Assembly (NCBI GenBank): GCA_010093605.1
Contig: MU004182.1
Span: forward strand, 1,273,032-1,337,031
Reading direction: 5' to 3'
Origin: Lophium mytilinum
Lineage: Eukaryota > Ascomycota > Dothideomycetes > Mytilinidiales > Mytilinidiaceae
Length of the DNA: 64,000 bases
The notes beneath the pieces are model-generated. The model had not been told where the DNA came from. It saw nothing but the letters and a program-made list of their open reading frames with translations, and did no database searches. Numbering within the stretch: the first letter of the stretch is position 1; the number at the start of each line of letters is the position of its first letter. Below are positions 1-64,000 of the stretch, in pieces. The position numbers and the translations under genes are program-made.

Positions 1-690
1 CTTCGTAACTGGGCTGCTCCCTGCAGTGGTATCAAGCGAGTAAGAGAGGAGCTTTTGTAGAGAGATTTTCAATGTGCTGGAAGTTATGGCGAGAAATATG
101 ATGTAAGTTCGGCGCAGTGGATATTAGACTGCCTCTTGACTAGCCGGCGACACACTAGCTGAGCTACTCCTTACAGGGGTGAGGAGCGAACAAGAGTGGC
201 GCGTTTGTAGAGAGATTTCAATGTGCTGGAAGTTATAGCATGTTCGTGTAATGTAATTTTGAGGCAGTGGAAATCGAACTACCTCTTAGCTTGCCAGCGA
301 CACACTAGCTGGGCTACTCCTTACAGTGGTGTCAAGCGAGCGATAGGGAAGCTTTTATAGAGGTATATCTAAGGCGCTGAAATTCATGGCATATTCATGT
401 GATGTAAAATTTGAAGCTGTGGAAATCAGACTACCTTTTGGCCGACCGGCTATACTCTAGCTGGGCTGCTTCTTACAGTAGCGAGGGGCGAGCAAGAGTG
501 AAGGTTGAGTAGGGCAATATGCAATGTGCTAGAACTCATAGAATGTTTATATGATGTAAATTTAATGCAGTGGAAATCTGATTACCTCTTGACTGGCCGG
601 GTAACCGCTCGCTGGAACACTCCTCACATTGGTAAGAAGTGAGCAAGAGTAGAGCTCGAGCAGTGGCATACCCGTGTACACTGACTTATG
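1..690. repeat. Diverged tandem repeat, about five copies of a ~150 bp unit
   Basis: An anchor resembling CTAGCTGGGCTACTCCTTACAG recurs near 9, 158, 307, 458 and 607, a spacing of 149-151 bp. Each unit also carries versions of AATGTGCTGGAAGTTATGGCA, ATGATGTAAATTT and a segment like GACTGCCTCTTGACTGGCCGG. Copies differ at many positions and the fifth is the most decayed. The array is cut by the left window edge, so the true copy number is unknown. No coding capacity is evident. It differs in sequence from the array at 50283-51245. Confidence 0.8.
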
Positions 691-1090
691 ACATATGATG
701 CTATATCAAAATCTGCGTACACTTTGTGGCGGTTGCGTGGGGAGATCTTATGCACTCAGGGATGCGAAGAAATAATGCTTCTACTTTTTTTTGAATATTC
801 ATAGATGACACCGTCTGAGGTGGCCTGGCAGAGTCTTAGGATGCTCCAAACGATTCACTTACGCCTACTTCAGTTTTTTCGAAAATGCATCAGGGGACCT
901 CAGACCGTGGCACCCAGGTGTACGCAGAACTGTTGCAGATGGAATTTATCGTTTTTGGTATTATTCCCGAGCCTCTTTGATAATTCGAGGGTCTCGTTAG
1001 CTAACGCCGTGTGTCTTTATAACAGACACCATGTGAATTAACTCTCCGCAGTGTGAGCCATTTCAGAAACCATTCCCAGAAGCCATCTCC
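691..1090. other. Intergenic, no gene seen
   Basis: Between the tandem array and the 3' end of the SmD1 gene. A short open frame at 805-1041 has no recognisable domain and no splice-linked continuation. I see nothing supportable here. Confidence 0.5.
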
Positions 1091-1757
1091 TCAGAAGCCA
1101 CGTCCTCCACCGCGTCCACGCCCCCGGCCACCTCCGCCACCGCGACCACCACCCCGTCCTCCCCTGGGACCACCACGGCCGCCTCGTCCTCCCCTGTCAG
1201 CTGCCTCCTTCCGCGCCTTGTTCTTCGGTTTCGGCTGATCGTCCACGAGCAGCGTGTCTAGTGGGAGACTGTCGGGTAGGATGAAGTATCGGATGGTTGA
1301 GCCGCGTAGATTAATGGAATCGAGGGCGACTGGCTCACGGCCTTTCTGCGTCATTTTGACGGTTCGGAGGGCGGTGTTCATCTGAGGCGTAACAGAAGCG
1401 ATAGTGCCGTGGATGACAGTTCCTATAAACGCGGTTAGTCGCGCCGACACATCCAAAAGCCTTTACCTGAACAGGATTCGCTAGATTATATTAGTTGCCC
1501 ATGCGCTAGGCCTCGAGGTTGCGACCAAGGGCAGAACTGAAAGGTCCGGGAAACAAGTGGGCAGAAGACATGATAGAGCAGTATTACCATTCTTCAGTTC
1601 AATCGTGACTGTTTCGTTCGCGCACTTCATCAGGAATCTGAACACCAGAGTCGTCAGTCACAATTCGCATGTCGGCGGGGGAAGCCTGGGGTAGAAAGCT
1701 CAGCTTGGGCGCCGCCTATGGAACAGCAGAGTGGGTAACTTGCCGTACGAGCTTCAT
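1091..1757 (-). CDS. SMD1: Small nuclear ribonucleoprotein Sm D1
   Basis: Core spliceosomal Sm-ring subunit that binds the Sm site of U snRNAs. Three exons fit: 1757-1744, 1637-1588 and 1422-1091, giving 131 residues. The start MKLVRFLMK is the family's N-terminus. The Sm1 fold ([18 protein letters not shown]) runs across exons 2-3, Sm2 includes [20 protein letters not shown], and the C-terminus is a long Arg-Gly tail, as usual for SmD1. The first intron begins GCAAGT after codon-splitting CG and ends CAG. The only nearby GT donor would break the frame, so a GC-AG intron is the best reading. The second intron is ordinary GT-AG. The RG tail is GC-rich and repetitive, which also opens a meaningless frame on the opposite strand. 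Identification is secure; the tiny first exon rests on the family N-terminus. Confidence 0.94.
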
Positions 1758-2191
1758 GGTGACCTCTACTTCTCTTCGAAGCTCTTCTCGTCCTCGCGGA
1801 GTGGTGTTTTGGTTGTGTGATGGAGGTGAGGGCGGTGTGGTGAGGTGGAGGGGAGCTTGCGCGAGAGTCGCGGTGATTTTGATGTTGGCGGGTCGGGTGG
1901 TATTTTATCCGGTTATAGATTAGCGTGGTGAGTCACTAGTATATTACAGTCTTCACCACGCTCCGCGATATTCAATGCAACAACATTTAGGTTGGTAGGG
2001 GAAGGATTATTGATAATTCCTGATCTAATATTCCAGCAGCACTTCGGCCTGACACGGAATAGAATAGCACAATGCTTTCTGCACCGCGATCCGATCTTTC
2101 TAGCCACCTCCATCCCTCAATTCATCGACAAGACCTCTTTCTTATGAACCCCACAAGACCCGGCGCTTCCTCTCTAGCATCATGCCACCCT
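1758..2191. other. Intergenic region
   Basis: Upstream of SmD1 and downstream of the gene at 2192-2743, so it should hold the SmD1 promoter. No distinct motif could be assigned. Confidence 0.45.
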
Positions 2192-2743
2192 TCAAGAACC
2201 TGTCTCGGACTCCGCCACCTGCGACAAAGCCAGCCAATCCTCAACCTTTTTCTTCGCCTTCAAGTCCACTACACAAAACTGCGCCGGGCCCCTCTCCCCT
2301 TCTCCATTAACAACCTTCGGGAGCTCTTCCAGTCCTGCGACCTGCCTAACTTTCTCCGCGCTCTCCAGCAAACCCCCCAGTCGAAGAACAAATGCCTGCT
2401 CCTCCGTCCCGTCCGCAGTAGTAATCGTGATGGTCGTTGACTGCTCCCTCAACACCTTCCCCAGACCCAGCGAATGCTCATAGCTCTCGCGATCATGGCC
2501 AGCTGCTTCGCGAGAGGCGCGCACGAGCTCCCAGTGAGCGTCAGAGATGCGGGTGCGCGTCAGGTCGAGGCGTTGAACGTTGATAAGCTCGATTGCTTGC
2601 TGGCGGTTGTAGTGGAAAAGACGTTGCCAACGAGCGATGGTTACGGGAGCTGGGTAATTGAAGGCTTCTTGGGCGTCCGTGGATAAGGCCGCGTTGGCGA
2701 GACGGTTCAGTTCCGCTATGGAGTCGAGGTCGAAGTCTGACAT
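2192..2743 (-). CDS. Conserved-looking hypothetical protein, 183 aa
   Basis: A single uninterrupted frame from ATG at 2743 gives a 183-residue acidic, mostly helical protein. The N-terminal half includes a stretch resembling a helical core (ARWQRLFHYNRQQAIELIN). The middle contains a Thr-rich patch (STTITITTADGTEE), and the C-terminal half has KAKKKVEDWLAL. There is no signal peptide or membrane segment. Composition and codon use look like a real gene rather than chance. I do not recognise a family; the pattern would suit a small nuclear or cytoplasmic protein, but that is only a guess. It is transcribed in the same direction as SmD1, about 430 bp upstream of it. Confidence 0.6.
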   Translation of the reverse strand: MSDFDLDSIAELNRLANAALSTDAQEAFNYPAPVTIARWQRLFHYNRQQAIELINVQRLDLTRTRISDAHWELVRASREAAGHDRESYEHSLGLGKVLREQSTTITITTADGTEEQAFVLRLGGLLESAEKVRQVAGLEELPKVVNGEGERGPAQFCVVDLKAKKKVEDWLALSQVAESETGS

Positions 2744-4687
2744 CAGAGCATAGAGAGGTTTGTACTAGACCGCAAAAGGGCTTATCGTTTCTCTGACAAG
2801 AGTTTAGGTTGTTGAAATGAGAAGTGACGTCCTGGCAGCTTCTTCACATAGTCTTGGTAGTGTTGACGTGTCTAGCTGTGTTTTAAATGTGGAGAAAATC
2901 TACCACCAGTCAAAACCTTTGCGAAAATGCGATCAAGCTTTGGTTCAAGTAAGTTAGAAGAGGACTGCTCGAGACTAGTCCTTCAAAGTTCCGTTTCTGG
3001 GCTACACTGGACTTTATCATCCTCTGGAATGTGGCTGTGAGAATGACTAGGTAAGCTCAGGCTCGATGAGTCATGCGGTCAGTTTGAAGCCATCGTCAAG
3101 CCACCAGAGACAGCCATTACAAATGAATCACAGGAAGCTTTCAATTAGTCTAGCATGATTGAACCAGGCCTTGGAAATGGTCTAGCAGCCTTTCTGGGAG
3201 AGGTTTTGGACTCTTCGAGGACTGTCTCACGACCTTCCCTATTTAGCGCCAAACTATTATATACGCTTGTGTGTAGTAGGTTCAGTCTCGTTCAAGGATC
3301 AGTCTCATTCGCGCACTCAGGCATCTCACATTTGGCTTATTTCCGGATACCACGCTGGAGTATTATTGATCGAAGCCAAAAAAAAACCCCAATTGCGAGA
3401 GTTCGAAGCTTGTCCGTTTCTCACATTCAAGCAATTTAGATCCTTTCGAGCGTGTGTGCAATGCACTGAAGCACTCTAAGTGGTAACGAATGAATGTATA
3501 CATGATCTTACCTAGGCACTGTATCATTTCCTTTTCATTCTACTTCATCTTTCTTTGCGCGATGACATTTTCGAGAGTGATGGCGGACTTTGATGACATC
3601 CGCCTCACTCTGCTATGGCATATTAATCAGGAAGCCGGGGGTGCGAATGAAGGATAGTACGTGAAAGGCCAAGTAAGAATTACCCGGCAAACCATCCACC
3701 AAATTATGCTCATCTAGCCAATTCTCGCATCTTGAAGTTGTCATCCATAAGCTTCTCTGCGATGCTGTAGGCATTGGATATTATATTGATATCCTCGTCC
3801 CCTCAGGTCTCAGGGGCGTCGTCAAAAGCCGTAAGCACTTGGATAGCCTGTCGAATTCTCTGCGTGCTCTTGATATTGAAATGTACGCACACTTTTGACG
3901 AATCGTTGTACGGGTTGGCATGAAGTAAAAACCTTGCTGCTGTTTCGTCACTGGGCACATACTACCGCTTAGCATGATCCCCATCTACGGAAAAACTCTT
4001 TGGGGGCCTAGGGACGCGGAAGGAAGAGAAATCATGAGTAGAATGATGAAATGTAGCTATATGCTCAACCCTTGATACTAGTTGAATTCGACCATGGTTC
4101 GTTACGTACCAACCGGAAACGACATTTTTCTATGAAACGACTAACATATTGACACAGAATTTTGGACTATAAATTTCAATCTACTTTTTGTGCTTAGCTT
4201 TCCAGAATTTCATAAGATGTACCGCCTCAACTTGCCTTACCGCAGCAATCAACGCGGCGGCAATTACCACTACAGTCCAAGATCCCGGTCTATACAAGCA
4301 CGACAACTTTACTCGATCCAGTATGAACTAGTCTTCTTCGTTTTCTTCGTTCATCCTAATGAGACTTTTACGACGCATCGGCGCTGCCAAGTTTTCGAAT
4401 TCTATAGTCTGCACAGCTTTCCCCCTATCATAGCTGTCAGGGAGTAGCGGTGAAGGCCACGGCAGGCACGTGTTACCTCTTGTATATAGCCTCACCTTCC
4501 TCCAGACCTCTCTCTCTCCCACATCATCATTTATCCAATACATCAAATACACGGTCCTACAGCTCCTTGTTCCGTGACAATAGCACTACCACTCCAAGCG
4601 TTTCATATAGGTTACAAAGGAAGAGGATGTTTCCGTTGCGTCAGATTCATCTAAGGTTGATTCGACTTGCTAATGCTTGACAGAAAC
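2744..4687. other. Long intergenic stretch without a supportable gene
   Basis: Several short frames occur (for example 3155-3439, 3781-3984, 4190-4447), but none shows a domain, coherent codon use or splice-linked continuation. Near 4665-4683 there is a good branch-site and acceptor pair (GCTAATGCTTGACAG), which may belong to a 5' exon of the BTB gene that follows. I could not assign that exon. Confidence 0.4.
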
Positions 4688-5434
4688 ATGATGGCGAACC
4701 AAAGTGTGGGAAGATATCCTGACGCTCATTCGCACGTACCTCCTGTATCTGCCGGTCACTTTCAGGCCTCAACACAAAGCGCACGAGATTATCGCATCCT
4801 TCCCAACAAAGCTGAGAAGTAAGTCAGTCCATGTACTCCACATTCGTTTCCGAGTAGTGCCTCAACGTAGCTTTAGAGCTCCTCACAACATACAAAAGGG
4901 CCTTGCTTACTACAAGCAGGATCAACGGCCCGGTCATTTCAGTGGGCCGGAACACAAGAAGATTCAAGAGAGATTAAGCTGCCTGAAGACGACCCTGACA
5001 CTTTCCGATGCTACACGCAATGGGTTTACTGCAAGACTATACCCGTCCAGAGCGACAACACCTCTGGTCCAGACATCGCGGCCAGGTACATGAAGTTCGT
5101 GAAAGCATATATCCTAGGGGACAAACTGTTGGACGACGCCTTCAAGAACGCGGTTCTTCGTGGGATGATTGCTACATCTCAAATCCTCGCTTCGGACTCT
5201 GAGTGTAGGATCTTCCCATCCTCTAACGTGATATGGACGTTGTATGAGGGCACACTAGAAGGCTCACGGGCTCGGCTTCTTTTTGTAGACTTCTATACTT
5301 GGAACGCCGATGAGTCATGGGAGACACATCTGCAGACGTGTCCTGCAGAATTTCTGTTTGACTTGGCAATATCCTCAGCAAAGGACAGACCTAGGCCAGG
5401 AGGATATCAACCTTGGGAGAGGTATCTTAATTAG
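4688..5434 (+). pseudogene. BTB/POZ-domain protein, probably damaged or mis-spliced in my reading
   Basis: The 3' part is a clear fungal BTB protein. An open frame from about 4943 to the stop at 5434 reads WAGTQEDSREIKLPEDDPDTF and then CYTQWVYCKTIPVQ, followed by the usual helix YMKFVKAYILGDKLLDDAFKNAV. These are the C-terminal half of the BTB fold and the segment after it. Just upstream, another frame reads ELLTTYKRALL, which is the start of the expected 'LLTTYSxFFxxAL' strand and helix, but it does not join the first frame without a shift. A possible first exon begins at ATG 4688 and could end at a GTAAGT near 4813. Either one or two small introns remain unplaced or the gene carries a frameshift. 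BTB proteins of this fungal type usually bind partners such as Cul3 or transcription factors; no function can be stated here. Confidence 0.5.
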
Positions 5435-5744
5435 TCCTCCATACGATCAAGGTTGATGCTTAGTGAGAAAGAAGGGTTTATAGCTACCACAGTAGACATC
5501 TGAATACTCCAACCAATGATTGAAGGGGCATTCAGGCGTCTGGCATGGTCATACAAAGTTAACCTCCTGGACATCATGTAGCAAATCTACATCATGACTC
5601 CATCTTTAGCTTTTTGAGCTTCGTGTTATTTGCTATTTTGATTGAATGCACTTTGAAGGTAGAAGGCCTTTGAAGCTTTTGTGGTTTTGCCATGAATCCA
5701 TGGCGTCGAATACTGCTACGAAGAGTATCGTAAATGCCCTTCGA
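5435..5744. other. Intergenic, converging 3' ends
   Basis: Region between the BTB-like frame and the 3' end of the prefoldin gene. Nothing else was recognised. Confidence 0.45.
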
Positions 5745-6340
5745 TCATGCGGCTATGGCAGTCTGTTGTGCTTGCTGAGCCTGAGACTGTATTTGAATTA
5801 TCTGTTTCAAATGATCAGCCGATTTAATTGCTACGCTGAAGTCTCCGCATACCTCCGCCTTCAGCTTCTCTGCTCGCTGCTGAATGTCTGATATTTGCTT
5901 CTCGAATCGTTTGCTTCGTCCCGTGTTAGCGACCATGATCTCAGCCACTAGAAGTACTGCACAAGCTCACATCTCCTTGTCGATAAACTCCAATCGTCCG
6001 TCAACAGCCATTACGGCTTCAGTCTTGTCTTGCTTTAGGAGTACTGGGCCGATTTGCTTGTATATGTTTGCCTCATCGTCGAGTTTGGCGAACTCCTGCA
6101 ATTTTCTGTGAGACCTTGTACTATCTCTACTTCGACTACGAGAGATCAACCTGCTGGACGCCTGCGTTCTCCTGCTGCTGTGATTCTAGCTTCTGGCGCG
6201 CATCGATAGCGGACGAAAGCTCTGCATGTTGATTAGCTCGCTGACAAACGTTGTGTAATGCGGAGAGGATTCGACAGACCTCCCTGAATCTTCTGGTAGT
6301 CGTCGGAAAGCTCCTGCAGCTTCTTCTGCTTGTCACCCAT
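5745..6340 (-). CDS. YKE2: Prefoldin subunit 6
   Basis: Beta-type subunit of the hexameric prefoldin chaperone that hands unfolded actin and tubulin to the CCT chaperonin. Five exons fit without frame conflict: 6340-6280, 6221-6151, 6095-5971, 5913-5853 and 5801-5745, giving 124 residues, normal for the family. The first helix (KKLQELSDDYQKIQGELSSA) and the last (KRFEKQISDIQQRAEKLKAE) are the two coiled-coil arms. Between them lies the beta-hairpin core NIYKQIGPVLLKQDKTEAVM with DGRLEFIDKEI. All four introns have GT donors and AG acceptors and are about 51-58 nt long. The gene is divergent from VPS4, with 374 bp between start codons. The symbol is taken from the yeast orthologue. Confidence 0.92.
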
Positions 6341-6714
6341 GTTGAGAGTGGAAGTTGAAACAAAGTGGTGGTTTGGAGAGATAGATCGCGTTGCCGTGCC
6401 TTAGCGCGGGGTGAACATGAATCGCAGTGATGTCGGGGCAAATCCCAGCTCCATCAACAACAAATCGCATTCTACCCCCCGGGCGTCATTCACCATTTAC
6501 GCCGTAGTACAACGCTATATAGAGAATTACTACTGCAGACCTGCCCATCCTCTACCTCGCATTCGCCGCGATCAAAGCGTTGCCCCGCCAGAGCTATCTC
6601 CCTTGGTCCCGCTTCAAGGCCACCACCGCTCAATCGCACTTCCTCCACCCACGATTCGAGAAGTCGTTTCGAGACACATACACTTGATTCTGTTGGGAGG
6701 CTTTCGCAGACAGC
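6341..6714. promoter_or_regulatory. Divergent promoter between prefoldin 6 and VPS4
   Basis: These 374 bp separate the start codons of two divergently transcribed housekeeping genes and must contain both core promoters. No TATA-like element stands out. A short frame here (6411-6794) overlaps the VPS4 start in another phase and is not considered real. Confidence 0.55.
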
Positions 6715-8306
6715 ATGAGCAGTACAGACTTCCTGGGGCGGGCGATCGAGTCGGTGAAGAAGGCGATCGAGACAGATACCGCTGGGGAGTATGAGAAGGC
6801 ATACCAGATGTACTACTCGTCCTGTGAGTCAACTTGAACCCTAAGAAGAAAGACATACGAGCACAGCTCTGACTATATACAGTGGAGCTGTTTATGCTCG
6901 CCTTAAAATGTTAGTGATCCTCACTTTCGGTGTTAGCACCATCCTAATCGCATACCGTAGGGGAGAAGAACAACAAGTCGAAGGAGATGATTCGGGCGAA
7001 GGTGGCAGAATACATGGCACGAGCAGAGAAGCTGAAGAAGCACTTGGAAGAGAACGACAAGGGAAATCGCAAGAAGCCGAGTGCTGTGGGAGCCAATGGG
7101 AAGGTCACCTCTGGAAGTGGGAAGGGAAAGTGAGTCAATTTGGGATTGTGGAAGCTATTACTTCCTCGGACGGTGCTGACATGCGCCTCTCAGGGGTGAC
7201 GACGAAGACGAAGAGCAGGACCCAGAGTCTAAGAAGCTCAGAAATGCACTACAAGGTGCTGTCCTCTCAGAGAAGCCGAACATCAAGTGGGAAGACGTCG
7301 CAGGTCTAGATGCAGCAAAGGAGGCACTGAAGGAGGCCGTCATATTGCCCATAAAGTTTCCGCATCTCTTCACCGGCAAGCGTCAACCATGGAAAGGTAT
7401 CCTGCTATACGGACCACCTGGTACGGGTAAGAGTTATCTGGCAAAAGCAGTGGCAACAGAGGCGAATAGCACGTTCTTCAGCGTCAGCAGTTCCGATCTA
7501 GTGTCGAAGTGGATGGGAGAGAGTGAACGGTAAGCTGCATATTTATACCCTATGAAGTATCCTGCTGAACATTTCTTAGGTTGGTAAAACAGCTGTTTGG
7601 TATGGCGCGAGAGAACAAACCTTCCATCATCTTTATCGACGAAATCGACGCTCTGTGTGGGCCCCGAGGAGAGGGCGAATCTGAGGCATCAAGACGTATC
7701 AAGACAGAACTACTAGTCCAAATGGACGGTGTGGGCAAGGATTCAAAGGGGGTCTTGATTCTCGGCGCAACGAACATCCCGTGGCAACTTGATGCCGCTA
7801 TCCGTCGCCGTTTCCAGAGACGTGTACATATCAGTCTCCCAGATTCTCCGGCTCGGAGGAAGATGTTCGAGCTTGCGGTGGGCAATACCCCTTGCGAGCT
7901 AGCTCAGCAGGACTACGCAAAGCTGGCCGAGTTGAGCGAAGGATACTCTGGTAGCGACATAAGTATCGCAGTTCAGGATGCGCTCATGCAACCGGTTCGA
8001 CTCATCCAGACAGCGACGCATTACAAGAAGGTAAGATCGCTTTTTGATTACTTCAGCAATTCGTCTAGCTAACTTTCGACGCAGGTCTCGGTGGAAGGCG
8101 TAGAGAAGTGGACGCCGTGTTCTCCAGGAGACAGGGGAGCAGTGGAGAAGTCCTGGACAGAGATAGAGTCGGACGAACTACTGGAGCCTGCGCTGAAAGT
8201 GAAGGACTTCATCAAGGCCATCAAAGCTTCGAGGCCGACTGTCAGTAAGGAGGACCTGGACAGGAATTCCGACTGGACCAAAGAGTTTGGCAGCGAAGGT
8301 GCTTAG
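6715..8306 (+). CDS. VPS4: Vacuolar protein sorting ATPase VPS4
   Basis: AAA ATPase that disassembles ESCRT-III on endosomes and at other membrane-scission sites. Six exons fit: 6715-6833, 6893-6909, 6961-7129, 7194-7529, 7580-8030 and 8085-8306, giving 437 residues, the usual length. The N-terminus is a MIT domain ([20 protein letters not shown] to KAEKLKKHL-type helices), followed by an acidic linker. The AAA core shows Walker [14 protein letters not shown], Walker [11 protein letters not shown], the second region of homology [17 protein letters not shown], and then the C-terminal beta domain and helix ending [11 protein letters not shown]. The second exon is only 17 nt, and the split codons make sense only with it. 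All introns are GT-AG. Confidence 0.96.
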
Positions 8307-8716
8307 GCATAGTGTAAACAGGAAGATAGTAGTTCTTGGTTCTGGCGCATTGCTTCGATGACATGAATTGAGCGGGCTATTGGCGTCTTGGCAACTATAT
8401 AGTATTCTGATAATGGACGGTTCGAATGCTACAAATTCTCCGCATTGTTCACATAGCAGCAATTGCTCGTTGGCTAGTCTTGTGACACGTGAGAAGCTCT
8501 CAATAAGATCGAAAGATTCGCGTCTATTGATCGACCGTGCTGCCGGATATATCACGACATCAGCTATGGCCCTTTGATGGAAGGCAGCAACAACCCAAAC
8601 CCTACTCCGCATACCCTCCTGTTCATTCGTATATTCCCGCAGACTATTCTTCAAGCAATGACCTCACCTAGTTACTGATACTTTTAAAACAAATTGACCC
8701 ATCAGAGACATTGAAG
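8307..8716. other. Intergenic, VPS4 3' region and promoter of the next gene
   Basis: No gene is supportable. Frames on both strands here are short and lack domain content. Confidence 0.5.
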
Positions 8717-10572
8717 ATGTCGTTGCTCAGAACCACTCTGCTGACGTTGGCTTGCGGACTCCCGTTCTCTAATTCTCTTCACAACCACAATGAAGCTTCA
8801 CAGAAGCTCGAGGGCCTTCGTACAGCCTCAAAGAAAGTCGCTATCATCGGTAAGCTCCTCTTCTTCCTAGACCTAGCTTGTCGGCTTGGGAGCTTCACAG
8901 CACCTCCGAAACCCCCGCATCACCCGTTGAGCTCCTTGAATTGACCCCAACAGGTGCCGGAGCTGGCGGAGCATCTGCAGCATACCATTTACGACAAAAC
9001 GCCCTCGAACGCGACCTCGATGTCGACATCACCGTCTTCGAACGCTCTGCCTACGTGGGCGGCCGTTCCACCACTGTTTACGCCTGGGACGCCCCCAATG
9101 TCCCCATCGAACTCGGCGCCTCCATATTCGTATCCGTGAACAGTATTCTAGTCGATGCTGTCAATAAATTCAACCTATCCATCGATAACGAAGACTCGCT
9201 GCGGACAGAGAACAGCCCCGAGCTAGGCATCTGGAACGGAGACGAGTTTGTGTTGCAGACACCGGCGCACAATGGGTGGTGGGACATCGCGAAACTGCTC
9301 TGGCGGTACGGGCTGGCGCCTATCAAGACGAACAGGCTCATGAAATCGACCGTGGGGAAGTTCTTGAAGATGTACGAGGAGCCCCAGTTCCCGTTTGCGT
9401 CGCTCACCGACGTGGTGTATGATATAGGGCTGGCACCTGTCACGGCTAGTACGGGAGAACAATACTTGAAGGAGAATGGCATTGGGGATAAGTTTGCGAA
9501 CGAGATCATTCAGGCCAGGTACGTTTTGTTGGAGCTTGAGTATCGAGTGTTTGGTGGCACATGGCTAACGTATCGCAGCACTCGAGTCAACTACGCACAG
9601 AACCTCCCACTCATACACGGTTTAGAGGCCATGGTCTGTATGGCCACCGATGGTGCTATGGCTGTCGAGGGCGGTAACTGGCAGATCTTCGACAACATGG
9701 TGCAAGCCTCAAAAGCGGACGTTCGATTAAACACTACAGTACAAACCATCTCGAAGCAATCTGACGGCACCTACATCTTGGATTCCGCATCTGCCTCGAG
9801 CGAGGAACTTTCAAATAACGGAGAAGCGTTCGATGATATCATCCTCGCCACTCCTTACCAATTCTCCAACATCAAGTTCTCTCCCGAGCCAAAACACACT
9901 CCTGACGCCATTCCTTATGTTCGCCTCCACGTAACCCTTTTTGCGTCTCCCTTTACCCTCAGCCCCAAAGCTTTCAATCTGGAACCAAGCGCCGTTGTCC
10001 CCACCTTCATCCTCACTACTCTACCACCCGACGAATCGGTTGGCACGGATCCTAACGGCGTTGGCAAGCCCGGCTTCTTCAGCATCAGCAACGTTGCCGA
10101 GTCCTGGAACCCCACTACCGGTGCTCCAGAGTACATCTACAAAATCTTCAGCCCCGCGCGAATCAACTCGACCTTTTTGTCGCATATCCTCGGTACTGCA
10201 CCACCTGACCAGGGAGTCGAGGACCTGGGCCAAGAGTTTGTGAGCTGGATTTACAGGAAGGAGTGGAACAGCTATCCGTATGAGTATCCACGCGTCACTT
10301 TTGAGGAAATCAAGCTCGATGAGGGGCTGTGGTATACGAGTGGGATAGAGTCATTCATCAGCACGATGGAGACGAGTGCGCTGATGGGGAAGAATGTGGC
10401 TAGGTTGGTTGTGGATGCGTGGGCGAAGGCGGAGGCCAATGGAGAGAAGATAGTAGAAGGGAAGCCGATGCCGAAGCCGAAGGGCGGACCGGCTAAGATT
10501 CAAGCCATCTTGGAGGCGAGCAAGGAGAGGGAGAGGGAGAAGGAGGAGGCTGAGGAGGGGCAAGACTTGTGA
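8717..10572 (+). CDS. Prenylcysteine-oxidase-like FAD flavoprotein
   Basis: Three exons (8717-8849, 8954-9518, 9579-10572) give 563 residues. An N-terminal signal-like segment (MSLLRTTLLTLACGLPFSNS) precedes the FAD-binding Rossmann motif KVAIIGAGAGGASAAYHL. Then come ERSAYVGGRSTT and ELGASIFVSVN, typical of the prenylcysteine lyase/oxidase family, which cleaves prenylcysteines in lysosome- or vacuole-like compartments with hydrogen peroxide release. The second intron (60 nt) is a multiple of three with no stop, so a naive frame reads through it; its GTACGT donor, GGCTAAC branch site and GCAG acceptor mark it as an intron. The C-terminal tail is Lys/Glu-rich low complexity. The start was chosen at the first in-frame ATG, before the signal segment. 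Substrate in this fungus is inferred from family only. Confidence 0.88.
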
Positions 10573-11104
10573 ACTGGTACACCTGCGGGCAGGATGATGA
10601 TGAACTAAGCCGGGAGGTACATGGTTCCTGTTTACCTAGACTTCTTATGAATGCAAAAGAAAGTAATGACGAAGATTGGTAAAACATCTTGGTATGATCC
10701 TCAGCCATTTTGGCTTGTAGTTATATAGATTGTATGAACTGTCACATGCGATGCTCTAGGGTGGCTATTTAGCAGCTTTCGTCTGCTAGCGAACGTGAAT
10801 TGGACTATAAAAGGACTGTACAGGGTGAGCATGGTGAACTTGAGGTACTTTCTTGATATGAAAGTACTTCCGCGGTTTACTTAGTAATGACGTGTCTTGT
10901 TGGTGGTGGTCACGTAAAACAACCCACCCCGGACTCAGCCGACGCGACCTTGAAAGAGCTGTCGTGGCTTCAACAACTCCGGTTACGCCACTTGTCCAAA
11001 CACACCCATCCGACCGCTTTCGTGCGCAGTGAGGCCGTAACTGGCTTTCTGATGGAGCGTATCTGCCATTCTTTTGCTTGACGGTCCCAACATCCGCCTG
11101 CGCC
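10573..11104. other. Intergenic, upstream of HRD1
   Basis: Should contain the HRD1 promoter. Short frames on both strands have no recognisable content. Confidence 0.45.
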
Positions 11105-13529
11105 ATGATGTCGCGATACACCATCTACGTCGGAGTAAGCGACAGCTCCCCTCAATAGCTCAGTCTTTGATCCGATACTGACTTCCTCAATTTCTAGGCC
11201 TCCACACTCCTGGCAAATGCTGTCCTCTTCCGCGCATACTATGAACGCCCGAACTTCTACTCCGCCGCCGTCTACATATCACAGAGCAATGGCTCGGTCA
11301 TGGTTTGTCTTCCGGAGCCCAGGAATCAAGACGAGATACAGAGTACTAATCGCGCGCCTAGCTCCTGGTCAATCTCGCCCTCATATGCTGCCTCAGCTTC
11401 GGATATGGCCTCCAAAGGCTTCTCTACGGCCCTCTTCGCCCAATCGAAACCGAACAACTCTATGACAAAGCCTGGTTTGCGGTCAGCGAGACACTGCTGG
11501 CAATGACCATATTCCGAGATGATATTGGGTTCTCATTCTTTGTCATGTTCCTATGCCTCCTCGGCGGCAAGGTCTGGCAATGGATTGGTGAAGGTCGCGT
11601 AGAGTTCTTGGAACAGCAGCCGCCCGCCAACCCCCGCCTCTTCCACTCCCGCCTCTCGGTGTCATTGTTATTGTCGGTGGTGTTTGACATCTTCATGGTG
11701 CAGTATTGCCTTGATGCTATCCTGCGAGAAGCTCGTCCCGGAATGATGGTCATGTTCGCTTTTGAATATGTTCTCCTGGCCATTGTCTCGGTGTCTACCC
11801 TCCTCCGATATGTCCTTTCCCTCGTCGAGATGTTGGTCATCCACCGCCAAACTAAGGCCAGGGACGAGTCTCGCAGATTAGCGACAGAAGAGGCGCAGCG
11901 ACAGGCGCAAGCCGGTGCAGATGGTCAGGCCGGTACCGCCGCCGATGCTCCAGCTGCTGTTGACGAGGATGATGAGGATGACGAGGATGTTCCTGGATGG
12001 GAAGAAAAGGGTCGTTGGGTCTTCTACCTTGACCTGACTACTGGTGAGTGACGTTTTCTTGTCGCCCGGTACATTCGGCTAACAGTGCAGTAGATTTCAT
12101 CAAGTCGGTGGTGTACTGTGGCTTCTTTACGATTCTCATAGCATTCCACGGAATACCCATTCATATCATGCGCGACCTCTTCTTCACTATTCGATCATTT
12201 CTCAAGAGGATCCACGACTTCGTGCAATATCGGAACGCAACTAAAGATATGAACTCTCGTTACCCAGATGCAACTGTCGAGCAGCTTGCCAACGAGAACA
12301 CTTGCATTGTCTGCCGCGAGGAGATGCGGCCCTGGGTTGAGCCTGGCGCAGAAGGAGCTCGTCCAGGCCGACGAATGGATGAAAGACAGCGACCTAAGAA
12401 GTTACCTTGTGGCCACATTCTCCACTTTGGCTGTCTACGCAGTTGGCTCGAAAGACAACAAGTTTGTCCGACTTGCAGGCGGCCGGTCCTCGCGGATGCG
12501 AATACGCCGCGTGCTCCACAAGCGAATCAGGGTAATGCAGGAGCTCAAGGGAATCAAGCGCAGCAAAATCCACCGAACGACTTACAAAATCTCTTGAACA
12601 GATTAGGAGGCCGACCGGCCAACCAGCCGCAAAATGGACAGAACGGACAGCCAGGAGGACAGATAATTCGAGCGAACAACGTGCGAACTTGGAATCTTGG
12701 GCCTTTCAGACTGGTGATTGGGAATGTGGCCGTTCCGCCAGCAGCCAACAATGCTCAGAACAGACCGCCAACACAGCAACACAACGCGCCATTAAACGCC
12801 CTCCTACACCAAGGCCAACCAATAAATGGCATGCTTGGTGTAAACAACGGCGACGTTCAAACAGACATCTTGCGTATCCAGGAGAACATCATCAATTCCA
12901 TCCGGCAGCTTCACGCCCAGCATGGCCAACTTGAGCAATTGCAAGCCCTACTCGCGCAACTTAACTCGCTCCAGCAGGCGAATGGTGGACCAGCGAACGT
13001 TCAACTTCCCAACATCCAACCTTTGAACGCGAATTGGGGTCCAGCTGGAGCTCAACGGGCGTATCTCCCTGTGGAAGGACAAGCAGCAATGGGGCCCGGC
13101 CATTCGGATCTCCCGGAAGGACTCACACTTCCACCAGGATATACTTTGCGACGGATGGCGCCCGTGCCAACTCCCACTGAGGTCCCGAGCACGTTGTCAT
13201 CTGCCCCGGCGCCACAGAGGGCACCTTCGGACCATATCCGACGTGCGCTCTACCCTGAAGCTCATCAGAACAACAATCCGCAAATCAGCCAGGGATCCCG
13301 GGCACCAAGTCCTGGCGTCAGCGGGTCGACACAAAACAACGTGTCTCCTAGCACTACTGCTAATGCAGACGGGCCGGCTCAGGGCACGCATCCAGGGTTC
13401 GTGCCGTCCGGTTGGAGCTTTGGAGACACCTCTGCTGCTAGTGCTCAAGCGGAGGGCTCGTCGAGCAGCAGTACTCAAAGCGCTCCTCGTCAGGCTACGG
13501 TGGAAGACTCGGAGGATCGAAATGAATGA
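11105..13529 (+). CDS. HRD1: ER membrane RING-H2 E3 ubiquitin ligase HRD1 (synoviolin type)
   Basis: Central ligase of ER-associated degradation. Four exons (11105-11134, 11198-11302, 11362-12043, 12091-13529) give 751 residues. The N-terminal half is multi-spanning membrane: SRYTIYVGASTLLANAVLF, then LLVNLALICCLSFGYGL, IGFSFFVMFLCLLGGKVWQW, VSLLLSVVFDIFMVQY and MVMFAFEYVLLAIVSV, plus a helix after the acidic EDDEDDEDVPGW loop. The RING-H2 finger reads CIVCREEM with CGHILHFGCLRSWLERQQ and CPTC. The C-terminal third is a Gln/Asn/Pro-rich disordered tail. A second ATG immediately follows the first, so the start could be one codon later. The acidic loop before the last helix is rather long. The gene is well supported. 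Confidence 0.94.
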
Positions 13530-14425
13530 TGAAGAACTGGTCTTCCTTTGGCTCATCTGTATTTGGGCACTTTGGCATAGCGAGGCGTTGGGGTTTCTGA
13601 GGGTGGCACTTTTGAGTTTCCTCGAGCTGTAGAATAGCAATTTTAGGACACCGCACGCACGGTGTCTATTTTCCTTCACCGTCTCGTCTCGTTTCAACAA
13701 TTTGCACATTATGAGTCACCGAGCAACTTGACTCGTGGAATTAAAGCTCCAAGACGTCTATCCGAGCAGCCAGCAAGCCGGAACAAATTTAGCGTCTTCA
13801 AATGCCTCTCACGCTATTGAGAGAATGCCGAAGCTGCAAGCTTCACTCCTCCTGCGCGCGCTGAAGCTCCTCTCTCCTCACAAGGCCACAACCTCGCCCT
13901 CCGCACCTACAGCTCTGAAACAACCTGCAATGCAATGCACGAGCCTTTCCGCAACTCTCACCACTAACACTCCTGCCCACACTCAACCCCACGATAAGGA
14001 AACTCGCCTCCCCTCCGATACGTCCACGTATAAGAAATTCCCCGTGACTCCGAGCCTGCACCGCACCAGCGAGCCGTGGGTGCAGAGCCGGGCCCATAAC
14101 CAGGGCCACCCAGGCCCTGTTTCCAGCGGCCCTGGCGTCTGAATGGCGCGCCGGGCCCGCCATCCCCAGCCCGCGGGCGGCCACTCAGCGCGCACCGCCT
14201 ACCAAAAAATACCCACGGCGGCTACAGGCGCGTTGCTGGTGACTCCAACGAAGGCCGGATGCAGGCCTGCAGGACAGGCACCGCACCGCCCGAGGCTGGA
14301 GGGCTATGTATGTATGCAGCCGGGACCCGCCTGGTGGAGGACGTGTAGATCTCGCTCGCTCGTTCTCTCTTCCCTCGTAAATATTATCGTTGCTTTTGCG
14401 TTTGTGTGTCTGTGTTTCGGTGAGG
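13530..14425. other. Intergenic region, C/G-rich before the next gene
   Basis: About 0.9 kb separating HRD1 from the next gene. The stretch at 13800-14330 is unusually rich in C and G, and long frames open on both strands (for example 13735-14142, 13843-14184) without domain content. These are likely composition artefacts of a 5' leader or promoter. Confidence 0.45.
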
Positions 14426-15857
14426 ATGGCGCACCACCACTCGGACGTCTCGAACTGTGTGGACTCGATTGTGCATGCGTTTACGGATGGGTTTGCGGTG
14501 TTTCGCCGGCTGAGGGAGAAGCGGCGCAGGAAGAAGAGTCGGAAGGCGGGTGCTGGGGCGGCTGGCGTGCAGCTGGATGCGCGCGATGGAGCCGAGTTGA
14601 GGCTCAGTAATTCGCTAAGGAGGGGGCCGGCGGATATACAGACGCAGTATGAGAGGAGTTATGGGGTGGTGGGGGAGAGGTTTGCGAAGGGGGATGGTTA
14701 GTTGAATCTCCTCTTTATTTCGATATCGCAAGTCTATATGTGATGAGAATATGGGATGGTAGCTAATATGGATGTTTTGAATAGCGATTGCCCACGCCTC
14801 CCTCGCCGAAACCCTTCTCAAGCTCAACACCGGCCTCGTGGGCATCATAGCCTCGTTTCTGAACCATGACCGCAAGGATAATCTGAATCTGGACTATAAG
14901 TCGCTGACGAATCTGTCGGATGCGTCGAGGGCGGAGGCGATTGACACGCTCAATCTGCTATATCAGCGGTTGTCACAGTCAAATATAGCGTTGTATCAGC
15001 CTAAGCCAGGCTGTCCGCGCTGTGGCAGCTCAAAGCACGCGAACTGCGGCGCTGTAGCTACGAGAAATAGCAGCGAGAAGAGCAGGAAGAAACAGGGTGG
15101 TAGCAGTAAATCCGGGTCGACAACAACCAGCCGGTCCCGCTCCAACACACCCACCATCACGCGCGTGCCGGTCAAGAGCTCTTCACAGACCCAACTCGCT
15201 ATAGTACGGCCGCGCAATCGAAGGACAGGATCAACATCGAGCGCCTCGTCTGCAATCCCGTCGACGAAGTCACCTTCCACTGCCTCGACAGCAGTGAACA
15301 CACCCATGGCCTCGCCCCTTGCATCACCAGAGTTTAGAAAAGTCGACCCGTTCGCATATCCCGCGCCCCCGAGCCCACCAGAATACCCCTCCGCAAAGCC
15401 AACAGCGAACTCCCGCCGCAAAATGAGCTCATCCCACCCCGACCGCCCTCAGACTTGGCCCTACGCGCAACCGGAACCAGCTCCAACGCCGCAGATGCCA
15501 GCGGCGAAACCAGTCAAAGCGACTACGTTTCCCGTGACAGCGCCTCCTCCTCCACCGAAACCAAAACACCTTTCCCCAGACGCCACTAGCAAGCCGCTGT
15601 CAGCGATCCCGCGCCGGCTGGACAAAGCAACGCCCTCGTCGTACTCGTTTGCGTCTGATAGCACGAAGCTGGGCGAGATCCCGATGCGGAACTGGACGGT
15701 GCCGTTTGATTACGAGGTCAGTGGGCGGCTGAATGAAGAGGCGTTGGCGAGGGGGTGGCCGGTGGAGCCGCGGGAGGAGAGGGAGAGGGAGAGGCCGAAG
15801 AGGCGGTTGTTTGGGTTTTTGAGAAGGGGGAGTGGGGATGAGAAGGGAGGGAGCTGA
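14426..15857 (+). CDS. Hypothetical Ser/Pro-rich protein with helical N-terminus, 447 aa
   Basis: Two exons, 14426-14696 and 14785-15857, joined by an 88 nt GT-AG intron. Residues 1-160 are helical and charged (VDSIVHAFTDGFAVFRRLRE, a KRRRKKSRK basic patch, then ETLLKLNTGLVGIIASFL and AEAIDTLNLLYQRLSQS). A short Cys cluster, CPRCGSSKHANC, follows and might bind a metal. The rest is low-complexity Ser/Thr/Pro with an Arg/Glu-rich end (REERERERPKRRLFGFLRR). I do not know the family; the layout suggests a fungal-specific protein with a short structured head and a long disordered tail. The splice junction restores a coherent reading frame, which supports a real gene. Confidence 0.75.
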
Positions 15858-16298
15858 AGTGATCAGTTGGGTTGAGTTGATGAGGGTTTGGCTTTATGAG
15901 TATATGGGTTACGTGTTCATGATTTTGGTCACGATTTTGTTACGATTCTTCTTTCGGGTTCTGTTCTGCGTAATACCCTTTCTTATGAGCGTGGAGTTCA
16001 GTTAGGGTTTTGGACTGTTTCGGTCGTGGGTGTGAGAGGACAGGGGACGTGTGGTACAATAAGTGTTCAATTATTCCGTAGCTGTTGAATCTCCAAATTC
16101 TAATTCATCCATAAAATTCCCGTAAAATGAAATTCGAATGCTATTGCGATACGGTTCTCCTCCTCGAGCACTTCAAAACTAAAGCACTCTAGACATCACC
16201 GAGTACAATCCGGAGCATTGGATTTGGCGACCAGGTAGGCCAGATCATCGGTGCTTTTAAAGAAGCGTGTGCCACGGGTATGTGAATACAGGATAGGA

Positions 16299-16583
16299 TC
16301 AGACGATGGTAATGTGCTGTAGGGTCCACTCCGACCCATTTGTCTCCGGTATTGGCTGCCACCAAACTCCAATGCTCTGGTACGTTGCTCTACCAGTGAC
16401 GGGCTTGAGAACGATACCGGAGACCCATGAAGTCTCATCGAAGGATGTGAGCGACCCTATTGGACGCATGATTTGGAGTAAGGTATAATGTTCACCAACT
16501 GCTACATCCTCTGGGAAGTCTAGGAAGACGTCTGGCTCGCACCGAAAACGACCGTAGGAATTCAAGATCGCGTGCTGCTTCAT
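16299..16583 (-). pseudogene. Truncated C-terminal fragment, possibly of a HET-type protein
   Basis: A 94-residue frame begins exactly where an AT-rich scar ends and has no upstream continuation. The sequence YTLLQIMRPIGSLTSFDE and SGIVLKPVTGRATYQSIGV looks like the small C-terminal beta region of fungal HET proteins, where 'GLVLxPxxxxxxxYxRIG' is common. The resemblance is by eye and weak. There is no HET domain anywhere near. A remnant left after deletion or a RIP-like event is the simplest explanation. It could also be a small orphan gene. Confidence 0.35.
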
Positions 16584-17094
16584 GAAACTTCTCTTATTAC
16601 TATACTTACTATAGTAGTAGTTCTTAGGCTTATTTAAATAGAGGGGGTATTATTAGGCGTATTACTAGGTATAAAGGAGACGCATCTTCTATTAGTATAG
16701 GTAGTTAGTAGGGGCACTAAAATACTAAGAGAATATTAGTAAGTAGCTATATAGCACGGGCGAGGAACCTTACTTATTATTAATTAGGGGACGTTGAGAG
16801 GCTGACATTATTTAATTAGGTGGTGCTCCCTGCGATTCTCATACAAAGTTTAGTGAGGAACGCGGAGATATCGGTGCCAAGGATTGTACGCTATTTCGCA
16901 CCCGACAAATGCCGAGGCCTGCTTCCCGATCTCTCCCCGACCTCTCCCCGACGAGGAGTGCATTGGGTCCAAATCGTGTTGCAAGATGTGTCTTCAATGG
17001 TTAATCCTGCTTCTGATTTAGGAATAAAGCATGAGAGCAGAACTGCGAGTTTTTCTCACGTGCAAGTCGCCCTGCATTCGTTCCATTGTCAATT
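16584..17094. other. AT-rich scar and promoter of the FAH-family gene
   Basis: From about 16585 to 16830 the sequence is strongly AT-biased, with repeated TAGTAG, TATTA and TTATTAGG-like words and no coding potential. That is unlike its neighbours and like repeat remnants altered by C-to-T mutation. The part after 16830 returns to normal composition and leads into the start codon at 17095. Confidence 0.55.
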
Positions 17095-18207
17095 ATGAAA
17101 GTTGTCTGGGAAAGGCTCATTCGCTTCGTCACAACGGACGGCCGCGTTCTGCGTGGAGACCCGATTCTGCCGTCGCCAGACTTCGACCTGGGCAACACCA
17201 CTGAAGAAACGAAACTCCAAGCACATGTCATCGCCGGCTCGGATCCCTATGACACCACTGGGTATACAAGGGTTACAGACGAAGTTGTCACCGTGAAGCA
17301 ACTATTAGGTCCGCTTGCACAGGACGATGTAGACATCCTGCGCTGTATAGGATTGAATTACGCGAAGCACAGTATGTCGCGCACCAGGATTTCATCTGAG
17401 GTCGTGTAACGAAATACAAAAATTGTCGCTCAAGTTCCTCGTTATGTGATTCAATGCTAAATGGTCACGCAATCTTTAGTTAAAGAAGCAGGCCGAAGCC
17501 CGCCCCCTTTCCCGTCCGTATTCTTCAAACCCTCGACATGCATCCAGGACCATGGGGCCAATGTGATTGTGCCAAAGATTGCCCAAGATGATCAAGCGGA
17601 TTACGAAGGTGAACTAGTACGTATGAGAGTTCTTCTTGAGCAGGTTTTCATCCCGCTGACTTGTTTACACTTTAGGCGATAGTCATTGGCAAAAATGCCA
17701 AAAACGTCTCGACAGAAGATGCTTTAGATTACGTTGCCGCCTACACCTGCGGCAACGACATCTCTTCGCGCAAGCTGCAACGTGATCCTGCGTTTGCAGG
17801 ACGAGTCCCTCAATGGGGATTCTCGAAAGGCTTCGATACATTTGCGCCAATTGGCCCATGTCTGGTCAATCCCGAGCTCATCGGCGACCCGAAGAAATTG
17901 CTGCTGAAGACGATAGTCAATGGGGATACAAGACAAGAAGAATATGTGGATGATTTGCTCTTTGATTGTGCCTACCTCATCTCGTACCTGAGTTCGGGCA
18001 CCACCTTGAAGAAAGGAAGCGTCATCATGACTGGAACCCCAGGAGGTAAGCTAGTCCAAACTTTTTGAGGGGGATAAACCAGCTGAACTATGAATATCAG
18101 GGGTTGGTGCCGGATTGAATCCGCCACAATATCTGGTTCCAGGAACAACGATGGAGGTGGTCATTGACAAAATCGGCACACTTCGCAACGGTGTTGAATT
18201 TGCATAA
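17095..18207 (+). CDS. Fumarylacetoacetate-hydrolase family protein, likely fumarylpyruvate hydrolase
   Basis: Four exons (17095-17371, 17480-17616, 17676-18045, 18101-18207) give 296 residues. The FAH fold is clear: ILRCIGLNYAKH, PSVFFKPSTCIQDHG, the metal-binding strand DYEGELAIVIGK, CGNDISSRKLQ, KGFDTFAPIGPCLV and GTTLKKGSVIMTGTPGGVG. Such enzymes hydrolyse C-C bonds in beta-diketo acids with a divalent metal. The next gene encodes gentisate 1,2-dioxygenase on the opposite strand, with convergent 3' ends about 336 bp apart. This makes hydrolysis of fumaryl- or maleylpyruvate to pyruvate plus fumarate or maleate the best inferred reaction. Other family reactions, such as 5-oxopent-3-ene-tricarboxylate decarboxylation or oxaloacetate decarboxylation, cannot be excluded by sequence alone. 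All introns are GT-AG. Confidence 0.88.
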
Positions 18208-18543
18208 TGAGATTCAAGATATTGGGTTACTTCTCCCATCGTTGTGTATATAGAATAGATAAATAGATACCACTTTAGTCGGTTGAGTCTGTCAAGCCGT
18301 ACGACTAACCTTGAGTTGATACTAAAGTGGACACATCCAACAGCCTGGCGAGACTATTTTCAAGTACACCTGTTACATGGGACCACATTCAGGGGCGCAC
18401 AGAACTAGGAACTTTATAGGTTTTTAGAGAGGTTAGCGTTAATATCACGAGTAATGTTTTGTCTTTATGGGCATCACGTCCTATCATTCAATGAACGTTA
18501 CCTTCGAGCCAGAATCGCCGCAGTATATAAAGTACAGCTCAAA

Positions 18544-19663
18544 CTACTCAGACACCAACGACTCGACGTCCACACCTTCCACACGGTAGAACCCTAACGA
18601 CTTCAACATCGGTTTGTCATCAAACGCATACAGATAGACATCTTCTCCCTGGTCGGCGGAGTGTTGGTACCTGAACCAAGCTGGGATGCAGAAGGTGTCG
18701 CCTTTCTTCCAAGCGATGACTTTGTCTCCAATTTTGGAGTAACCACACCCCTCGATAACGTGAATAACAGCGGATGAAGTCTCTTGAACTGCAGGCGAAG
18801 ATTTGCCTGGCGCGAGGCGTGCTGCCGAGCCGCCTAGGATCTTACTGACTATAGGGCATTAGCAAGTGAAACCAACGAAGACAGAGAGATCCTACCTTCG
18901 CTGCCATCGGCTTTCAGGTATGGCTTCGAGACCCAGTCTTTACCCTCAGCGTCAAGTGTTGCCCGCATGGTTGCCCAGGGGAAGACGATTGGCGATTTAG
19001 AAGTATCGATATCTTGGGCGGGGTATCGAGGCTGCGCAAAGTGCTCCACGAAATGTACCGGAAAGTGAACAAAGTTTGGCAGGTCAAGCCCATCAAGCCA
19101 GATCATGGGGCCTGAGCCGTCCTTGCCGTGGTCGTGCCAGTTCCACGTTGGAGTCAAAATAACGTCTCCACGCTGCATCTTGATTCTTCGGCCATGAACA
19201 GCCGTGAAGCCCCCGGTCCCTTCGATGATGAAGCGCATTGCAAACGCCGTATGGCGATGAGCAGGCGCAGTCTCGTTGGGCATAACAAGCTGGAGACCAG
19301 CATAGAGCGTGTCGGTCGTGAAAGGCGCATCTGACCGATTTTTTAGTTCATCTACCAGGCGTAGGGTACACGTATGGGAACTGCGTGTCTACCTCGAGCA
19401 GGATTGACGAGCATAAGAACGCGTCGTTCAGCCTGTTTTTCAGTGATCAATTCGCCAGCTCGTATGAGGTGCGGGCGGATTTCGTCATATTTCCAAATAT
19501 GTGGGATAGTTTTGGGATTTGGAAGAGGAGGGTTTAATCGAGCCATTTGATTCCAAAGCGGCTTCGTATAAGTTTGCTCAAGAACAGAAAGCAGCTCCTG
19601 GGTCTCGTGGTCCTTGGTGGAGATAGGAAGACCACCTGCTTCGGGTTGAGCGAGAGATGCCAT
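18544..19663 (-). CDS. Gentisate 1,2-dioxygenase (double cupin)
   Basis: Ring-cleaving Fe(II) dioxygenase converting gentisate to maleylpyruvate. Three exons (19663-19393, 19330-18896, 18848-18544) give 336 residues. The first cupin carries [19 protein letters not shown], with the paired metal-ligand histidines, and then [10 protein letters not shown]. The second cupin is intact but weaker ([20 protein letters not shown] and [11 protein letters not shown]). The frame of exon 3 fits only if the acceptor is CCTATAG rather than the nearby GTCAG. It is divergent from the FAD hydroxylase and convergent with the FAH-family gene, so the three enzymes of a gentisate pathway sit together. 1-hydroxy-2-naphthoate or salicylate 1,2-dioxygenase are related alternatives. 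Confidence 0.9.
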
Positions 19664-20276
19664 AACGGAGGTTTTAGTCTTCTTCAGTCTGTGCACAGAA
19701 CAGATTCGACATTTGGCTGACCGAATTAGATATGTTCGCCTGCTAGAAATTGAGGAGGGTCAGTGAAATACTTCTTTTGTACCACGACTCCGATACCGAT
19801 GAGACGACTTATTCATCATCACTCTTCGCCGCGTTCTTTGTAGACCCTATAAGAATGCCTGTGACGTAGGGTTTCAAATATTACAGCGAAACACTTCGGG
19901 CGAGATGTCGTGCTACGATCAATCAGCCGACGAGCACGGAAGACGGGCACCGGGGAGAGATCGGAAGTAGAGCGCGGGGGGACAACAACCGCGAGGATGT
20001 CGGCATTCGGACGGTCGCCGGGGAAAATCAGGCAAGCTTACTGCCAGAATGCACGAGTGCATACCACTTGAATTCACTAGATTTGGTGCCCTACTTTAGC
20101 CAACTCGCTCTAGAACTTTTACAGACATTTGTAGAAACAGGAGGAAGTGAGTACTGAAGGTTTTCCTGCCTCTTTTTTCTCGGCTCCCTCCCTTATTTAC
20201 TCGTTCTTTTCGTATTTTGAGGCCTTGCTGGTCTATGATCACGGTCCTCCTCTTAGATTGTATGTAAAAAATCCCA
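19664..20276. promoter_or_regulatory. Shared divergent promoter of the gentisate genes
   Basis: 613 bp between the start codons of gentisate dioxygenase and the FAD hydroxylase. Divergent arrangement suggests co-regulation by aromatic substrates, as is common for fungal catabolic pairs. CGG-type half-sites occur (for example around 19938-20025), but I cannot assign a binding factor. Confidence 0.5.
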
Positions 20277-21982
20277 ATGGCGCTCATAATACGTGAACCA
20301 TCCTACCCTACACGAAGTCTACAATTTCTTCAGCAACACGCGATATCTGCTTCGCAAAATGGAGGCACCGGACATCCGGGTCCGATGCCTTCGGTTGAGG
20401 TACCACGGGCGGCTGTCCTACTGAACATCATAATTGTCGGAGCTGGCTTGGGAGGACTTTCAGCAGCTATTGCTTTATCCCGCCGAGGCCACATTGTAAC
20501 CGTTCTTGAGCAGGCTGAAGCACTCGGAGAGGCAAGCTCGTGTACAGTCCAGGTCGAGAGAGCTACTGCTGACATGCGCCAAAAGGTCGGAGCGGGAATT
20601 CAAATACCTTCGAATTCAACACGGCTTCTCCTGAATTGGGGATTAGGAGAATTTCTCGGCAGAAATGTTGCTGAGCCGGAAGCTATGAGTTTTTTGCGTT
20701 GGCAAAATGGCGAGAAGATTGGACACACGAAGCTAGTGCCAGACTTCCAAGAGAATTTTGGTGCACCGTACTACGTCGTGCACAGAGCGCATCTCCATGC
20801 TGCTCTATACAAATGTGCATTGAAGTTGGGAGTTACGGTGCACGTGGGGTGCAAAGTTGAAGCATATAGTGCAGACGCTGGGACTGTCCGATTAGCAAAT
20901 GGAGTCTCGTACACAGGAGACTTGGTAGTAGCCGCCGATGGTAATTCCGATATTGCGTAAAAGAGTTTGTTGGATTACAGTGCTAAATACCCGCAGGGAT
21001 TAACTCTATTGCTCGACGAGAAATTCTTAAGGAGAACGACATAAAGCCTACCGCAACTGGATTCGCTGTTTATCGTGCTACTGTTGATGTCGAAAAGATC
21101 AAAGCCGATCCGGAACTTGCGTGGATATTAGAAAAACCGTCTTTGAATATATGGTGGGTCTGGAAGTCCAACCTCATTCCAGTCTAACCAAATTGATCTA
21201 CTACTAGGATTGGAGAAGACAGACATGTCATGACCTATACAATTGCTGGCGGGAAATCATTCAACATGGTATTGTCGCACGTAGATCGCTCGAACCCAGC
21301 GACATGGAGAGCAGACACTGCCATTGAGGATATGCAAAGATACTTCCAAGGCTGGGATCCACGGTTCGTCATTCTCTGCCAGTAAAAGCTATACGCAATG
21401 ACTAATCTCGCGCCCTTAAGCCTAGTGAAGATTATACGGATGATAGACCAAACTATCAAATGGCCTTTGATGAACATACCCCCTCTCCCAAGATGGGTGG
21501 CGGTTTCCAATCGTTTACTAGTAATTGGCGATGCGGCACATGCCATGGTACCTTACATGTCTCAAGGAGCCGCAATGGCAGTGGAAGACGGGGCAGCCCT
21601 CGGTGAAGTTCTCAGCCTTATCAATCATCGTGCTCAGTTACCTTTGGCGCTAGCTGTTTTTGAGCAAGTACGTATGAAGCGCAGTTATCAGATGCAGGAA
21701 GCAAGTCTTCTAAATGGTAAGCTTTGGCATTTCTCGGATGGCCCAGAGCAGAAGGCGCGAGATAAAGCGATGAGACCTGAGGTAGAAGGGAAGCATTTCC
21801 TCTCCAGTGCGAATCAATGGAGTGATCCGGTAACACAATGGTGGGCATACGGGTATGACGCAGAGATTGAGGTAGCCAAAGAGTGGAGAAGTAGACATGC
21901 AGCTCTTGATTCTGTTCTGGGTGATTGTGGGAATGGACTCGAGAGGCTCAAGGTCAACGGCAATGACGCAAATGAATCCTAA
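20277..21982 (+). CDS. FAD-dependent aromatic hydroxylase (salicylate / 3-hydroxybenzoate 6-hydroxylase type)
   Basis: Group A flavoprotein monooxygenase. Exons 20277-20531, 20586-20940, 20997-21153, 21208-21363 and 21421-21982 give 494 residues. Motifs: NIIIVGAGLGGLSAAIAL (FAD dinucleotide fold), VVAADGINSIAR (DG motif) and VIGDAAHAMVPYMSQGAAMAVEDG (GD motif). The 54 nt segment 20532-20585 reads open in frame but starts GCAAGC, holds GCTGAC and ends AAAAG. Removing it restores the family motif LGEVGAGIQIPSNS, so I treat it as a GC-AG intron. The start is uncertain: ATG 20395 (MPSVEVP) would leave a more typical N-terminus. Linked to gentisate dioxygenase, it most likely makes gentisate from 3-hydroxybenzoate or salicylate; salicylate decarboxylating hydroxylation to catechol is the alternative. 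Confidence 0.88.
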
Positions 21983-22870
21983 CTCCCGATTCACGTTTCT
22001 ATCTATCAATGCTTGTAAATCAAGTCTTTAACAGCGCAATTATATTCGCGCAAATATCACGAATGCTACAAATAGCGAGCACTGACATAAGTACGTAATG
22101 AATTGAACTGCCGGGTTAGTGTTGTCACACATTATAGTTACATACTAATCCATTTATTCATTGGAAGATCTAGGTAGAGAGTTAATCTTAGTAAGCGGGC
22201 GGAGCTTTTTGAGGCCTCTGAGGAGGAGAACTTTATTGATAAAGCCTTTGCAGATCTTCACGAGGTACTCCAGACCAATGGAAACCAATGGGACGAAGAT
22301 AATGAGCCTTCTTCAACGCCTAACGCAGGAAGATTGCGATACCTTCCATTTGAAGGACTGTACATGTAAGTACTCATCAACCCCTATACCCACCAGTGGC
22401 TCTTCTATGGTGATGGTACCTCCTAGCGGCGTCGTATTTGGTTATTGGAACCTCCACGTCAGATCGTGTGCTAAACCTAGGTAGCCACGGACATATAACA
22501 CGCACGTTGTACTATGTTAGAAGAGCCCTGCTTTCAGTGCCGAGATTCAGGTACGGTCACGTGGGATCACGTGGAATCAACGGTGATCCGCCAGTGTCAT
22601 TCCGGGGCCCCGCATCTCCTGAGCTCGCCTGTCCCTAACCCAAGGCGCGAGTCTGGCCTGGTCCAGGGATTTACCCCGCGATTTGAAATTTAGTATGGAC
22701 GTAGACTGTTTCATGAAGTGGGTTTCGCTCCCGATGGTTCCCCGCTGCTTGGTTTAGAATTCGTCCGGGCGGTCCGAATTTTAGATAGATTGAACAAACA
22801 TCAGGCTGATTTACCTCACCTACAACAGCAACGCTCTCATTGATTCGTTCCAAGAGATCACCTCGAAGTC
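21983..22870. other. Intergenic with a possible coding remnant
   Basis: A frame near 22190-22367 on the plus strand reads KRAELFEASEEENFIDKAFA and later GRLRYLPFEGLYM. It looks like real protein but lacks a start and a continuation, so it may be a relic. The rest holds the promoter of the MpaB-like gene. No transposon ends were found. Confidence 0.35.
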
Positions 22871-23884
22871 ATGACGACCCTAAAACCGTCATATCGTTGG
22901 ATTCAAAAAAGAATCGAAACTCTGGACCCTTACAAGGACTATGAAGAGATATACAGACTGTCAGTCAGCTATGGCGGAAACGACTTCATCAACAACCTGA
23001 TCTACACCCTGATATTTCCGAATTTCGTGGTCACAGAGCATGGTGCTCGAGTTGTATGGCGCGAGGATGGCGGCAAAGTGTTTGCAGCAGCCACGGGACG
23101 AGTCGAGCAAACAGCAACAGCCAATGACACATGGTGGTACTACGGCCCCAGTGATCCCAGGACTCAGAAGTCGGTAGAGAAGATCAATAAGCTACACGAA
23201 TCCTGGGCCAAGCAGTATCCAGGCGACTTCTCGCACAACGACGACTACATCTATACTTTAGCATTCAGTGCTGTTTTCATGCATCGTCTGCGTCTCCGCT
23301 TGGGCCTTTGCGGCGTGTCTGAGAAGATCAAAATCGCCTCCTACATCTTCATGTCGGACATGGTCAAGCTTTTTTACGCCGAAGGCAGAGTGCCACTGAC
23401 CGACTGGCCTAATAGCTGGGATGGCCTCATCAAGTATTGTGAAGACTTCGAAAATCAGCCTCGCCCAGGTTCCGAACAGGGTCACCTCATTGCGTCCGCT
23501 ATTTATGAGCACTTTGCTTTTCGCTGGTTTCCACCTCCAATGCGCTGGCTCGGAAGGGCGATTCCGATATCACTGACTCTGCCCTCGACACTGGCGGCGC
23601 ATAAGGTCACCCCACCGAACCCTCTACTCAAAGCCATCATACTGTTTGCATTCGGCTGGCTAATATGGGTGATGGAAACCCTTGGTCCGGATCCTCAGTC
23701 GGCTTTTCTGCCCGAGCTTGAACAAATGTCCAAAACACAGCAGACTGAACGCGCAAAGGAACACAAGCAACTCGATCGCGCCTTTCCCTCATACTTTGCA
23801 GCTCGTCCAGGAAATCAGAGCATTGGTTGCCCCTTTCGCTCGAATATGAAGTTGCAAACATCAAAGGTTGTGGAAATGGAGTGA
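22871..23884 (+). CDS. MpaB-like oxygenase (rubber-oxygenase / DUF2236 family)
   Basis: A single exon encodes 337 residues starting MTTLKPSYRWIQKRIETLDP. The pattern is that of the ER-bound oxygenase MpaB family: EEIYRLSVSYGGNDFINNL, the segment IFPNFVVTEHGARVVWREDGGK, then WWYYGPSDPRTQKSVEKINK and NDDYIYTLAFSAVFMHRL. The characterised MpaB performs oxidative cleavage of a prenyl side chain in mycophenolic acid biosynthesis, and related bacterial enzymes cleave rubber; here the substrate is unknown. A hydrophobic segment near residues 255-275 (LLKAIILFAFGWLIWVME) may anchor it to a membrane. Neighbours are a Zn2Cys6 regulator and a P450, which together would suit a small oxidative pathway. 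Confidence 0.8.
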   Translation: MTTLKPSYRWIQKRIETLDPYKDYEEIYRLSVSYGGNDFINNLIYTLIFPNFVVTEHGARVVWREDGGKVFAAATGRVEQTATANDTWWYYGPSDPRTQKSVEKINKLHESWAKQYPGDFSHNDDYIYTLAFSAVFMHRLRLRLGLCGVSEKIKIASYIFMSDMVKLFYAEGRVPLTDWPNSWDGLIKYCEDFENQPRPGSEQGHLIASAIYEHFAFRWFPPPMRWLGRAIPISLTLPSTLAAHKVTPPNPLLKAIILFAFGWLIWVMETLGPDPQSAFLPELEQMSKTQQTERAKEHKQLDRAFPSYFAARPGNQSIGCPFRSNMKLQTSKVVEME

Positions 23885-24131
23885 TACATTGCCATACCTG
23901 GCGACTGATTTCATGCGATGGCATATGCTTTATATCTGTTCTAAGATTCGTTACACGGGAGCAGCTTTCATTGTTCAAACGATGGTCCGTATAATACAAA
24001 TACTGTACTCACCCGATATGCAAGCCATTTTAGCTGAGAGGATGAGGCTGGGTAGCTTCAATAGTGACAAGACCACATGATACCGCAAGTATATGTACTC
24101 GCAGGTGTGATAGACTGAGAAACGAAGCTTA

Positions 24132-26876
24132 CTAACCATGACCCCCATCTGGTGGAATAGCATTAGAAAGGGGTTGATTGATAGGAAAGTAATTCAAGAA
24201 GTCCAGATCACTCTCCATTATAAACTCGCCAAGATCCATGCCTAGAGGAGACTGGGGGTTTGCGTTCCCTGCCTGCGTCGGGATAGGCGTGATCTCACCA
24301 TGAGAGTTTAACAGGGCAGTGTCATTTCCAAGGGATAGAGGCTGTAGGGGCATGCCAGTTGGGGAGTCCGAAGCTGTGCGAGGCATTAGTATCTTGGTAA
24401 TCGGGGTTAGGACGAATGTGTCAAAACGACTTACCGAGTGATATTACTACATGGCCCAAGCGACTCAGGAATGTGGCACAGGTTTCCACCATGCTATTCC
24501 CTTTGTCAAGAAGCATCAGGGCGTCAACTGCTGCCTGTACGGGTCTCTCGGGTCCGCCTAACAAAGCTGGCAAAGATGTAGCAGCGCCAGTCAGACCAAT
24601 CTTCTGGTCGACTAGTATGCACGCAGATATCACAAGCCCTGCATTGAAGACTGATGAAAATTAGCTCGACAGTCTTTGGTCCGAACAGCAGGCTGGCCAA
24701 CGCACCATAGTAGAGAGAGAACCACCAAGCACCCAGATACTCATGGCGCACATCAGTCGAGTGAACTATGGTACTCACAATAGAGATGATCTCCAGTGAT
24801 GAGTGAGCACAGATCTGCACGCTGTTCAACCCAATTTGTCGGAGCAATGCGAGCTCCTGCTCGTCCCGGTCAGCCTTGCCACAAGTATCGAGGAATCGAA
24901 CCACCACAAGGCGGTGAATTAGAATGCGTAGGTTGTGATAACGTAAGGTTAGAATGATCCTGTAGCGCTCGGTATCGTCTTCTTCTGATAGAATCTCCTG
25001 AGATTTTCGGAGGGCCATGTTAGCTGGTAGAGAACGCTCCCACTCCATAAGCTGCTGTTCCATCTTGAACAGATATGCCATGAAGTCAAGAACGCTGGTG
25101 GATGATCCACAGCCAATGTTGGCCGCATAGAGGAGGTCTATCACGTTCCACATTACTTTGTAAAGCGTGCTGCTAGAAGTTAGTTGTGTTAGAAAAGTAC
25201 CTGAATATTGCCGCACATTGTCATGGTATAGAACAGGGTACTATTCCGCTTTCGTGGATCTACCGCCGAGTTGTCTGCAGCGATGCAATCGAAATCAACC
25301 GGCAGTTCCAATCTGACATAGCTGTCCGGGATTGCTGCAGGCCGACCAAAGGTCATGCTAAGTGTCCTAGATTATGTAATTATCAATACCTAAAGCCACA
25401 ACAACCGAACATTGGACAACCCACCTGTCTAAGATGACACAACCATACCATAGACGTTTGCTGGTTTCCCGTTCGATAGGTGACAGCTTTTCACAAGCTT
25501 CAGCCGAATGCAACCCGAGCTGCAGAGCGGCCTTGACGGCTAGTCCATGGATGTTCCAAGTTTGGGTAGACTTTTGAGTTCCTTGTAGATACTGCCCCAT
25601 CATGAGAAGATATTGGACTATATGAATGAAATCGTAAGTCTTTCTCGCGTGTTTTGGGATGATTTCGCAATGTGGTGCCGCAAGCAGTGGAACACTTACC
25701 CAGTTCTATACTTGCTCCTCGCCAGACGTGTTTATCACACAGACCAAGTGCCCTTCTATAATATACATCTGACATTTCTGCACGCTGTTCCGCACAGGTT
25801 CCGTTCGAGACAGTCGTGCTGATCGCAAAAGCCAGCACCATATTTAAGAGCCCTAGCCATGTTTTACGGACTTTTGTAAAGTCGGTTCTCTTCATGGCCC
25901 GGTACGTCTCTAGAAAGGTTTCTTCGTGCACATAAGGAAATAGCAAACCCGTGTTGGAGAAGTACCGGTGCACCAGGTCAAGGGTCTCGTCTTCTGGCGG
26001 TAAAGCGAAAAGATTCAACGGTTGGACTCTCAAATGGCGTAGACGCATGCTGTCCTGAGTTCTTGCTGGTGATGGGGGTCGAGACACTCTCATGAGTCCA
26101 CCATCCAAGTGCAGGCTTACGTGGGTGCCTGGCGTTGGATAAGTATGGTCGGTGTATGAGAGTCGGGCCACTGCTCGAGAGAGATGACGAGTGAAAGCGA
26201 TGTTTGATGAGGGGCCTATGCCCTCGTCAGTGACTCCTCAATTGACGGCATCATTACTCTGCGCATGTTCACCAAAGAAGCCGGAATACTCTTCATCGGT
26301 AAAGACGATTGCTCCCATGCCATCTGTCGAATCTTGGTTGGCACCATCATGTGCGTCTTCTTCGTTGGCACCATCATGTGCGTCTTCTTCGTCGACTGCG
26401 GCTAGTCCAGAACGGCGACTGGAGAAGAAAGGGCCCCGTTCTTCAGTGATACGCGCCTGTCTGCCCCGCCTCGTAGAGGAAGACGGGTGCAGTGGCGATG
26501 TATCGTGGCCGTTATCGACACCGTCCAGCCTCTGCTCAACATCTGACAGGCGATTCTCGAGTGCAGCAAGATAGCTATGGCAGCTGTGAGCAGTTGCATG
26601 CCAAAGATATACTGAGACGCTTACTCTTTCCCCACTATCACATTCGAAGATGCGGCTGACGCCACGTAGATACAATCAAAATCCAACTCGTCGCACGTGG
26701 AGCATTGTGGTCGCCGACCATCGCACTGCGCAGCCGCATGCGATCAGTTGATGCCATTTTCAAGCGAGGTGAGGCAAAAAAGGGGTCGTTACCCGAGACT
26801 TCCGCGTGCGACACGCCTGGCAGGCCAATGCGATGCGCCGCCTCTTGCTGGTGCTGCTTCTCCCATCTGCATCCAT
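24132..26876 (-). CDS. Zn2Cys6 transcription factor with fungal_trans domain
   Basis: Nine exons fit the frame: 26876-26793, 26725-26625, 26583-26258, 26215-25700, 25617-25425, 25366-25217, 25169-24706, 24638-24435 and 24373-24132, giving about 759 residues. The binuclear zinc cluster, CQACRTRKSRCDGRRPQCSTC plus DC, is split by the first intron after CRTRKSR, a common place in these genes. A coiled linker (YLAALENRLSDVEQRL) follows, then an acidic stretch with a tandem DEEDAHDGAN-type duplication. The middle-homology region includes LFPYVHEETFLETYRAMKR, VQYLLMMGQYLQGTQKSTQTW, LWYGCVILDR and LSMTFGRPAAIP. Junctions around exons 6-8 use weaker donors and are the least certain. It lies between the MpaB-like and P450 genes and probably regulates one or both. 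Confidence 0.88.
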
Positions 26877-27374
26877 CGCTCGGCGGGTCTGATCAGAAAG
26901 AGATGCCGGCCGATGTGAGCTGTTCGTCGGACGTGCTGGGCGCAAAGTGCCCACGGTGCCCAAGTGGGGTTCGAGGACTGCCCTCGGGTAGGTGTCCGCC
27001 GGGGAAACGGCGGACTTAACGTTGCCATCCGAGAGGGCCAGGCGGCACGGGGACTCGGCAGTCAACAACAAGCGCCACAAATTTATTTCATTGGTGATGT
27101 GGCTCCATCAACGCCTCCAACAATCCCTAAAGGAGCAGGTTGCGATAGGAATACTATTAGAGACGTCTTCTTCTCTGTGAACACCTACAGCAGCCTTCCA
27201 TACGAACGTGCAAGCCTCGACAGTCCCGAAAATGTGGAGTTCAAAGCGTGGAGGAACACGTCAACATCTGCAGCTTCGCGGTGGCTCGAATTGCAAGCCA
27301 TTGAGGGCAAGACGAAACTGATTTCAATGTAGTCCTTTCCGGGCCTTCGAGCACACATCCCACCTCTCTATCTC
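26877..27374. other. Intergenic, upstream of the transcription factor
   Basis: 498 bp separating the start codon of the Zn2Cys6 gene from the stop codon of the P450 gene; both are on the minus strand. The open frames on both strands have no domain content. Confidence 0.45.
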
Positions 27375-29142
27375 TCATTTTGACGCTCGTAGGCCTACGC
27401 GCACGTTGCACTCTATGACCTTGACAAAGAAGCCTTCCCGGGACTCTGACGGCACGGAAATGGTACGCTCAAATTGGAACAGACGGAATATTGTTGCAAG
27501 AGTCTTCAACATCTCCATCCATGCAAAACTGCGTTTTGTTAGCACTACCGCCTACCCATCGAGCGCCATGTGTCTGTGCTTACTTTCTACCGACGCAAGC
27601 TCGTGGTCCTGTTGAGAAGGGCACGAAGTAATTCGTCAAGTCACTGGCATCCTCCACAAGCCAGCGCTGAGGATCCAGCTTTTCTGGGTTCTGTACCGTC
27701 ATTAGAACCTGTGCTACCAACGTTGCAGGAGCACATACACGATATATTTGGGTGTTGTGATGGATCGCGACTGTCGGCACACTGACCAAAAACCCTGCCG
27801 GTATAAATGTGCCAGCCACCACCCTACCTCCCTCTGGAACCACGCGCTCAAGACCAGTAGAACTCGTTGGTCTCAAGCGCATCACCTCTTTGAGCGTGGC
27901 GTTGAGAAGACGCAATTTGCCTGAGACCTCTTCTGATGCGACCCAATCAGAATCTTGCGACCCAGGGAAGGCTTCCAAGAGCTCCGTATAAATATCAGCC
28001 TGGAGCTTTTGGTCTCGAGAAACAAAGTCCATGAAGTTGGTCATTGTGCTGCTTGTCGTATCACTGCCGCCAACAATGAAGCTGATTGCCTCAGCAAGGA
28101 TTTCCTTGTCGGGAAGTCGATCACCAGTATCAGGGTCTTTAGCGTTGAGTAAGAAACTCATCAAGTCTTTACGCGCGGTGGAAGTATCTTCCTTGCGCTT
28201 GCCAAACGCCGCTCGCCCAATAGCCTCTAGACTCGCCGTTGATCGGAGACCTTTGTAAAAGAATGGATCAATGCGAACATACTTCATATACGGCCGCATC
28301 CAACGAGGCAGATGCCCCATTGCGTTCAGAACCTCTCCGCGGGTATCGATTGTGTGGATCAAATTGTAATCGTCACGTCCAGATTCCAGGAATCCAAATG
28401 GGCTTCCAAAAGAATACTCGCCAATGACATCGAAAGCCAGAAAGTTCGCTGTCGAAGTTAGATACATGGGAGTGGCTTAGGAAGAGGTAGACATACACCA
28501 ACGGCAAAAGTCAAAAGACTTGGACTCAGTGACACATTTTTGCATGTATTGCACGAGCCTTGTGATGCTAGGATTCATGTGCTCTTCAAAGTCCTGCAAA
28601 TTTCTTGCTGAGAATGCCGGACTGACATATTTCCGTTTCCTTTGGTGTATACTCATGTCACGGGTATTGAACAAGACAGGCTCTATTTGATTAAAGGGTG
28701 GACAGGGTCAGTTGTGGAATCCAAAAGCCTTGGTGGTAGGAGCCTTATCTTCATAAAAGGGACCTTTCAGAAATCCCGTCTTGTGTCCATATATTTGATT
28801 GAGAGCCTGTGGATCGGCAATAGAAACATGATCGGGGGCTATCCGCACAAAGACACCATGCTTCTCATGCTGCTCTAGAATCCAAGCGGACCTGCGGGCT
28901 TTCCGACATTGAATAATGAGCGGTAAAGGGCAAATTTTGGACCAGAAGGATCCTGGGAGGCGTCGCAAGGGATGAAGAGCAACCTGGTATAAACAGTAGA
29001 CTGTCTAAGAGTAGGATCAGCTAGAGTGTCTAATGTCGAGCTACTTCACACTCACAACTAGAACAGGTACGATCAAAATAAGCATTGAAAGGCTTGTGGA
29101 CACCCATGAAAGGAAAGCAGTAAGAGTCATTTTCAGGCTCAT
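27375..29142 (-). CDS. Cytochrome P450 monooxygenase
   Basis: Six exons (29142-29056, 28983-28729, 28680-28497, 28448-27739, 27690-27584, 27528-27375) give 498 residues. An N-terminal membrane anchor (MLILIVPVLVV) is followed by HPLRRLPGSFWSK. The I-helix oxygen-binding motif is GGSDTTS, the K-helix ExxR is EVMR, and the heme loop is FSTGPRACVG. Joining exon 2 to exon 3 needs care: read straight through, a TGA stop falls at 28710-28708. A 48 nt GC-AG intron (28728-28681) with branch-like CAACTGACC removes it and yields FYEDKAPTTKPVLFNTRD, the family's spacing before LFNTRD. If that intron is not real, the gene is broken. Substrate unknown. Same strand as the neighbouring Zn2Cys6 gene. Confidence 0.86.
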
Positions 29143-30097
29143 TTTTTCGGAAGACCAAAGATACATGCTTCTGCCTGGCACAGCTACACAAAAAATAGTG
29201 GGCTTGATCAAAAGTAAGAATGCGGACCTGTGCTTATGACTTGATTTATATCTTCACAGATGCCTTGTCTGGTTGCAGGGGCTATGAGCCAAAGGACCGA
29301 TTGTGAATGCCTGTTCACCTATTGGAGTAGATGCGGGGTCATTGCTAGCGGTAGACATCTGTGAGTACGGGGGTCTGATCCATGTTACTCCGCACCCCAG
29401 ATTCAGTGGTGCACGGAGGTTGGGGAAAGTGCGGGGAGCGGGAAGCCCGGGGCTAGATCGGGAGCGGCTGGCGATCATTCTTTACGACGACGAGGAGTGG
29501 CATGCTACAGCTGGCTACGAGCCTAAGAAGAATGTGCATAGAGGGCCATCATGCTCTATCACGTAGGACGTCTTCGATCCCTCGCTGGACTTATTATAGC
29601 ACTTTATTCGCAACCCCGTCGGCTATTATATCGGAACATGCTAATCTATCCAAAGGTGCTCAGGCCTTGCTCAGAGATACTGAGTATTTGCGTAAGAATG
29701 CTTATGGCGCTCGGCGGCTGCTCGCTTTTAGCCCAGGATATGACAGACATAGCTCAGGACTGTTAACTCATAGCTTACTTGAAACAGTTGTTGCTAATAC
29801 CTAAGATGCGAGCGAGTTTTGGAGAGATTATCCCCATCAATGAGAGGATATGGCATTGGTAAAGGACGTTCCTCTTTAAATGATTTAGGTGCAACGAAAG
29901 ACTAGGATAAACTTAGAGAAAGAAGTGATAAGTAACACGATTAGAGGCGACAGAAACCCGGAAGAGATTCTCAGCGTCTATCAAATTAAAGTCGGTTTAG
30001 ACATTATTCGCTTCTTCAAGGCTCAGTGCAACTCATGGAAGCCAGATTCGCCCGCACCTTGTGCTGTCAAATCTCTCCCCTTGCATAACGCCGTGGA
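29143..30097. other. Intergenic region with degenerate coding-like fragments
   Basis: Frames at 29303-29566 and 29502-29804 look protein-like (for example AQALLRDTEYLRKNAYGARR) but overlap, lack starts and meet stops quickly. A further fragment at 29889-30101 is similar. They may be relics of an old transposon or gene; I could not assign a family. Confidence 0.35.
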
Positions 30098-30535
30098 TTA
30101 GCAGTCTCCGATAAGTTCGTACGCTTCGCCTTTCCGTCGTAGAACATATGGAACTCGTCCACCTTCTAAAAGCGCCAGGCAGTCACCTTTCTCCACGTTC
30201 CTGGGACCTAGACCAATGTATCTGTCGTTGGTAATAAACATGCTTCTTCCGTATGACAACTGGACTGACTCGTCGCTCGCAACAGGGCGGTGGGCCCTCA
30301 GAATACGGACCCTCATATCTTTGAAGACCACCCATGCGCAGAAGTAAGCGATCCAAATGAGTGTACAATCCATGACTCCTGACGGACCTATCCAATGTCC
30401 AATAAACTGCTCCCACTCTTTACGGGCTTCTTCTCTGTGATCTTTATTGTCGGAGGACCGGCCGCACGTAAACTCCTTCCAGAATACTTCAGACATGTCT
30501 TCACCGTTAACGTACGTTTTCATGAAAGCGCGCAC
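30098..30535 (-). pseudogene. C-terminal fragment of a HET-domain protein
   Basis: The frame ends with LSYGRSMFITNDRYIGLGPR and KGDCLALLEGGRVPYVLRRK, which is the conserved tail of fungal heterokaryon-incompatibility proteins ('GRxxFxTxxGYxGLGPxxxxxGDxVxxLxGxxxPxVLR'). No HET domain precedes it. Upstream in its frame the sequence can be followed only to about 30580, where the inverted repeat of a MITE-like element begins. Beyond that there is only 190 bp before the 3' end of the NLR gene. It is therefore a decapitated gene remnant, probably not functional, although a short N-terminally truncated product cannot be excluded. Confidence 0.7.
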
Positions 30536-30564
30536 CGATTTGGTGACGCCAATTTTTCCATGCT

Positions 30565-30808
30565 CCAGGCATGGTATACGATTAAATGAGACACCGGCTT
30601 ACCTAACCGAGACTTGACATTAAGAATTTTCCCACGCCACAACGTTAATCGAATTTCTTGAAATTGCATTAGGGTATGCATGTGCATTCCGCGAGTATCC
30701 CGTAAATTTTTGGAGGTGTGCATCCTTTGTCGTGGCATTAAATACGTTGAAAAGCGTCGTACTCTTACCATTTTGGAAGTGTCTCATTTAATCGTATACC
30801 ATGCCTGG
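30565..30808. mobile_element. MITE-like element with 30 bp perfect terminal inverted repeats
   Basis: The 30 bases at 30565-30594 (starting CCAGGCATGGTATACGATTA) are the exact reverse complement of 30779-30808. The 244 bp element has no coding capacity. Flanking bases allow at most a 2 bp duplication (CT), so the superfamily is unclear. It sits against the broken end of the HET fragment. Confidence 0.72.
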
Positions 30809-31002
30809 CTCTTAAGTTTCTGCTTGCAAAGGCGAGCTGAAGTCCACTTTCAAGGCTAGCCTCTCTGGGACTAGTTTCGGCTTCCTGGCTCTCAGCCCTT
30901 CAATTCATCCTGAGGTCCCCGTCAGCCTCCATCCCCAAGGACCCACACCACAGTTCGCATCGTTCTTGCTCCGAAGGCTTGCTCAGAGCTATAGTTTATG
31001 CA

Positions 31003-33846
31003 TCAGGCCCATCGAAAGACTCTCCAAAAAGTTGATTGTTGACCCCGTTGGTTCTTCACAACCTCATCCATCCTGGTCAGTAGCCTCGCTGCGTCATCAC
31101 GCTGAAACACCATCTCTAATATCTCCTTCCCGCTCAAGTTACTCTTATATTTTGGTGTGTGTCCAAGCTTCCTGACCTGGTTCACAAATTTGACGGCTGG
31201 GTCCGCCCCGTGTTCCACCATCGTCTCCGCCGCCCCATACCAGGTACTCTTCACGTGCGCGGAGACCAGATCAGCGTTCTCAAAGCACGACAACAAGAAA
31301 AGGGCCCAAACACTCTCGCCGCGATAAATTTGCACTTTCTGATTTGGATCTGAGCCGGATTTCAGGAGGGCTTCCACCATTTTTACGTTTATATTCAAAT
31401 CCTGGTACATATGTTGATGTGGAAGCTCTGCGAGGGTACCGCGCATCGGTCTTAGTGCGTAGTCCAGTAACGGACGTCCACGCTTCTGGAATATGATCCC
31501 TTGGTTGGCTTCAAGCTCCTTGGTGACGTAGCAACGTAGCCGTGCTTGGATGGCTAAAGACAGGAAGCTACACTGCCCGTAATCCCGAAGCGTGGCGCTG
31601 GGCATTTTGATCCTATCTCGGGAGTTTGTCCAGTGCACTTTGGAGTCATTTGCGTGGAGCGTCATGACGCGGTCTAGCTCGTTGACTAGAGCAGTGTTGG
31701 AAGACGCAATTTGATGCTCAATTTCGCGAGCGTAGTGGAGTAACTCGTCGACCAGACCGAAAAGTTGATTCAATCGGTCCAGCGAATCCGTTGGTCCCGG
31801 GAGCGCCTTGATGAGGGCAATGAGCACACTGCATAGGGTTTTTCGCGCGTTGAAGTCGGCCGAAAGGCGATTTCGCAGCTCGCTATGGTAGTTGTCTCGC
31901 AGAAAGTCTCGAACAGTCCGATGAAGGAAACCGACTTTGTACTTGAGGAAAGTCCCGTCGTAAGGATAGATGTTTACCTCGAGAAGGTCTCTGCAGCGGC
32001 TGTTCAGAAGTTTCCTCCATCTCTTTACCGAGCTAACTACCTCGTCGTCAGACACGGGTGACATTGCCAACTTGAGAGCAAAATCTGGGCTCTCATGTTC
32101 CATATGCAAATATTTTAGCGCTAGGACTGGAAATGGTCGCACGGCTTCCACGGCAGTGAGAAATATCATCGCCGTCTCTTCGCGGTAGATCTTATCAATC
32201 CGACCTAGTATATCCTCAAAGTACTTCTCTAGCTCTTCTGGAAAGCTATCCAGCCTACGCTGCAGAAAAGGGTACTCTTCCTCGCCCTTGAGATCTCTTA
32301 AAAGATCTCGAACAACCAGGTAAACCCAGAGCCAGACTCCGTGAGCTTTCCCTGCAATCTGCGGCACGAGAGAGTTGCATCGGGGGTCCTGTTTAGCAAC
32401 TCGGGCAAAGGTGGGATCCTTTGCCAGCAGGTTGTGTACATACTCTCGCATATCGTCCCTAGTAAGATCTTCTAGGACCAACTTCCACTTGCTTTGGTCA
32501 AAGGCGTCTATGAAGGCATTCCAAGGCCGACTAGACACACAGAGTTTGATATTCTGAGATTTAGTAAGTCCTTGTAGAAGACCGATGATTTCTTCATTAT
32601 CACCCTCATACTCATCTAGGCCATCCACAAAGAAGCAAAATTTCGTCGGCAGAATGGTCTGTTTGGCGATGATCTCAAGGGCGTTGGAAAGCTCCTGAAA
32701 TCCCCAAGGGCCATCATGCGACAAACAGGCCTCGAATATCAGTACTGGACATGCAAGTAGTATCTGATATAGTAAGCTCTGTAGTAGCCCAACCTGGGAT
32801 TTTTGCATCGGTAGTCCAGGATTCCAGAAGAAGTAGCTTGCAGTTACAAGCTTTTGAGGTCCAGCCCACTCGTGAAGCTCCCTTAGAGTAAGGTTATTGC
32901 CACAGATGTACTTCATAAGCGTAGATTTGCCGCTTCCAGCCTTTCCTTTCACCCAATATATACCATTCTCCGACTTCAACCAGTCCATGAATCCGGTTTC
33001 GGGCTTCCTAAAGATCCATGCCAAGGTCTGTTCGTGGGCGTCTTTGATCTTTTCCTGGCGCTGCTTCATCGAATCGAAGATCAAGCTTGCGAGGATCCTT
33101 TGCTCCCGTTCTACCCTCTTCCCAGCATCAGCAAGAGCAGCCAGCTTCTGCCATAGGCTGTCTAGTACCACTGTATTGCTTGTAAAGGGTTGTGGCCGTT
33201 CGTTGAGGGCAACGATAACATCCGCTTTCAGTTGGTCGAGTTGTAATGTTGCGTTGATCTTCATGCGCTCATTTGTTTGGCAAAGGGTCTTGATCGCCGA
33301 GAGAACCTCAGAATGGTTGTTCCTTGGGGTTTTTATCAGCATTGATGTAAAACCAACCACATTGTAACTCATTGTAGAATCCACCTACTTTTGAAGCATG
33401 CTTGATATTCTAGATCGCAAACGTTCGTCAATACCCAGTAATCTCTGCTGCAGCTCCTGTATGTCCCTCCTTTTCCCCACACCCCTGAGGGTCTGCCTCA
33501 CCGTCGCTAATCCCCGGAATCGCGCATCCTTCGCGACTTTCAAATCTTCTAAGATTTCTAGTAGCTTGTCCGCCAAGGGCTCGCATGCCTCGGCTAGCTT
33601 CCTAAGCGCTTTTTCATCATTCGACAGTGGCCGTGGGAGCTCCTCGGACCCGTTCTTAGTCTTGGATTTCGCCTCCTCAACAAGGGTTTTGATGTCTTCG
33701 ATGATGATCTCGAGCTCGTGGTGCTCATCACTCGTGCCATGGTTCGCCTTATAGACGTCTTTTCCTTCGGAGATCAGCTTGATACCGTGGCTGACGAATT
33801 GCGCAATGTTCGCGGCGATCCCGAGAACAATGAATGCTTCGGCCAT
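31003..33846 (-). CDS. NLR-like STAND NTPase (NACHT type)
   Basis: Two exons, 33846-33389 and 33322-31003, separated by a 66 nt intron (GTAGGT donor, CCCCAAG acceptor), give 925 residues. Without splicing a TAG stop interrupts the frame, so the intron is needed. Residues 1-150 form a helical fungal STAND N-terminal domain (EAFIVLGIAANIAQFVSHGI). The NTPase shows Walker A GKAGSGKSTLMK near 279-290, Walker B FCFFVDGLDEYEG near 381-393 and the sensor LCVSSRPWNAF. The C-terminal part is long and helical with weak ankyrin-like spacing (LLDYALRPM, MVEALLKSGSDPN, MVEHGADPAVKF). Fungal proteins of this class are linked to allorecognition and programmed cell death. The neighbouring HET fragment fits that setting; the ligand and effector are unknown. 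Confidence 0.85.
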
Positions 33847-34751
33847 ATTCCGTAGTTTGATATTGCAGAGTGAGGATAATTAGACCGACGCCATCGTATT
33901 TGAGGAGCGCCGAGGATATGACACATTCTCCGGTTCGCAAGGCTGTGACCGGTGAAGGTTTGAAGGTTGGCCAAGAGTACTTTAGCAATCACGCATACGT
34001 GTGCCAATTAGGGGCCGCAGTAGGCGAAGCGCAAGGCATAAAGGCATCCATGCAAAATCTGCGAGTTGTGTTCTACGAACTCAGCAACCAGTAGGCGAAG
34101 CGCAAGGCATAAAGTCATCCATGCAAAATCTGCGAGTTGTGTTTTACGAAATCAGCAACCAGCGTCAAAAGCTCAGGAAAAGAGTAGCTTGCTGCGTAAG
34201 AGAAAACTGTTTCTGATCCACGCGATACTTCTCCTCATAGTTCTTGATCATTCTTAGATGCAAACAGGTTCATGGACGATTTCTACCTTGGTGCCTCATC
34301 CATACTTTCCGCCTACTGTTGGGCTGATTTATGAGGCTGTTGTGGGGGGCTGAACTTACGGTGACAGCCTCATTACCCTCAGCGCCCGCCTCCAGGCTGC
34401 AACCTCGTGGCACAGTCTAGACAACAGCAGTCGCAAATTGATAATAGGGACAAGGTGAAAGTTTTAGGAATCGGCAAGGCAAAGCCCTGAGTTCATTACG
34501 ACTTTCAGTTGCCGATCCAGCAACGGGTCGTGTCTATACCAGCGGCCTGCCTTGGAGCTCGTCAGGCTTGGACTGACTGGCACGCGGTAAGCATGTTTCT
34601 CTTCATGTGCTCCTAGCGCCTGACTTAGACCTACGACTTTGCATGGCCTAAACTCTAGAAGGTGCGTCGCAAGGGATTCACTGCGTCGACTGAGGGCCTT
34701 TTTATTGAGTTTTGCTAACTGTGGATTGTTATAGCGCGTTGATCCTTCACC
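33847..34751. promoter_or_regulatory. Divergent intergenic region between the NLR and MFS genes
   Basis: About 0.9 kb between the start codons of two divergent genes. It includes a 71 bp direct duplication (34021-34162), annotated separately. No gene is supportable inside it. Confidence 0.5.
34021..34162. repeat. 71 bp tandem duplication upstream of the NLR gene
   Basis: Two adjacent copies start with TAGGCGAAGCGCAAGGCATA at 34021 and 34092. They differ at only a few positions (AAGGCATCC/AAGTCATCC, TTCTACGAACTC/TTTTACGAAATC). The near identity points to a recent duplication. It is non-coding and lies 175 bp upstream of the NLR start codon. Confidence 0.9.
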
Positions 34752-36692
34752 ATGGCAACTCTTGAAGTCTACAACAATCCTGTCCCTCACCTCCATAACC
34801 TCAATGACCCATCGCTGGAGTTTGCCTACGACAGCGAGGAAGACCATGATGCCGGAATTTCTCCCAATCTGAGTACCTATACTTCCGTGCGGCAGTCCTT
34901 AGATATACAGCCTCAAGCACCAACTGGCGCTCCCGTCACGCAAGAAAGAACAGCGCACGATTCTGAAAAGGGTGATCTTAAGAAGGACGGCATTAGCCAC
35001 CCTACCACATCCAGCGAAGGCGTGGACGATAGGGCTGTTACAACAGGCGAATCGCCAGAAGAGGGCGCTGGATTAGCAGACCCAAATGTTATCTTTTGGG
35101 ATGGCCCAGAGGATCCAGAGAACCCTATGAATTGGTCCAATAGCTTCAAATGGGGAAACTTAGTGGTCATCCTATACATGGTCTTTGTTACGTACGTGAA
35201 TTTTCTTCTTAAGCTATAATTAAAGTTACTGGCGGAACTCCTTTTATACCTCAACTGCTCTCCCGGGACGGTTACTTGGTCGCCATTCAGGCTCAGCTAA
35301 CCTGATTAGACGTCTGGCCTCCACCATGTTGGCCCCTGGTGTGCCGGAAGTAATGGCTAAGCTTCACGAAACCTCCAGCCTTCTGGCGCCCTTTGTTGTA
35401 TCCGTCTTCTTCCTAGGCGAGGCATTTGGTCTACTTGTTCTGCTTCCTTTGAGCCAAATATACGGCCGCCGTTGGATTTATATTATCTCTAACATCCTTT
35501 TTATCATCTTTACTATTGCATGTGGAGTCTCTAGTAACTTTCATATGCTTATCGGCTTCCGGTTTCTTCAAGGGTCAGCTGGTTCTGCGTCTGTAACTCT
35601 TGCACATGGAACAATTACAGATTTAATGCCACTTAAAAAGAGAGTTTCGGTACAAGTCATCTTTGGGCTACTATATGGTGCTGGGTTGTTTCTTGGCCCC
35701 GTAACTGGTGGATTTCTTATACAAGCGAAAGGTTGGCAATGGGTCTTCTACTTGACTGCATCATCGGTAGGTTTAATCATCTTTTAGTCTCACGGCATAC
35801 TTATACGACTACGCAGACCGGGTTCATTCCCATTCTTGGATTCTTTCTCTTAAGTGAGACTTTCGCTCCGGTACTTCTGGAACGAAGAGCTGCGAAGCTT
35901 CGCGTAGATACTGGCAACCTGGACCTCCACTCACCCTCAACCATCTTACCGAACGAGGTTTTCCGCCTTAGCATCGTGCGGCCTATTAGACTGCTGCTAA
36001 CCTCGCCTATTGTCCTCTTTATGTCACTTTACGTAGCTTTGGCCTCTGGAATATTTTGCCTGCTCCTTTCAACTATGACTTTTGTCTTGAAAGAGAGATA
36101 TCACTTCTCCACCGGCATAGTTGGGCTCACCTATATTGGTGTAGGTGTCGGCCGAATTGTTGGCCAATTCTTTATCGGCGTCTTTAGCGCATATCTTCCC
36201 AACAAGGCTGAGGGCAAACTATTGAAGCTAGAACATTATATATCCATAACGCTAACGGTCCTTGGCGGTTTTTGGATGCCTATTGGACTCTTCATGTATG
36301 GCTGGGGAACAGAGAAAGTCATTCACTGGATCGTTCCACTCATTGGTACCGCATTTGTTGCGGCAGGGCTATGGCACAACTACGTATGTATCCCTAATTC
36401 GAGACCCTCTCTTTAGTTCCTTTAATAGATTTAGTTAACGTTCTTTCTATAGAAGACGGCCGTCAAATATATCATACGTGCGGTCAAGATAGAGGACAAC
36501 ACTTCTGCAACAACCGCTATAATAGTCTTGCGTCCCGTTATTGATGCTATACTTCCTCTCGCCGGTCTTGTGATATACGATAAGCTTGGTCTTGGCTGGG
36601 GGAACTCACTTCTAGGGTTTATTGCCCTTGCATTAATCCTCATTCCCGTCATCTTCAAGGTTTACGGAGAGCGGACAAATTCAAAGTACTAG
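34752..36692 (+). CDS. MFS transporter, likely exporter of the peptide cluster
   Basis: Four exons (34752-35191, 35310-35766, 35817-36383, 36453-36692) give 567 residues. A long acidic cytoplasmic N-terminus leads to DPENPMNWSNSFKWGNLVVIL, the signature entry of the fungal drug:H+ antiporter-1 type transporters. It is followed by MLAPGVPEVMAKLHETSS, GEAFGLLVLLPLSQIYGRRW and AHGTITDLMPLKKR. The C-terminal membrane part ends DKLGLGWGNSLLGFIALALI. The last helix pair (36453-36540) matches the family less well than the rest, so exon 4's start could be slightly off. The gene lies head-away from the NLR gene and tail-to-tail with the repeat-peptide precursor, 133 bp apart. I infer that it exports the peptide product or protects the producer. 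Confidence 0.85.
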
Positions 36693-36825
36693 ACTAGTAT
36701 GCTGTACTATCAGCCTTTGTGCCTCCAAAACTTCTACGACTATCAACGCTAAAGCGGCCCCAGTTGGCATCAAATGTTGAATTTGATCATTCCTTGCGAC
36801 AGTGGTGTGTCGTTAGACAGGCTGT

Positions 36826-37382
36826 CTAAACAGCTTGCTTGATCTCTTTCCGCTTCTTCCAGTCTCCGGATTGCCAGAAAGCAAGATCTTCCGAAGCCTC
36901 CTCTGCATGCCGCTTTGCCTTCTCCTTAGCATCGCGTTTCCAATCCCCGGATTGCCAGAAAGCAAGATCCTCCGAGGCCTCTTCCGCGCTTCGCTTCACC
37001 TTCTTATCCGCATCACGTTTCCAGTCCCCGGATTGCCAGAACGCAAGATCTTCCGAGGCCTGCTCTGCACTTCGTTTCGCGTTCTCCTCTGCGGCACGTT
37101 TCCAGTCCCCAGATTGCCAAAACGCGAGGTCTTCAGAAGCTTCTTCTGCATTTCGTTTGGCCTTCTTGTCCGCTTCGCGTTTCCAATCGCCGGATTGCCA
37201 GAAAGCAAGATCCTCGGAAGCCTCCTCGGGGCTACGCTCGGAGAGTGCATTCTATACAGCTTCAGCCTCCTATGATGTCTGATAGACACTGTTCGAGGAA
37301 TACATACCCTTTTACTAGGCTGCAGAGGTGTAGCCACGACTGAGGCAGCCAGAATCGAGATGGCGAGAATGCTGCACTTCAT
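36826..37382 (-). CDS. Secreted Kex2-type repeat precursor, candidate dikaritin (RiPP) precursor peptide
   Basis: Two exons, 37382-37308 and 37251-36826, give 166 residues. Exon 1 encodes a signal peptide (MKCSILAISILAASVVATPL) ending with a KR site, exactly where the intron falls. Exon 2 encodes five copies of a unit whose conserved block is EASEDLAFWQSGDWK, four followed by KR and the last by KR after an extra Lys. A six-residue spacer ending with another KR (EADKKAKR, AAEENAKR, DADKKVKR, DAKEKAKR) separates the copies, with an 81 nt period. Kex2 cleavage would release five near-identical acidic peptides ending in LAFWQSGDW. Across all five copies the DNA of DLAFWQSGDW differs only at synonymous third positions. 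The neighbouring UstYa gene makes a cyclised dikaritin-type product the best inference. Alternatives are a pheromone-like or secreted repeat protein that is not cyclised. Confidence 0.85.
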
Positions 37383-38286
37383 GTTTGTCAAGATTTATTA
37401 GACGAGAGAAAGAGCTTCAGAAGAGTGTCTCCAATGATGACCGGAAGATTCAGTGCTGTCGGTCCACAGTCTTTTATACCACTGCAGCTATTGTCAGCTT
37501 CTGATCAGTATTCGGATTTGGATGCAGGCATCCCGGGCGTCACACGTAGGAAACAAAGCTGTTTCTGGTATCCTAACGCATGCCCCACTTGACATGCTGA
37601 CAAGAACTAGGTGTCGGCCAACATTTCACATTCGGCGCCACTATTTCGTATGCATAAACCTGACCTGCTTAGGTTTCCCGGCTGTCTCAAAGAGTCTTGA
37701 AGCGTCAATCCACTCATGTTGTAGTCGCCCAGGTTCATGATCCTCAAAGTTTCCCAGAACCAATACTAAAAGGGGAAGATTTGCATTTCGTTTCTGGGGT
37801 TTGGTATATGGGCCACTTGCCGATCCCTGTTAGAAAACTTATGCTACTTTAGGAATCGAATTGATCAATACCCATGTCGATCACTTGTAATGCTCCGGAA
37901 TCGCTCGGAGGACGCCACCCATATTACATATTGCAGACTGAAACATCCCCACAAAACAAATTGAGCTGACATTGTACAAGACCCATTGCATCATAGATCC
38001 TCGCATTGAAATGGGGGCCGTATTATTATGTACGGGTGCCGGGACGAACCGACTTCCGAAACGTAGATACCCCAATCCTACAGCTCCTCCCGATGTAAAC
38101 CATGCTTTATTTGAACAAAGCTTGTGGAGCACGTAACAGGGCCCCGAGGAGCGTAATATATACTAGATATTTCTCGTCGCCACGTGACTATTCGATCAAC
38201 AGCTTGGAGAACAACACCGTTCAGAGGAAAGACCTTATTTATCAAATTGCATCTTGGATAACTAATGATGCTGATCATCTACGTAT
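37383..38286. other. Intergenic, promoter of the precursor gene
   Basis: About 0.9 kb between the precursor start codon and the UstYa stop codon. Short frames (37453-37740, 37881-38132, 38102-38290) show no domain. No additional precursor copy was seen. Confidence 0.45.
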
Positions 38287-39281
38287 TTAAGTTTCCCTCT
38301 TTTCTTCTACGGGCCTCTTGTTCCGTGTCAATTTGACAACCTTTCGGTCCTTCGCCCATTGGATGAGTGAAGTCCAGTCGCGACAGGTATGGACTACGTG
38401 AGCCTCGGGATGTAGCAGGTCAGTTCCATCAGTCTCATTTTTGCCCCATTTCCAGGGTAATGGAGTTACATCTCCCGAACACATTAAGCTCTGCCGGATA
38501 CTGTCCACACAATGGTCAACATGCTCGAGCTCTAGCATTTTCTCCTCTACATATGTGTCAGGAACTACTCCCCACACCTTTTTGCGGATGATGTTCTAGC
38601 TCAGAGCGAGTTAGACGCATGCGCTATACTAACGAAGACAGGAAGATCAATTGAACACATACCAGACAGTGCATTTGATGGAAAACGTCTATTGAGACCA
38701 AATAGTTTTCTGGGTCATCGGGTATCCGGACCGTCTTATTTACAAGTTTTGCCGCCTCTATTGCGGATATTCGAGTTATCGTAGCTACATCTAGTGAGTA
38801 TACTACGCTCCTTAGACTCGTCTAAATGACGCTTGTTGACTTACAAGGATATAACTCTTCCCATGCTTGTTCAACCTCCACAGTCGGTGGGCCTTGGAAT
38901 TTTGTGACTTGAGAACGAAATCCAGAGGCATAAACGACATCATGAAATCGAATCGCATCATGAACAGGTGCTACCCTTTGTATTAGCACTGTAATGTACT
39001 CTGCTGGCTGCCGTTTACCCACAATACACTCCATGAGCTCGCTCAGCTCGATCAGCTGCACTAAACCACAGGACGGCGTTGAAGGATAAAGAGACGCCAA
39101 GAATAATACACTGCACGACTATGATAAGGCTAATCCGGAGGCGCTTTTTGAAAGTTACTGGTGACAGCGCGTTTTCGACTTCGGTAGACTTGCGATTGAG
39201 GAAAGGCTCGCTTTCGAGCTGCTTATCATGAGGGGAGGAATCAGTGGAAAGACGCTGGTCTGTCGTAAACATTGCGTTCAT
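38287..39281 (-). CDS. UstYa-family (DUF3328) oxidase
   Basis: Four exons (39281-39067, 38975-38845, 38790-38663, 38595-38287) give 260 residues. A cytoplasmic head of about 48 residues precedes one membrane helix (LRISLIIVVQCIILGVSLSF). After it come the family segments YASGFRSQVTKFQGPPTVEV with EQAWEELY, then the first HxxHC motif in DVFHQMHCL (residues 153-157), and the second in EHVDHCVDSIRQSLMCSGDV (residues 183-187). The end matches too: HTCRDWTSLIQWAKDR. UstYa proteins install ether or C-C crosslinks in dikaritin precursors such as ustiloxin, phomopsin and asperipin, and both metal-binding HxxHC motifs are intact here. It is on the same strand as the repeat precursor and about 0.9 kb upstream of it. 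Confidence 0.92.
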
Positions 39282-39934
39282 TGACTTTCATCAACCGTAC
39301 GAAGGTTTCCGATGAGATGGAGGAGGTGTATCGCAGCGGACACAACAACGGGAATGTTTCGGGGTCATTCGGTGGAGCTGGACTAAATTGGGGCACGTTA
39401 GGTGAGACGCTCTACACGTCTCTACTACTTTTGCAACAACTAATCCGGGCTGAGGCAATAATAGTTTGCAAAACCCGATGCCAACCCCATATGAGCAATT
39501 GAGTCGGATCTGCTCTGATCCGTGGAGCCGGCGACGATCGCCTCTAAATATGGAAGTAATGCGATGTCCGCAGGAGGACATTGCTTCTGCATCTACAAGG
39601 GATATGTCGTCGGCACATCGGGATCGCGTAAGATGCCTAATCGCATCCTGGCACCTATGAGAGCCAGGTACTACGTATACAAGGACATGGAAGTATGCTT
39701 TAAGGTGGGTACCCAACAATGGCAAATTCCGGTCAGCCCTAAAGTCTTATATCTAGTTGTGGGTAACCAATAAGGACTGAGTATATAAGCTCACAAACTT
39801 GATGAAGTGGTTGTATAGTATCCCATCTCCTTGTTCTCACTATCTCGCAGCGGACATCACTCTTTCAATAATACCGCAAGTCCAATTCGGTCCGTCGAAA
39901 CACCCAACAAATCTCAACCTAAGGCCCCACTTCC
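39282..39934. promoter_or_regulatory. Divergent promoter between the UstYa and FAD oxidoreductase genes
   Basis: 653 bp between two divergent start codons of the putative peptide cluster, suggesting co-regulation. A TATATAAG-like stretch at 39783-39790 is placed suitably for the FAD gene. Frames inside (39291-39725, 39522-39773) have no domain content. Confidence 0.5.
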
Positions 39935-41332
39935 ATGGTTTGGTCAACATCATGGCTGTTTCATGCCATCGTTACTGCATCCCTTGCCATCGGTACGGCA
40001 TGCTCACAACCATCCGGACATGAAGCAATCACCCGCGATGTGTGCATCATCGGAGGTGGTGCCTCAGGCACCTACGCAGCCGTACGACTGCAAGATTTGG
40101 GATTCAGCGTTACGTTGATTGAGCAGGACGACTCCCTTGGAGGAATGGTGAATACATACACCGATCCGGACGGCGACATCCCAATCGACTACGGGGTAGC
40201 AGACTACCGTTCAAACATCTCTGTAGTGGAGAGTTTTCTCAAGCGCCTCGATATCGCGTATGGTCCTTCGGAATCTACAGAAGGCACTACCGTGCGGGCA
40301 AACCTGGATACCGGCCAGAGAGTACTAAACTATACGTCTCCAAATGCTCTCGATGCTCTGACCCGATACGGCGAAGTGGCCGCCAAATACTCAGAACTGG
40401 AACATGGCTACTATCTTCCCGAACCCGTCCCGGAAGATCTTCTGATGCCATTTGGCCAGTTCATCGAGAAGTACAATGTTAGTGGTGTTATCCACGTGGT
40501 CTACCGCAGCTACGGGGATATCCTGCACCAGCCTACCCTTTACGTGATGAAATACTTCGGAGCCAACGCCATCTACAATCTCTTCAACGGTTTCATAGGC
40601 ACCAAGAGCCAGAATAACTCTGAAATCTACGACAAAGCTGCCAGAGTGCTAAGCGGAAACGTAATGCTCCATAGTCACGTGGTCTCAACGAATATGACTG
40701 CAGATGGGGATGGGTTAATCGAGATTAGAGTTCAGTCACCACTGGGTCTGGAGATCATACGAGCGAGGAAGCTAGTAATAACTATTCCACCTCTAATCTC
40801 TAACCTGGATGGGTTCGATCTTGGTAATTCGGAAAAAACCCTCTTTGGTCAGTTCCAATCAGTCGGCTATTACACATCTCTAGTCCAAAATACGGGACTT
40901 CCAGCCAATACAGCAGTCCTGAACACAAACAGCAACAACCTTTACGACCTGCCCACCCTCCCGAGCGTCTACCAGATCGTCCCTACCAAAGGCACTGGGC
41001 TGTATCAGGTGGAATACGGCAGCCCCTCCCCTCAGCCAATCGAGTCCGTCAAATCAGACATCCTCGCCTCTATACGCCGGCTAAAGACTACCGGAATCGC
41101 TAATGTCACGGAAGACGGCGAGCCTCAATTCGTGGCATTCGCTTCCCACACGCCATTCCAGCTGACAGTCCCCGCCGACGCCATCAAGTCCGGATTCTAT
41201 TCGAAGCTATACGCGCTACAAGGCCAGAAGCAGACGTTCTACACGGGAGCTGCATTCCACGCATATGACTCGTCGCTGCTGTGGCGGTTTACTGAGGATC
41301 TACTGCCGAAGATCTCAAGCGGCTTAAATTAG
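39935..41332 (+). CDS. Secreted FAD-dependent oxidoreductase
   Basis: A single exon of 465 residues. An N-terminal signal peptide (MVWSTSWLFHAIVTASLAIG) is followed by DVCIIGGGASGTYAAVRLQD, a classic FAD-binding dinucleotide motif, and by LIEQDDSLGGMVNTYTDPDG. Later segments KLVITIPPLISNLDGF and FYTGAAFHAYDSSLLWRFTE close the FAD fold in amine-oxidase-like style. Several NxS/T sites support passage through the secretory pathway. It resembles fungal secreted flavoproteins annotated as beta-cyclopiazonate-dehydrogenase-like; that name should not be taken as its reaction. It is divergent from UstYa, and I infer that it oxidises the secreted or ER-resident peptide product. An unrelated small-molecule role is possible. 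Confidence 0.82.
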   Translation: MVWSTSWLFHAIVTASLAIGTACSQPSGHEAITRDVCIIGGGASGTYAAVRLQDLGFSVTLIEQDDSLGGMVNTYTDPDGDIPIDYGVADYRSNISVVESFLKRLDIAYGPSESTEGTTVRANLDTGQRVLNYTSPNALDALTRYGEVAAKYSELEHGYYLPEPVPEDLLMPFGQFIEKYNVSGVIHVVYRSYGDILHQPTLYVMKYFGANAIYNLFNGFIGTKSQNNSEIYDKAARVLSGNVMLHSHVVSTNMTADGDGLIEIRVQSPLGLEIIRARKLVITIPPLISNLDGFDLGNSEKTLFGQFQSVGYYTSLVQNTGLPANTAVLNTNSNNLYDLPTLPSVYQIVPTKGTGLYQVEYGSPSPQPIESVKSDILASIRRLKTTGIANVTEDGEPQFVAFASHTPFQLTVPADAIKSGFYSKLYALQGQKQTFYTGAAFHAYDSSLLWRFTEDLLPKISSGLN

Positions 41333-41436
41333 CAAGGGGCGTGCAAAGATCGTAGTCATGAATAATGTTAAACAAATCAGCGGTCTATTCTTGTTGCTAT
41401 TCGTGTGTGAATGATACTGAAGAACTACCGGGGCTC

Positions 41437-41715
41437 TTATCTATCACCCAACTGAGACATCACCCCAGCAACCGGCGTAGCAGCGGCCTCTCGTGCACCA
41501 AAACTCCACGTATAGACCGGGAGGTCAATCGAAGAGGAAGCAGACCAGGACAAAGACGAGGCTGATGTCGTTAAACTGGTCGTAGAAGACTTACAACACC
41601 AGATCCACTTCGAATAACACTTATACTCGCATCCTTCCTTTGGGCACAGCTCGTGTTCCTCGAATCCTTTGCCCCGAGAAACTCTAGGGCGGTAGATCAG
41701 GCTAGCATTCCCCAT
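41437..41715 (-). CDS. Possible small Cys-rich protein, 92 aa
   Basis: The frame begins MGNASLIYRPRVSRGKGFEE and contains CPKEGCEYKCYSKWIWCC, six cysteines in 18 residues, followed by a Ser/Thr-rich tail. There is no convincing signal peptide and no detected domain. It might be a short gene, part of a larger spliced gene, or chance. It lies between the FAD oxidoreductase and the first HET gene. Confidence 0.3.
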   Translation of the reverse strand: MGNASLIYRPRVSRGKGFEEHELCPKEGCEYKCYSKWIWCCKSSTTSLTTSASSLSWSASSSIDLPVYTWSFGAREAAATPVAGVMSQLGDR

Positions 41716-42246
41716 GAGAAGTGCTTAGGGGGTCAATTTTGCTGGCAAAAAGGATAATATACCTAAAGAGCTAAGCCATCACTCATCTCTGCGCTTTCCC
41801 CTTTTTCTGATATTAATGCTCTGTGTGGTCCTTCACTGCGTTCCGATGATCGCAAGTCATATTGGCCCACGTCACCCTCAACTTAGAAGTAGATCCACGT
41901 TCAGCACTAACATCTCCGATATCAACGCCATCCCAATTTCACCTCACTCACGTGAATACTAAGTAGAAGGTTATTAGGATGCACCTAGAACTGCAAAGAA
42001 TAGGTGGTTTACAGGCTAATTTAGATGCCCCCAATTACTGCTTGCAAGGAGGCCTGGTTAGCGCTACCCTAGAATCTCTTTAATAAGCTGGCAAATAGCA
42101 TAGAAAAAAGGCTAGCAGCAGTTAGGAAGGCTAGGGGCTAGTATACCACGTATTAATTGCATCGGAATCTGGCGTGGTTGTAGTGAACGGCGTTGTGATA
42201 TTTTCCCATGTACACAAACTTTTGGCTTAGTACTGTACCATTCCCA
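41716..42246. other. Intergenic, partly AT-rich
   Basis: Contains AT-biased sequence around 41950-42190 and no supportable gene. Confidence 0.45.
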
Positions 42247-44850
42247 TTACTCAAGCACCACAGTCTCAAAACCCGGCCCAGCCTCCCCCCATTTCCTCAG
42301 ATACACATGCCCAATGCCAAACCTCCGCCACACACCCCCTTCCCTACTCTCACCAATCATCATAACATTAAGCGTCGGCACATCATCCCAAGGATGCAAC
42401 AAACCCCCCTCCGCGTCGAAATAGCTCAAACTCTCTAAATGTTTCGCATAAGCAATATCCCGCTCCTCTGATTTCGAAATCCAGCGTCGAGGGCGCGGCG
42501 GCCATTGGCGAGTAGGGAGATGTTCAAGACGCTCCGAGAAGGCGGAGCATTGCGGACAACTTGGTATATGCTGGAGCGCTGTGGTATCTAGGTTTGAGCA
42601 TTGCTCTGTTTCTTTTTCGGTAGCAGTCTTACTGCAGCCGCAACCATACAGCGTACTCACGTCTACATGCTGAGAGCACTCCCCGAGCAGTCCGGCCATA
42701 AGCGCCGTCCCAGGGTACTGCGAGGTCGAAAGCGCGATAAATCTTACTGGCATTCCCTGTCCGAGCTTCCTATATGGGCTTGCCCAGTGTTCGGGAAGGT
42801 AGATACCGCCTGCGACCAAGCCTTCCTTGCTTCGAAGTAGGAAAGCATGCCGTCCCGCTCTGCCGGTCACAGCATCAGCAGACTCTTGGGTGAGGTAGTC
42901 TAGGGTGAACCACGCTGTCTGTGCGTGTACCATGATACGGCCAGGGACCCGGGCCAATTCGATGTCACTGTCAGAGAAAACGGGATTCGCTTTGTCTTTG
43001 TAGGTGTCGAAAGCGTCATGCCAGTATGTGACGTAGTCGGGCCATTTCAGCTGAAGGCGGGCTTTGTATGCTTCTCGTGGACAGTCTAGAAGCAAATAGA
43101 CGTGGCTTTTAGAGCGGATGCAGCCGGTTTGCCAGGCCAGAGCTGCGACGATGTGAGCTTGGAGCGGATAATTGACGTCGTAGAAGAGGACTTCATCCCT
43201 CCTGCTCGGTTCGGGAATGGTTAATATCGTTGGTTGAGTATTAGTCGATGTGACGATACCCCAGAATGCAAGACTGCATCCCCGTGGGGATGCGCCACGG
43301 AAATGAATGGGGCCGTATGCCGACAGCCATGACCATGTTGGAAAGGTGTTGTTCGCACTTCTACGGATGCTGGTGTTATCGAATGACTCCCATAGGATAG
43401 CCCGATCAAACGCTTTCAAGGGCATGCCAAACACCATATGAGGCCCATACATCCCGTTCAAAATGCCCGAAAAAGCTCGCAGGATATCACCAAGATACGT
43501 CAACGATCGCTTCGTGTAAGCCTCGACCCTATCCATATAGGACACTTGGTCCATTAATGTGGCAGATACCTGCGCGGGTCCCTCTGCCTCAAGGACTAGA
43601 TGTTGATTTCGGCGAGAGCGGTAGTACACGCCAAAGTCAGTGAAGTACAGCATTGCTATCGATGCTTCCGATTCTTGGTAGGTCCAGCCACGTGTTTGCC
43701 ATTTGCTTTGGTTCAGACACATGGAGAGGCTTGGAATGCTTTCAATAAGTTCGATATCGTGCAGGTTCAGCCTCTTTTGGACCGATAGACGTGGGAGGGT
43801 GACGCCTGGGAGGCCGTAGGTCGCGCCTTGTCCTGCTACGGCCACTATAGTAAATGCAGCTTTCCGGTAGATAGCACCCATTTGATCCAGCTGGGTAGCT
43901 TTCATTTCCGGAAAGTCATCCTGGATAATACAAAGCCTGTCTATCCATAAGTAATTTTGGCCAAGAGCTTTGCATGCTGCTATTGCGTCCGTGATGGTAC
44001 GTGGAAGTTCCACGCGTGCTAGACTACCTACTTTGCCTAGTTCAGAAATATTACTTCTCACAGTTTGGAACTGGCCAGCCGGCTCTGTGCCCCATACATA
44101 AGATAGAGCAACATATCTGCAACTAGGAGGTAGGTTTACAACACGTGATTGAGTGATGTCTATGACCCTAACATCTCGAAGCTCCCTTTCAAGATACGGG
44201 AGGGTTTCACTATCTTGCGTAGTGGTAATGTGTTGTTCGGATAGCCAACCGCCGATTGTAGGCCAGTCTACGGTCTCACTAAGCAACACCCTTCTATCGA
44301 GCTGGAGCAATCCTGTCCCTGGTTCTTTGGAGGCATTGAAGCGGGCGTATATATTCTTACTCAGAGGTCCGATACGACAGGGACCACCCGGAACTCTTGG
44401 TAAACCTAGAGAGAAGGTTCCATTCATCATGATAGCTACATCATTTCCCGAATGTTTGCAATGAGCAATCAAGCATGTCGCAACAAAGTCGCAAAATTCG
44501 CAGTCCGCGGAACCTTCATGGAACGGGTCGATAGTCACAACTGTTTCCGTCTTTTCGTGTGAATCGTTTGTAGGGCGGCATATAATAAGGTGTCGAATCC
44601 GCAGATGTTGGCACGTAGTGCACAGCCTCGGCGGTAATAGCTGTTCTGCTTTGGAACAGCTAGGGCACTCGATATGGAATAGACCCCGTTTATAGGTGGC
44701 ATCGGCTTTTCGAATGCCATTCTGGCTCCATGAATCAGCGATCAACGTGACCGTCTGAGAGGAGCAGAGGCTGCATGGGTTCTGCTCGTCGAGCGGCGGC
44801 TGCTTTATTGATGAGGTAAGGACGGTACTGAGCTCTTCTGGTGACGCCAT
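42247..44850 (-). CDS. HET-domain protein with Cys-rich N-terminus, 867 aa
   Basis: A single uninterrupted frame from ATG 44850. The HET domain starts near residue 246 with RYVALSYVWGTEPAGQF and continues with LPRTITDAIAACKALGQNYL, WIDRLCIIQDD and AAFTIVAVAGQ; the block WQTRGWTYQESEAS follows. N-terminal to this are four CxxC pairs (residues 26-29, 62-65, 77-80 and 117-120), which could bind zinc. A further Cys-rich patch (YGCGCSKTATEKETEQCSNL, then CPQC) lies near the C-terminus. HET proteins trigger cell death when incompatible fungal cells fuse. The protein looks intact. It is followed upstream on the same strand by a second HET gene 345 bp away. Confidence 0.88.
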   Translation of the reverse strand: MASPEELSTVLTSSIKQPPLDEQNPCSLCSSQTVTLIADSWSQNGIRKADATYKRGLFHIECPSCSKAEQLLPPRLCTTCQHLRIRHLIICRPTNDSHEKTETVVTIDPFHEGSADCEFCDFVATCLIAHCKHSGNDVAIMMNGTFSLGLPRVPGGPCRIGPLSKNIYARFNASKEPGTGLLQLDRRVLLSETVDWPTIGGWLSEQHITTTQDSETLPYLERELRDVRVIDITQSRVVNLPPSCRYVALSYVWGTEPAGQFQTVRSNISELGKVGSLARVELPRTITDAIAACKALGQNYLWIDRLCIIQDDFPEMKATQLDQMGAIYRKAAFTIVAVAGQGATYGLPGVTLPRLSVQKRLNLHDIELIESIPSLSMCLNQSKWQTRGWTYQESEASIAMLYFTDFGVYYRSRRNQHLVLEAEGPAQVSATLMDQVSYMDRVEAYTKRSLTYLGDILRAFSGILNGMYGPHMVFGMPLKAFDRAILWESFDNTSIRRSANNTFPTWSWLSAYGPIHFRGASPRGCSLAFWGIVTSTNTQPTILTIPEPSRRDEVLFYDVNYPLQAHIVAALAWQTGCIRSKSHVYLLLDCPREAYKARLQLKWPDYVTYWHDAFDTYKDKANPVFSDSDIELARVPGRIMVHAQTAWFTLDYLTQESADAVTGRAGRHAFLLRSKEGLVAGGIYLPEHWASPYRKLGQGMPVRFIALSTSQYPGTALMAGLLGECSQHVDVSTLYGCGCSKTATEKETEQCSNLDTTALQHIPSCPQCSAFSERLEHLPTRQWPPRPRRWISKSEERDIAYAKHLESLSYFDAEGGLLHPWDDVPTLNVMMIGESREGGVWRRFGIGHVYLRKWGEAGPGFETVVLE

Positions 44851-45195
44851 CGTGATATAAATGTAGATGCTTAAGGACGAGGGTTAGCGACCTATATACG
44901 TTCGCGTATTCTCTGTCCTGGGCTCGAGGTTGTTGTTTGTGGCTTGCCAGGTTCCAGTTTCTGGCCCCCAATTCTCGAGTAAACTTGCCTTCGAGATTTG
45001 GCGTCCTAGGGCTGATCGATCTGTCCGCTGCCTTGTCCTCTGCGCAGCACCTCTTGGCATTGTCACTAAATCAACTTTCTTCTTTACCAGGTCCAGATAC
45101 TCCGATCGTGCTATTTCCCACGTTGTCCGCTCAGAGTTGGTCTTTCTAAGCACTGCTCTCCTTTTTTCAAGTCTGAATTCTCAATCATCCGTCAC
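44851..45195. other. Intergenic between the two HET genes
   Basis: 345 bp containing the promoter of the 867 aa HET gene. Frames on both strands are open but carry no domain. Confidence 0.45.
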
Positions 45196-46830
45196 TCACT
45201 CCCATTGCCAGTGTTCAGCCGCAGTCGTGTCGTCGATACTCCAGCGCACGAAAGAACCTGCGGTGCGAGCGAACATGCACAGAGCGGTCAACTCTAGTAA
45301 CCCCACCTCTAGCCCATAGCCGACGATGCTGTCGTTGACCGTCCGGCCCTTCAGAGACGGCAAATCGTTACGCATAAGCATAAGCGTGGCTTGCATGTCC
45401 CGGTCCATTTTCAGGTCTTCTTCGGCATGGGAACATGAACTCATTACCCCAAGCCCGACGACGCGATACGGGATTACGCCTTCCTCGTTTGCATTGTAAT
45501 GAATCGGTCGGCAAATACAAGCAAGGCGCTGGTTTGGGGTAATTGGACTCTCGAAGTTGAGTACGAAGACAGTGTCAGTCACGGCAGGGATGTCGAAGGT
45601 CCACATGTGGTGCAATGATGCTGTTCCAGGAAATTCGCGGACGGTGAAACGGACGAGAGAGGGGTTTTGGGTAGTGTTCTCCATTTGGGGGCCTGCAAAC
45701 TCCTGCAATGGGTTGTCGACCACGAAGGAAGGTGATGATGTAACTGAACGACCGAACCGAGTGAGTTTCGCGAAGAAAGATCTGGCGATCATGTTCTCTG
45801 CCAACGTGGACGTCGGGCTGGATCGTAAAATTTCTTTTGCGCACCCGAAAGCGCGTCCTATATCCACTCCGAGACGCGTGGATAGGGTATCGCAGAATGG
45901 TAGGCATGGGATTCCGTCGTAGACAGCTTGGGGAAGCGGGCAGCAGCTCATGCTCTGCAGGAACAACATCTCGATAGGAGAGGAGTAATCAGGCACAAGG
46001 CTACCAGGGTTGTCTTTTGTGTCTGATGCAAGACTTAAGAGGCCATAGATCAAGTCTCGGGGCTCCAAACACCTGGACATGTGGCATTGGAAGAGTAGTT
46101 GTCGAAGTGTTAGCCTGGTAGCGATGATGCGGAGCTTTTTCAGTTTGCCAAGCGGGTGGTTCGGGTTTCTCATACCAATGAACTGGGTGCCAGTATCCTC
46201 GTCCGGCATGTGGAGGATGAAATCGGGCCAGGTAGAGGACCGGTCGCCACAGAAGATATGGATGTCCGACGCGAGAACGAGCTCTTGGATGATCCAAGTC
46301 CGTGTCCAATACTCGCGACGTTGAAGAGATGCAATGGCGGCTGAGAGAGAAGTTCCAGACTCAGATTCGGCGGTTGTAATTGATTTTGAAGCGGCTGGAT
46401 TGAAGGAGTCAAAATATTTCTCGCTCCCATCAGCTTGAGGTCCAAGCCAGACAAGTACTGACTTTGCATTCGAGTAGATTAGTCCCATCAGTGGGACTTG
46501 GATGCTCTTTTCCAAGTTATCCTTCTGATTGATACAGAGAGCATCAACCCACAGGGTCACAGCCGCATCGGCTAGACGGAGCTGTTGTAAGAAGTCGAAA
46601 AGATTTGCTTGAATGGCATGGACCACGCCATTAAGCTCTATCTCTTGGAAGAGGCCAGGAGCTCCCCAAGTGTATGAGGCAGCATAGTAGACTGGATTTG
46701 ATGTCAAACGGCTGTGGGCGAGGGAGCATACTATGATTTCTTTTCGTTCTCCGGGCAAGAGCTTTAAAAGACGAAAGTCCATGGGCTCTTGAAGAGGTTG
46801 ATAGGTGCAATTCTCGGATTTGAATGCCAT
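45196..46830 (-). CDS. HET-domain protein, 544 aa
   Basis: A single exon. The HET domain is at the N-terminus: YYAASYTWGAPG near residue 48, LWVDALCINQKDNLEKSIQV near 91, then GLIYSNAKSVLVWLG and YWTRTWIIQELVLASDIHIF. The C-terminal half shows RCLEPRDLIYGLLSLASDTK and DYSSPIEMLFLQS. This is the common het-6-like layout. The end of the protein is divergent, with no 'GRxxFxT' tail obvious. The gene looks intact. It is a candidate allorecognition gene; its target is unknown. Confidence 0.88.
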   Translation of the reverse strand: MAFKSENCTYQPLQEPMDFRLLKLLPGERKEIIVCSLAHSRLTSNPVYYAASYTWGAPGLFQEIELNGVVHAIQANLFDFLQQLRLADAAVTLWVDALCINQKDNLEKSIQVPLMGLIYSNAKSVLVWLGPQADGSEKYFDSFNPAASKSITTAESESGTSLSAAIASLQRREYWTRTWIIQELVLASDIHIFCGDRSSTWPDFILHMPDEDTGTQFIGMRNPNHPLGKLKKLRIIATRLTLRQLLFQCHMSRCLEPRDLIYGLLSLASDTKDNPGSLVPDYSSPIEMLFLQSMSCCPLPQAVYDGIPCLPFCDTLSTRLGVDIGRAFGCAKEILRSSPTSTLAENMIARSFFAKLTRFGRSVTSSPSFVVDNPLQEFAGPQMENTTQNPSLVRFTVREFPGTASLHHMWTFDIPAVTDTVFVLNFESPITPNQRLACICRPIHYNANEEGVIPYRVVGLGVMSSCSHAEEDLKMDRDMQATLMLMRNDLPSLKGRTVNDSIVGYGLEVGLLELTALCMFARTAGSFVRWSIDDTTAAEHWQWE

Positions 46831-47908
46831 GATTGCGCTTCAGAAACACCCCTGGATATCAAAACGCCCAGCCTACAACAAATTTTTCAAGCCAAGCTAT
46901 GAACCGGCGCGAAGGTGATACTAGTCTTGGTCGAGGCTCTGAATAAAACATCACTTGGCTGCTCCGTTGTGGATGGATTGACTCCACTCCGCTGGGTATG
47001 GTAGTTTCTGATTGGACTGTGCAGATACTGAACTATGTAGCGTTTTGTCGGGTTAAGACTTCCGTGGTGGATGGGAGTGGAGGAAGGCTGACTGCCCTGC
47101 TCCTGAGAACTCTCAGGGCGTTTACTGGACTAACCGCTTTCATACTAGCGGAATAGAATACATCAACCCTTACGAAGGAGTTCGTTTTTTTTGAGTACTA
47201 AGCGAAAACGCAACACCAACCTTCAAGTGCACGCGGCGACCACTCACCACATGAAATAAATATTCATAGGGGGTTTCGGATACAGTTTGGCACACCTTGA
47301 AAGGCTAGACCTTTTCCAAATATTATTCATGCCTGTGGTGACCTTAGTTCGCTGTTGAATTGGTCGTGTTTCTTTGGGTTAGTGCTCAAAAAAAACGAAC
47401 TCCTTCGTACCTCCCTTATTCTCACGTTTCATCCTCACCCCCTTCATGTCTACCTACATAGTCTTCACTGAAATGCCAAGATGACCGGGTATGAACTCAG
47501 TGCTACTGTGGTTCGGCGGTCGCCTACCTATCTATCTTAAACATGACGTTTCGCCCAAGCATGCGATCATCATTCTCCAAAACCTGCTGAAGCCGGTCCC
47601 TGTTCCAAGAACATCGACACCACCCAATCTCAGTGGCGATAAGGTAGATCGGCACTACCCACGAAACAGAGAGCTACAGGGAACGGCCATATTCGCTGTT
47701 GATGCAGGAGCCGGCCGGCATCGTGACAGGCTTTGGTACCTGGTATCTGGGTACCGGGCCGCCACTCCACGGCGGAGAGCGAGCGAAGCTTGAAGATAAG
47801 AAGTGGGATGATCTGTGGGTTTGGCTATAGTAGCTCTTCATATTTCAAAAACCTATATTAATATCTCAAACCTTGGAACGCATCTTTTTCCCCGCCAAAC
47901 ATTTTCAA
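46831..47908. other. Intergenic, contains a MITE-like element
   Basis: Includes the promoter of the 544 aa HET gene and the inverted-repeat element at 47171-47409. A frame at 47491-47793 has no recognisable content. Confidence 0.45.
47171..47409. mobile_element. MITE-like element with ~30 bp inverted repeats and TA ends
   Basis: The left arm 47171-47200 (TACGAAGGAGTTCGTTTTTT...) and right arm 47380-47409 are reverse complements with one mismatch over 30 bases. The arms begin and end with TA, as expected for a Tc1/mariner-derived element inserted at TA. The 239 bp element carries no gene. Confidence 0.75.
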
Positions 47909-48510
47909 CTACCACAAAATATACAGCACGGTAATCTTTCCACACACCTCTTCACTATGATCCCTAAGCACATCCCCACCGGCCCCATGTCCTCCTCCGA
48001 CGAACCCAAACTTCCAACAGAACCTGCTTCCCAAGAGGCCAACCCCAAACCCTTCAGCATAATGAACATCCACGTCCCCCGCAAAACCCCCTCCAACCCC
48101 TCCTCCCGGCCCACCCTCAACCGCACTCCCTCCGTCCAGACCCGCTACATGAACATGCTCCTCGCTCTGGGCCGACACGTTGTTGTAGGCCGTATATGTG
48201 ACGAAAAAGGTCCCATTGACTCTCACAATACGTGGATCTTCAGTGCCGCCTATGGTTTCGTATTCTTCCGTGGCGTAGATGATCGGCTTGTTCAGGCGCG
48301 TGAAGTTGTACCCATCCGTTGACCATGCCAGACCGATGCTTGACGTCTTCGAGGCATTTTTGGCTCGATATAGCAGGAAGATTGTCTCATTCAGTACCAC
48401 GGCCGTGGGATTGTACAGAAACACGCTCTCCCAGTCATTGGGTCAAGGAAAGTGACAGGCCTACCAGGAGGCAAAAAGTGAGAAGAATGGCCGCCATGCT
48501 GGTCACCCAT
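47909..48510 (-). pseudogene. Decayed glycosidase (five-bladed-propeller, GH43/GH130-like)
   Basis: A frame on the minus strand reads WESVFLYNPTAVVLNETIFL, then GLAWSTDGYNFTRLNKPIIY and GTEDPRIVRVNGTFFVTYTA, a typical blade pattern of GH43/GH130-type enzymes. Downstream the frame turns into Gly-rich nonsense at about 48200, while another frame looks weakly protein-like. Upstream, RPVTFLDP lies in a different frame from NDWESV, so at least one shift is present. A signal-like start (MAAILLTFCLLVGLSL) at about 48500 runs into a stop. Multiple lesions indicate a pseudogene. Exact family assignment is tentative. Confidence 0.6.
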
Positions 48511-49237
48511 GTGCCTTCTACGACCAATTCTACCCATCGTGCTTCTTAAGGCCCCATAGAGGGGCCATGACGTACCTACTCATCGTGAAAGAAGCCTCCT
48601 CTTCCCCGCGCGCAGCTTCTCGGAAGGGGAAGGCCGTGACGCTGGCCAAGGCAAAGTTAGTCAGTGGGATGATCGCACGTTAGGACCCCTTCGCCTGGTG
48701 AGTCGCTGTAGAAAATGTAAGAGAGGCGGAGGGATCCATTCGCGGCCGATGGGACATCAGGAAGGCCTTTCATTGAGTCTGTAGAGCGAGTTGCTGCGAC
48801 TCGGCCGTTTCTCGCTGTCGCAAAACGAAGCCCTCTGCGTTACGGCCGAGAGGGATAGGTGTCGCTGAGGCTGGACATGGGGCTGGCACAGCTGCGGGGA
48901 AATTCAGGCCGAAGCTCCAAGCTTTGATTGCCCCGAACCCCTTGACAAGCGGCAAGCCATTGCTCCTGCAACATGGAGCAAAACACCACACAGCCTCATT
49001 GTTGCTCGGACCCGTCTTCGCCATCTTCGAAATGAAGCAGCCGTCGGAGCCCGAGTGCACCCTTGAAACTAACAGCCTCCACATAAGACAGCAAAACGCG
49101 TTTGTATATAAGGGAGGATGCATTCATCACTTCGATCAGCCAACAATAACGATATCATCATCTATCATCTTCTCTCACCATAACCTCACTTATCATATCC
49201 TGTCAAATAGCAAATCATTTCATCAAACTCCCCCACC
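48511..49237. other. Intergenic, promoter of the MDR gene
   Basis: A TATATAA-like motif near 49105 and CT/CA-rich leader sequence precede the start at 49238. The minus-strand frame at 48770-49123 has no domain. Confidence 0.5.
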
Positions 49238-50257
49238 ATGTCTACCACCATCCGCAAAGCAGTCATCACCGGTGCCGGCGACGTCTCAAACATCTCCGTC
49301 ACTGACGGCCCCATCTCAGCGCCAGAGCGTCACCATGTTCAAGTCCGCGTCCTCTACTCTGGCTTCTCCGGCTCCGACATTAACATGCGCCTCGGCATCT
49401 ACCCATTCCAGAAAAAGGCTCCCTTCACGCCCGGCTACTGCCTCATTGGCCGCGTCAACGTCAACGGTCGGGACAGTCAAAAGTTCGCAAAAGGGGCTCT
49501 CGTAGCGTGTCTCTCGGTCTACGACGCTGAAGCCGAACTCGCCAACCTACCAGAAAAATACCTAATCCCAGTCCCAGAAGGCCTCGACCTCCAGCAAGCC
49601 ACTGCGCTCATCCTGGACTGGAACACCGCATACGGCATGGTCATGCACACCGCGAATGTTTCCAGCGGCCAAAGGGTGTTTGTGCACGGCATGAGCGGTG
49701 CTGTCGGGTACGCTGTCACCATCCTAGCCCAGCTCCAAGGGGCCGAAGTGTATGGCACCGCTTCACCCAAGAACCACGACGCCATCAAGCAATTAGGCGC
49801 TACCCCATTTACCTACGCCAACAAAGACTGGATCTCCGCAATGACCGAGCTCGGCGGCGTCCACGCCGTCTTCGACGCCCTTGGGTTCGAGAGCTGGGAC
49901 GAATCGTACTCGATCCTGACGCAGAAAGAACGGAGCATCCTCGTCGGGTATGGCGGCAATCTCCCAATGTTGACGGGACAGCCGCCGAGGTCTATGACCG
50001 TCGCCGTGACGAAATTGCTCGCCCAGAATATGAAGATCTGCAAGCGGAGGACGACATTTTACTACATCGGGCGCGATGACAAGACGTTTGTTCCGGATTT
50101 GACGGCGCTGTTTGACTTATTGAAACAGGGGAAGATCCAGGTGCCCATCAAGAGGGTCTACGGGCTGGAGGAGGTTCCGCAAGCACATAAGAGCTGGAAC
50201 ACGGGCGCTGGGATGGGCTCACTTCTCGTGAAGATCGCAGATGATACCCCGGCGTAG
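49238..50257 (+). CDS. Medium-chain reductase (zeta-crystallin / quinone-oxidoreductase-like)
   Basis: A single exon of 339 residues beginning MSTTIRKAVITGAGDVSNIS. The catalytic fold contains VQVRVLYSGFSGSDINMRLG and FTPGYCLIGRV. The NAD(P)-binding half shows VFVHGMSGAVGYAVTILAQL, a GxxGxxG-like variant of the family's AxxGxxG, and later VYGLEEVPQAHKSWNTGAGM. The zinc-ligand cysteines of true alcohol dehydrogenases are not apparent, so a zinc-free quinone- or enone-reductase role is likely. No neighbouring gene suggests a pathway. The substrate is unknown. Confidence 0.85.
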   Translation: MSTTIRKAVITGAGDVSNISVTDGPISAPERHHVQVRVLYSGFSGSDINMRLGIYPFQKKAPFTPGYCLIGRVNVNGRDSQKFAKGALVACLSVYDAEAELANLPEKYLIPVPEGLDLQQATALILDWNTAYGMVMHTANVSSGQRVFVHGMSGAVGYAVTILAQLQGAEVYGTASPKNHDAIKQLGATPFTYANKDWISAMTELGGVHAVFDALGFESWDESYSILTQKERSILVGYGGNLPMLTGQPPRSMTVAVTKLLAQNMKICKRRTTFYYIGRDDKTFVPDLTALFDLLKQGKIQVPIKRVYGLEEVPQAHKSWNTGAGMGSLLVKIADDTPA

Positions 50258-50282
50258 TGCTTGATTTTCTTTTATTCTATTG

Positions 50283-51245
50283 GTCGCGGCGTGCACATAC
50301 TGTAGCCACTTTTCCAACCGCTTGCACGACCTTCTAGATTAAGCCTCGAATATTAGGTTTGGAAAAAGCTGCCAGGGCGTGTCTGTGGAGAATTTGCTTC
50401 CTCTGGTTACATAAAGTTACAGATCTAAACGAGTAACTTACTCTTTGCTTGACGCGAAGGGCACGCGGCGTACACAATTCCTAGTCACTTTTCTAACCGT
50501 TTGCCCGACTATCTGAATCAAGCCCGTAGAATTGGGATTAGATAGGGTTGCTGGGCAGGATTGGTGGAGATCCTGTCTCCTCCAGTTACAAAGATTTACA
50601 TTTCTAACCGTGCAACTTATTGTTTCCTAATCGTTTGCACGACCCTCTAAATCAGGCCCATAGAAGTAGGTTGAGAAAGGCTCGCGGGGGTGCGTTGATG
50701 GAGATCCTATCTCCGCCAGTTACATATAGTCACATTTCTAACCATGCAACTTATTTTTTACTAGACGCGGAGGGGAGCTCTCTAACCTTTTGCACGGCCC
50801 TCTAAATCAAGCCTATAGAATGAGGTTTGGGCAGGGTCGCTAGGGTGCATTAATGGAGATCCTATCTCCGCCAGTTACAAAGAGTTACATTTCTAACCGC
50901 GTAGAATTCTTTTTGCTAGACGCGGAGGGCACTTTTCAAACCGTTTGCACGACCCTCTAAACCGAGCCCACAGAATTAGGTTTGAAAAAGGCCACTGGGG
51001 AGCCGCCTGTGGAAAACCCACCTCCTTTAGTTATGAAGAGTCACATTTGTAACCGCGTAAATATATTTTGTCAGACGCGGAGGGCACGCGGCGTGCACCT
51101 ATAGTAGGGGTATTTCTTACTAGATTTTCACAACCCCCTAAATCGAGCTCGCGGTATTAGGTGTGGAAAGTGTTGCTGAGGTGCGCCTATAGGAAACTGT
51201 CTCCTTTAGTAACAAAGAGTTACATTTCTAACCGCGTGAACATGA
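50283..51245. repeat. Six diverged copies of a ~135-180 bp tandem repeat
   Basis: The words AACCGTTTGCACGACC(C)TCTAA, TAGAATTAGGTTTG, GGAGATCCTATCTCCGCCAGTTAC and ACATTTCTAACCG recur in the same order near 50316, 50495, 50628, 50783, 50939 and 51120. Most units also carry GACGCGGAGGGCACGCGGCG. Spacing varies through indels. It is non-coding and lies between the MDR gene and the 3' end of the channel gene. Confidence 0.85.
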
Positions 51246-51463
51246 TCCACTTCGCCATTTAGGCCTATCGATAAGCCTAGGCCGGACTTATATGTCGTCG
51301 TGTAAGAGGAGAGTCAAAACGGACAACTCCAGGCGGGATTCAGACACTCAATCTTTTCTCCCAACCTTTACTGTTTCCATTGTTGCAGTCTATCCAAATT
51401 CCAGACATCCCGGAGCGACTGCGCTCTTAAGATCCCCCTACCACTTCCACCCTAATTCCGCGA

Positions 51464-53676
51464 TCATCCCTGCCACACACTCGAGAACCTCCTCCTCCTG
51501 ACCTGCGTCGCCGGACTCGCCTCCCGCGCCGCCGCAAAGCTATTCTCCAAAATCGCATCCTCAATCTCATCTTCCTCTTCAATCCGATCCACCACGCTCT
51601 GCGGCGGCTCGCTCTCAAACACGGCCTGGATATCCGCGTGCACATTGAAGCTCGACAAGCTCCACCAGCTCGCTTTCCCCTTTTTAGACGGGCCGTTCGG
51701 CCCCATTTTCTTGCTCTTCCAGAGGTAGCGCCGCTCGTAGAGGCAGATGAGCACGAGGATGGGCGCGTTGAGCACGCGCACGGCGAAGACGTTGACTTTG
51801 TGGAACCAGCGCGGGGAGATGAGGAACTTGAGGGGCACGAGGATGAGGAGGGCGAGGATGTTGAAGGGGGGTCGGTAGGCGAAGATGGCGTCGGACTTGA
51901 CGCCCTCGAAGGTGAGGACGGTGCGACGGAATTGGATCTCGGCGGTTGCGTCGGCGGCGATCTTGGAGAAGGTGTTGGAGAGGATGGCGACAAGGATGGT
52001 GAGGAAGAGGGTGTTGCCTAGGAAGGCGTAGGTGGTCATGAGAGCCGGGCCGAGGATTAGATGGAAGGTGGGGGATTCTTGGATGCCGGTGCCGTCGAGC
52101 CCGAACCAGATCCAAAGCATCCATTTGGAAATGGTGATGGAGTTGGGTGCGTCTTCGGGGTCCACGTGGGTGTTGCCCATGCTAAGCCATTTCATGGCTA
52201 GTAGGAAACCGCCGAAGCACCATACGGCGATAAGACTGAGGGCGGTGAAGTCAGCCATCATGGCGCGAAGTGAGATAAATAGCATGTTTTCGGGCATGAG
52301 GTTGAAGGCCAGGCGGGGCAGAAGGATGGGGGCGGCGATTGCGAGGATATCGAGAGCTTGGCGGCATTCCCCCAAGTTTCCAACTATCCATCCATGCAAC
52401 CGCATACCGAGATAGACGATATAAATGACGACGAAGGTAATGTCGAGGAATGACCAAAGATTCTGCGTGTGAACATGCCACCCATGCTCAAGCATCGAGG
52501 CAAATTCGTCGAGTACCCAGCCCGCAGCGTAGACGACAAAGCAGACCTCGTACCCAGTGAACCGCGTATGGTCTCGGTGTGCCATGCAGAGACAATACAG
52601 CAGGAGGAGAATGACAAATTGGCAGACCTCGATGATGTTACGAGACCTTGGGACGATCAAGCGATACTGGTTCAATAACGGCGCCTTCCGTGGGTCATAT
52701 AATGAGATTGGCTTGTGCTTGTAGTTGTCAGGTATGATGTCGATGAATGCATTTGGCGTGTAAACAACCCGTCCATAGTAGACAGCGTCCACTACCTTCT
52801 GGCAGGCGGTACTGCTGAGAAACATCTTGCTCTCTGAAATGATGGAGATTTCTAATGCATTCGACTTGCCCTCATAGCCGCCCCGCGAAATTAACGACAT
52901 ACGGGCGAACGGCACCTCTTCACAGACTTCATGGGGCGCGTTCTGGAACGGATCAAAACCAGCGACCAGAATGTTGGCAAGTAGAAGAAGGCCTGGACGA
53001 CCAGTAACATCTTCGTCGAATCGGCGGAGTATCTTCATGGCTAAGAGTTCGCAGAGATTTGCTCGGGTGACATTGACACTCTGATGGTGATGCTGATATG
53101 ATTGCTCGCGTAGAAACTGCACGCGATTGACAAGCAGACAATACACTATGAAAAGTTAGTGGTTGAGCAGAGTAGGCAGTGCGATGTTATTAAGGAAATC
53201 CTACCGATAGAAACGTCGTCTGGATCATACAATCGGTCGACAAGGGGCTTCACAATCAAGACGTTCATTCTCGGCTCCTTAAGTTGGTCCATGGTATATG
53301 GATCATCTGTGTTGGATTAGCAATCTGCAATCTCCTACTTTAGTTCATACTCAACTCACCAATGCTCGCTAACACAATTCTTCGGATTCTGTTCACACAT
53401 TTAGCATCATTGCCACTCTCAGCTGTTTGGACTGTGAAGAGTTGCACCATACCGATGAATGGATACATAAACTGGCAAGCCAGCATGTGGGTCTGGCACA
53501 AACACTTGCTGGGGCCCCGCATACGCCCTCAGACAGCCATCTGGGTCCGCAAGCTCCTCATCCTCATCTCCTAGCAGTGTCTCTTGCTCCTCGCGCGAAC
53601 GTACCGCACGTAGAGCATCGGACAGACTGCGGTGCGACGAAGTGTGAGTGATTGGGAAACCAGGCCGGGGAGACAT
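51464..53676 (-). CDS. YVC1: Vacuolar TRP-type cation channel (YVC1 family)
   Basis: Four exons (53676-53453, 53388-53360, 53306-53205, 53145-51464) give 678 residues, close to yeast Yvc1. The soluble N-terminus has VYYGRVVYTPNAFIDIIPDN. Six membrane segments follow, including VCQFVILLLLYCLCMAH, VCFVVYAAGWVLDEFASM, FLDITFVVIYIVYLGMRL, LDILAIAAPILLPRLAFNL and ALSLIAVWCFGGFLLAM. The pore region is WMLWIWFGLDGTGIQES before LMTTYAFLGNTLFLTILVAI. The acidic C-terminus (DRIEEEDEIEDAIL) could be the calcium-sensing patch known in Yvc1. Exon 2 is only 29 nt but joins in frame. The channel would release calcium from the vacuole. Confidence 0.92.
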
Positions 53677-54169
53677 GGCTGCTACGGTTTGAAGCACAAG
53701 ATAGAAGTGTGTAGGAGGTGCTCTGAAAGAAGTGTCGATGATGCTATTGCTCTATTACTTTGATACTACCGAGGCCAAGGCGGGTTGCTGCAGAAAGCGG
53801 GGCTGTTGCGGGAACTAGGTTGCTTGAGGCTTAGGTATGTACAGAAATCCTGGTTCCTGGTTGTTACGGGCTAGGAAGGCTATAGAGATTATTCCTACGG
53901 CGATTGAGATAGGAGGCGCATGATGACGAGCAGGTGGACGGGACAGCAAGCGCAGTGATGGAGGTTCACCAGCTGGCAAAAGCAAAGGGGCAGGAACTCA
54001 GCCACAGATAACGTAGGGCTGAAACAAGCATGGGGCTTGGTTGCATCTCACGTGCCAAGACCGATCGCGCTCCGATTCGCTCGAGTCTTTTCGCAACGTC
54101 AACAGGTCGAGTCACAACTCGGTCGATGCCACTCAATCTCTCCTTGTCAACAATATCGTTCACAGCAAG
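53677..54169. promoter_or_regulatory. Divergent promoter between YVC1 and the PLP enzyme
   Basis: 493 bp between divergent start codons. No specific element could be named, and short frames inside are not supported. Confidence 0.5.
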
Positions 54170-55766
54170 ATGGAGTCATCCGCATTGCTTCACTACCCCC
54201 TCCCGTCTGATGCAGGCCTGAAAAATCAATATGTTGGCAGGAAAATTAGCGAAGTGGCCGCACCCGCAGCGATTATTGATCGAGCTGTCGCGAAGCGGAA
54301 CTGCGAGGCGATGCTTGAAGTGGCTAAGAGGCTGAATGTGGGCTTCCGGGCACACATCAAGACTCACAAGGTATATAGAACTCACCTGCATCTCTCGCGG
54401 TAGACTAGCGAAAGTGATTACCTATTTAGTTTGGTTGATTGCGTAGGAACCAATTATAGTGCTGACCCGTGTGATTGCAGACAACTGAGCTGTCTCGGCT
54501 TCAGGTGGGTAACACTGGGCCGGCTTCAATAATTGTATCGACCGTCATGGAGCTCGAGCAACTGTTGCCCCTACTCCGAATATTGCAAGTGGAAGGAAGA
54601 GATTGTAGTGTAAGCAAAATGCCCTCGATGATATGGGTGCGCCTGAAGAAACCCAATTAATTACTTCATAGGTGCTCTATGGAATGCCACTGCCTCCATC
54701 GAACGTGCAACGCTTGATGAGTCTTGCCAAAAAGCTGAAATCTCTGACCATTAACGTTCTCATCGATCATCCCGACCAAGTGGAACATTTCAGTCAAACC
54801 TCTTTCAAAGAACCTGACACCAGGATTGGAGCCTTCATCAAGGTTGATACTGGGTATCACCGCTCGGGTGTCGCGCCAGAAAGTGCAACCCTTAAAACCA
54901 TCGTCGACGGGATCATGACAGCCGACTGTCTCGTTTTGAGTGGCTTCTACAGCCACCTTGGCCACAGCTATGGCGGGAACTCGGCCGCTGAAGCTATACA
55001 GGGACTGATTCATGAGATTAGGTCTACCAAGGAGGCAGTAGATTTAGCCTGTGAGGGCCTAAAAGTGCAGAACAGGCTGACAATATCAGTCGGGGCGACA
55101 CCAACTGCGACAGCAGTCCAAAACATATTGATGAAGAGCGACCCTGCAGCCGATGAAGCTCGCAAAGTGATTGAGCAAGTAGCCGCGACATGCCATCTCG
55201 AACTTCATGCTGGCGTCTACCCGCTGCTAGATCTCCAACAGCTCGCAACACACGCACGCCCAACTGAGGTACCCGGTGATCTTGGCGAGAGCTCCAACGC
55301 CGTTGCACCGCTATCTGTGGAAAATATTGGGCTCCGTATGCTTGTCGAGGTGGCAAGCCTTTACGATGATCGAGGGACTCCCGAGGCGTTGATTGGGGCT
55401 GGTACGCTAGCATTGGGAAGAGAACCATGTAAGAGCTACCCAGGCTGGGGCATCGTCACGCCTTGGGAGGATAGCACTGCGGCAGATGATGATAGGCAAT
55501 TATTCTTCCAAGAAGCGTCGCCTGTTTACGACGAAATAGGCCGGACTGGATGGATTGTTGGAAGAATAAGTCAAGAGCACGGAATCCTTGTGTGGCAAGG
55601 CGACCAGCAAAATAAGAGGAAGCTCCGTGTTGGCGAAAAGCTCCTGGTCTGGCCCAACCATGCTTGCGTGGCCGGGGCTGGGTCTGGGTGGTATTTAGTC
55701 GTCGATTCAGACGAGCAGGATCCGGACAGGATTGTGGACGTCTGGGTAAGATGGCGGGGTTGGTAG
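54170..55766 (+). CDS. D-serine dehydratase / D-threonine-aldolase-like PLP enzyme
   Basis: Three exons (54170-54370, 54481-54609, 54672-55766) give 474 residues. The N-terminal TIM-barrel start AAPAAIIDRAVAKRNCEAML and FRAHIKTHK, with the candidate PLP-binding lysine, are typical of fold-type III D-amino-acid enzymes. GAFIKVDTGYHRSGV, LSGFYSHLGHSY and LTISVGATPTATAV follow the family order. LVWPNHACVAGAGSGWYLVV near the C-terminus holds the histidine-cysteine zinc site of eukaryotic D-serine dehydratases. The reaction is inferred as D-serine to pyruvate plus ammonia; a related D-threonine aldolase activity is possible. Confidence 0.88.
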
Positions 55767-55890
55767 TTACTGGGCAGATGTTTTGCCCAGAAAACGACTC
55801 GCTGTCGCAATGCTTCAAATAATGCTGCTAAAGTTGGAACATTTAGATGGGATATATTGCAATCGTAAATATGTCTCGATGGGGACGCGT

Positions 55891-57123
55891 CTATGGATGA
55901 CGTCCGGCGTGCTGTGGTGGCGCTTGGGGGTGTTGACTCGGCCTCATGCCTTGTCCTTGTTGAGGATGTGACGGTACTGGTGCAGGATATGGCGGGGGAT
56001 ATTGACCTGGTGTCTCCCACTTCAGACTGAATGCGACGCTGGCCAAGCCTTTGACTTCGCTCAGAATCTGGCTCAGCATGGTGCCCTGAATGGCGCTTTC
56101 ATTGAGCATCCTCGTCTCAAAGTTTTCCCGCTTCTGGCGGTTCTTGTCGTGAAACGAAGCCGAACTTGTCCTCCATGTCTCTTCTCGCGCGTCGTGGGCC
56201 TCAGAGGCAATTCTTCGGCATTGTTCTACCCAGCGTATCTGGCTGGACAGCTGCTTGGATTCCTTTCTCACGAGATCAGGTATATTCACCATGCCGGAAA
56301 CTGGATCCATCTGTGGAGTGGGAACAGCAAAGACATCTGAGACAGATGGCCGGGTCCCTGACCTAGTACCGCCAACAGCACTTTTATCGCCAGCACCACC
56401 TCCTCGTTCAAGCTTCGTCAAGGTATCGTATTCCCAGCTACTCTTCTCGTGCCACTGCTCTCGCCACTTTCGCAGAAGCCGCTGGACGTGGTTGACGCAT
56501 TCGGTGGTGTCTTCCTGTATGTCTTCCCTCTGCCTGGCTAGCAGATCTTGCAGGTCTTCCTTGGATATTAATGGCATAATATCTTCGTCCTCATCGCCCA
56601 TGCGCATGCGCTTGCTTTCGAGGGGCCCGTCATCAACAAGAAGGTCGTCGTCGGCTGCCTTGCGCTTGCGCCTCGAAAGTATGTCTTGCTCGAGCGCTGC
56701 ATCGGAGCCGCGGCGTGTTGGTTTGTATGGAGTGGTTTGGGGAACAGGAGCACAGGCTTTGGCGATTGAGCGGCCATTTGGTGCTGAAGGGCTCTTCTTG
56801 TGAGTTACTTTGACGGAGATGGGGTGTTCTTCGCCCTCGACGTCGTGCACAATCGACAACTTGTAACTACGCGGAGGGTCGCTGTCCACCACAATCTCAA
56901 TGGCACCCAGAGCGGCTGCAGAAAAGCCGTCGCGTTCGTCGAGCTCGCGCTTGAAGCTGTTGATCACGGCCGCAAGCTTCTTCGCAGCATCGTCAACCAG
57001 CGGATCCGGCCCCGTCGCGGCGGCAGTGGACAACGGCGAGAGCAATTGGTCGTCCTGCGAGGGCAGCGGCGTGGAGAAGGGCGTCGTATGCGACGAGTCC
57101 GTCACTGGGTCTGGCGACGGCAT
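55891..57123 (-). CDS. Hypothetical protein with coiled-coil and nuclear-type basic patch, 410 aa
   Basis: Single exon. I take the start at ATG 57123 (MPSPDPVTDSSH), because the longer upstream frame has no ATG. Residues 50-100 hold a helical charged stretch (KKLAAVINSFKRELDERDGF) and a folded-looking segment AALGAIEIVVDSDPPRSYKL with SIVHDVEGEEHPISVKV. A bipartite basic patch (SRRKRKAADDD) suggests nuclear localisation. A long coiled-coil region follows (DLQDLLARQREDIQEDTTEC, QRLLRKWREQWHEK), and the tail is Pro/Gln-rich. I do not recognise the family; the layout would suit a chromatin- or transcription-associated fungal protein, but this is a guess. Confidence 0.7.
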   Translation of the reverse strand: MPSPDPVTDSSHTTPFSTPLPSQDDQLLSPLSTAAATGPDPLVDDAAKKLAAVINSFKRELDERDGFSAAALGAIEIVVDSDPPRSYKLSIVHDVEGEEHPISVKVTHKKSPSAPNGRSIAKACAPVPQTTPYKPTRRGSDAALEQDILSRRKRKAADDDLLVDDGPLESKRMRMGDEDEDIMPLISKEDLQDLLARQREDIQEDTTECVNHVQRLLRKWREQWHEKSSWEYDTLTKLERGGGAGDKSAVGGTRSGTRPSVSDVFAVPTPQMDPVSGMVNIPDLVRKESKQLSSQIRWVEQCRRIASEAHDAREETWRTSSASFHDKNRQKRENFETRMLNESAIQGTMLSQILSEVKGLASVAFSLKWETPGQYPPPYPAPVPSHPQQGQGMRPSQHPQAPPQHAGRHP

Positions 57124-58022
57124 CGCTGGATTTGTTCGGTGCGCGTCGCGTTGGGGGCGCGGAGGGGCGTGTTGAGGCGCGGCTCGGGATGTGTGCCGAA
57201 GGATGAAGCTCAGGAGCAGCTGTTTTGGCACTGGATTGCGGCGAGCGGGTGCCTGCGACGAGGTCGGCGGCGGTAGGCTGGGCGTTGGGAGATGGAGGGT
57301 CGCACTACAGGCGCGGTGTACGCCCGCTGTCCGTATCGCTTTCTGGCTAAAGCTAGGAGAGAACGGGCGAGATTGGTGGTGATGAGGCGGCTAGTCGCTG
57401 CGGGAAGCGATGCGGCCCGAACGGTCAAGCTGATTCGAATCTGGGGCATCGGGAGCTTTCTGCGCGGAAGACAGCCCCAAGACAGCCAGGACACCCCCCC
57501 AGCGGCCTCTCAGGGCCTCCTCCTGCTCCTCCTGCAACCAATTGGGCCCAGAAATCCCCCGTCATCCTCGTCCTCCGCTGCCCCAGCAGCGATCCTCCAC
57601 TCAGACGCCGCCCAAAAACTGGATGCTGCCGCCGCCTGCACTCGCCTCCGCCGCCGAAATCGACACGCCCCTCTGGCTGGCCGCCCCTAGGCCTCACCTC
57701 GCGCAGCCTTGCCTCTCTCCACACCACTCCACTGCCCACCCTCTCTCTCGCGGGCCGAATCCTCCAGCCGTCATCTGTGCAGCTGCAACATGCAGACCCG
57801 GCCTGCACCTCGCGCACCCTGTTTCTGACTTGTTCCGGCTTCTGCGGCCAGCGTGCCCCTGTCGTTCCCTCTCACCCGCCGGCCACAGTGCCCACGTCCT
57901 GTCCTTCCTTCAGCGCCTTATAGCCCCATATTATATCCCCTCCGGCACGCATAGCACGCCTCAAGAACCGTTCCTGTCCTTAAAGTCCCGATTAGCCATT
58001 CTGCGACCCTCGCCGTCCCGCC
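57124..58022. promoter_or_regulatory. Divergent region between two unknown genes
   Basis: 899 bp, GC-rich and pyrimidine-rich toward 58022. Long frames on both strands (57210-57494, 57292-57690, 57425-57817, 57542-58057) are mutually overlapping and lack domains; they look like composition artefacts of a long leader. Confidence 0.45.
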
Positions 58023-59867
58023 ATGGCCCCTGGCCCGCCGAACGAGCGCGCACATAAACACCACGAGCCCTCTATCTCCTCCTCCCTTCTCACCGACGAC
58101 AGCGACGCCGCCGACCATGCCTCCCCTCCGTTCCCGGTTCCAATACACCCCCTTGAGTCGATGCAGGGCCCCTTCGAGGAGTCCATGCTTGATGCAACGG
58201 GGGATTCGCACTCATCGCCTTTCCAAAATCCTGCTCTGAATGCCGAGTTGCGACACCAGGCGCTGTGCAAAGTCGGCTCAAAGGCGCTAGAGAGCGAGTG
58301 GAACTTCACCTACAACTGCTACTGGCGAGACAACTCACGGGCCAAATTCCATCCCCTGCGGAAGACGGTTGCCCAGGTCGCTTTCGGCGTGCACCTGCTC
58401 CACCAGCATCTGGAGAAGTCAGTGTCCGACGTGGCCGACATTTTGCAGAAACATGTACACGAGCTGGACACCTTCCTACAACGCGCCAACGAGGATATGG
58501 AGAGTGGTATCAAGGACATGCTCTTCCGGTGCAATTGCCTCCGGGTGCCCATGGAGCATGTCAGCGAGTTTGATCGCCTCCTCGAGGATCGCCAGTACCG
58601 AGCCCAGCTTCTAGACGGGAACATCACAATCGAGCGTACAATACAGCGGATGTCACAGTTGATGAACGACTACCTTGTCGATCTACAAACGCTAAAGGAC
58701 GCGAACAACGAGCTAGACACCTATCTAGAGAATATCGGGGAGGAGTGGACGGACGAGAACGACGACGTTGCCCGCATCTATTCGGCCATGTGTGGGAATG
58801 CGCTGGGATGGTCTCAATATGTGCAGAGTCTCATCTCAAAAACGGAAAAGTTGGGACTAGTGCTGGTTCGTGTAGGCAGCTACTGCAACGAGATCGAGAA
58901 GCGTTGTGGTGCTGCCAGTAGGAGAAGCCTGGTGAGTCCCTGCCATGCTTGTGGCCTAGGGAGAGCTTTTTATCACTAACAAATCTCCCAGATTGCAAGC
59001 AGATCGTCGTCCCGCAATTCGAGTTCCAAGGATGGTGTTCGCTCTTTCAAGAATTTCACCGACAACAAACCGCTACCAACCGTTCCGAAAGACCAATACT
59101 CCAAGACGAATTTATCTCCACCCAGAAGTGCCTCCGCAAGCGGCCACCACAATTACCCAGAGAAGCGTCAATCATCGCTGACAGGAGAGGTACGGCAGAC
59201 TACCAGCAGAAGTGGTTCCACGCCAGACCTAGCTCTGGTAGAGCGGCAATATAAACCAGCCGAGTCTGCAAGAGACTCTATATCAAACTTACAAGACAAG
59301 AAGCGAATATCGAAACTTGATGACACGACATTCTTGTCTGGGGATAAGTCCGATCCACTTGATCCTGGGGACGACAAGTCCATCGAAAGAGGGAGGTCAC
59401 GTCACACCGGCAACGGGAAATACCTTGGATCCGAGAAGAAAGGAACGGCCGAATTCTCACCATCAGACGCGAGCACCGTTAAGGTTAGACCCGCAATGAA
59501 TGGAGACACAAGTCCCCCTCTCACTGCGCAAGACTCTGCCTACTCCTCGGTGTCAGGGTCCTTTGCATCTCCGGCGACGCTCCCTTCCCTAGCATCTCCC
59601 ACTCCAATATCGCAACGTCGAGTGACCCTCGGCTTGTTCCCAAGTAGTGCCCCTCCAACACCAAAATTTGCCTCTGGAGGTCACAGCAACGCCTCGGGTC
59701 TCACCCTACCACTATATACAAGGCCGCTTCTTCAAGAGGAGCGGTCTCAGTCACAGCTAAGCAGTCGCAGCACTCGCCGAATGCTCAAGAAGCCCAGTCT
59801 ATCATCACTAAAGAACTTCTTCACGCGGAAGAAAACGTCGAACACTGTGGGAGTTATTAAGGAGTGA
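58023..59867 (+). CDS. Hypothetical coiled-coil protein with Ser-rich tail, 594 aa
   Basis: Two exons, 58023-58931 and 58992-59867, joined by a 60 nt GT-AG intron. After a Pro/Ser-rich head, residues 85-300 are almost entirely helical: HQALCKVGSKALESEWNFTY, HLLHQHLEKSVSDVADILQK, ERTIQRMSQLMNDYLVDLQT and WSQYVQSLISKTEKLGLVLV. A single WNFTYNCYW aromatic cluster is notable. The second exon encodes a disordered Ser/Thr/Pro/Lys tail ending MLKKPSLSSLKNFFTRKKTS. I do not recognise the family; a cytoskeleton- or membrane-associated scaffold is possible but unproven. Confidence 0.75.
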
Positions 59868-61086
59868 AAGGCCGCATTAAAAGTCACGCGTTAATTAATT
59901 TCTTCTTCGATTTTCAGGCGGATTTCCAGGAATCTCATCCTGTCATATTTTGTTATATACCCCCGATCGTTGGCAATACTCCAAAAGGTTGTGTAATGGG
60001 CGGCACCTCAGAGTATTCTAGCTTTTTCCATTACTGTGTAATATGACTTGCTTTTTGCTTTCTTTTGTTATGGTAATGGACGAGTTCATGATTAATCTAG
60101 TGCTGGTGGCGACCAGACTTCCAAAGACAAAGCGGCACCGCTTTGCATGGCGCATGCGTTGAGCGATCTGAAACGTACGTAATGTCTCCTAGTAGCCTAT
60201 TCATCAAGCTGTAGGCCTTTGGCTTTTCTACAGTGACATTACCAAATCAAGACTGTGATTTATCTACTGCTGTTGCTTTCTGACTCAGATGACAGGTGGA
60301 AGGTATGCCGGAGTAAGCGGACTTGCGCCTTGAAGACACTTTATGCACGTGCTGAGTTGGACGTACGGCTTCTACTTGATCCCGTAGCTGTGAAGAGCGC
60401 CTAGAGCATTCAGCATTTCAGACGATGAAGTAGTCTTCCGCACGTCATACTTCAATCACGTAGATTAGTACGATAAAGAGGTTCTGAAGCTCCCCAAGGT
60501 ACAATCACTGGTCATGGAAATCCGTACACTAGTTTACCACTGCTTGAGGAGCCTTGCGGTAGTTTCAGCGTGCTACAAAAGGGAAAAGTGCGGCACTTTG
60601 AACTGGTAGTAAACCTTTGAGGCTAATCCAGAAAGTGTTAACCCCTTGTATAGAGATTGAAAGTGCATCTGCTGTCCCCAGTTTCTGAGAGTACGCTGAA
60701 ACCCCTCAAACAACCGTAAGAAAGTGTACGGATATCTACCTTGACAAGGCACTGTACGGATTTTCGACTCGATGCCTCGCTCCTGCCAGTTGCCGAGCGG
60801 TCTCACCACACGCAACAGCGCCTTCTCCCGCGCTTCGTCCCTCTTGACATTCCAGCACCTCGTCCTCACTCTTGCTCGACCACCCTTCAAGGCCGGGGCT
60901 CTCTTCCCACTTTGTTTTGGAAACGTTGGAAGGCAGCATCAATTCCCCTCGCATTTGTTTTCTTTCCTTCTACTTGACTTCTTCATCGTCAACGCCCAAC
61001 TCTTCATCTTTCTCCAGCCTGCACCATTCCAGCTCGTCTCTCGCCCTTCCTTGCCCTTGTGGCACTCAAGCTTGAAAGGCGGCACA
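59868..61086. other. Intergenic region with 5' leader of the last gene
   Basis: About 1.2 kb. The stretch from 60780 to 61086 is pyrimidine-rich and probably the long 5' leader of the following gene. Frames on both strands in 60570-61145 have no domain content. Confidence 0.45.
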
Positions 61087-64000
61087 ATGCCTCTCACCGA
61101 GCGGGATCCGAATATCAGCGGCCGGAACAGTCGGGCGTCCAACATATCTGGGAGCTCTAAAGGCTATCAGAAGACCAACATTGCCAGATCCGACCTCTTG
61201 TCTGCTGCTCCCGGCGTTATGAGCATGCTCAGAACTTCGACGGAACTTGGAGACATCGGGACCCTAACGTTCGATTCGTCTCATCTGCCATCGATGCCTA
61301 GGCAACAACGACGGAGTGGAACAACTTCACGCATGTCGACAGGTTCTTCCCACTCGCAAGGGTCAAGACGGACTCCGAATCACAACGCTTGGCCCTCTGG
61401 GTCCTCGAACCCTAGAGGTTCCTTGACCACGGAAACGAACATCCCCCAGTTCTTACCTGACACGCTGTCACCTACTCTGATGAACATCCCTGGTGTTTCA
61501 CCGCTTGTCCCCCATTCCAGGCTATCCAGAGATGGACGATCATTCTCTTTGACGCATGTCTCTCAACCTTCCTACGCACTGTCAAGCCATCGATCATACA
61601 CAAGTCTGAGGAATCATGACTCTAGCCTCCGACCTCGATCACCATACAGATACCCCACCCGACTTCGGCATCCTACCTACCGTCCGGGCTCACCTGCGCT
61701 GAGCGACGTGACTGGCGTTCATCCGAGGCGAGTACATGGCCATCCATATGGACCACGAAAGAGGAACCCATCACTGCAGTCGAATCACTCTGATGATCGA
61801 ATCCGCATGCCGCATTATCGGGCACGAAGCAGGTCGAATGCGTCATCCTCTGGTAACGCTCCGCTCTTCATCGAGCAAGTTCGTCGGGTCCGGACTCCCG
61901 CTTTAGGATCGAACTCCAGCCGGTCAACAAATCCACACACCGACTCGGAGGCGCCCTCTTCGGATTCTCCATCATCATTTCCGCCTACGCCCAAGGATGG
62001 TTCATCCATGGAGGTTCTACTCAGCCCTACTAGCACTTCGGTCTTAGTCAATCAGCTCCAGGAGTCCGTGAAAGCAGAGACTTCTCGGGGGCCGCTGTAC
62101 TACGACTATAGTGAGCAGTTCGACCGAGATGCCCTGTGCGAGCCAGAACCCGAAGCTATCCCCATGGGCTTCGTCCATCGAATCAAGACAATCTTGGAGG
62201 AACGTGGGGCAAATGAAACTACCCTTCCACAGTCGAATCTGGAAGCCCAAAAAGCTCAAAAATCTGTGGAGCCACCAGTACTCGAGTTGGTCGAGCTTCC
62301 TGCTTCTCCTGTTGCAAGGCGAATCACCAGACATATGGTTCTTGCGGCACTTGAGCCTGGATCGACAACAGACGACATGACCACGCTTCCAGCTGTCGCC
62401 AAGCCTCTCAATAGAGCATCCATCCACGGTGGAGAGGAACTGGACGAGTCCTGTACGGTGACTGTTGACCCACCAGTTTCGTTGATTCCTGATCAAGAGA
62501 AGAGTCCGAGTGTGATATCCGAGTCTTCTTCAAGAAAATCCGAAGCTAGCGCTCCAAATTCTACCATCGACTTCGCTCTCCTGTACTCCAAGATGGATGA
62601 GGATGAAGAGTTGACGCAGCAAGGCGATGCTGAGAACGTTCCCAAGGATGACATTGAGGGTCGCGCTGACAAGCGTCCGTCTATCAAAACCGGTCACTCT
62701 TCCAAGTTTTCCGATGCCAAATCCTTCAAGTCTTGCAAAGAATCCGACGCAAAATCTAGCAAGGAGTCCGACGGCAAGTCTTTCAAGACCGCGAAAGACA
62801 CCGTCACTCCCGATAGAGGAACGTCTTCAGTCCCAGTAATGGGCTCTAAGCCCTTCGAGAAGTCGTCCTCAAGATTGAGCTTGAGACCAGGTTCTGCATC
62901 GGTTTTAGCTAGCTCTGTAGTCGACAACGTTCCTCAGCTTCCTTCTGTCATCCCTCATCGCGAATCAAGTTCCTCCAAGGAAGCTCAACGAAGTCAAGCT
63001 GTTGCTGATTTCCTCATGCGTCTCTCGAGACCAAGGATGTTCAGTCGGCACTCTGCGAAGGATGATTTTTCCGAGAAGAAGACGAGCAAAGTTGATGGCT
63101 CTTCGAAGGACAAAACGTCCGAGAAGAGAGCCTCCAGGGTGGCTTCCCTAGTTGAAGAAGAGAAAGCCGAGTCGCGTCGGTCTGTCAAAATTGAATCAAT
63201 TACGGAGGAAGAGTCTTCAGAGAAGAAGCCTGCCGGAGTGGAATCGACTTTGCGCAATTCAGCGTCGGAGAACAGACGTTCCCGATCCCATTCTCTATCT
63301 CGAGATCATATTACGGAGAGGAGAGTTAGCAGAGTGGAATCCTTTCAAAACGTACATACCCATCTTAAAAAGTCTACCGGCGGACAGTCCATGCTTTCAA
63401 TCGACAGTTTCAAGAAGCACCATACCAGGCTGAAGTCACTCGCCAAGGGGGAATTGGCGCATCGTGAGTCCGTTGGTGAAGAGCGAGCAACTAGCCTCGA
63501 AATGCAGATTTCGGAACTGGAAGACATACCAGCTCCCACCTTCTCAGCTCGCGAGCATCGCACACCTTTTGATAGTCCTTCGGTCTATGTTACTGACGCT
63601 CCAACACCAACGTTTTCCGAAGGACCACAGCACCTTTCAGCGAGATACTCGGCTCCCCATGACAACGCCTACCGGGATAGCAACACGACGACCCACTTAG
63701 TCTGGAATGCACGCAAGACCCAATTTCCAATTCCAATTGAGGCCCTCAATGCAAACGTCGGGCACAGGCGCAGTGAAGACGACTCCACGACCGACCTAAG
63801 GCTATCCGCCTTCCGATACCCGGCCGCTTATCTTCCTGATGTCAAAGAAGACCTTCATGAAGACTCTAGCGTGAATACCAGCGCGAGTAACATGAAATCA
63901 GCCGCTCTCAGACACCCACTTGGCCGCCTTCCTAGCATGCGAGCATCGATGGATGAGTGTCGTGTTCTAAAGCATCCGTCAATAAATTCGTTCCGGAAAG
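61087..64000 (+). CDS. Long Ser-rich hypothetical protein, partial (runs off the right edge)
   Basis: From ATG 61087 (MPLTERDPNISGRNSRASNI) the frame stays open for 971 codons to the window end. The first 300 residues are Ser/Arg/Pro-rich and basic. Around residue 350 there is a short ordered-looking block (GPLYYDYSEQFDRDALCEPE and PMGFVHRIKTILEERGANE). The remainder is low-complexity Ser/Lys/Glu with loose repeats of SKESD and KSFK type near residues 535-570, and SEKK/SRV motifs later. No signal peptide, membrane helix or catalytic motif is visible. It resembles large disordered fungal cell-end or signalling proteins in composition only; I do not recognise it. The 3' end lies outside the window. 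Confidence 0.75.
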   Translation, partial: MPLTERDPNISGRNSRASNISGSSKGYQKTNIARSDLLSAAPGVMSMLRTSTELGDIGTLTFDSSHLPSMPRQQRRSGTTSRMSTGSSHSQGSRRTPNHNAWPSGSSNPRGSLTTETNIPQFLPDTLSPTLMNIPGVSPLVPHSRLSRDGRSFSLTHVSQPSYALSSHRSYTSLRNHDSSLRPRSPYRYPTRLRHPTYRPGSPALSDVTGVHPRRVHGHPYGPRKRNPSLQSNHSDDRIRMPHYRARSRSNASSSGNAPLFIEQVRRVRTPALGSNSSRSTNPHTDSEAPSSDSPSSFPPTPKDGSSMEVLLSPTSTSVLVNQLQESVKAETSRGPLYYDYSEQFDRDALCEPEPEAIPMGFVHRIKTILEERGANETTLPQSNLEAQKAQKSVEPPVLELVELPASPVARRITRHMVLAALEPGSTTDDMTTLPAVAKPLNRASIHGGEELDESCTVTVDPPVSLIPDQEKSPSVISESSSRKSEASAPNSTIDFALLYSKMDEDEELTQQGDAENVPKDDIEGRADKRPSIKTGHSSKFSDAKSFKSCKESDAKSSKESDGKSFKTAKDTVTPDRGTSSVPVMGSKPFEKSSSRLSLRPGSASVLASSVVDNVPQLPSVIPHRESSSSKEAQRSQAVADFLMRLSRPRMFSRHSAKDDFSEKKTSKVDGSSKDKTSEKRASRVASLVEEEKAESRRSVKIESITEEESSEKKPAGVESTLRNSASENRRSRSHSLSRDHITERRVSRVESFQNVHTHLKKSTGGQSMLSIDSFKKHHTRLKSLAKGELAHRESVGEERATSLEMQISELEDIPAPTFSAREHRTPFDSPSVYVTDAPTPTFSEGPQHLSARYSAPHDNAYRDSNTTTHLVWNARKTQFPIPIEALNANVGHRRSEDDSTTDLRLSAFRYPAAYLPDVKEDLHEDSSVNTSASNMKSAALRHPLGRLPSMRASMDECRVLKHPSINSFRK

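Follow-up and report, generated by a model that had tools for sequence, protein, structure and literature searches.

The window analysed here (a 64-kb stretch of DNA from the bark-dwelling fungus Lophium mytilinum, C2:1273032 to 1337031) contains a run of four genes, encoding an MFS transporter, a repeat precursor, a UstYa (DUF3328) protein and an FAD oxidoreductase (Table 1). This gene content, described in an earlier note on the same DNA, was confirmed by re-derived gene models and Pfam matches, and all four genes are intact with sound splice sites. The MFS and precursor genes converge, with 133 bp between them, and the UstYa and FAD genes are divergent at a distance of 653 bp. The GC content of the cluster (48.2%, versus 50.8% in the window) is within the spread of the 4-kb bins (47.2 to 56.9%), so that base composition is not telling about a foreign origin. 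A shared promoter motif was also considered and dropped, as the three upstream regions compared had no word of at least 8 bases in common and shared 8 7-mers, near the 6.4 expected.

Table 1. Positions of the genes and other features of the Lophium cluster within the window.
Feature	Position	Strand	Basis
MFS transporter gene (567 aa in 4 exons), presumed exporter	34752..36692	+	PF07690
MFS exons	34752-35191, 35310-35766, 35817-36383, 36453-36692	+	gene model
Precursor gene (166 aa in 2 exons): putative signal peptide, five ...ASEDLAFWQSGDW units, KR-bounded (last KKR)	36826..37382	-	gene model, Tandem Repeats Finder
Precursor exon 1: putative signal peptide and first KR site	37308..37382	-	gene model; signal peptide judged by eye
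Precursor exon 2	36826-37251	-	gene model
UstYa (DUF3328) gene, 4 exons, 271 aa (ATG 39281) or 268 aa (ATG 39272)	38287..39281	-	PF11807
UstYa exons	39281 or 39272 to 39023; 38845-38970; 38663-38784; 38287-38595	-	gene model
Divergent intergenic region of the UstYa and FAD genes, possible shared promoter	39282..39934	.	position only
FAD oxidoreductase, putatively secreted, 465 aa, no intron, six N-glycosylation sequons	39935..41332	+	Pfam NAD_binding_8, Amino_oxidase

The precursor gene is interrupted by one GT-AG intron of 56 nt. The N-terminus of its product is typically hydrophobic and signal-peptide-like (judged by eye), and exon 2 is readable only via the exon encoding it, because exon 2 has no Met and is preceded by an in-frame stop. 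The re-derived model reproduced both the length of 166 aa and the five KR-bounded repeats reported previously; the five copies are spaced at exactly 27 residues, are bounded by KR or KKR, and alternate with 6-residue spacers. Tandem Repeats Finder returned an 81-bp period with 4.6 copies (score 434). A scan of the window found this as its only KR-bounded repeat ORF, and the precursor was the sole match in its own genome. The core proposed in the earlier note, DLAFWQSGDW, is indeed conserved, but the block identical across all five repeats is longer, comprising 14 residues (ASEDLAFWQSGDWK). The earlier note connected this core with no described family member, and the literature searched likewise contained no text match. 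The whole precursor contains 0 Tyr and 10 Trp, two Trp being in the conserved peptide, and each of the nine fragments lying between the two outermost dibasic sites starts with X-Ala.

Codon comparison of the five repeats revealed variation in 11 of the 14 columns of the core, none of which alters the encoded residue, while in the spacers amino acids are replaced. Summed over pairwise comparisons, the differences were 58 silent to 0 amino-acid-changing in the core and 30 to 40 in the spacers. Therefore, the exact core sequence is under selection, and this selection is strong. The database search retrieved no homologue of the precursor at E <= 0.01 among the 8000 candidates scored, which were those with the most words in common, a list that the low-complexity spacers may have filled and from which a diverged core would be missed; hence, comparative support for the core is absent. 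NCBIfam profiles did not match the precursor, and its match to Fusello_VP2_Capsid (20 bits, below the cut-off of 27) was judged a composition artefact.

The UstYa gene contains three GT-AG introns (52, 60 and 67 nt), and its product consists of an N-terminal tail, one hydrophobic helix (transmembrane, judged by eye) and the motifs HQMHC and HVDHC. These are the two HxxHC motifs on which the family had been recognised; they lie inside a nearly full match to PF11807 (163.9 bits, profile positions 6-220 of 220), and fall in columns invariant across 17 aligned relatives. The public model of this gene (P0001, 206 aa) was rejected, as it reads through the first intron and misses the membrane helix; the homologue from Claussenomyces sp. 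TS43310 (P0002), with 157 identical residues among 263 aligned positions, matches the re-derived exon 1 and the VYSP junction. NCBIfam profiles gave no match to UstYa, and no solved structure resembling it was retrieved by single sequence (E <= 0.001) or profile (E <= 0.1).

The FAD enzyme aligned with PDB 9vex_A over residues 30-462 (260 bits, 2.9e-76), by which it is related to beta-cyclopiazonate dehydrogenase. The 25 NCBIfam matches listed for it, of 35, were all below the curated cut-offs. With a signal-like N-terminus (judged by eye) and six sequons, it fits the lumen, where the UstYa-type catalytic domain is located in the topology given for CctR (PMC12435403). Claussenomyces sp. TS43310, a member of Leotiomycetes, provided the best named homologues of both UstYa (60% identical) and the flavoenzyme (70%) outside Mytilinidiales, and the two genes have consecutive locus tags (M1818_001750/001751). 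Judged from these identities and tags, the UstYa-flavoenzyme pair is kept across fungal classes.

The MFS protein matched PF07690 with 131 bits (cut-off 33.4). The gene is presumed to be a cluster member by position only; its link to the cluster is weak because MFS genes are barely enriched near repeat precursors in the data of Umemura's survey (PMC7329392).

The putative signal peptide, the five near-identical KR-bounded repeats, the adjoining UstYa gene, the transporter and the oxidoreductase together uphold the type of cluster proposed in the earlier note, and the locus is very probably a UstYa-type RiPP cluster. The general cluster type is already known; what sets this one apart is the Tyr-free core with two Trp and the unexpected family of the flavoenzyme. 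It is distinctly improbable that the precursor instead yields unmodified linear peptides, pheromone- or hormone-like, with UstYa and the flavoenzyme forming a separate small pathway next to it by chance. Such an arrangement has general precedent, since DUF3328 genes were near only 22% of the repeat precursors in Umemura's survey, 78% having none nearby (PMC7329392), and DUF3328 genes also serve non-RiPP pathways according to PMC12048977; moreover, no precursor was seen with the Claussenomyces pair. However, on one side the precursor has UstYa as its immediate neighbour, where DUF3328 counts peak in the survey data (PMC7329392), and repeat precursors are also carried by 3 of the 11 other UstYa loci of the genome. 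A small control, consisting of the remainder of the window plus two 10-kb regions that surround FAD paralogues (L052, L053), had 0.

As for the pathway, we favour, with some reserve, a scheme in which the core is processed by Kex2 and oxidised by UstYa, a second oxidation is added by the flavoenzyme, and the product is exported by the MFS protein. The signal peptide would take the precursor into the secretory pathway, where Kex2-type cleavage at KR would release five peptides ending ...SEDLAFWQSGDW along with the 6-residue spacers. In alpha-factor processing, N-termini are trimmed by a Ste13-type dipeptidyl peptidase, and such an enzyme may likewise trim the fragments here because all nine begin with X-Ala. 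As a membrane-anchored dicopper enzyme, judging from its family, UstYa would oxidise the core in the lumen, and the secreted flavoenzyme may then oxidise this peptide a second time. Export of the product would fall to the MFS protein, judging from sequence and family.

Membership of the flavoenzyme in this pathway is quite likely. It could instead be a chance neighbour, the product being made by the precursor, UstYa and MFS genes, and several features are consistent with this: its family has many members (592 of the 8000 sequences scored matched at E <= 1e-60), the GGH motif reads GGM, with Met in place of a His that 109 of the 118 other motif-bearing homologues among the matches listed retain, and an Aspergillus wentii homologue (P0031, 62%) has no UstYa homologue among the matches listed. 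The consecutive numbering of the homologous pair in Claussenomyces, which belongs to another class, and the divergent arrangement 653 bp from UstYa make this coincidence fairly improbable. Slightly less probable still is that the flavoenzyme is no peptide oxidase but a lumenal electron donor for the UstYa copper site. CctR requires electron input, and the authors of PMC12435403 suppose that an accessory protein in the lumen is involved; the pairing with UstYa in Claussenomyces would suit such a role; against this, relatives of the flavoenzyme (beta-cyclopiazonate dehydrogenase, amine oxidases) oxidise or dehydrogenate small substrates, and none of the other UstYa loci of the genome has a comparable FAD gene. 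Homologues of the flavoenzyme also occur in many genomes including those of bacteria, in which, to our knowledge, DUF3328 is not known.

Under the favoured scheme, the most likely product is a small modified peptide, probably cross-linked. With Tyr missing from the core, a cross-link or other oxidation would most likely fall on Trp, Phe or an aliphatic carbon (Leu, Ala), and oxidative modification at a non-Tyr side chain is probable. UstYa might merely hydroxylate, desaturate or halogenate the core without forming a ring: DUF3328 proteins, which depend on Cu and O2, catalyse hydroxylation and halogenation as well as macrocyclisation (PMC12435403), desaturation by such enzymes is described in phomopsin (PMC10512285), and a Tyr-free core is compatible with this outcome. 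We regard it as unlikely, since all five characterised UstYa-RiPPs treated in PMC10512285 are described as cyclic. Participation of a Trp side chain in a cross-link is conceivable but somewhat doubtful. Trp is 20.5% in repeat precursors beside DUF3328 genes versus 24.5%, showing no enrichment in Umemura's survey, and is therefore disfavoured as the usual UstYa target, while Tyr is enriched at 65.6% versus 38.2% (PMC7329392). The [M+2H]2+ values computed for unmodified peptides are 964.4027 for SAEEASEDLAFWQSGDW, 885.3681 for EEASEDLAFWQSGDW, 612.7696 for DLAFWQSGDW and 555.2562 for LAFWQSGDW, and each loss of two H shifts m/z by -1.0078 at charge 2.

A tentative and rather unlikely extension is that UstYa and the secreted beta-cyclopiazonate-dehydrogenase-type flavoenzyme constitute a two-enzyme module, conserved between Dothideomycetes and Leotiomycetes, which adds an indole (Trp) cross-link to a Tyr-free ribosomal peptide. 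If true, fungi would have an equivalent of the Trp-linked burpitides known from plants, and the products would form a class outside the five characterised dikaritins. Only five products of repeat-precursor/UstYa loci are counted as characterised in PMC10512285 despite many such genomic loci, and ustiloxin, phomopsin and asperipin-2a are the three with rings spelled out as Tyr ethers in PMC7329392. A single-UstYa cluster with a selected Tyr-free core raises the question of which residues other than Tyr can be linked by a DUF3328 dicopper enzyme, and the conservation of the UstYa-flavoenzyme pair offers a handle on which lumenal partner proteins work with UstYa. The system is small, in that one peptide and two enzymes suffice for testing.

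Among known systems, the asperipin-2a cluster (AprA, AprY, AprT, AprR) likewise comprises a repeat precursor, one UstYa homologue, a transporter and one further oxidoreductase (PMC6514808). The likeness pointed out in the earlier note therefore holds for the four-gene make-up but not for the oxidoreductase, which is an isoflavone reductase (AprR) in asperipin-2a and of the FAD/amine-oxidase type in Lophium. The asperipin-2a core, FYYTGY, has Tyr-ether links, whereas the Lophium precursor has no Tyr. Ustiloxin and phomopsin clusters also share the KR-bounded repeats and UstYa homologues and, putatively, the signal peptide, but contain many genes and require a tyrosinase for their Tyr-Ile ether (PMC6514808); tyrosinase (PF00264) had 19 matches in the Lophium genome and 0 in the window. 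Because the precursor lacks Tyr, a point absent from the earlier note, a phenol-ether bridge like those in ustiloxin, phomopsin and asperipin is impossible here, and their Tyr-ether chemistry cannot apply. Umemura's KEP type P-3, reported in PMC7329392 from Fonsecaea, Cladophialophora, Galerina, Psilocybe and Coprinellus, resembles the Lophium locus in having Trp-containing repeats beside DUF3328, but its Trp is accompanied by Pro, which the Lophium conserved block lacks. CpaO (beta-cyclopiazonate oxidocyclase/dehydrogenase) shares FAD fold homology with the Lophium enzyme over nearly the full length (the 260-bit match) and closes a ring oxidatively on a Trp-derived substrate (PMC3202784); this substrate is, however, a small indole-tetramic acid, and the flavin of CpaO is covalently bound, while the Lophium enzyme has GGM in place of GGH. 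Plant burpitide cyclases, including those of lyciumins with their Trp-N to carbon bond, are dicopper enzymes whose targets are Trp or Tyr of precursor peptides as described in PMC12186524, and belong to a protein family unrelated to UstYa, so that the analogy is in chemistry only. The pathway of victorin in Cochliobolus victoriae is larger than that proposed here and includes chlorination, but it uses a repeat precursor and Kex2, and its product is cyclised between the side chain of a C-terminal Phe and Leu with no Tyr link according to PMC9233826, which provides a Tyr-free precedent.

The four genes at 34752–41332 of the window, which the earlier note had read as a transporter, a repeat precursor, a UstYa oxidase and a secreted FAD oxidoreductase (here, the flavoenzyme), all proved intact when their gene models were re-derived from the window sequence; every splice site was GT-AG and the exon joins were in frame. 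No further pathway gene was seen adjoining the cluster, since SesA/NACHT ORFs occupy one flank and HET-domain proteins the other. The former represent an NLR-like gene, either intron-bearing or interrupted. The P450, mpaB-like oxygenase and flavoprotein ORFs further left (20–29 kb) were not counted into the RiPP cluster, and are perhaps a separate metabolic cluster. A tandem duplication of 71 bp (two copies, 95% matching) lies at window 34018–34162, upstream of the MFS gene.

Features of the cluster, its surroundings and other UstYa loci of the same genome
Feature	Location	Strand	Remarks
MFS transporter		+	leftmost of four
Repeat precursor		-	133 bp from MFS gene, convergent with it
UstYa gene	window 38287–39281	-	right of precursor
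Secreted FAD oxidoreductase		+	divergent from UstYa across 653 bp
SesA-domain ORF, stop, then same-frame NACHT/NPHP3_N ORF	window 31003–33846	-	cluster flank
Two tandem HET-domain (heterokaryon incompatibility) proteins	window 42247–46830	-	other cluster flank
Flavoprotein ORF, weak mpaB/rubber-oxygenase match (at its cut-off), P450 ORF	window 20277–28467		within 8 kb
Repeat precursor, Tyr-rich variable repeats YYGSYRPYASYGAYR	L043 (C1:2472400–2482300), 1619–2590	-	about 2 kb from UstYa match
Repeat precursor, six copies of DALEFAGASYSHLY-type repeat	L045 (C10:637600–647500), 6714–7262	+	beside UstYa
Repeat precursor, four near-identical long repeats STAYNALAENPTQVEGADDVNLLAARIG	L049 (C12:1802000–1811900), 2549–3013	+	among three UstYa matches

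The precursor has 166 residues, including 10 Trp, no Tyr and one Cys, which is located in the signal region. The five repeat copies described in the earlier note were found at a spacing of exactly 27 residues, each with the identical 14-residue block ASEDLAFWQSGDWK. Eleven of the 14 codons in this block differ between copies, and all changes are silent. Summed over the 10 repeat pairs, the block showed 58 silent and 0 replacing differences in a stretch offering about 8 sites for silent and 34 for replacing changes, whereas the sums for the four 13-codon spacer stretches were 30 silent and 40 replacing; the 10 pairs are not independent, and no P value is attached to the contrast. This contrast shows that the peptide was kept constant even as the DNA of the repeat copies drifted. 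Nine fragments lie between the first dibasic site and the last, and every one of them begins with X-Ala (NA, EA, NA, AA, SA, DA, SA, DA and HA). X-Ala N-termini are what Ste13-type trimming would want, and these starts fit a putative N-terminal trimming step of that type.

The UstYa product matched PF11807 with 163.9 bits (profile positions 6–220 of 220), and the His and Cys of both HxxHC motifs, as well as two additional cysteines, were invariant among 17 aligned relatives, in agreement with the initial assignment to the UstYa/DUF3328 family. The UstYa relative CctR is described as having a dicopper site built from the HxxHC motifs, dimerising with disulfides, depending on O2 and electrons, and carrying a lumenal catalytic domain (PMC12435403); by homology, all these properties may hold for the window UstYa. 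The public model BU16DRAFT_451673 (206 aa) was rejected, as it reads through an intron and misses the membrane helix; the window supports 268–271 aa. Its differing N-terminus is an unspliced reading of the window sequence, with 99% identity over the matched part.

Among the matches listed, the best UstYa match outside the species was M1818_001751 of Claussenomyces sp. TS43310, a leotiomycete (60% identity over 97%; 157 of 263 aligned positions identical), the remaining 25 listed homologues showing at most 43% identity, and the best full-length flavoenzyme homologue was M1818_001750 of the same fungus (70% identity). Such consecutive tags are hard to explain by chance; the pair is known there by its locus tags. 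L. mytilinum itself belongs to the Mytilinidiales, an order of Dothideomycetes, and mytilinidioid fungi are found on bark (PMC11514609). The matches listed for Mytilinidion resinicola were a 295-aa flavoenzyme fragment (88% identity) and a sole UstYa with 34% identity; any UstYa more than 90% identical, for example one from this species, would be hidden inside the two-member cluster of P0001, the public L. mytilinum UstYa model. Aspergillus wentii has a listed flavoenzyme homologue (62% identity), and no protein of this species was named among the 27 listed UstYa matches.

The flavoenzyme matched NAD_binding_8/Amino_oxidase in Pfam. Its nearest solved chains were two beta-cyclopiazonate dehydrogenase entries (260 bits), all others scoring 36.4 bits or less. 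Beta-cyclopiazonate oxidocyclase, which has a covalent flavin, performs oxidation and ring closure on a Trp-derived compound (PMC3202784). As a model for an enzyme acting on a Trp-rich core, it is an attractive analogy that we take as a lead and no more, because the enzyme belongs to a large family (592 matches at E <= 1e-60, 8000 scored), of which many are probably simple oxidases, and because Met replaces the His of the GGH motif. This GGM lies in residues 69–76 (window 40139–40162); the His is present in 109 of the 118 other homologues with the motif among the 120 listed of the 592 matches, including that of Claussenomyces.

A profile search of the genome with PF11807 gave matches in 24 stretches, of which two lie within the window. 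Scanning of 13 stretches of about 10 kb around 11 other UstYa places, with a small background control, revealed KR-bounded repeat ORFs at three of the 11 (near 2,474,000, 644,300 and 1,804,500 on contigs C1, C10 and C12, respectively). The C1 precursor carries a signal peptide within the same open frame as its repeats, and a signal-peptide-like exon lies just upstream of the C10 repeat ORF. Repeats at all three loci have Tyr (e.g. YYGSYRPYASYGAYR, DALEFAGASYSHLY and STAYNAL...), unlike the window precursor. No flavoenzyme paralogue was found at the other UstYa loci of the genome.

The strings AFWQSGDW, LAFWQSGDW, SEDLAFWQ and FWQSGDWKR had no match in the text of open-licence papers, consistent with the original remark that the core is not known from the described family members. 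Within the same literature, none of three papers naming L. mytilinum was titled as peptide work, and no Trp-linked UstYa product was apparent from titles and abstract openings on UstYa, DUF3328, Trp or cyclophane. The RiPP cluster at this locus is real, intact and under selection, and it belongs to the Kex2/UstYa type. This type is already known; the cluster is counted as a new variant because of its Tyr-free, di-Trp core and conserved UstYa-flavoenzyme pair.

Dikaritins are described as RiPPs that derive from Kex2 repeat precursors and owe their cyclisation to UstYa homologues (PMC10512285). With its Kex2-type repeat precursor and UstYa homologue, the cluster is dikaritin-type at the gene level, as first proposed, and its cyclised product is putative. 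The suggested kinship to ustiloxin, phomopsin and asperipin does not extend to Tyr-ether chemistry: the cluster is not a Tyr-ether dikaritin, because Tyr is absent from the precursor. In the figures reported by PMC7329392, 34.4% of DUF3328-adjacent repeat precursors lack Tyr (by subtraction), so that a precursor without Tyr is unusual but has precedents. This source also provides in silico precedent for Trp-containing repeats beside DUF3328 (20.5% of 1758 precursors); the corresponding value for precursors without DUF3328 is 24.5%, and as Trp is thus no more frequent beside DUF3328, these frequencies are evidence against a special UstYa-Trp tie. The nearest Tyr-free precedent for the window cluster is victorin (PMC9233826).
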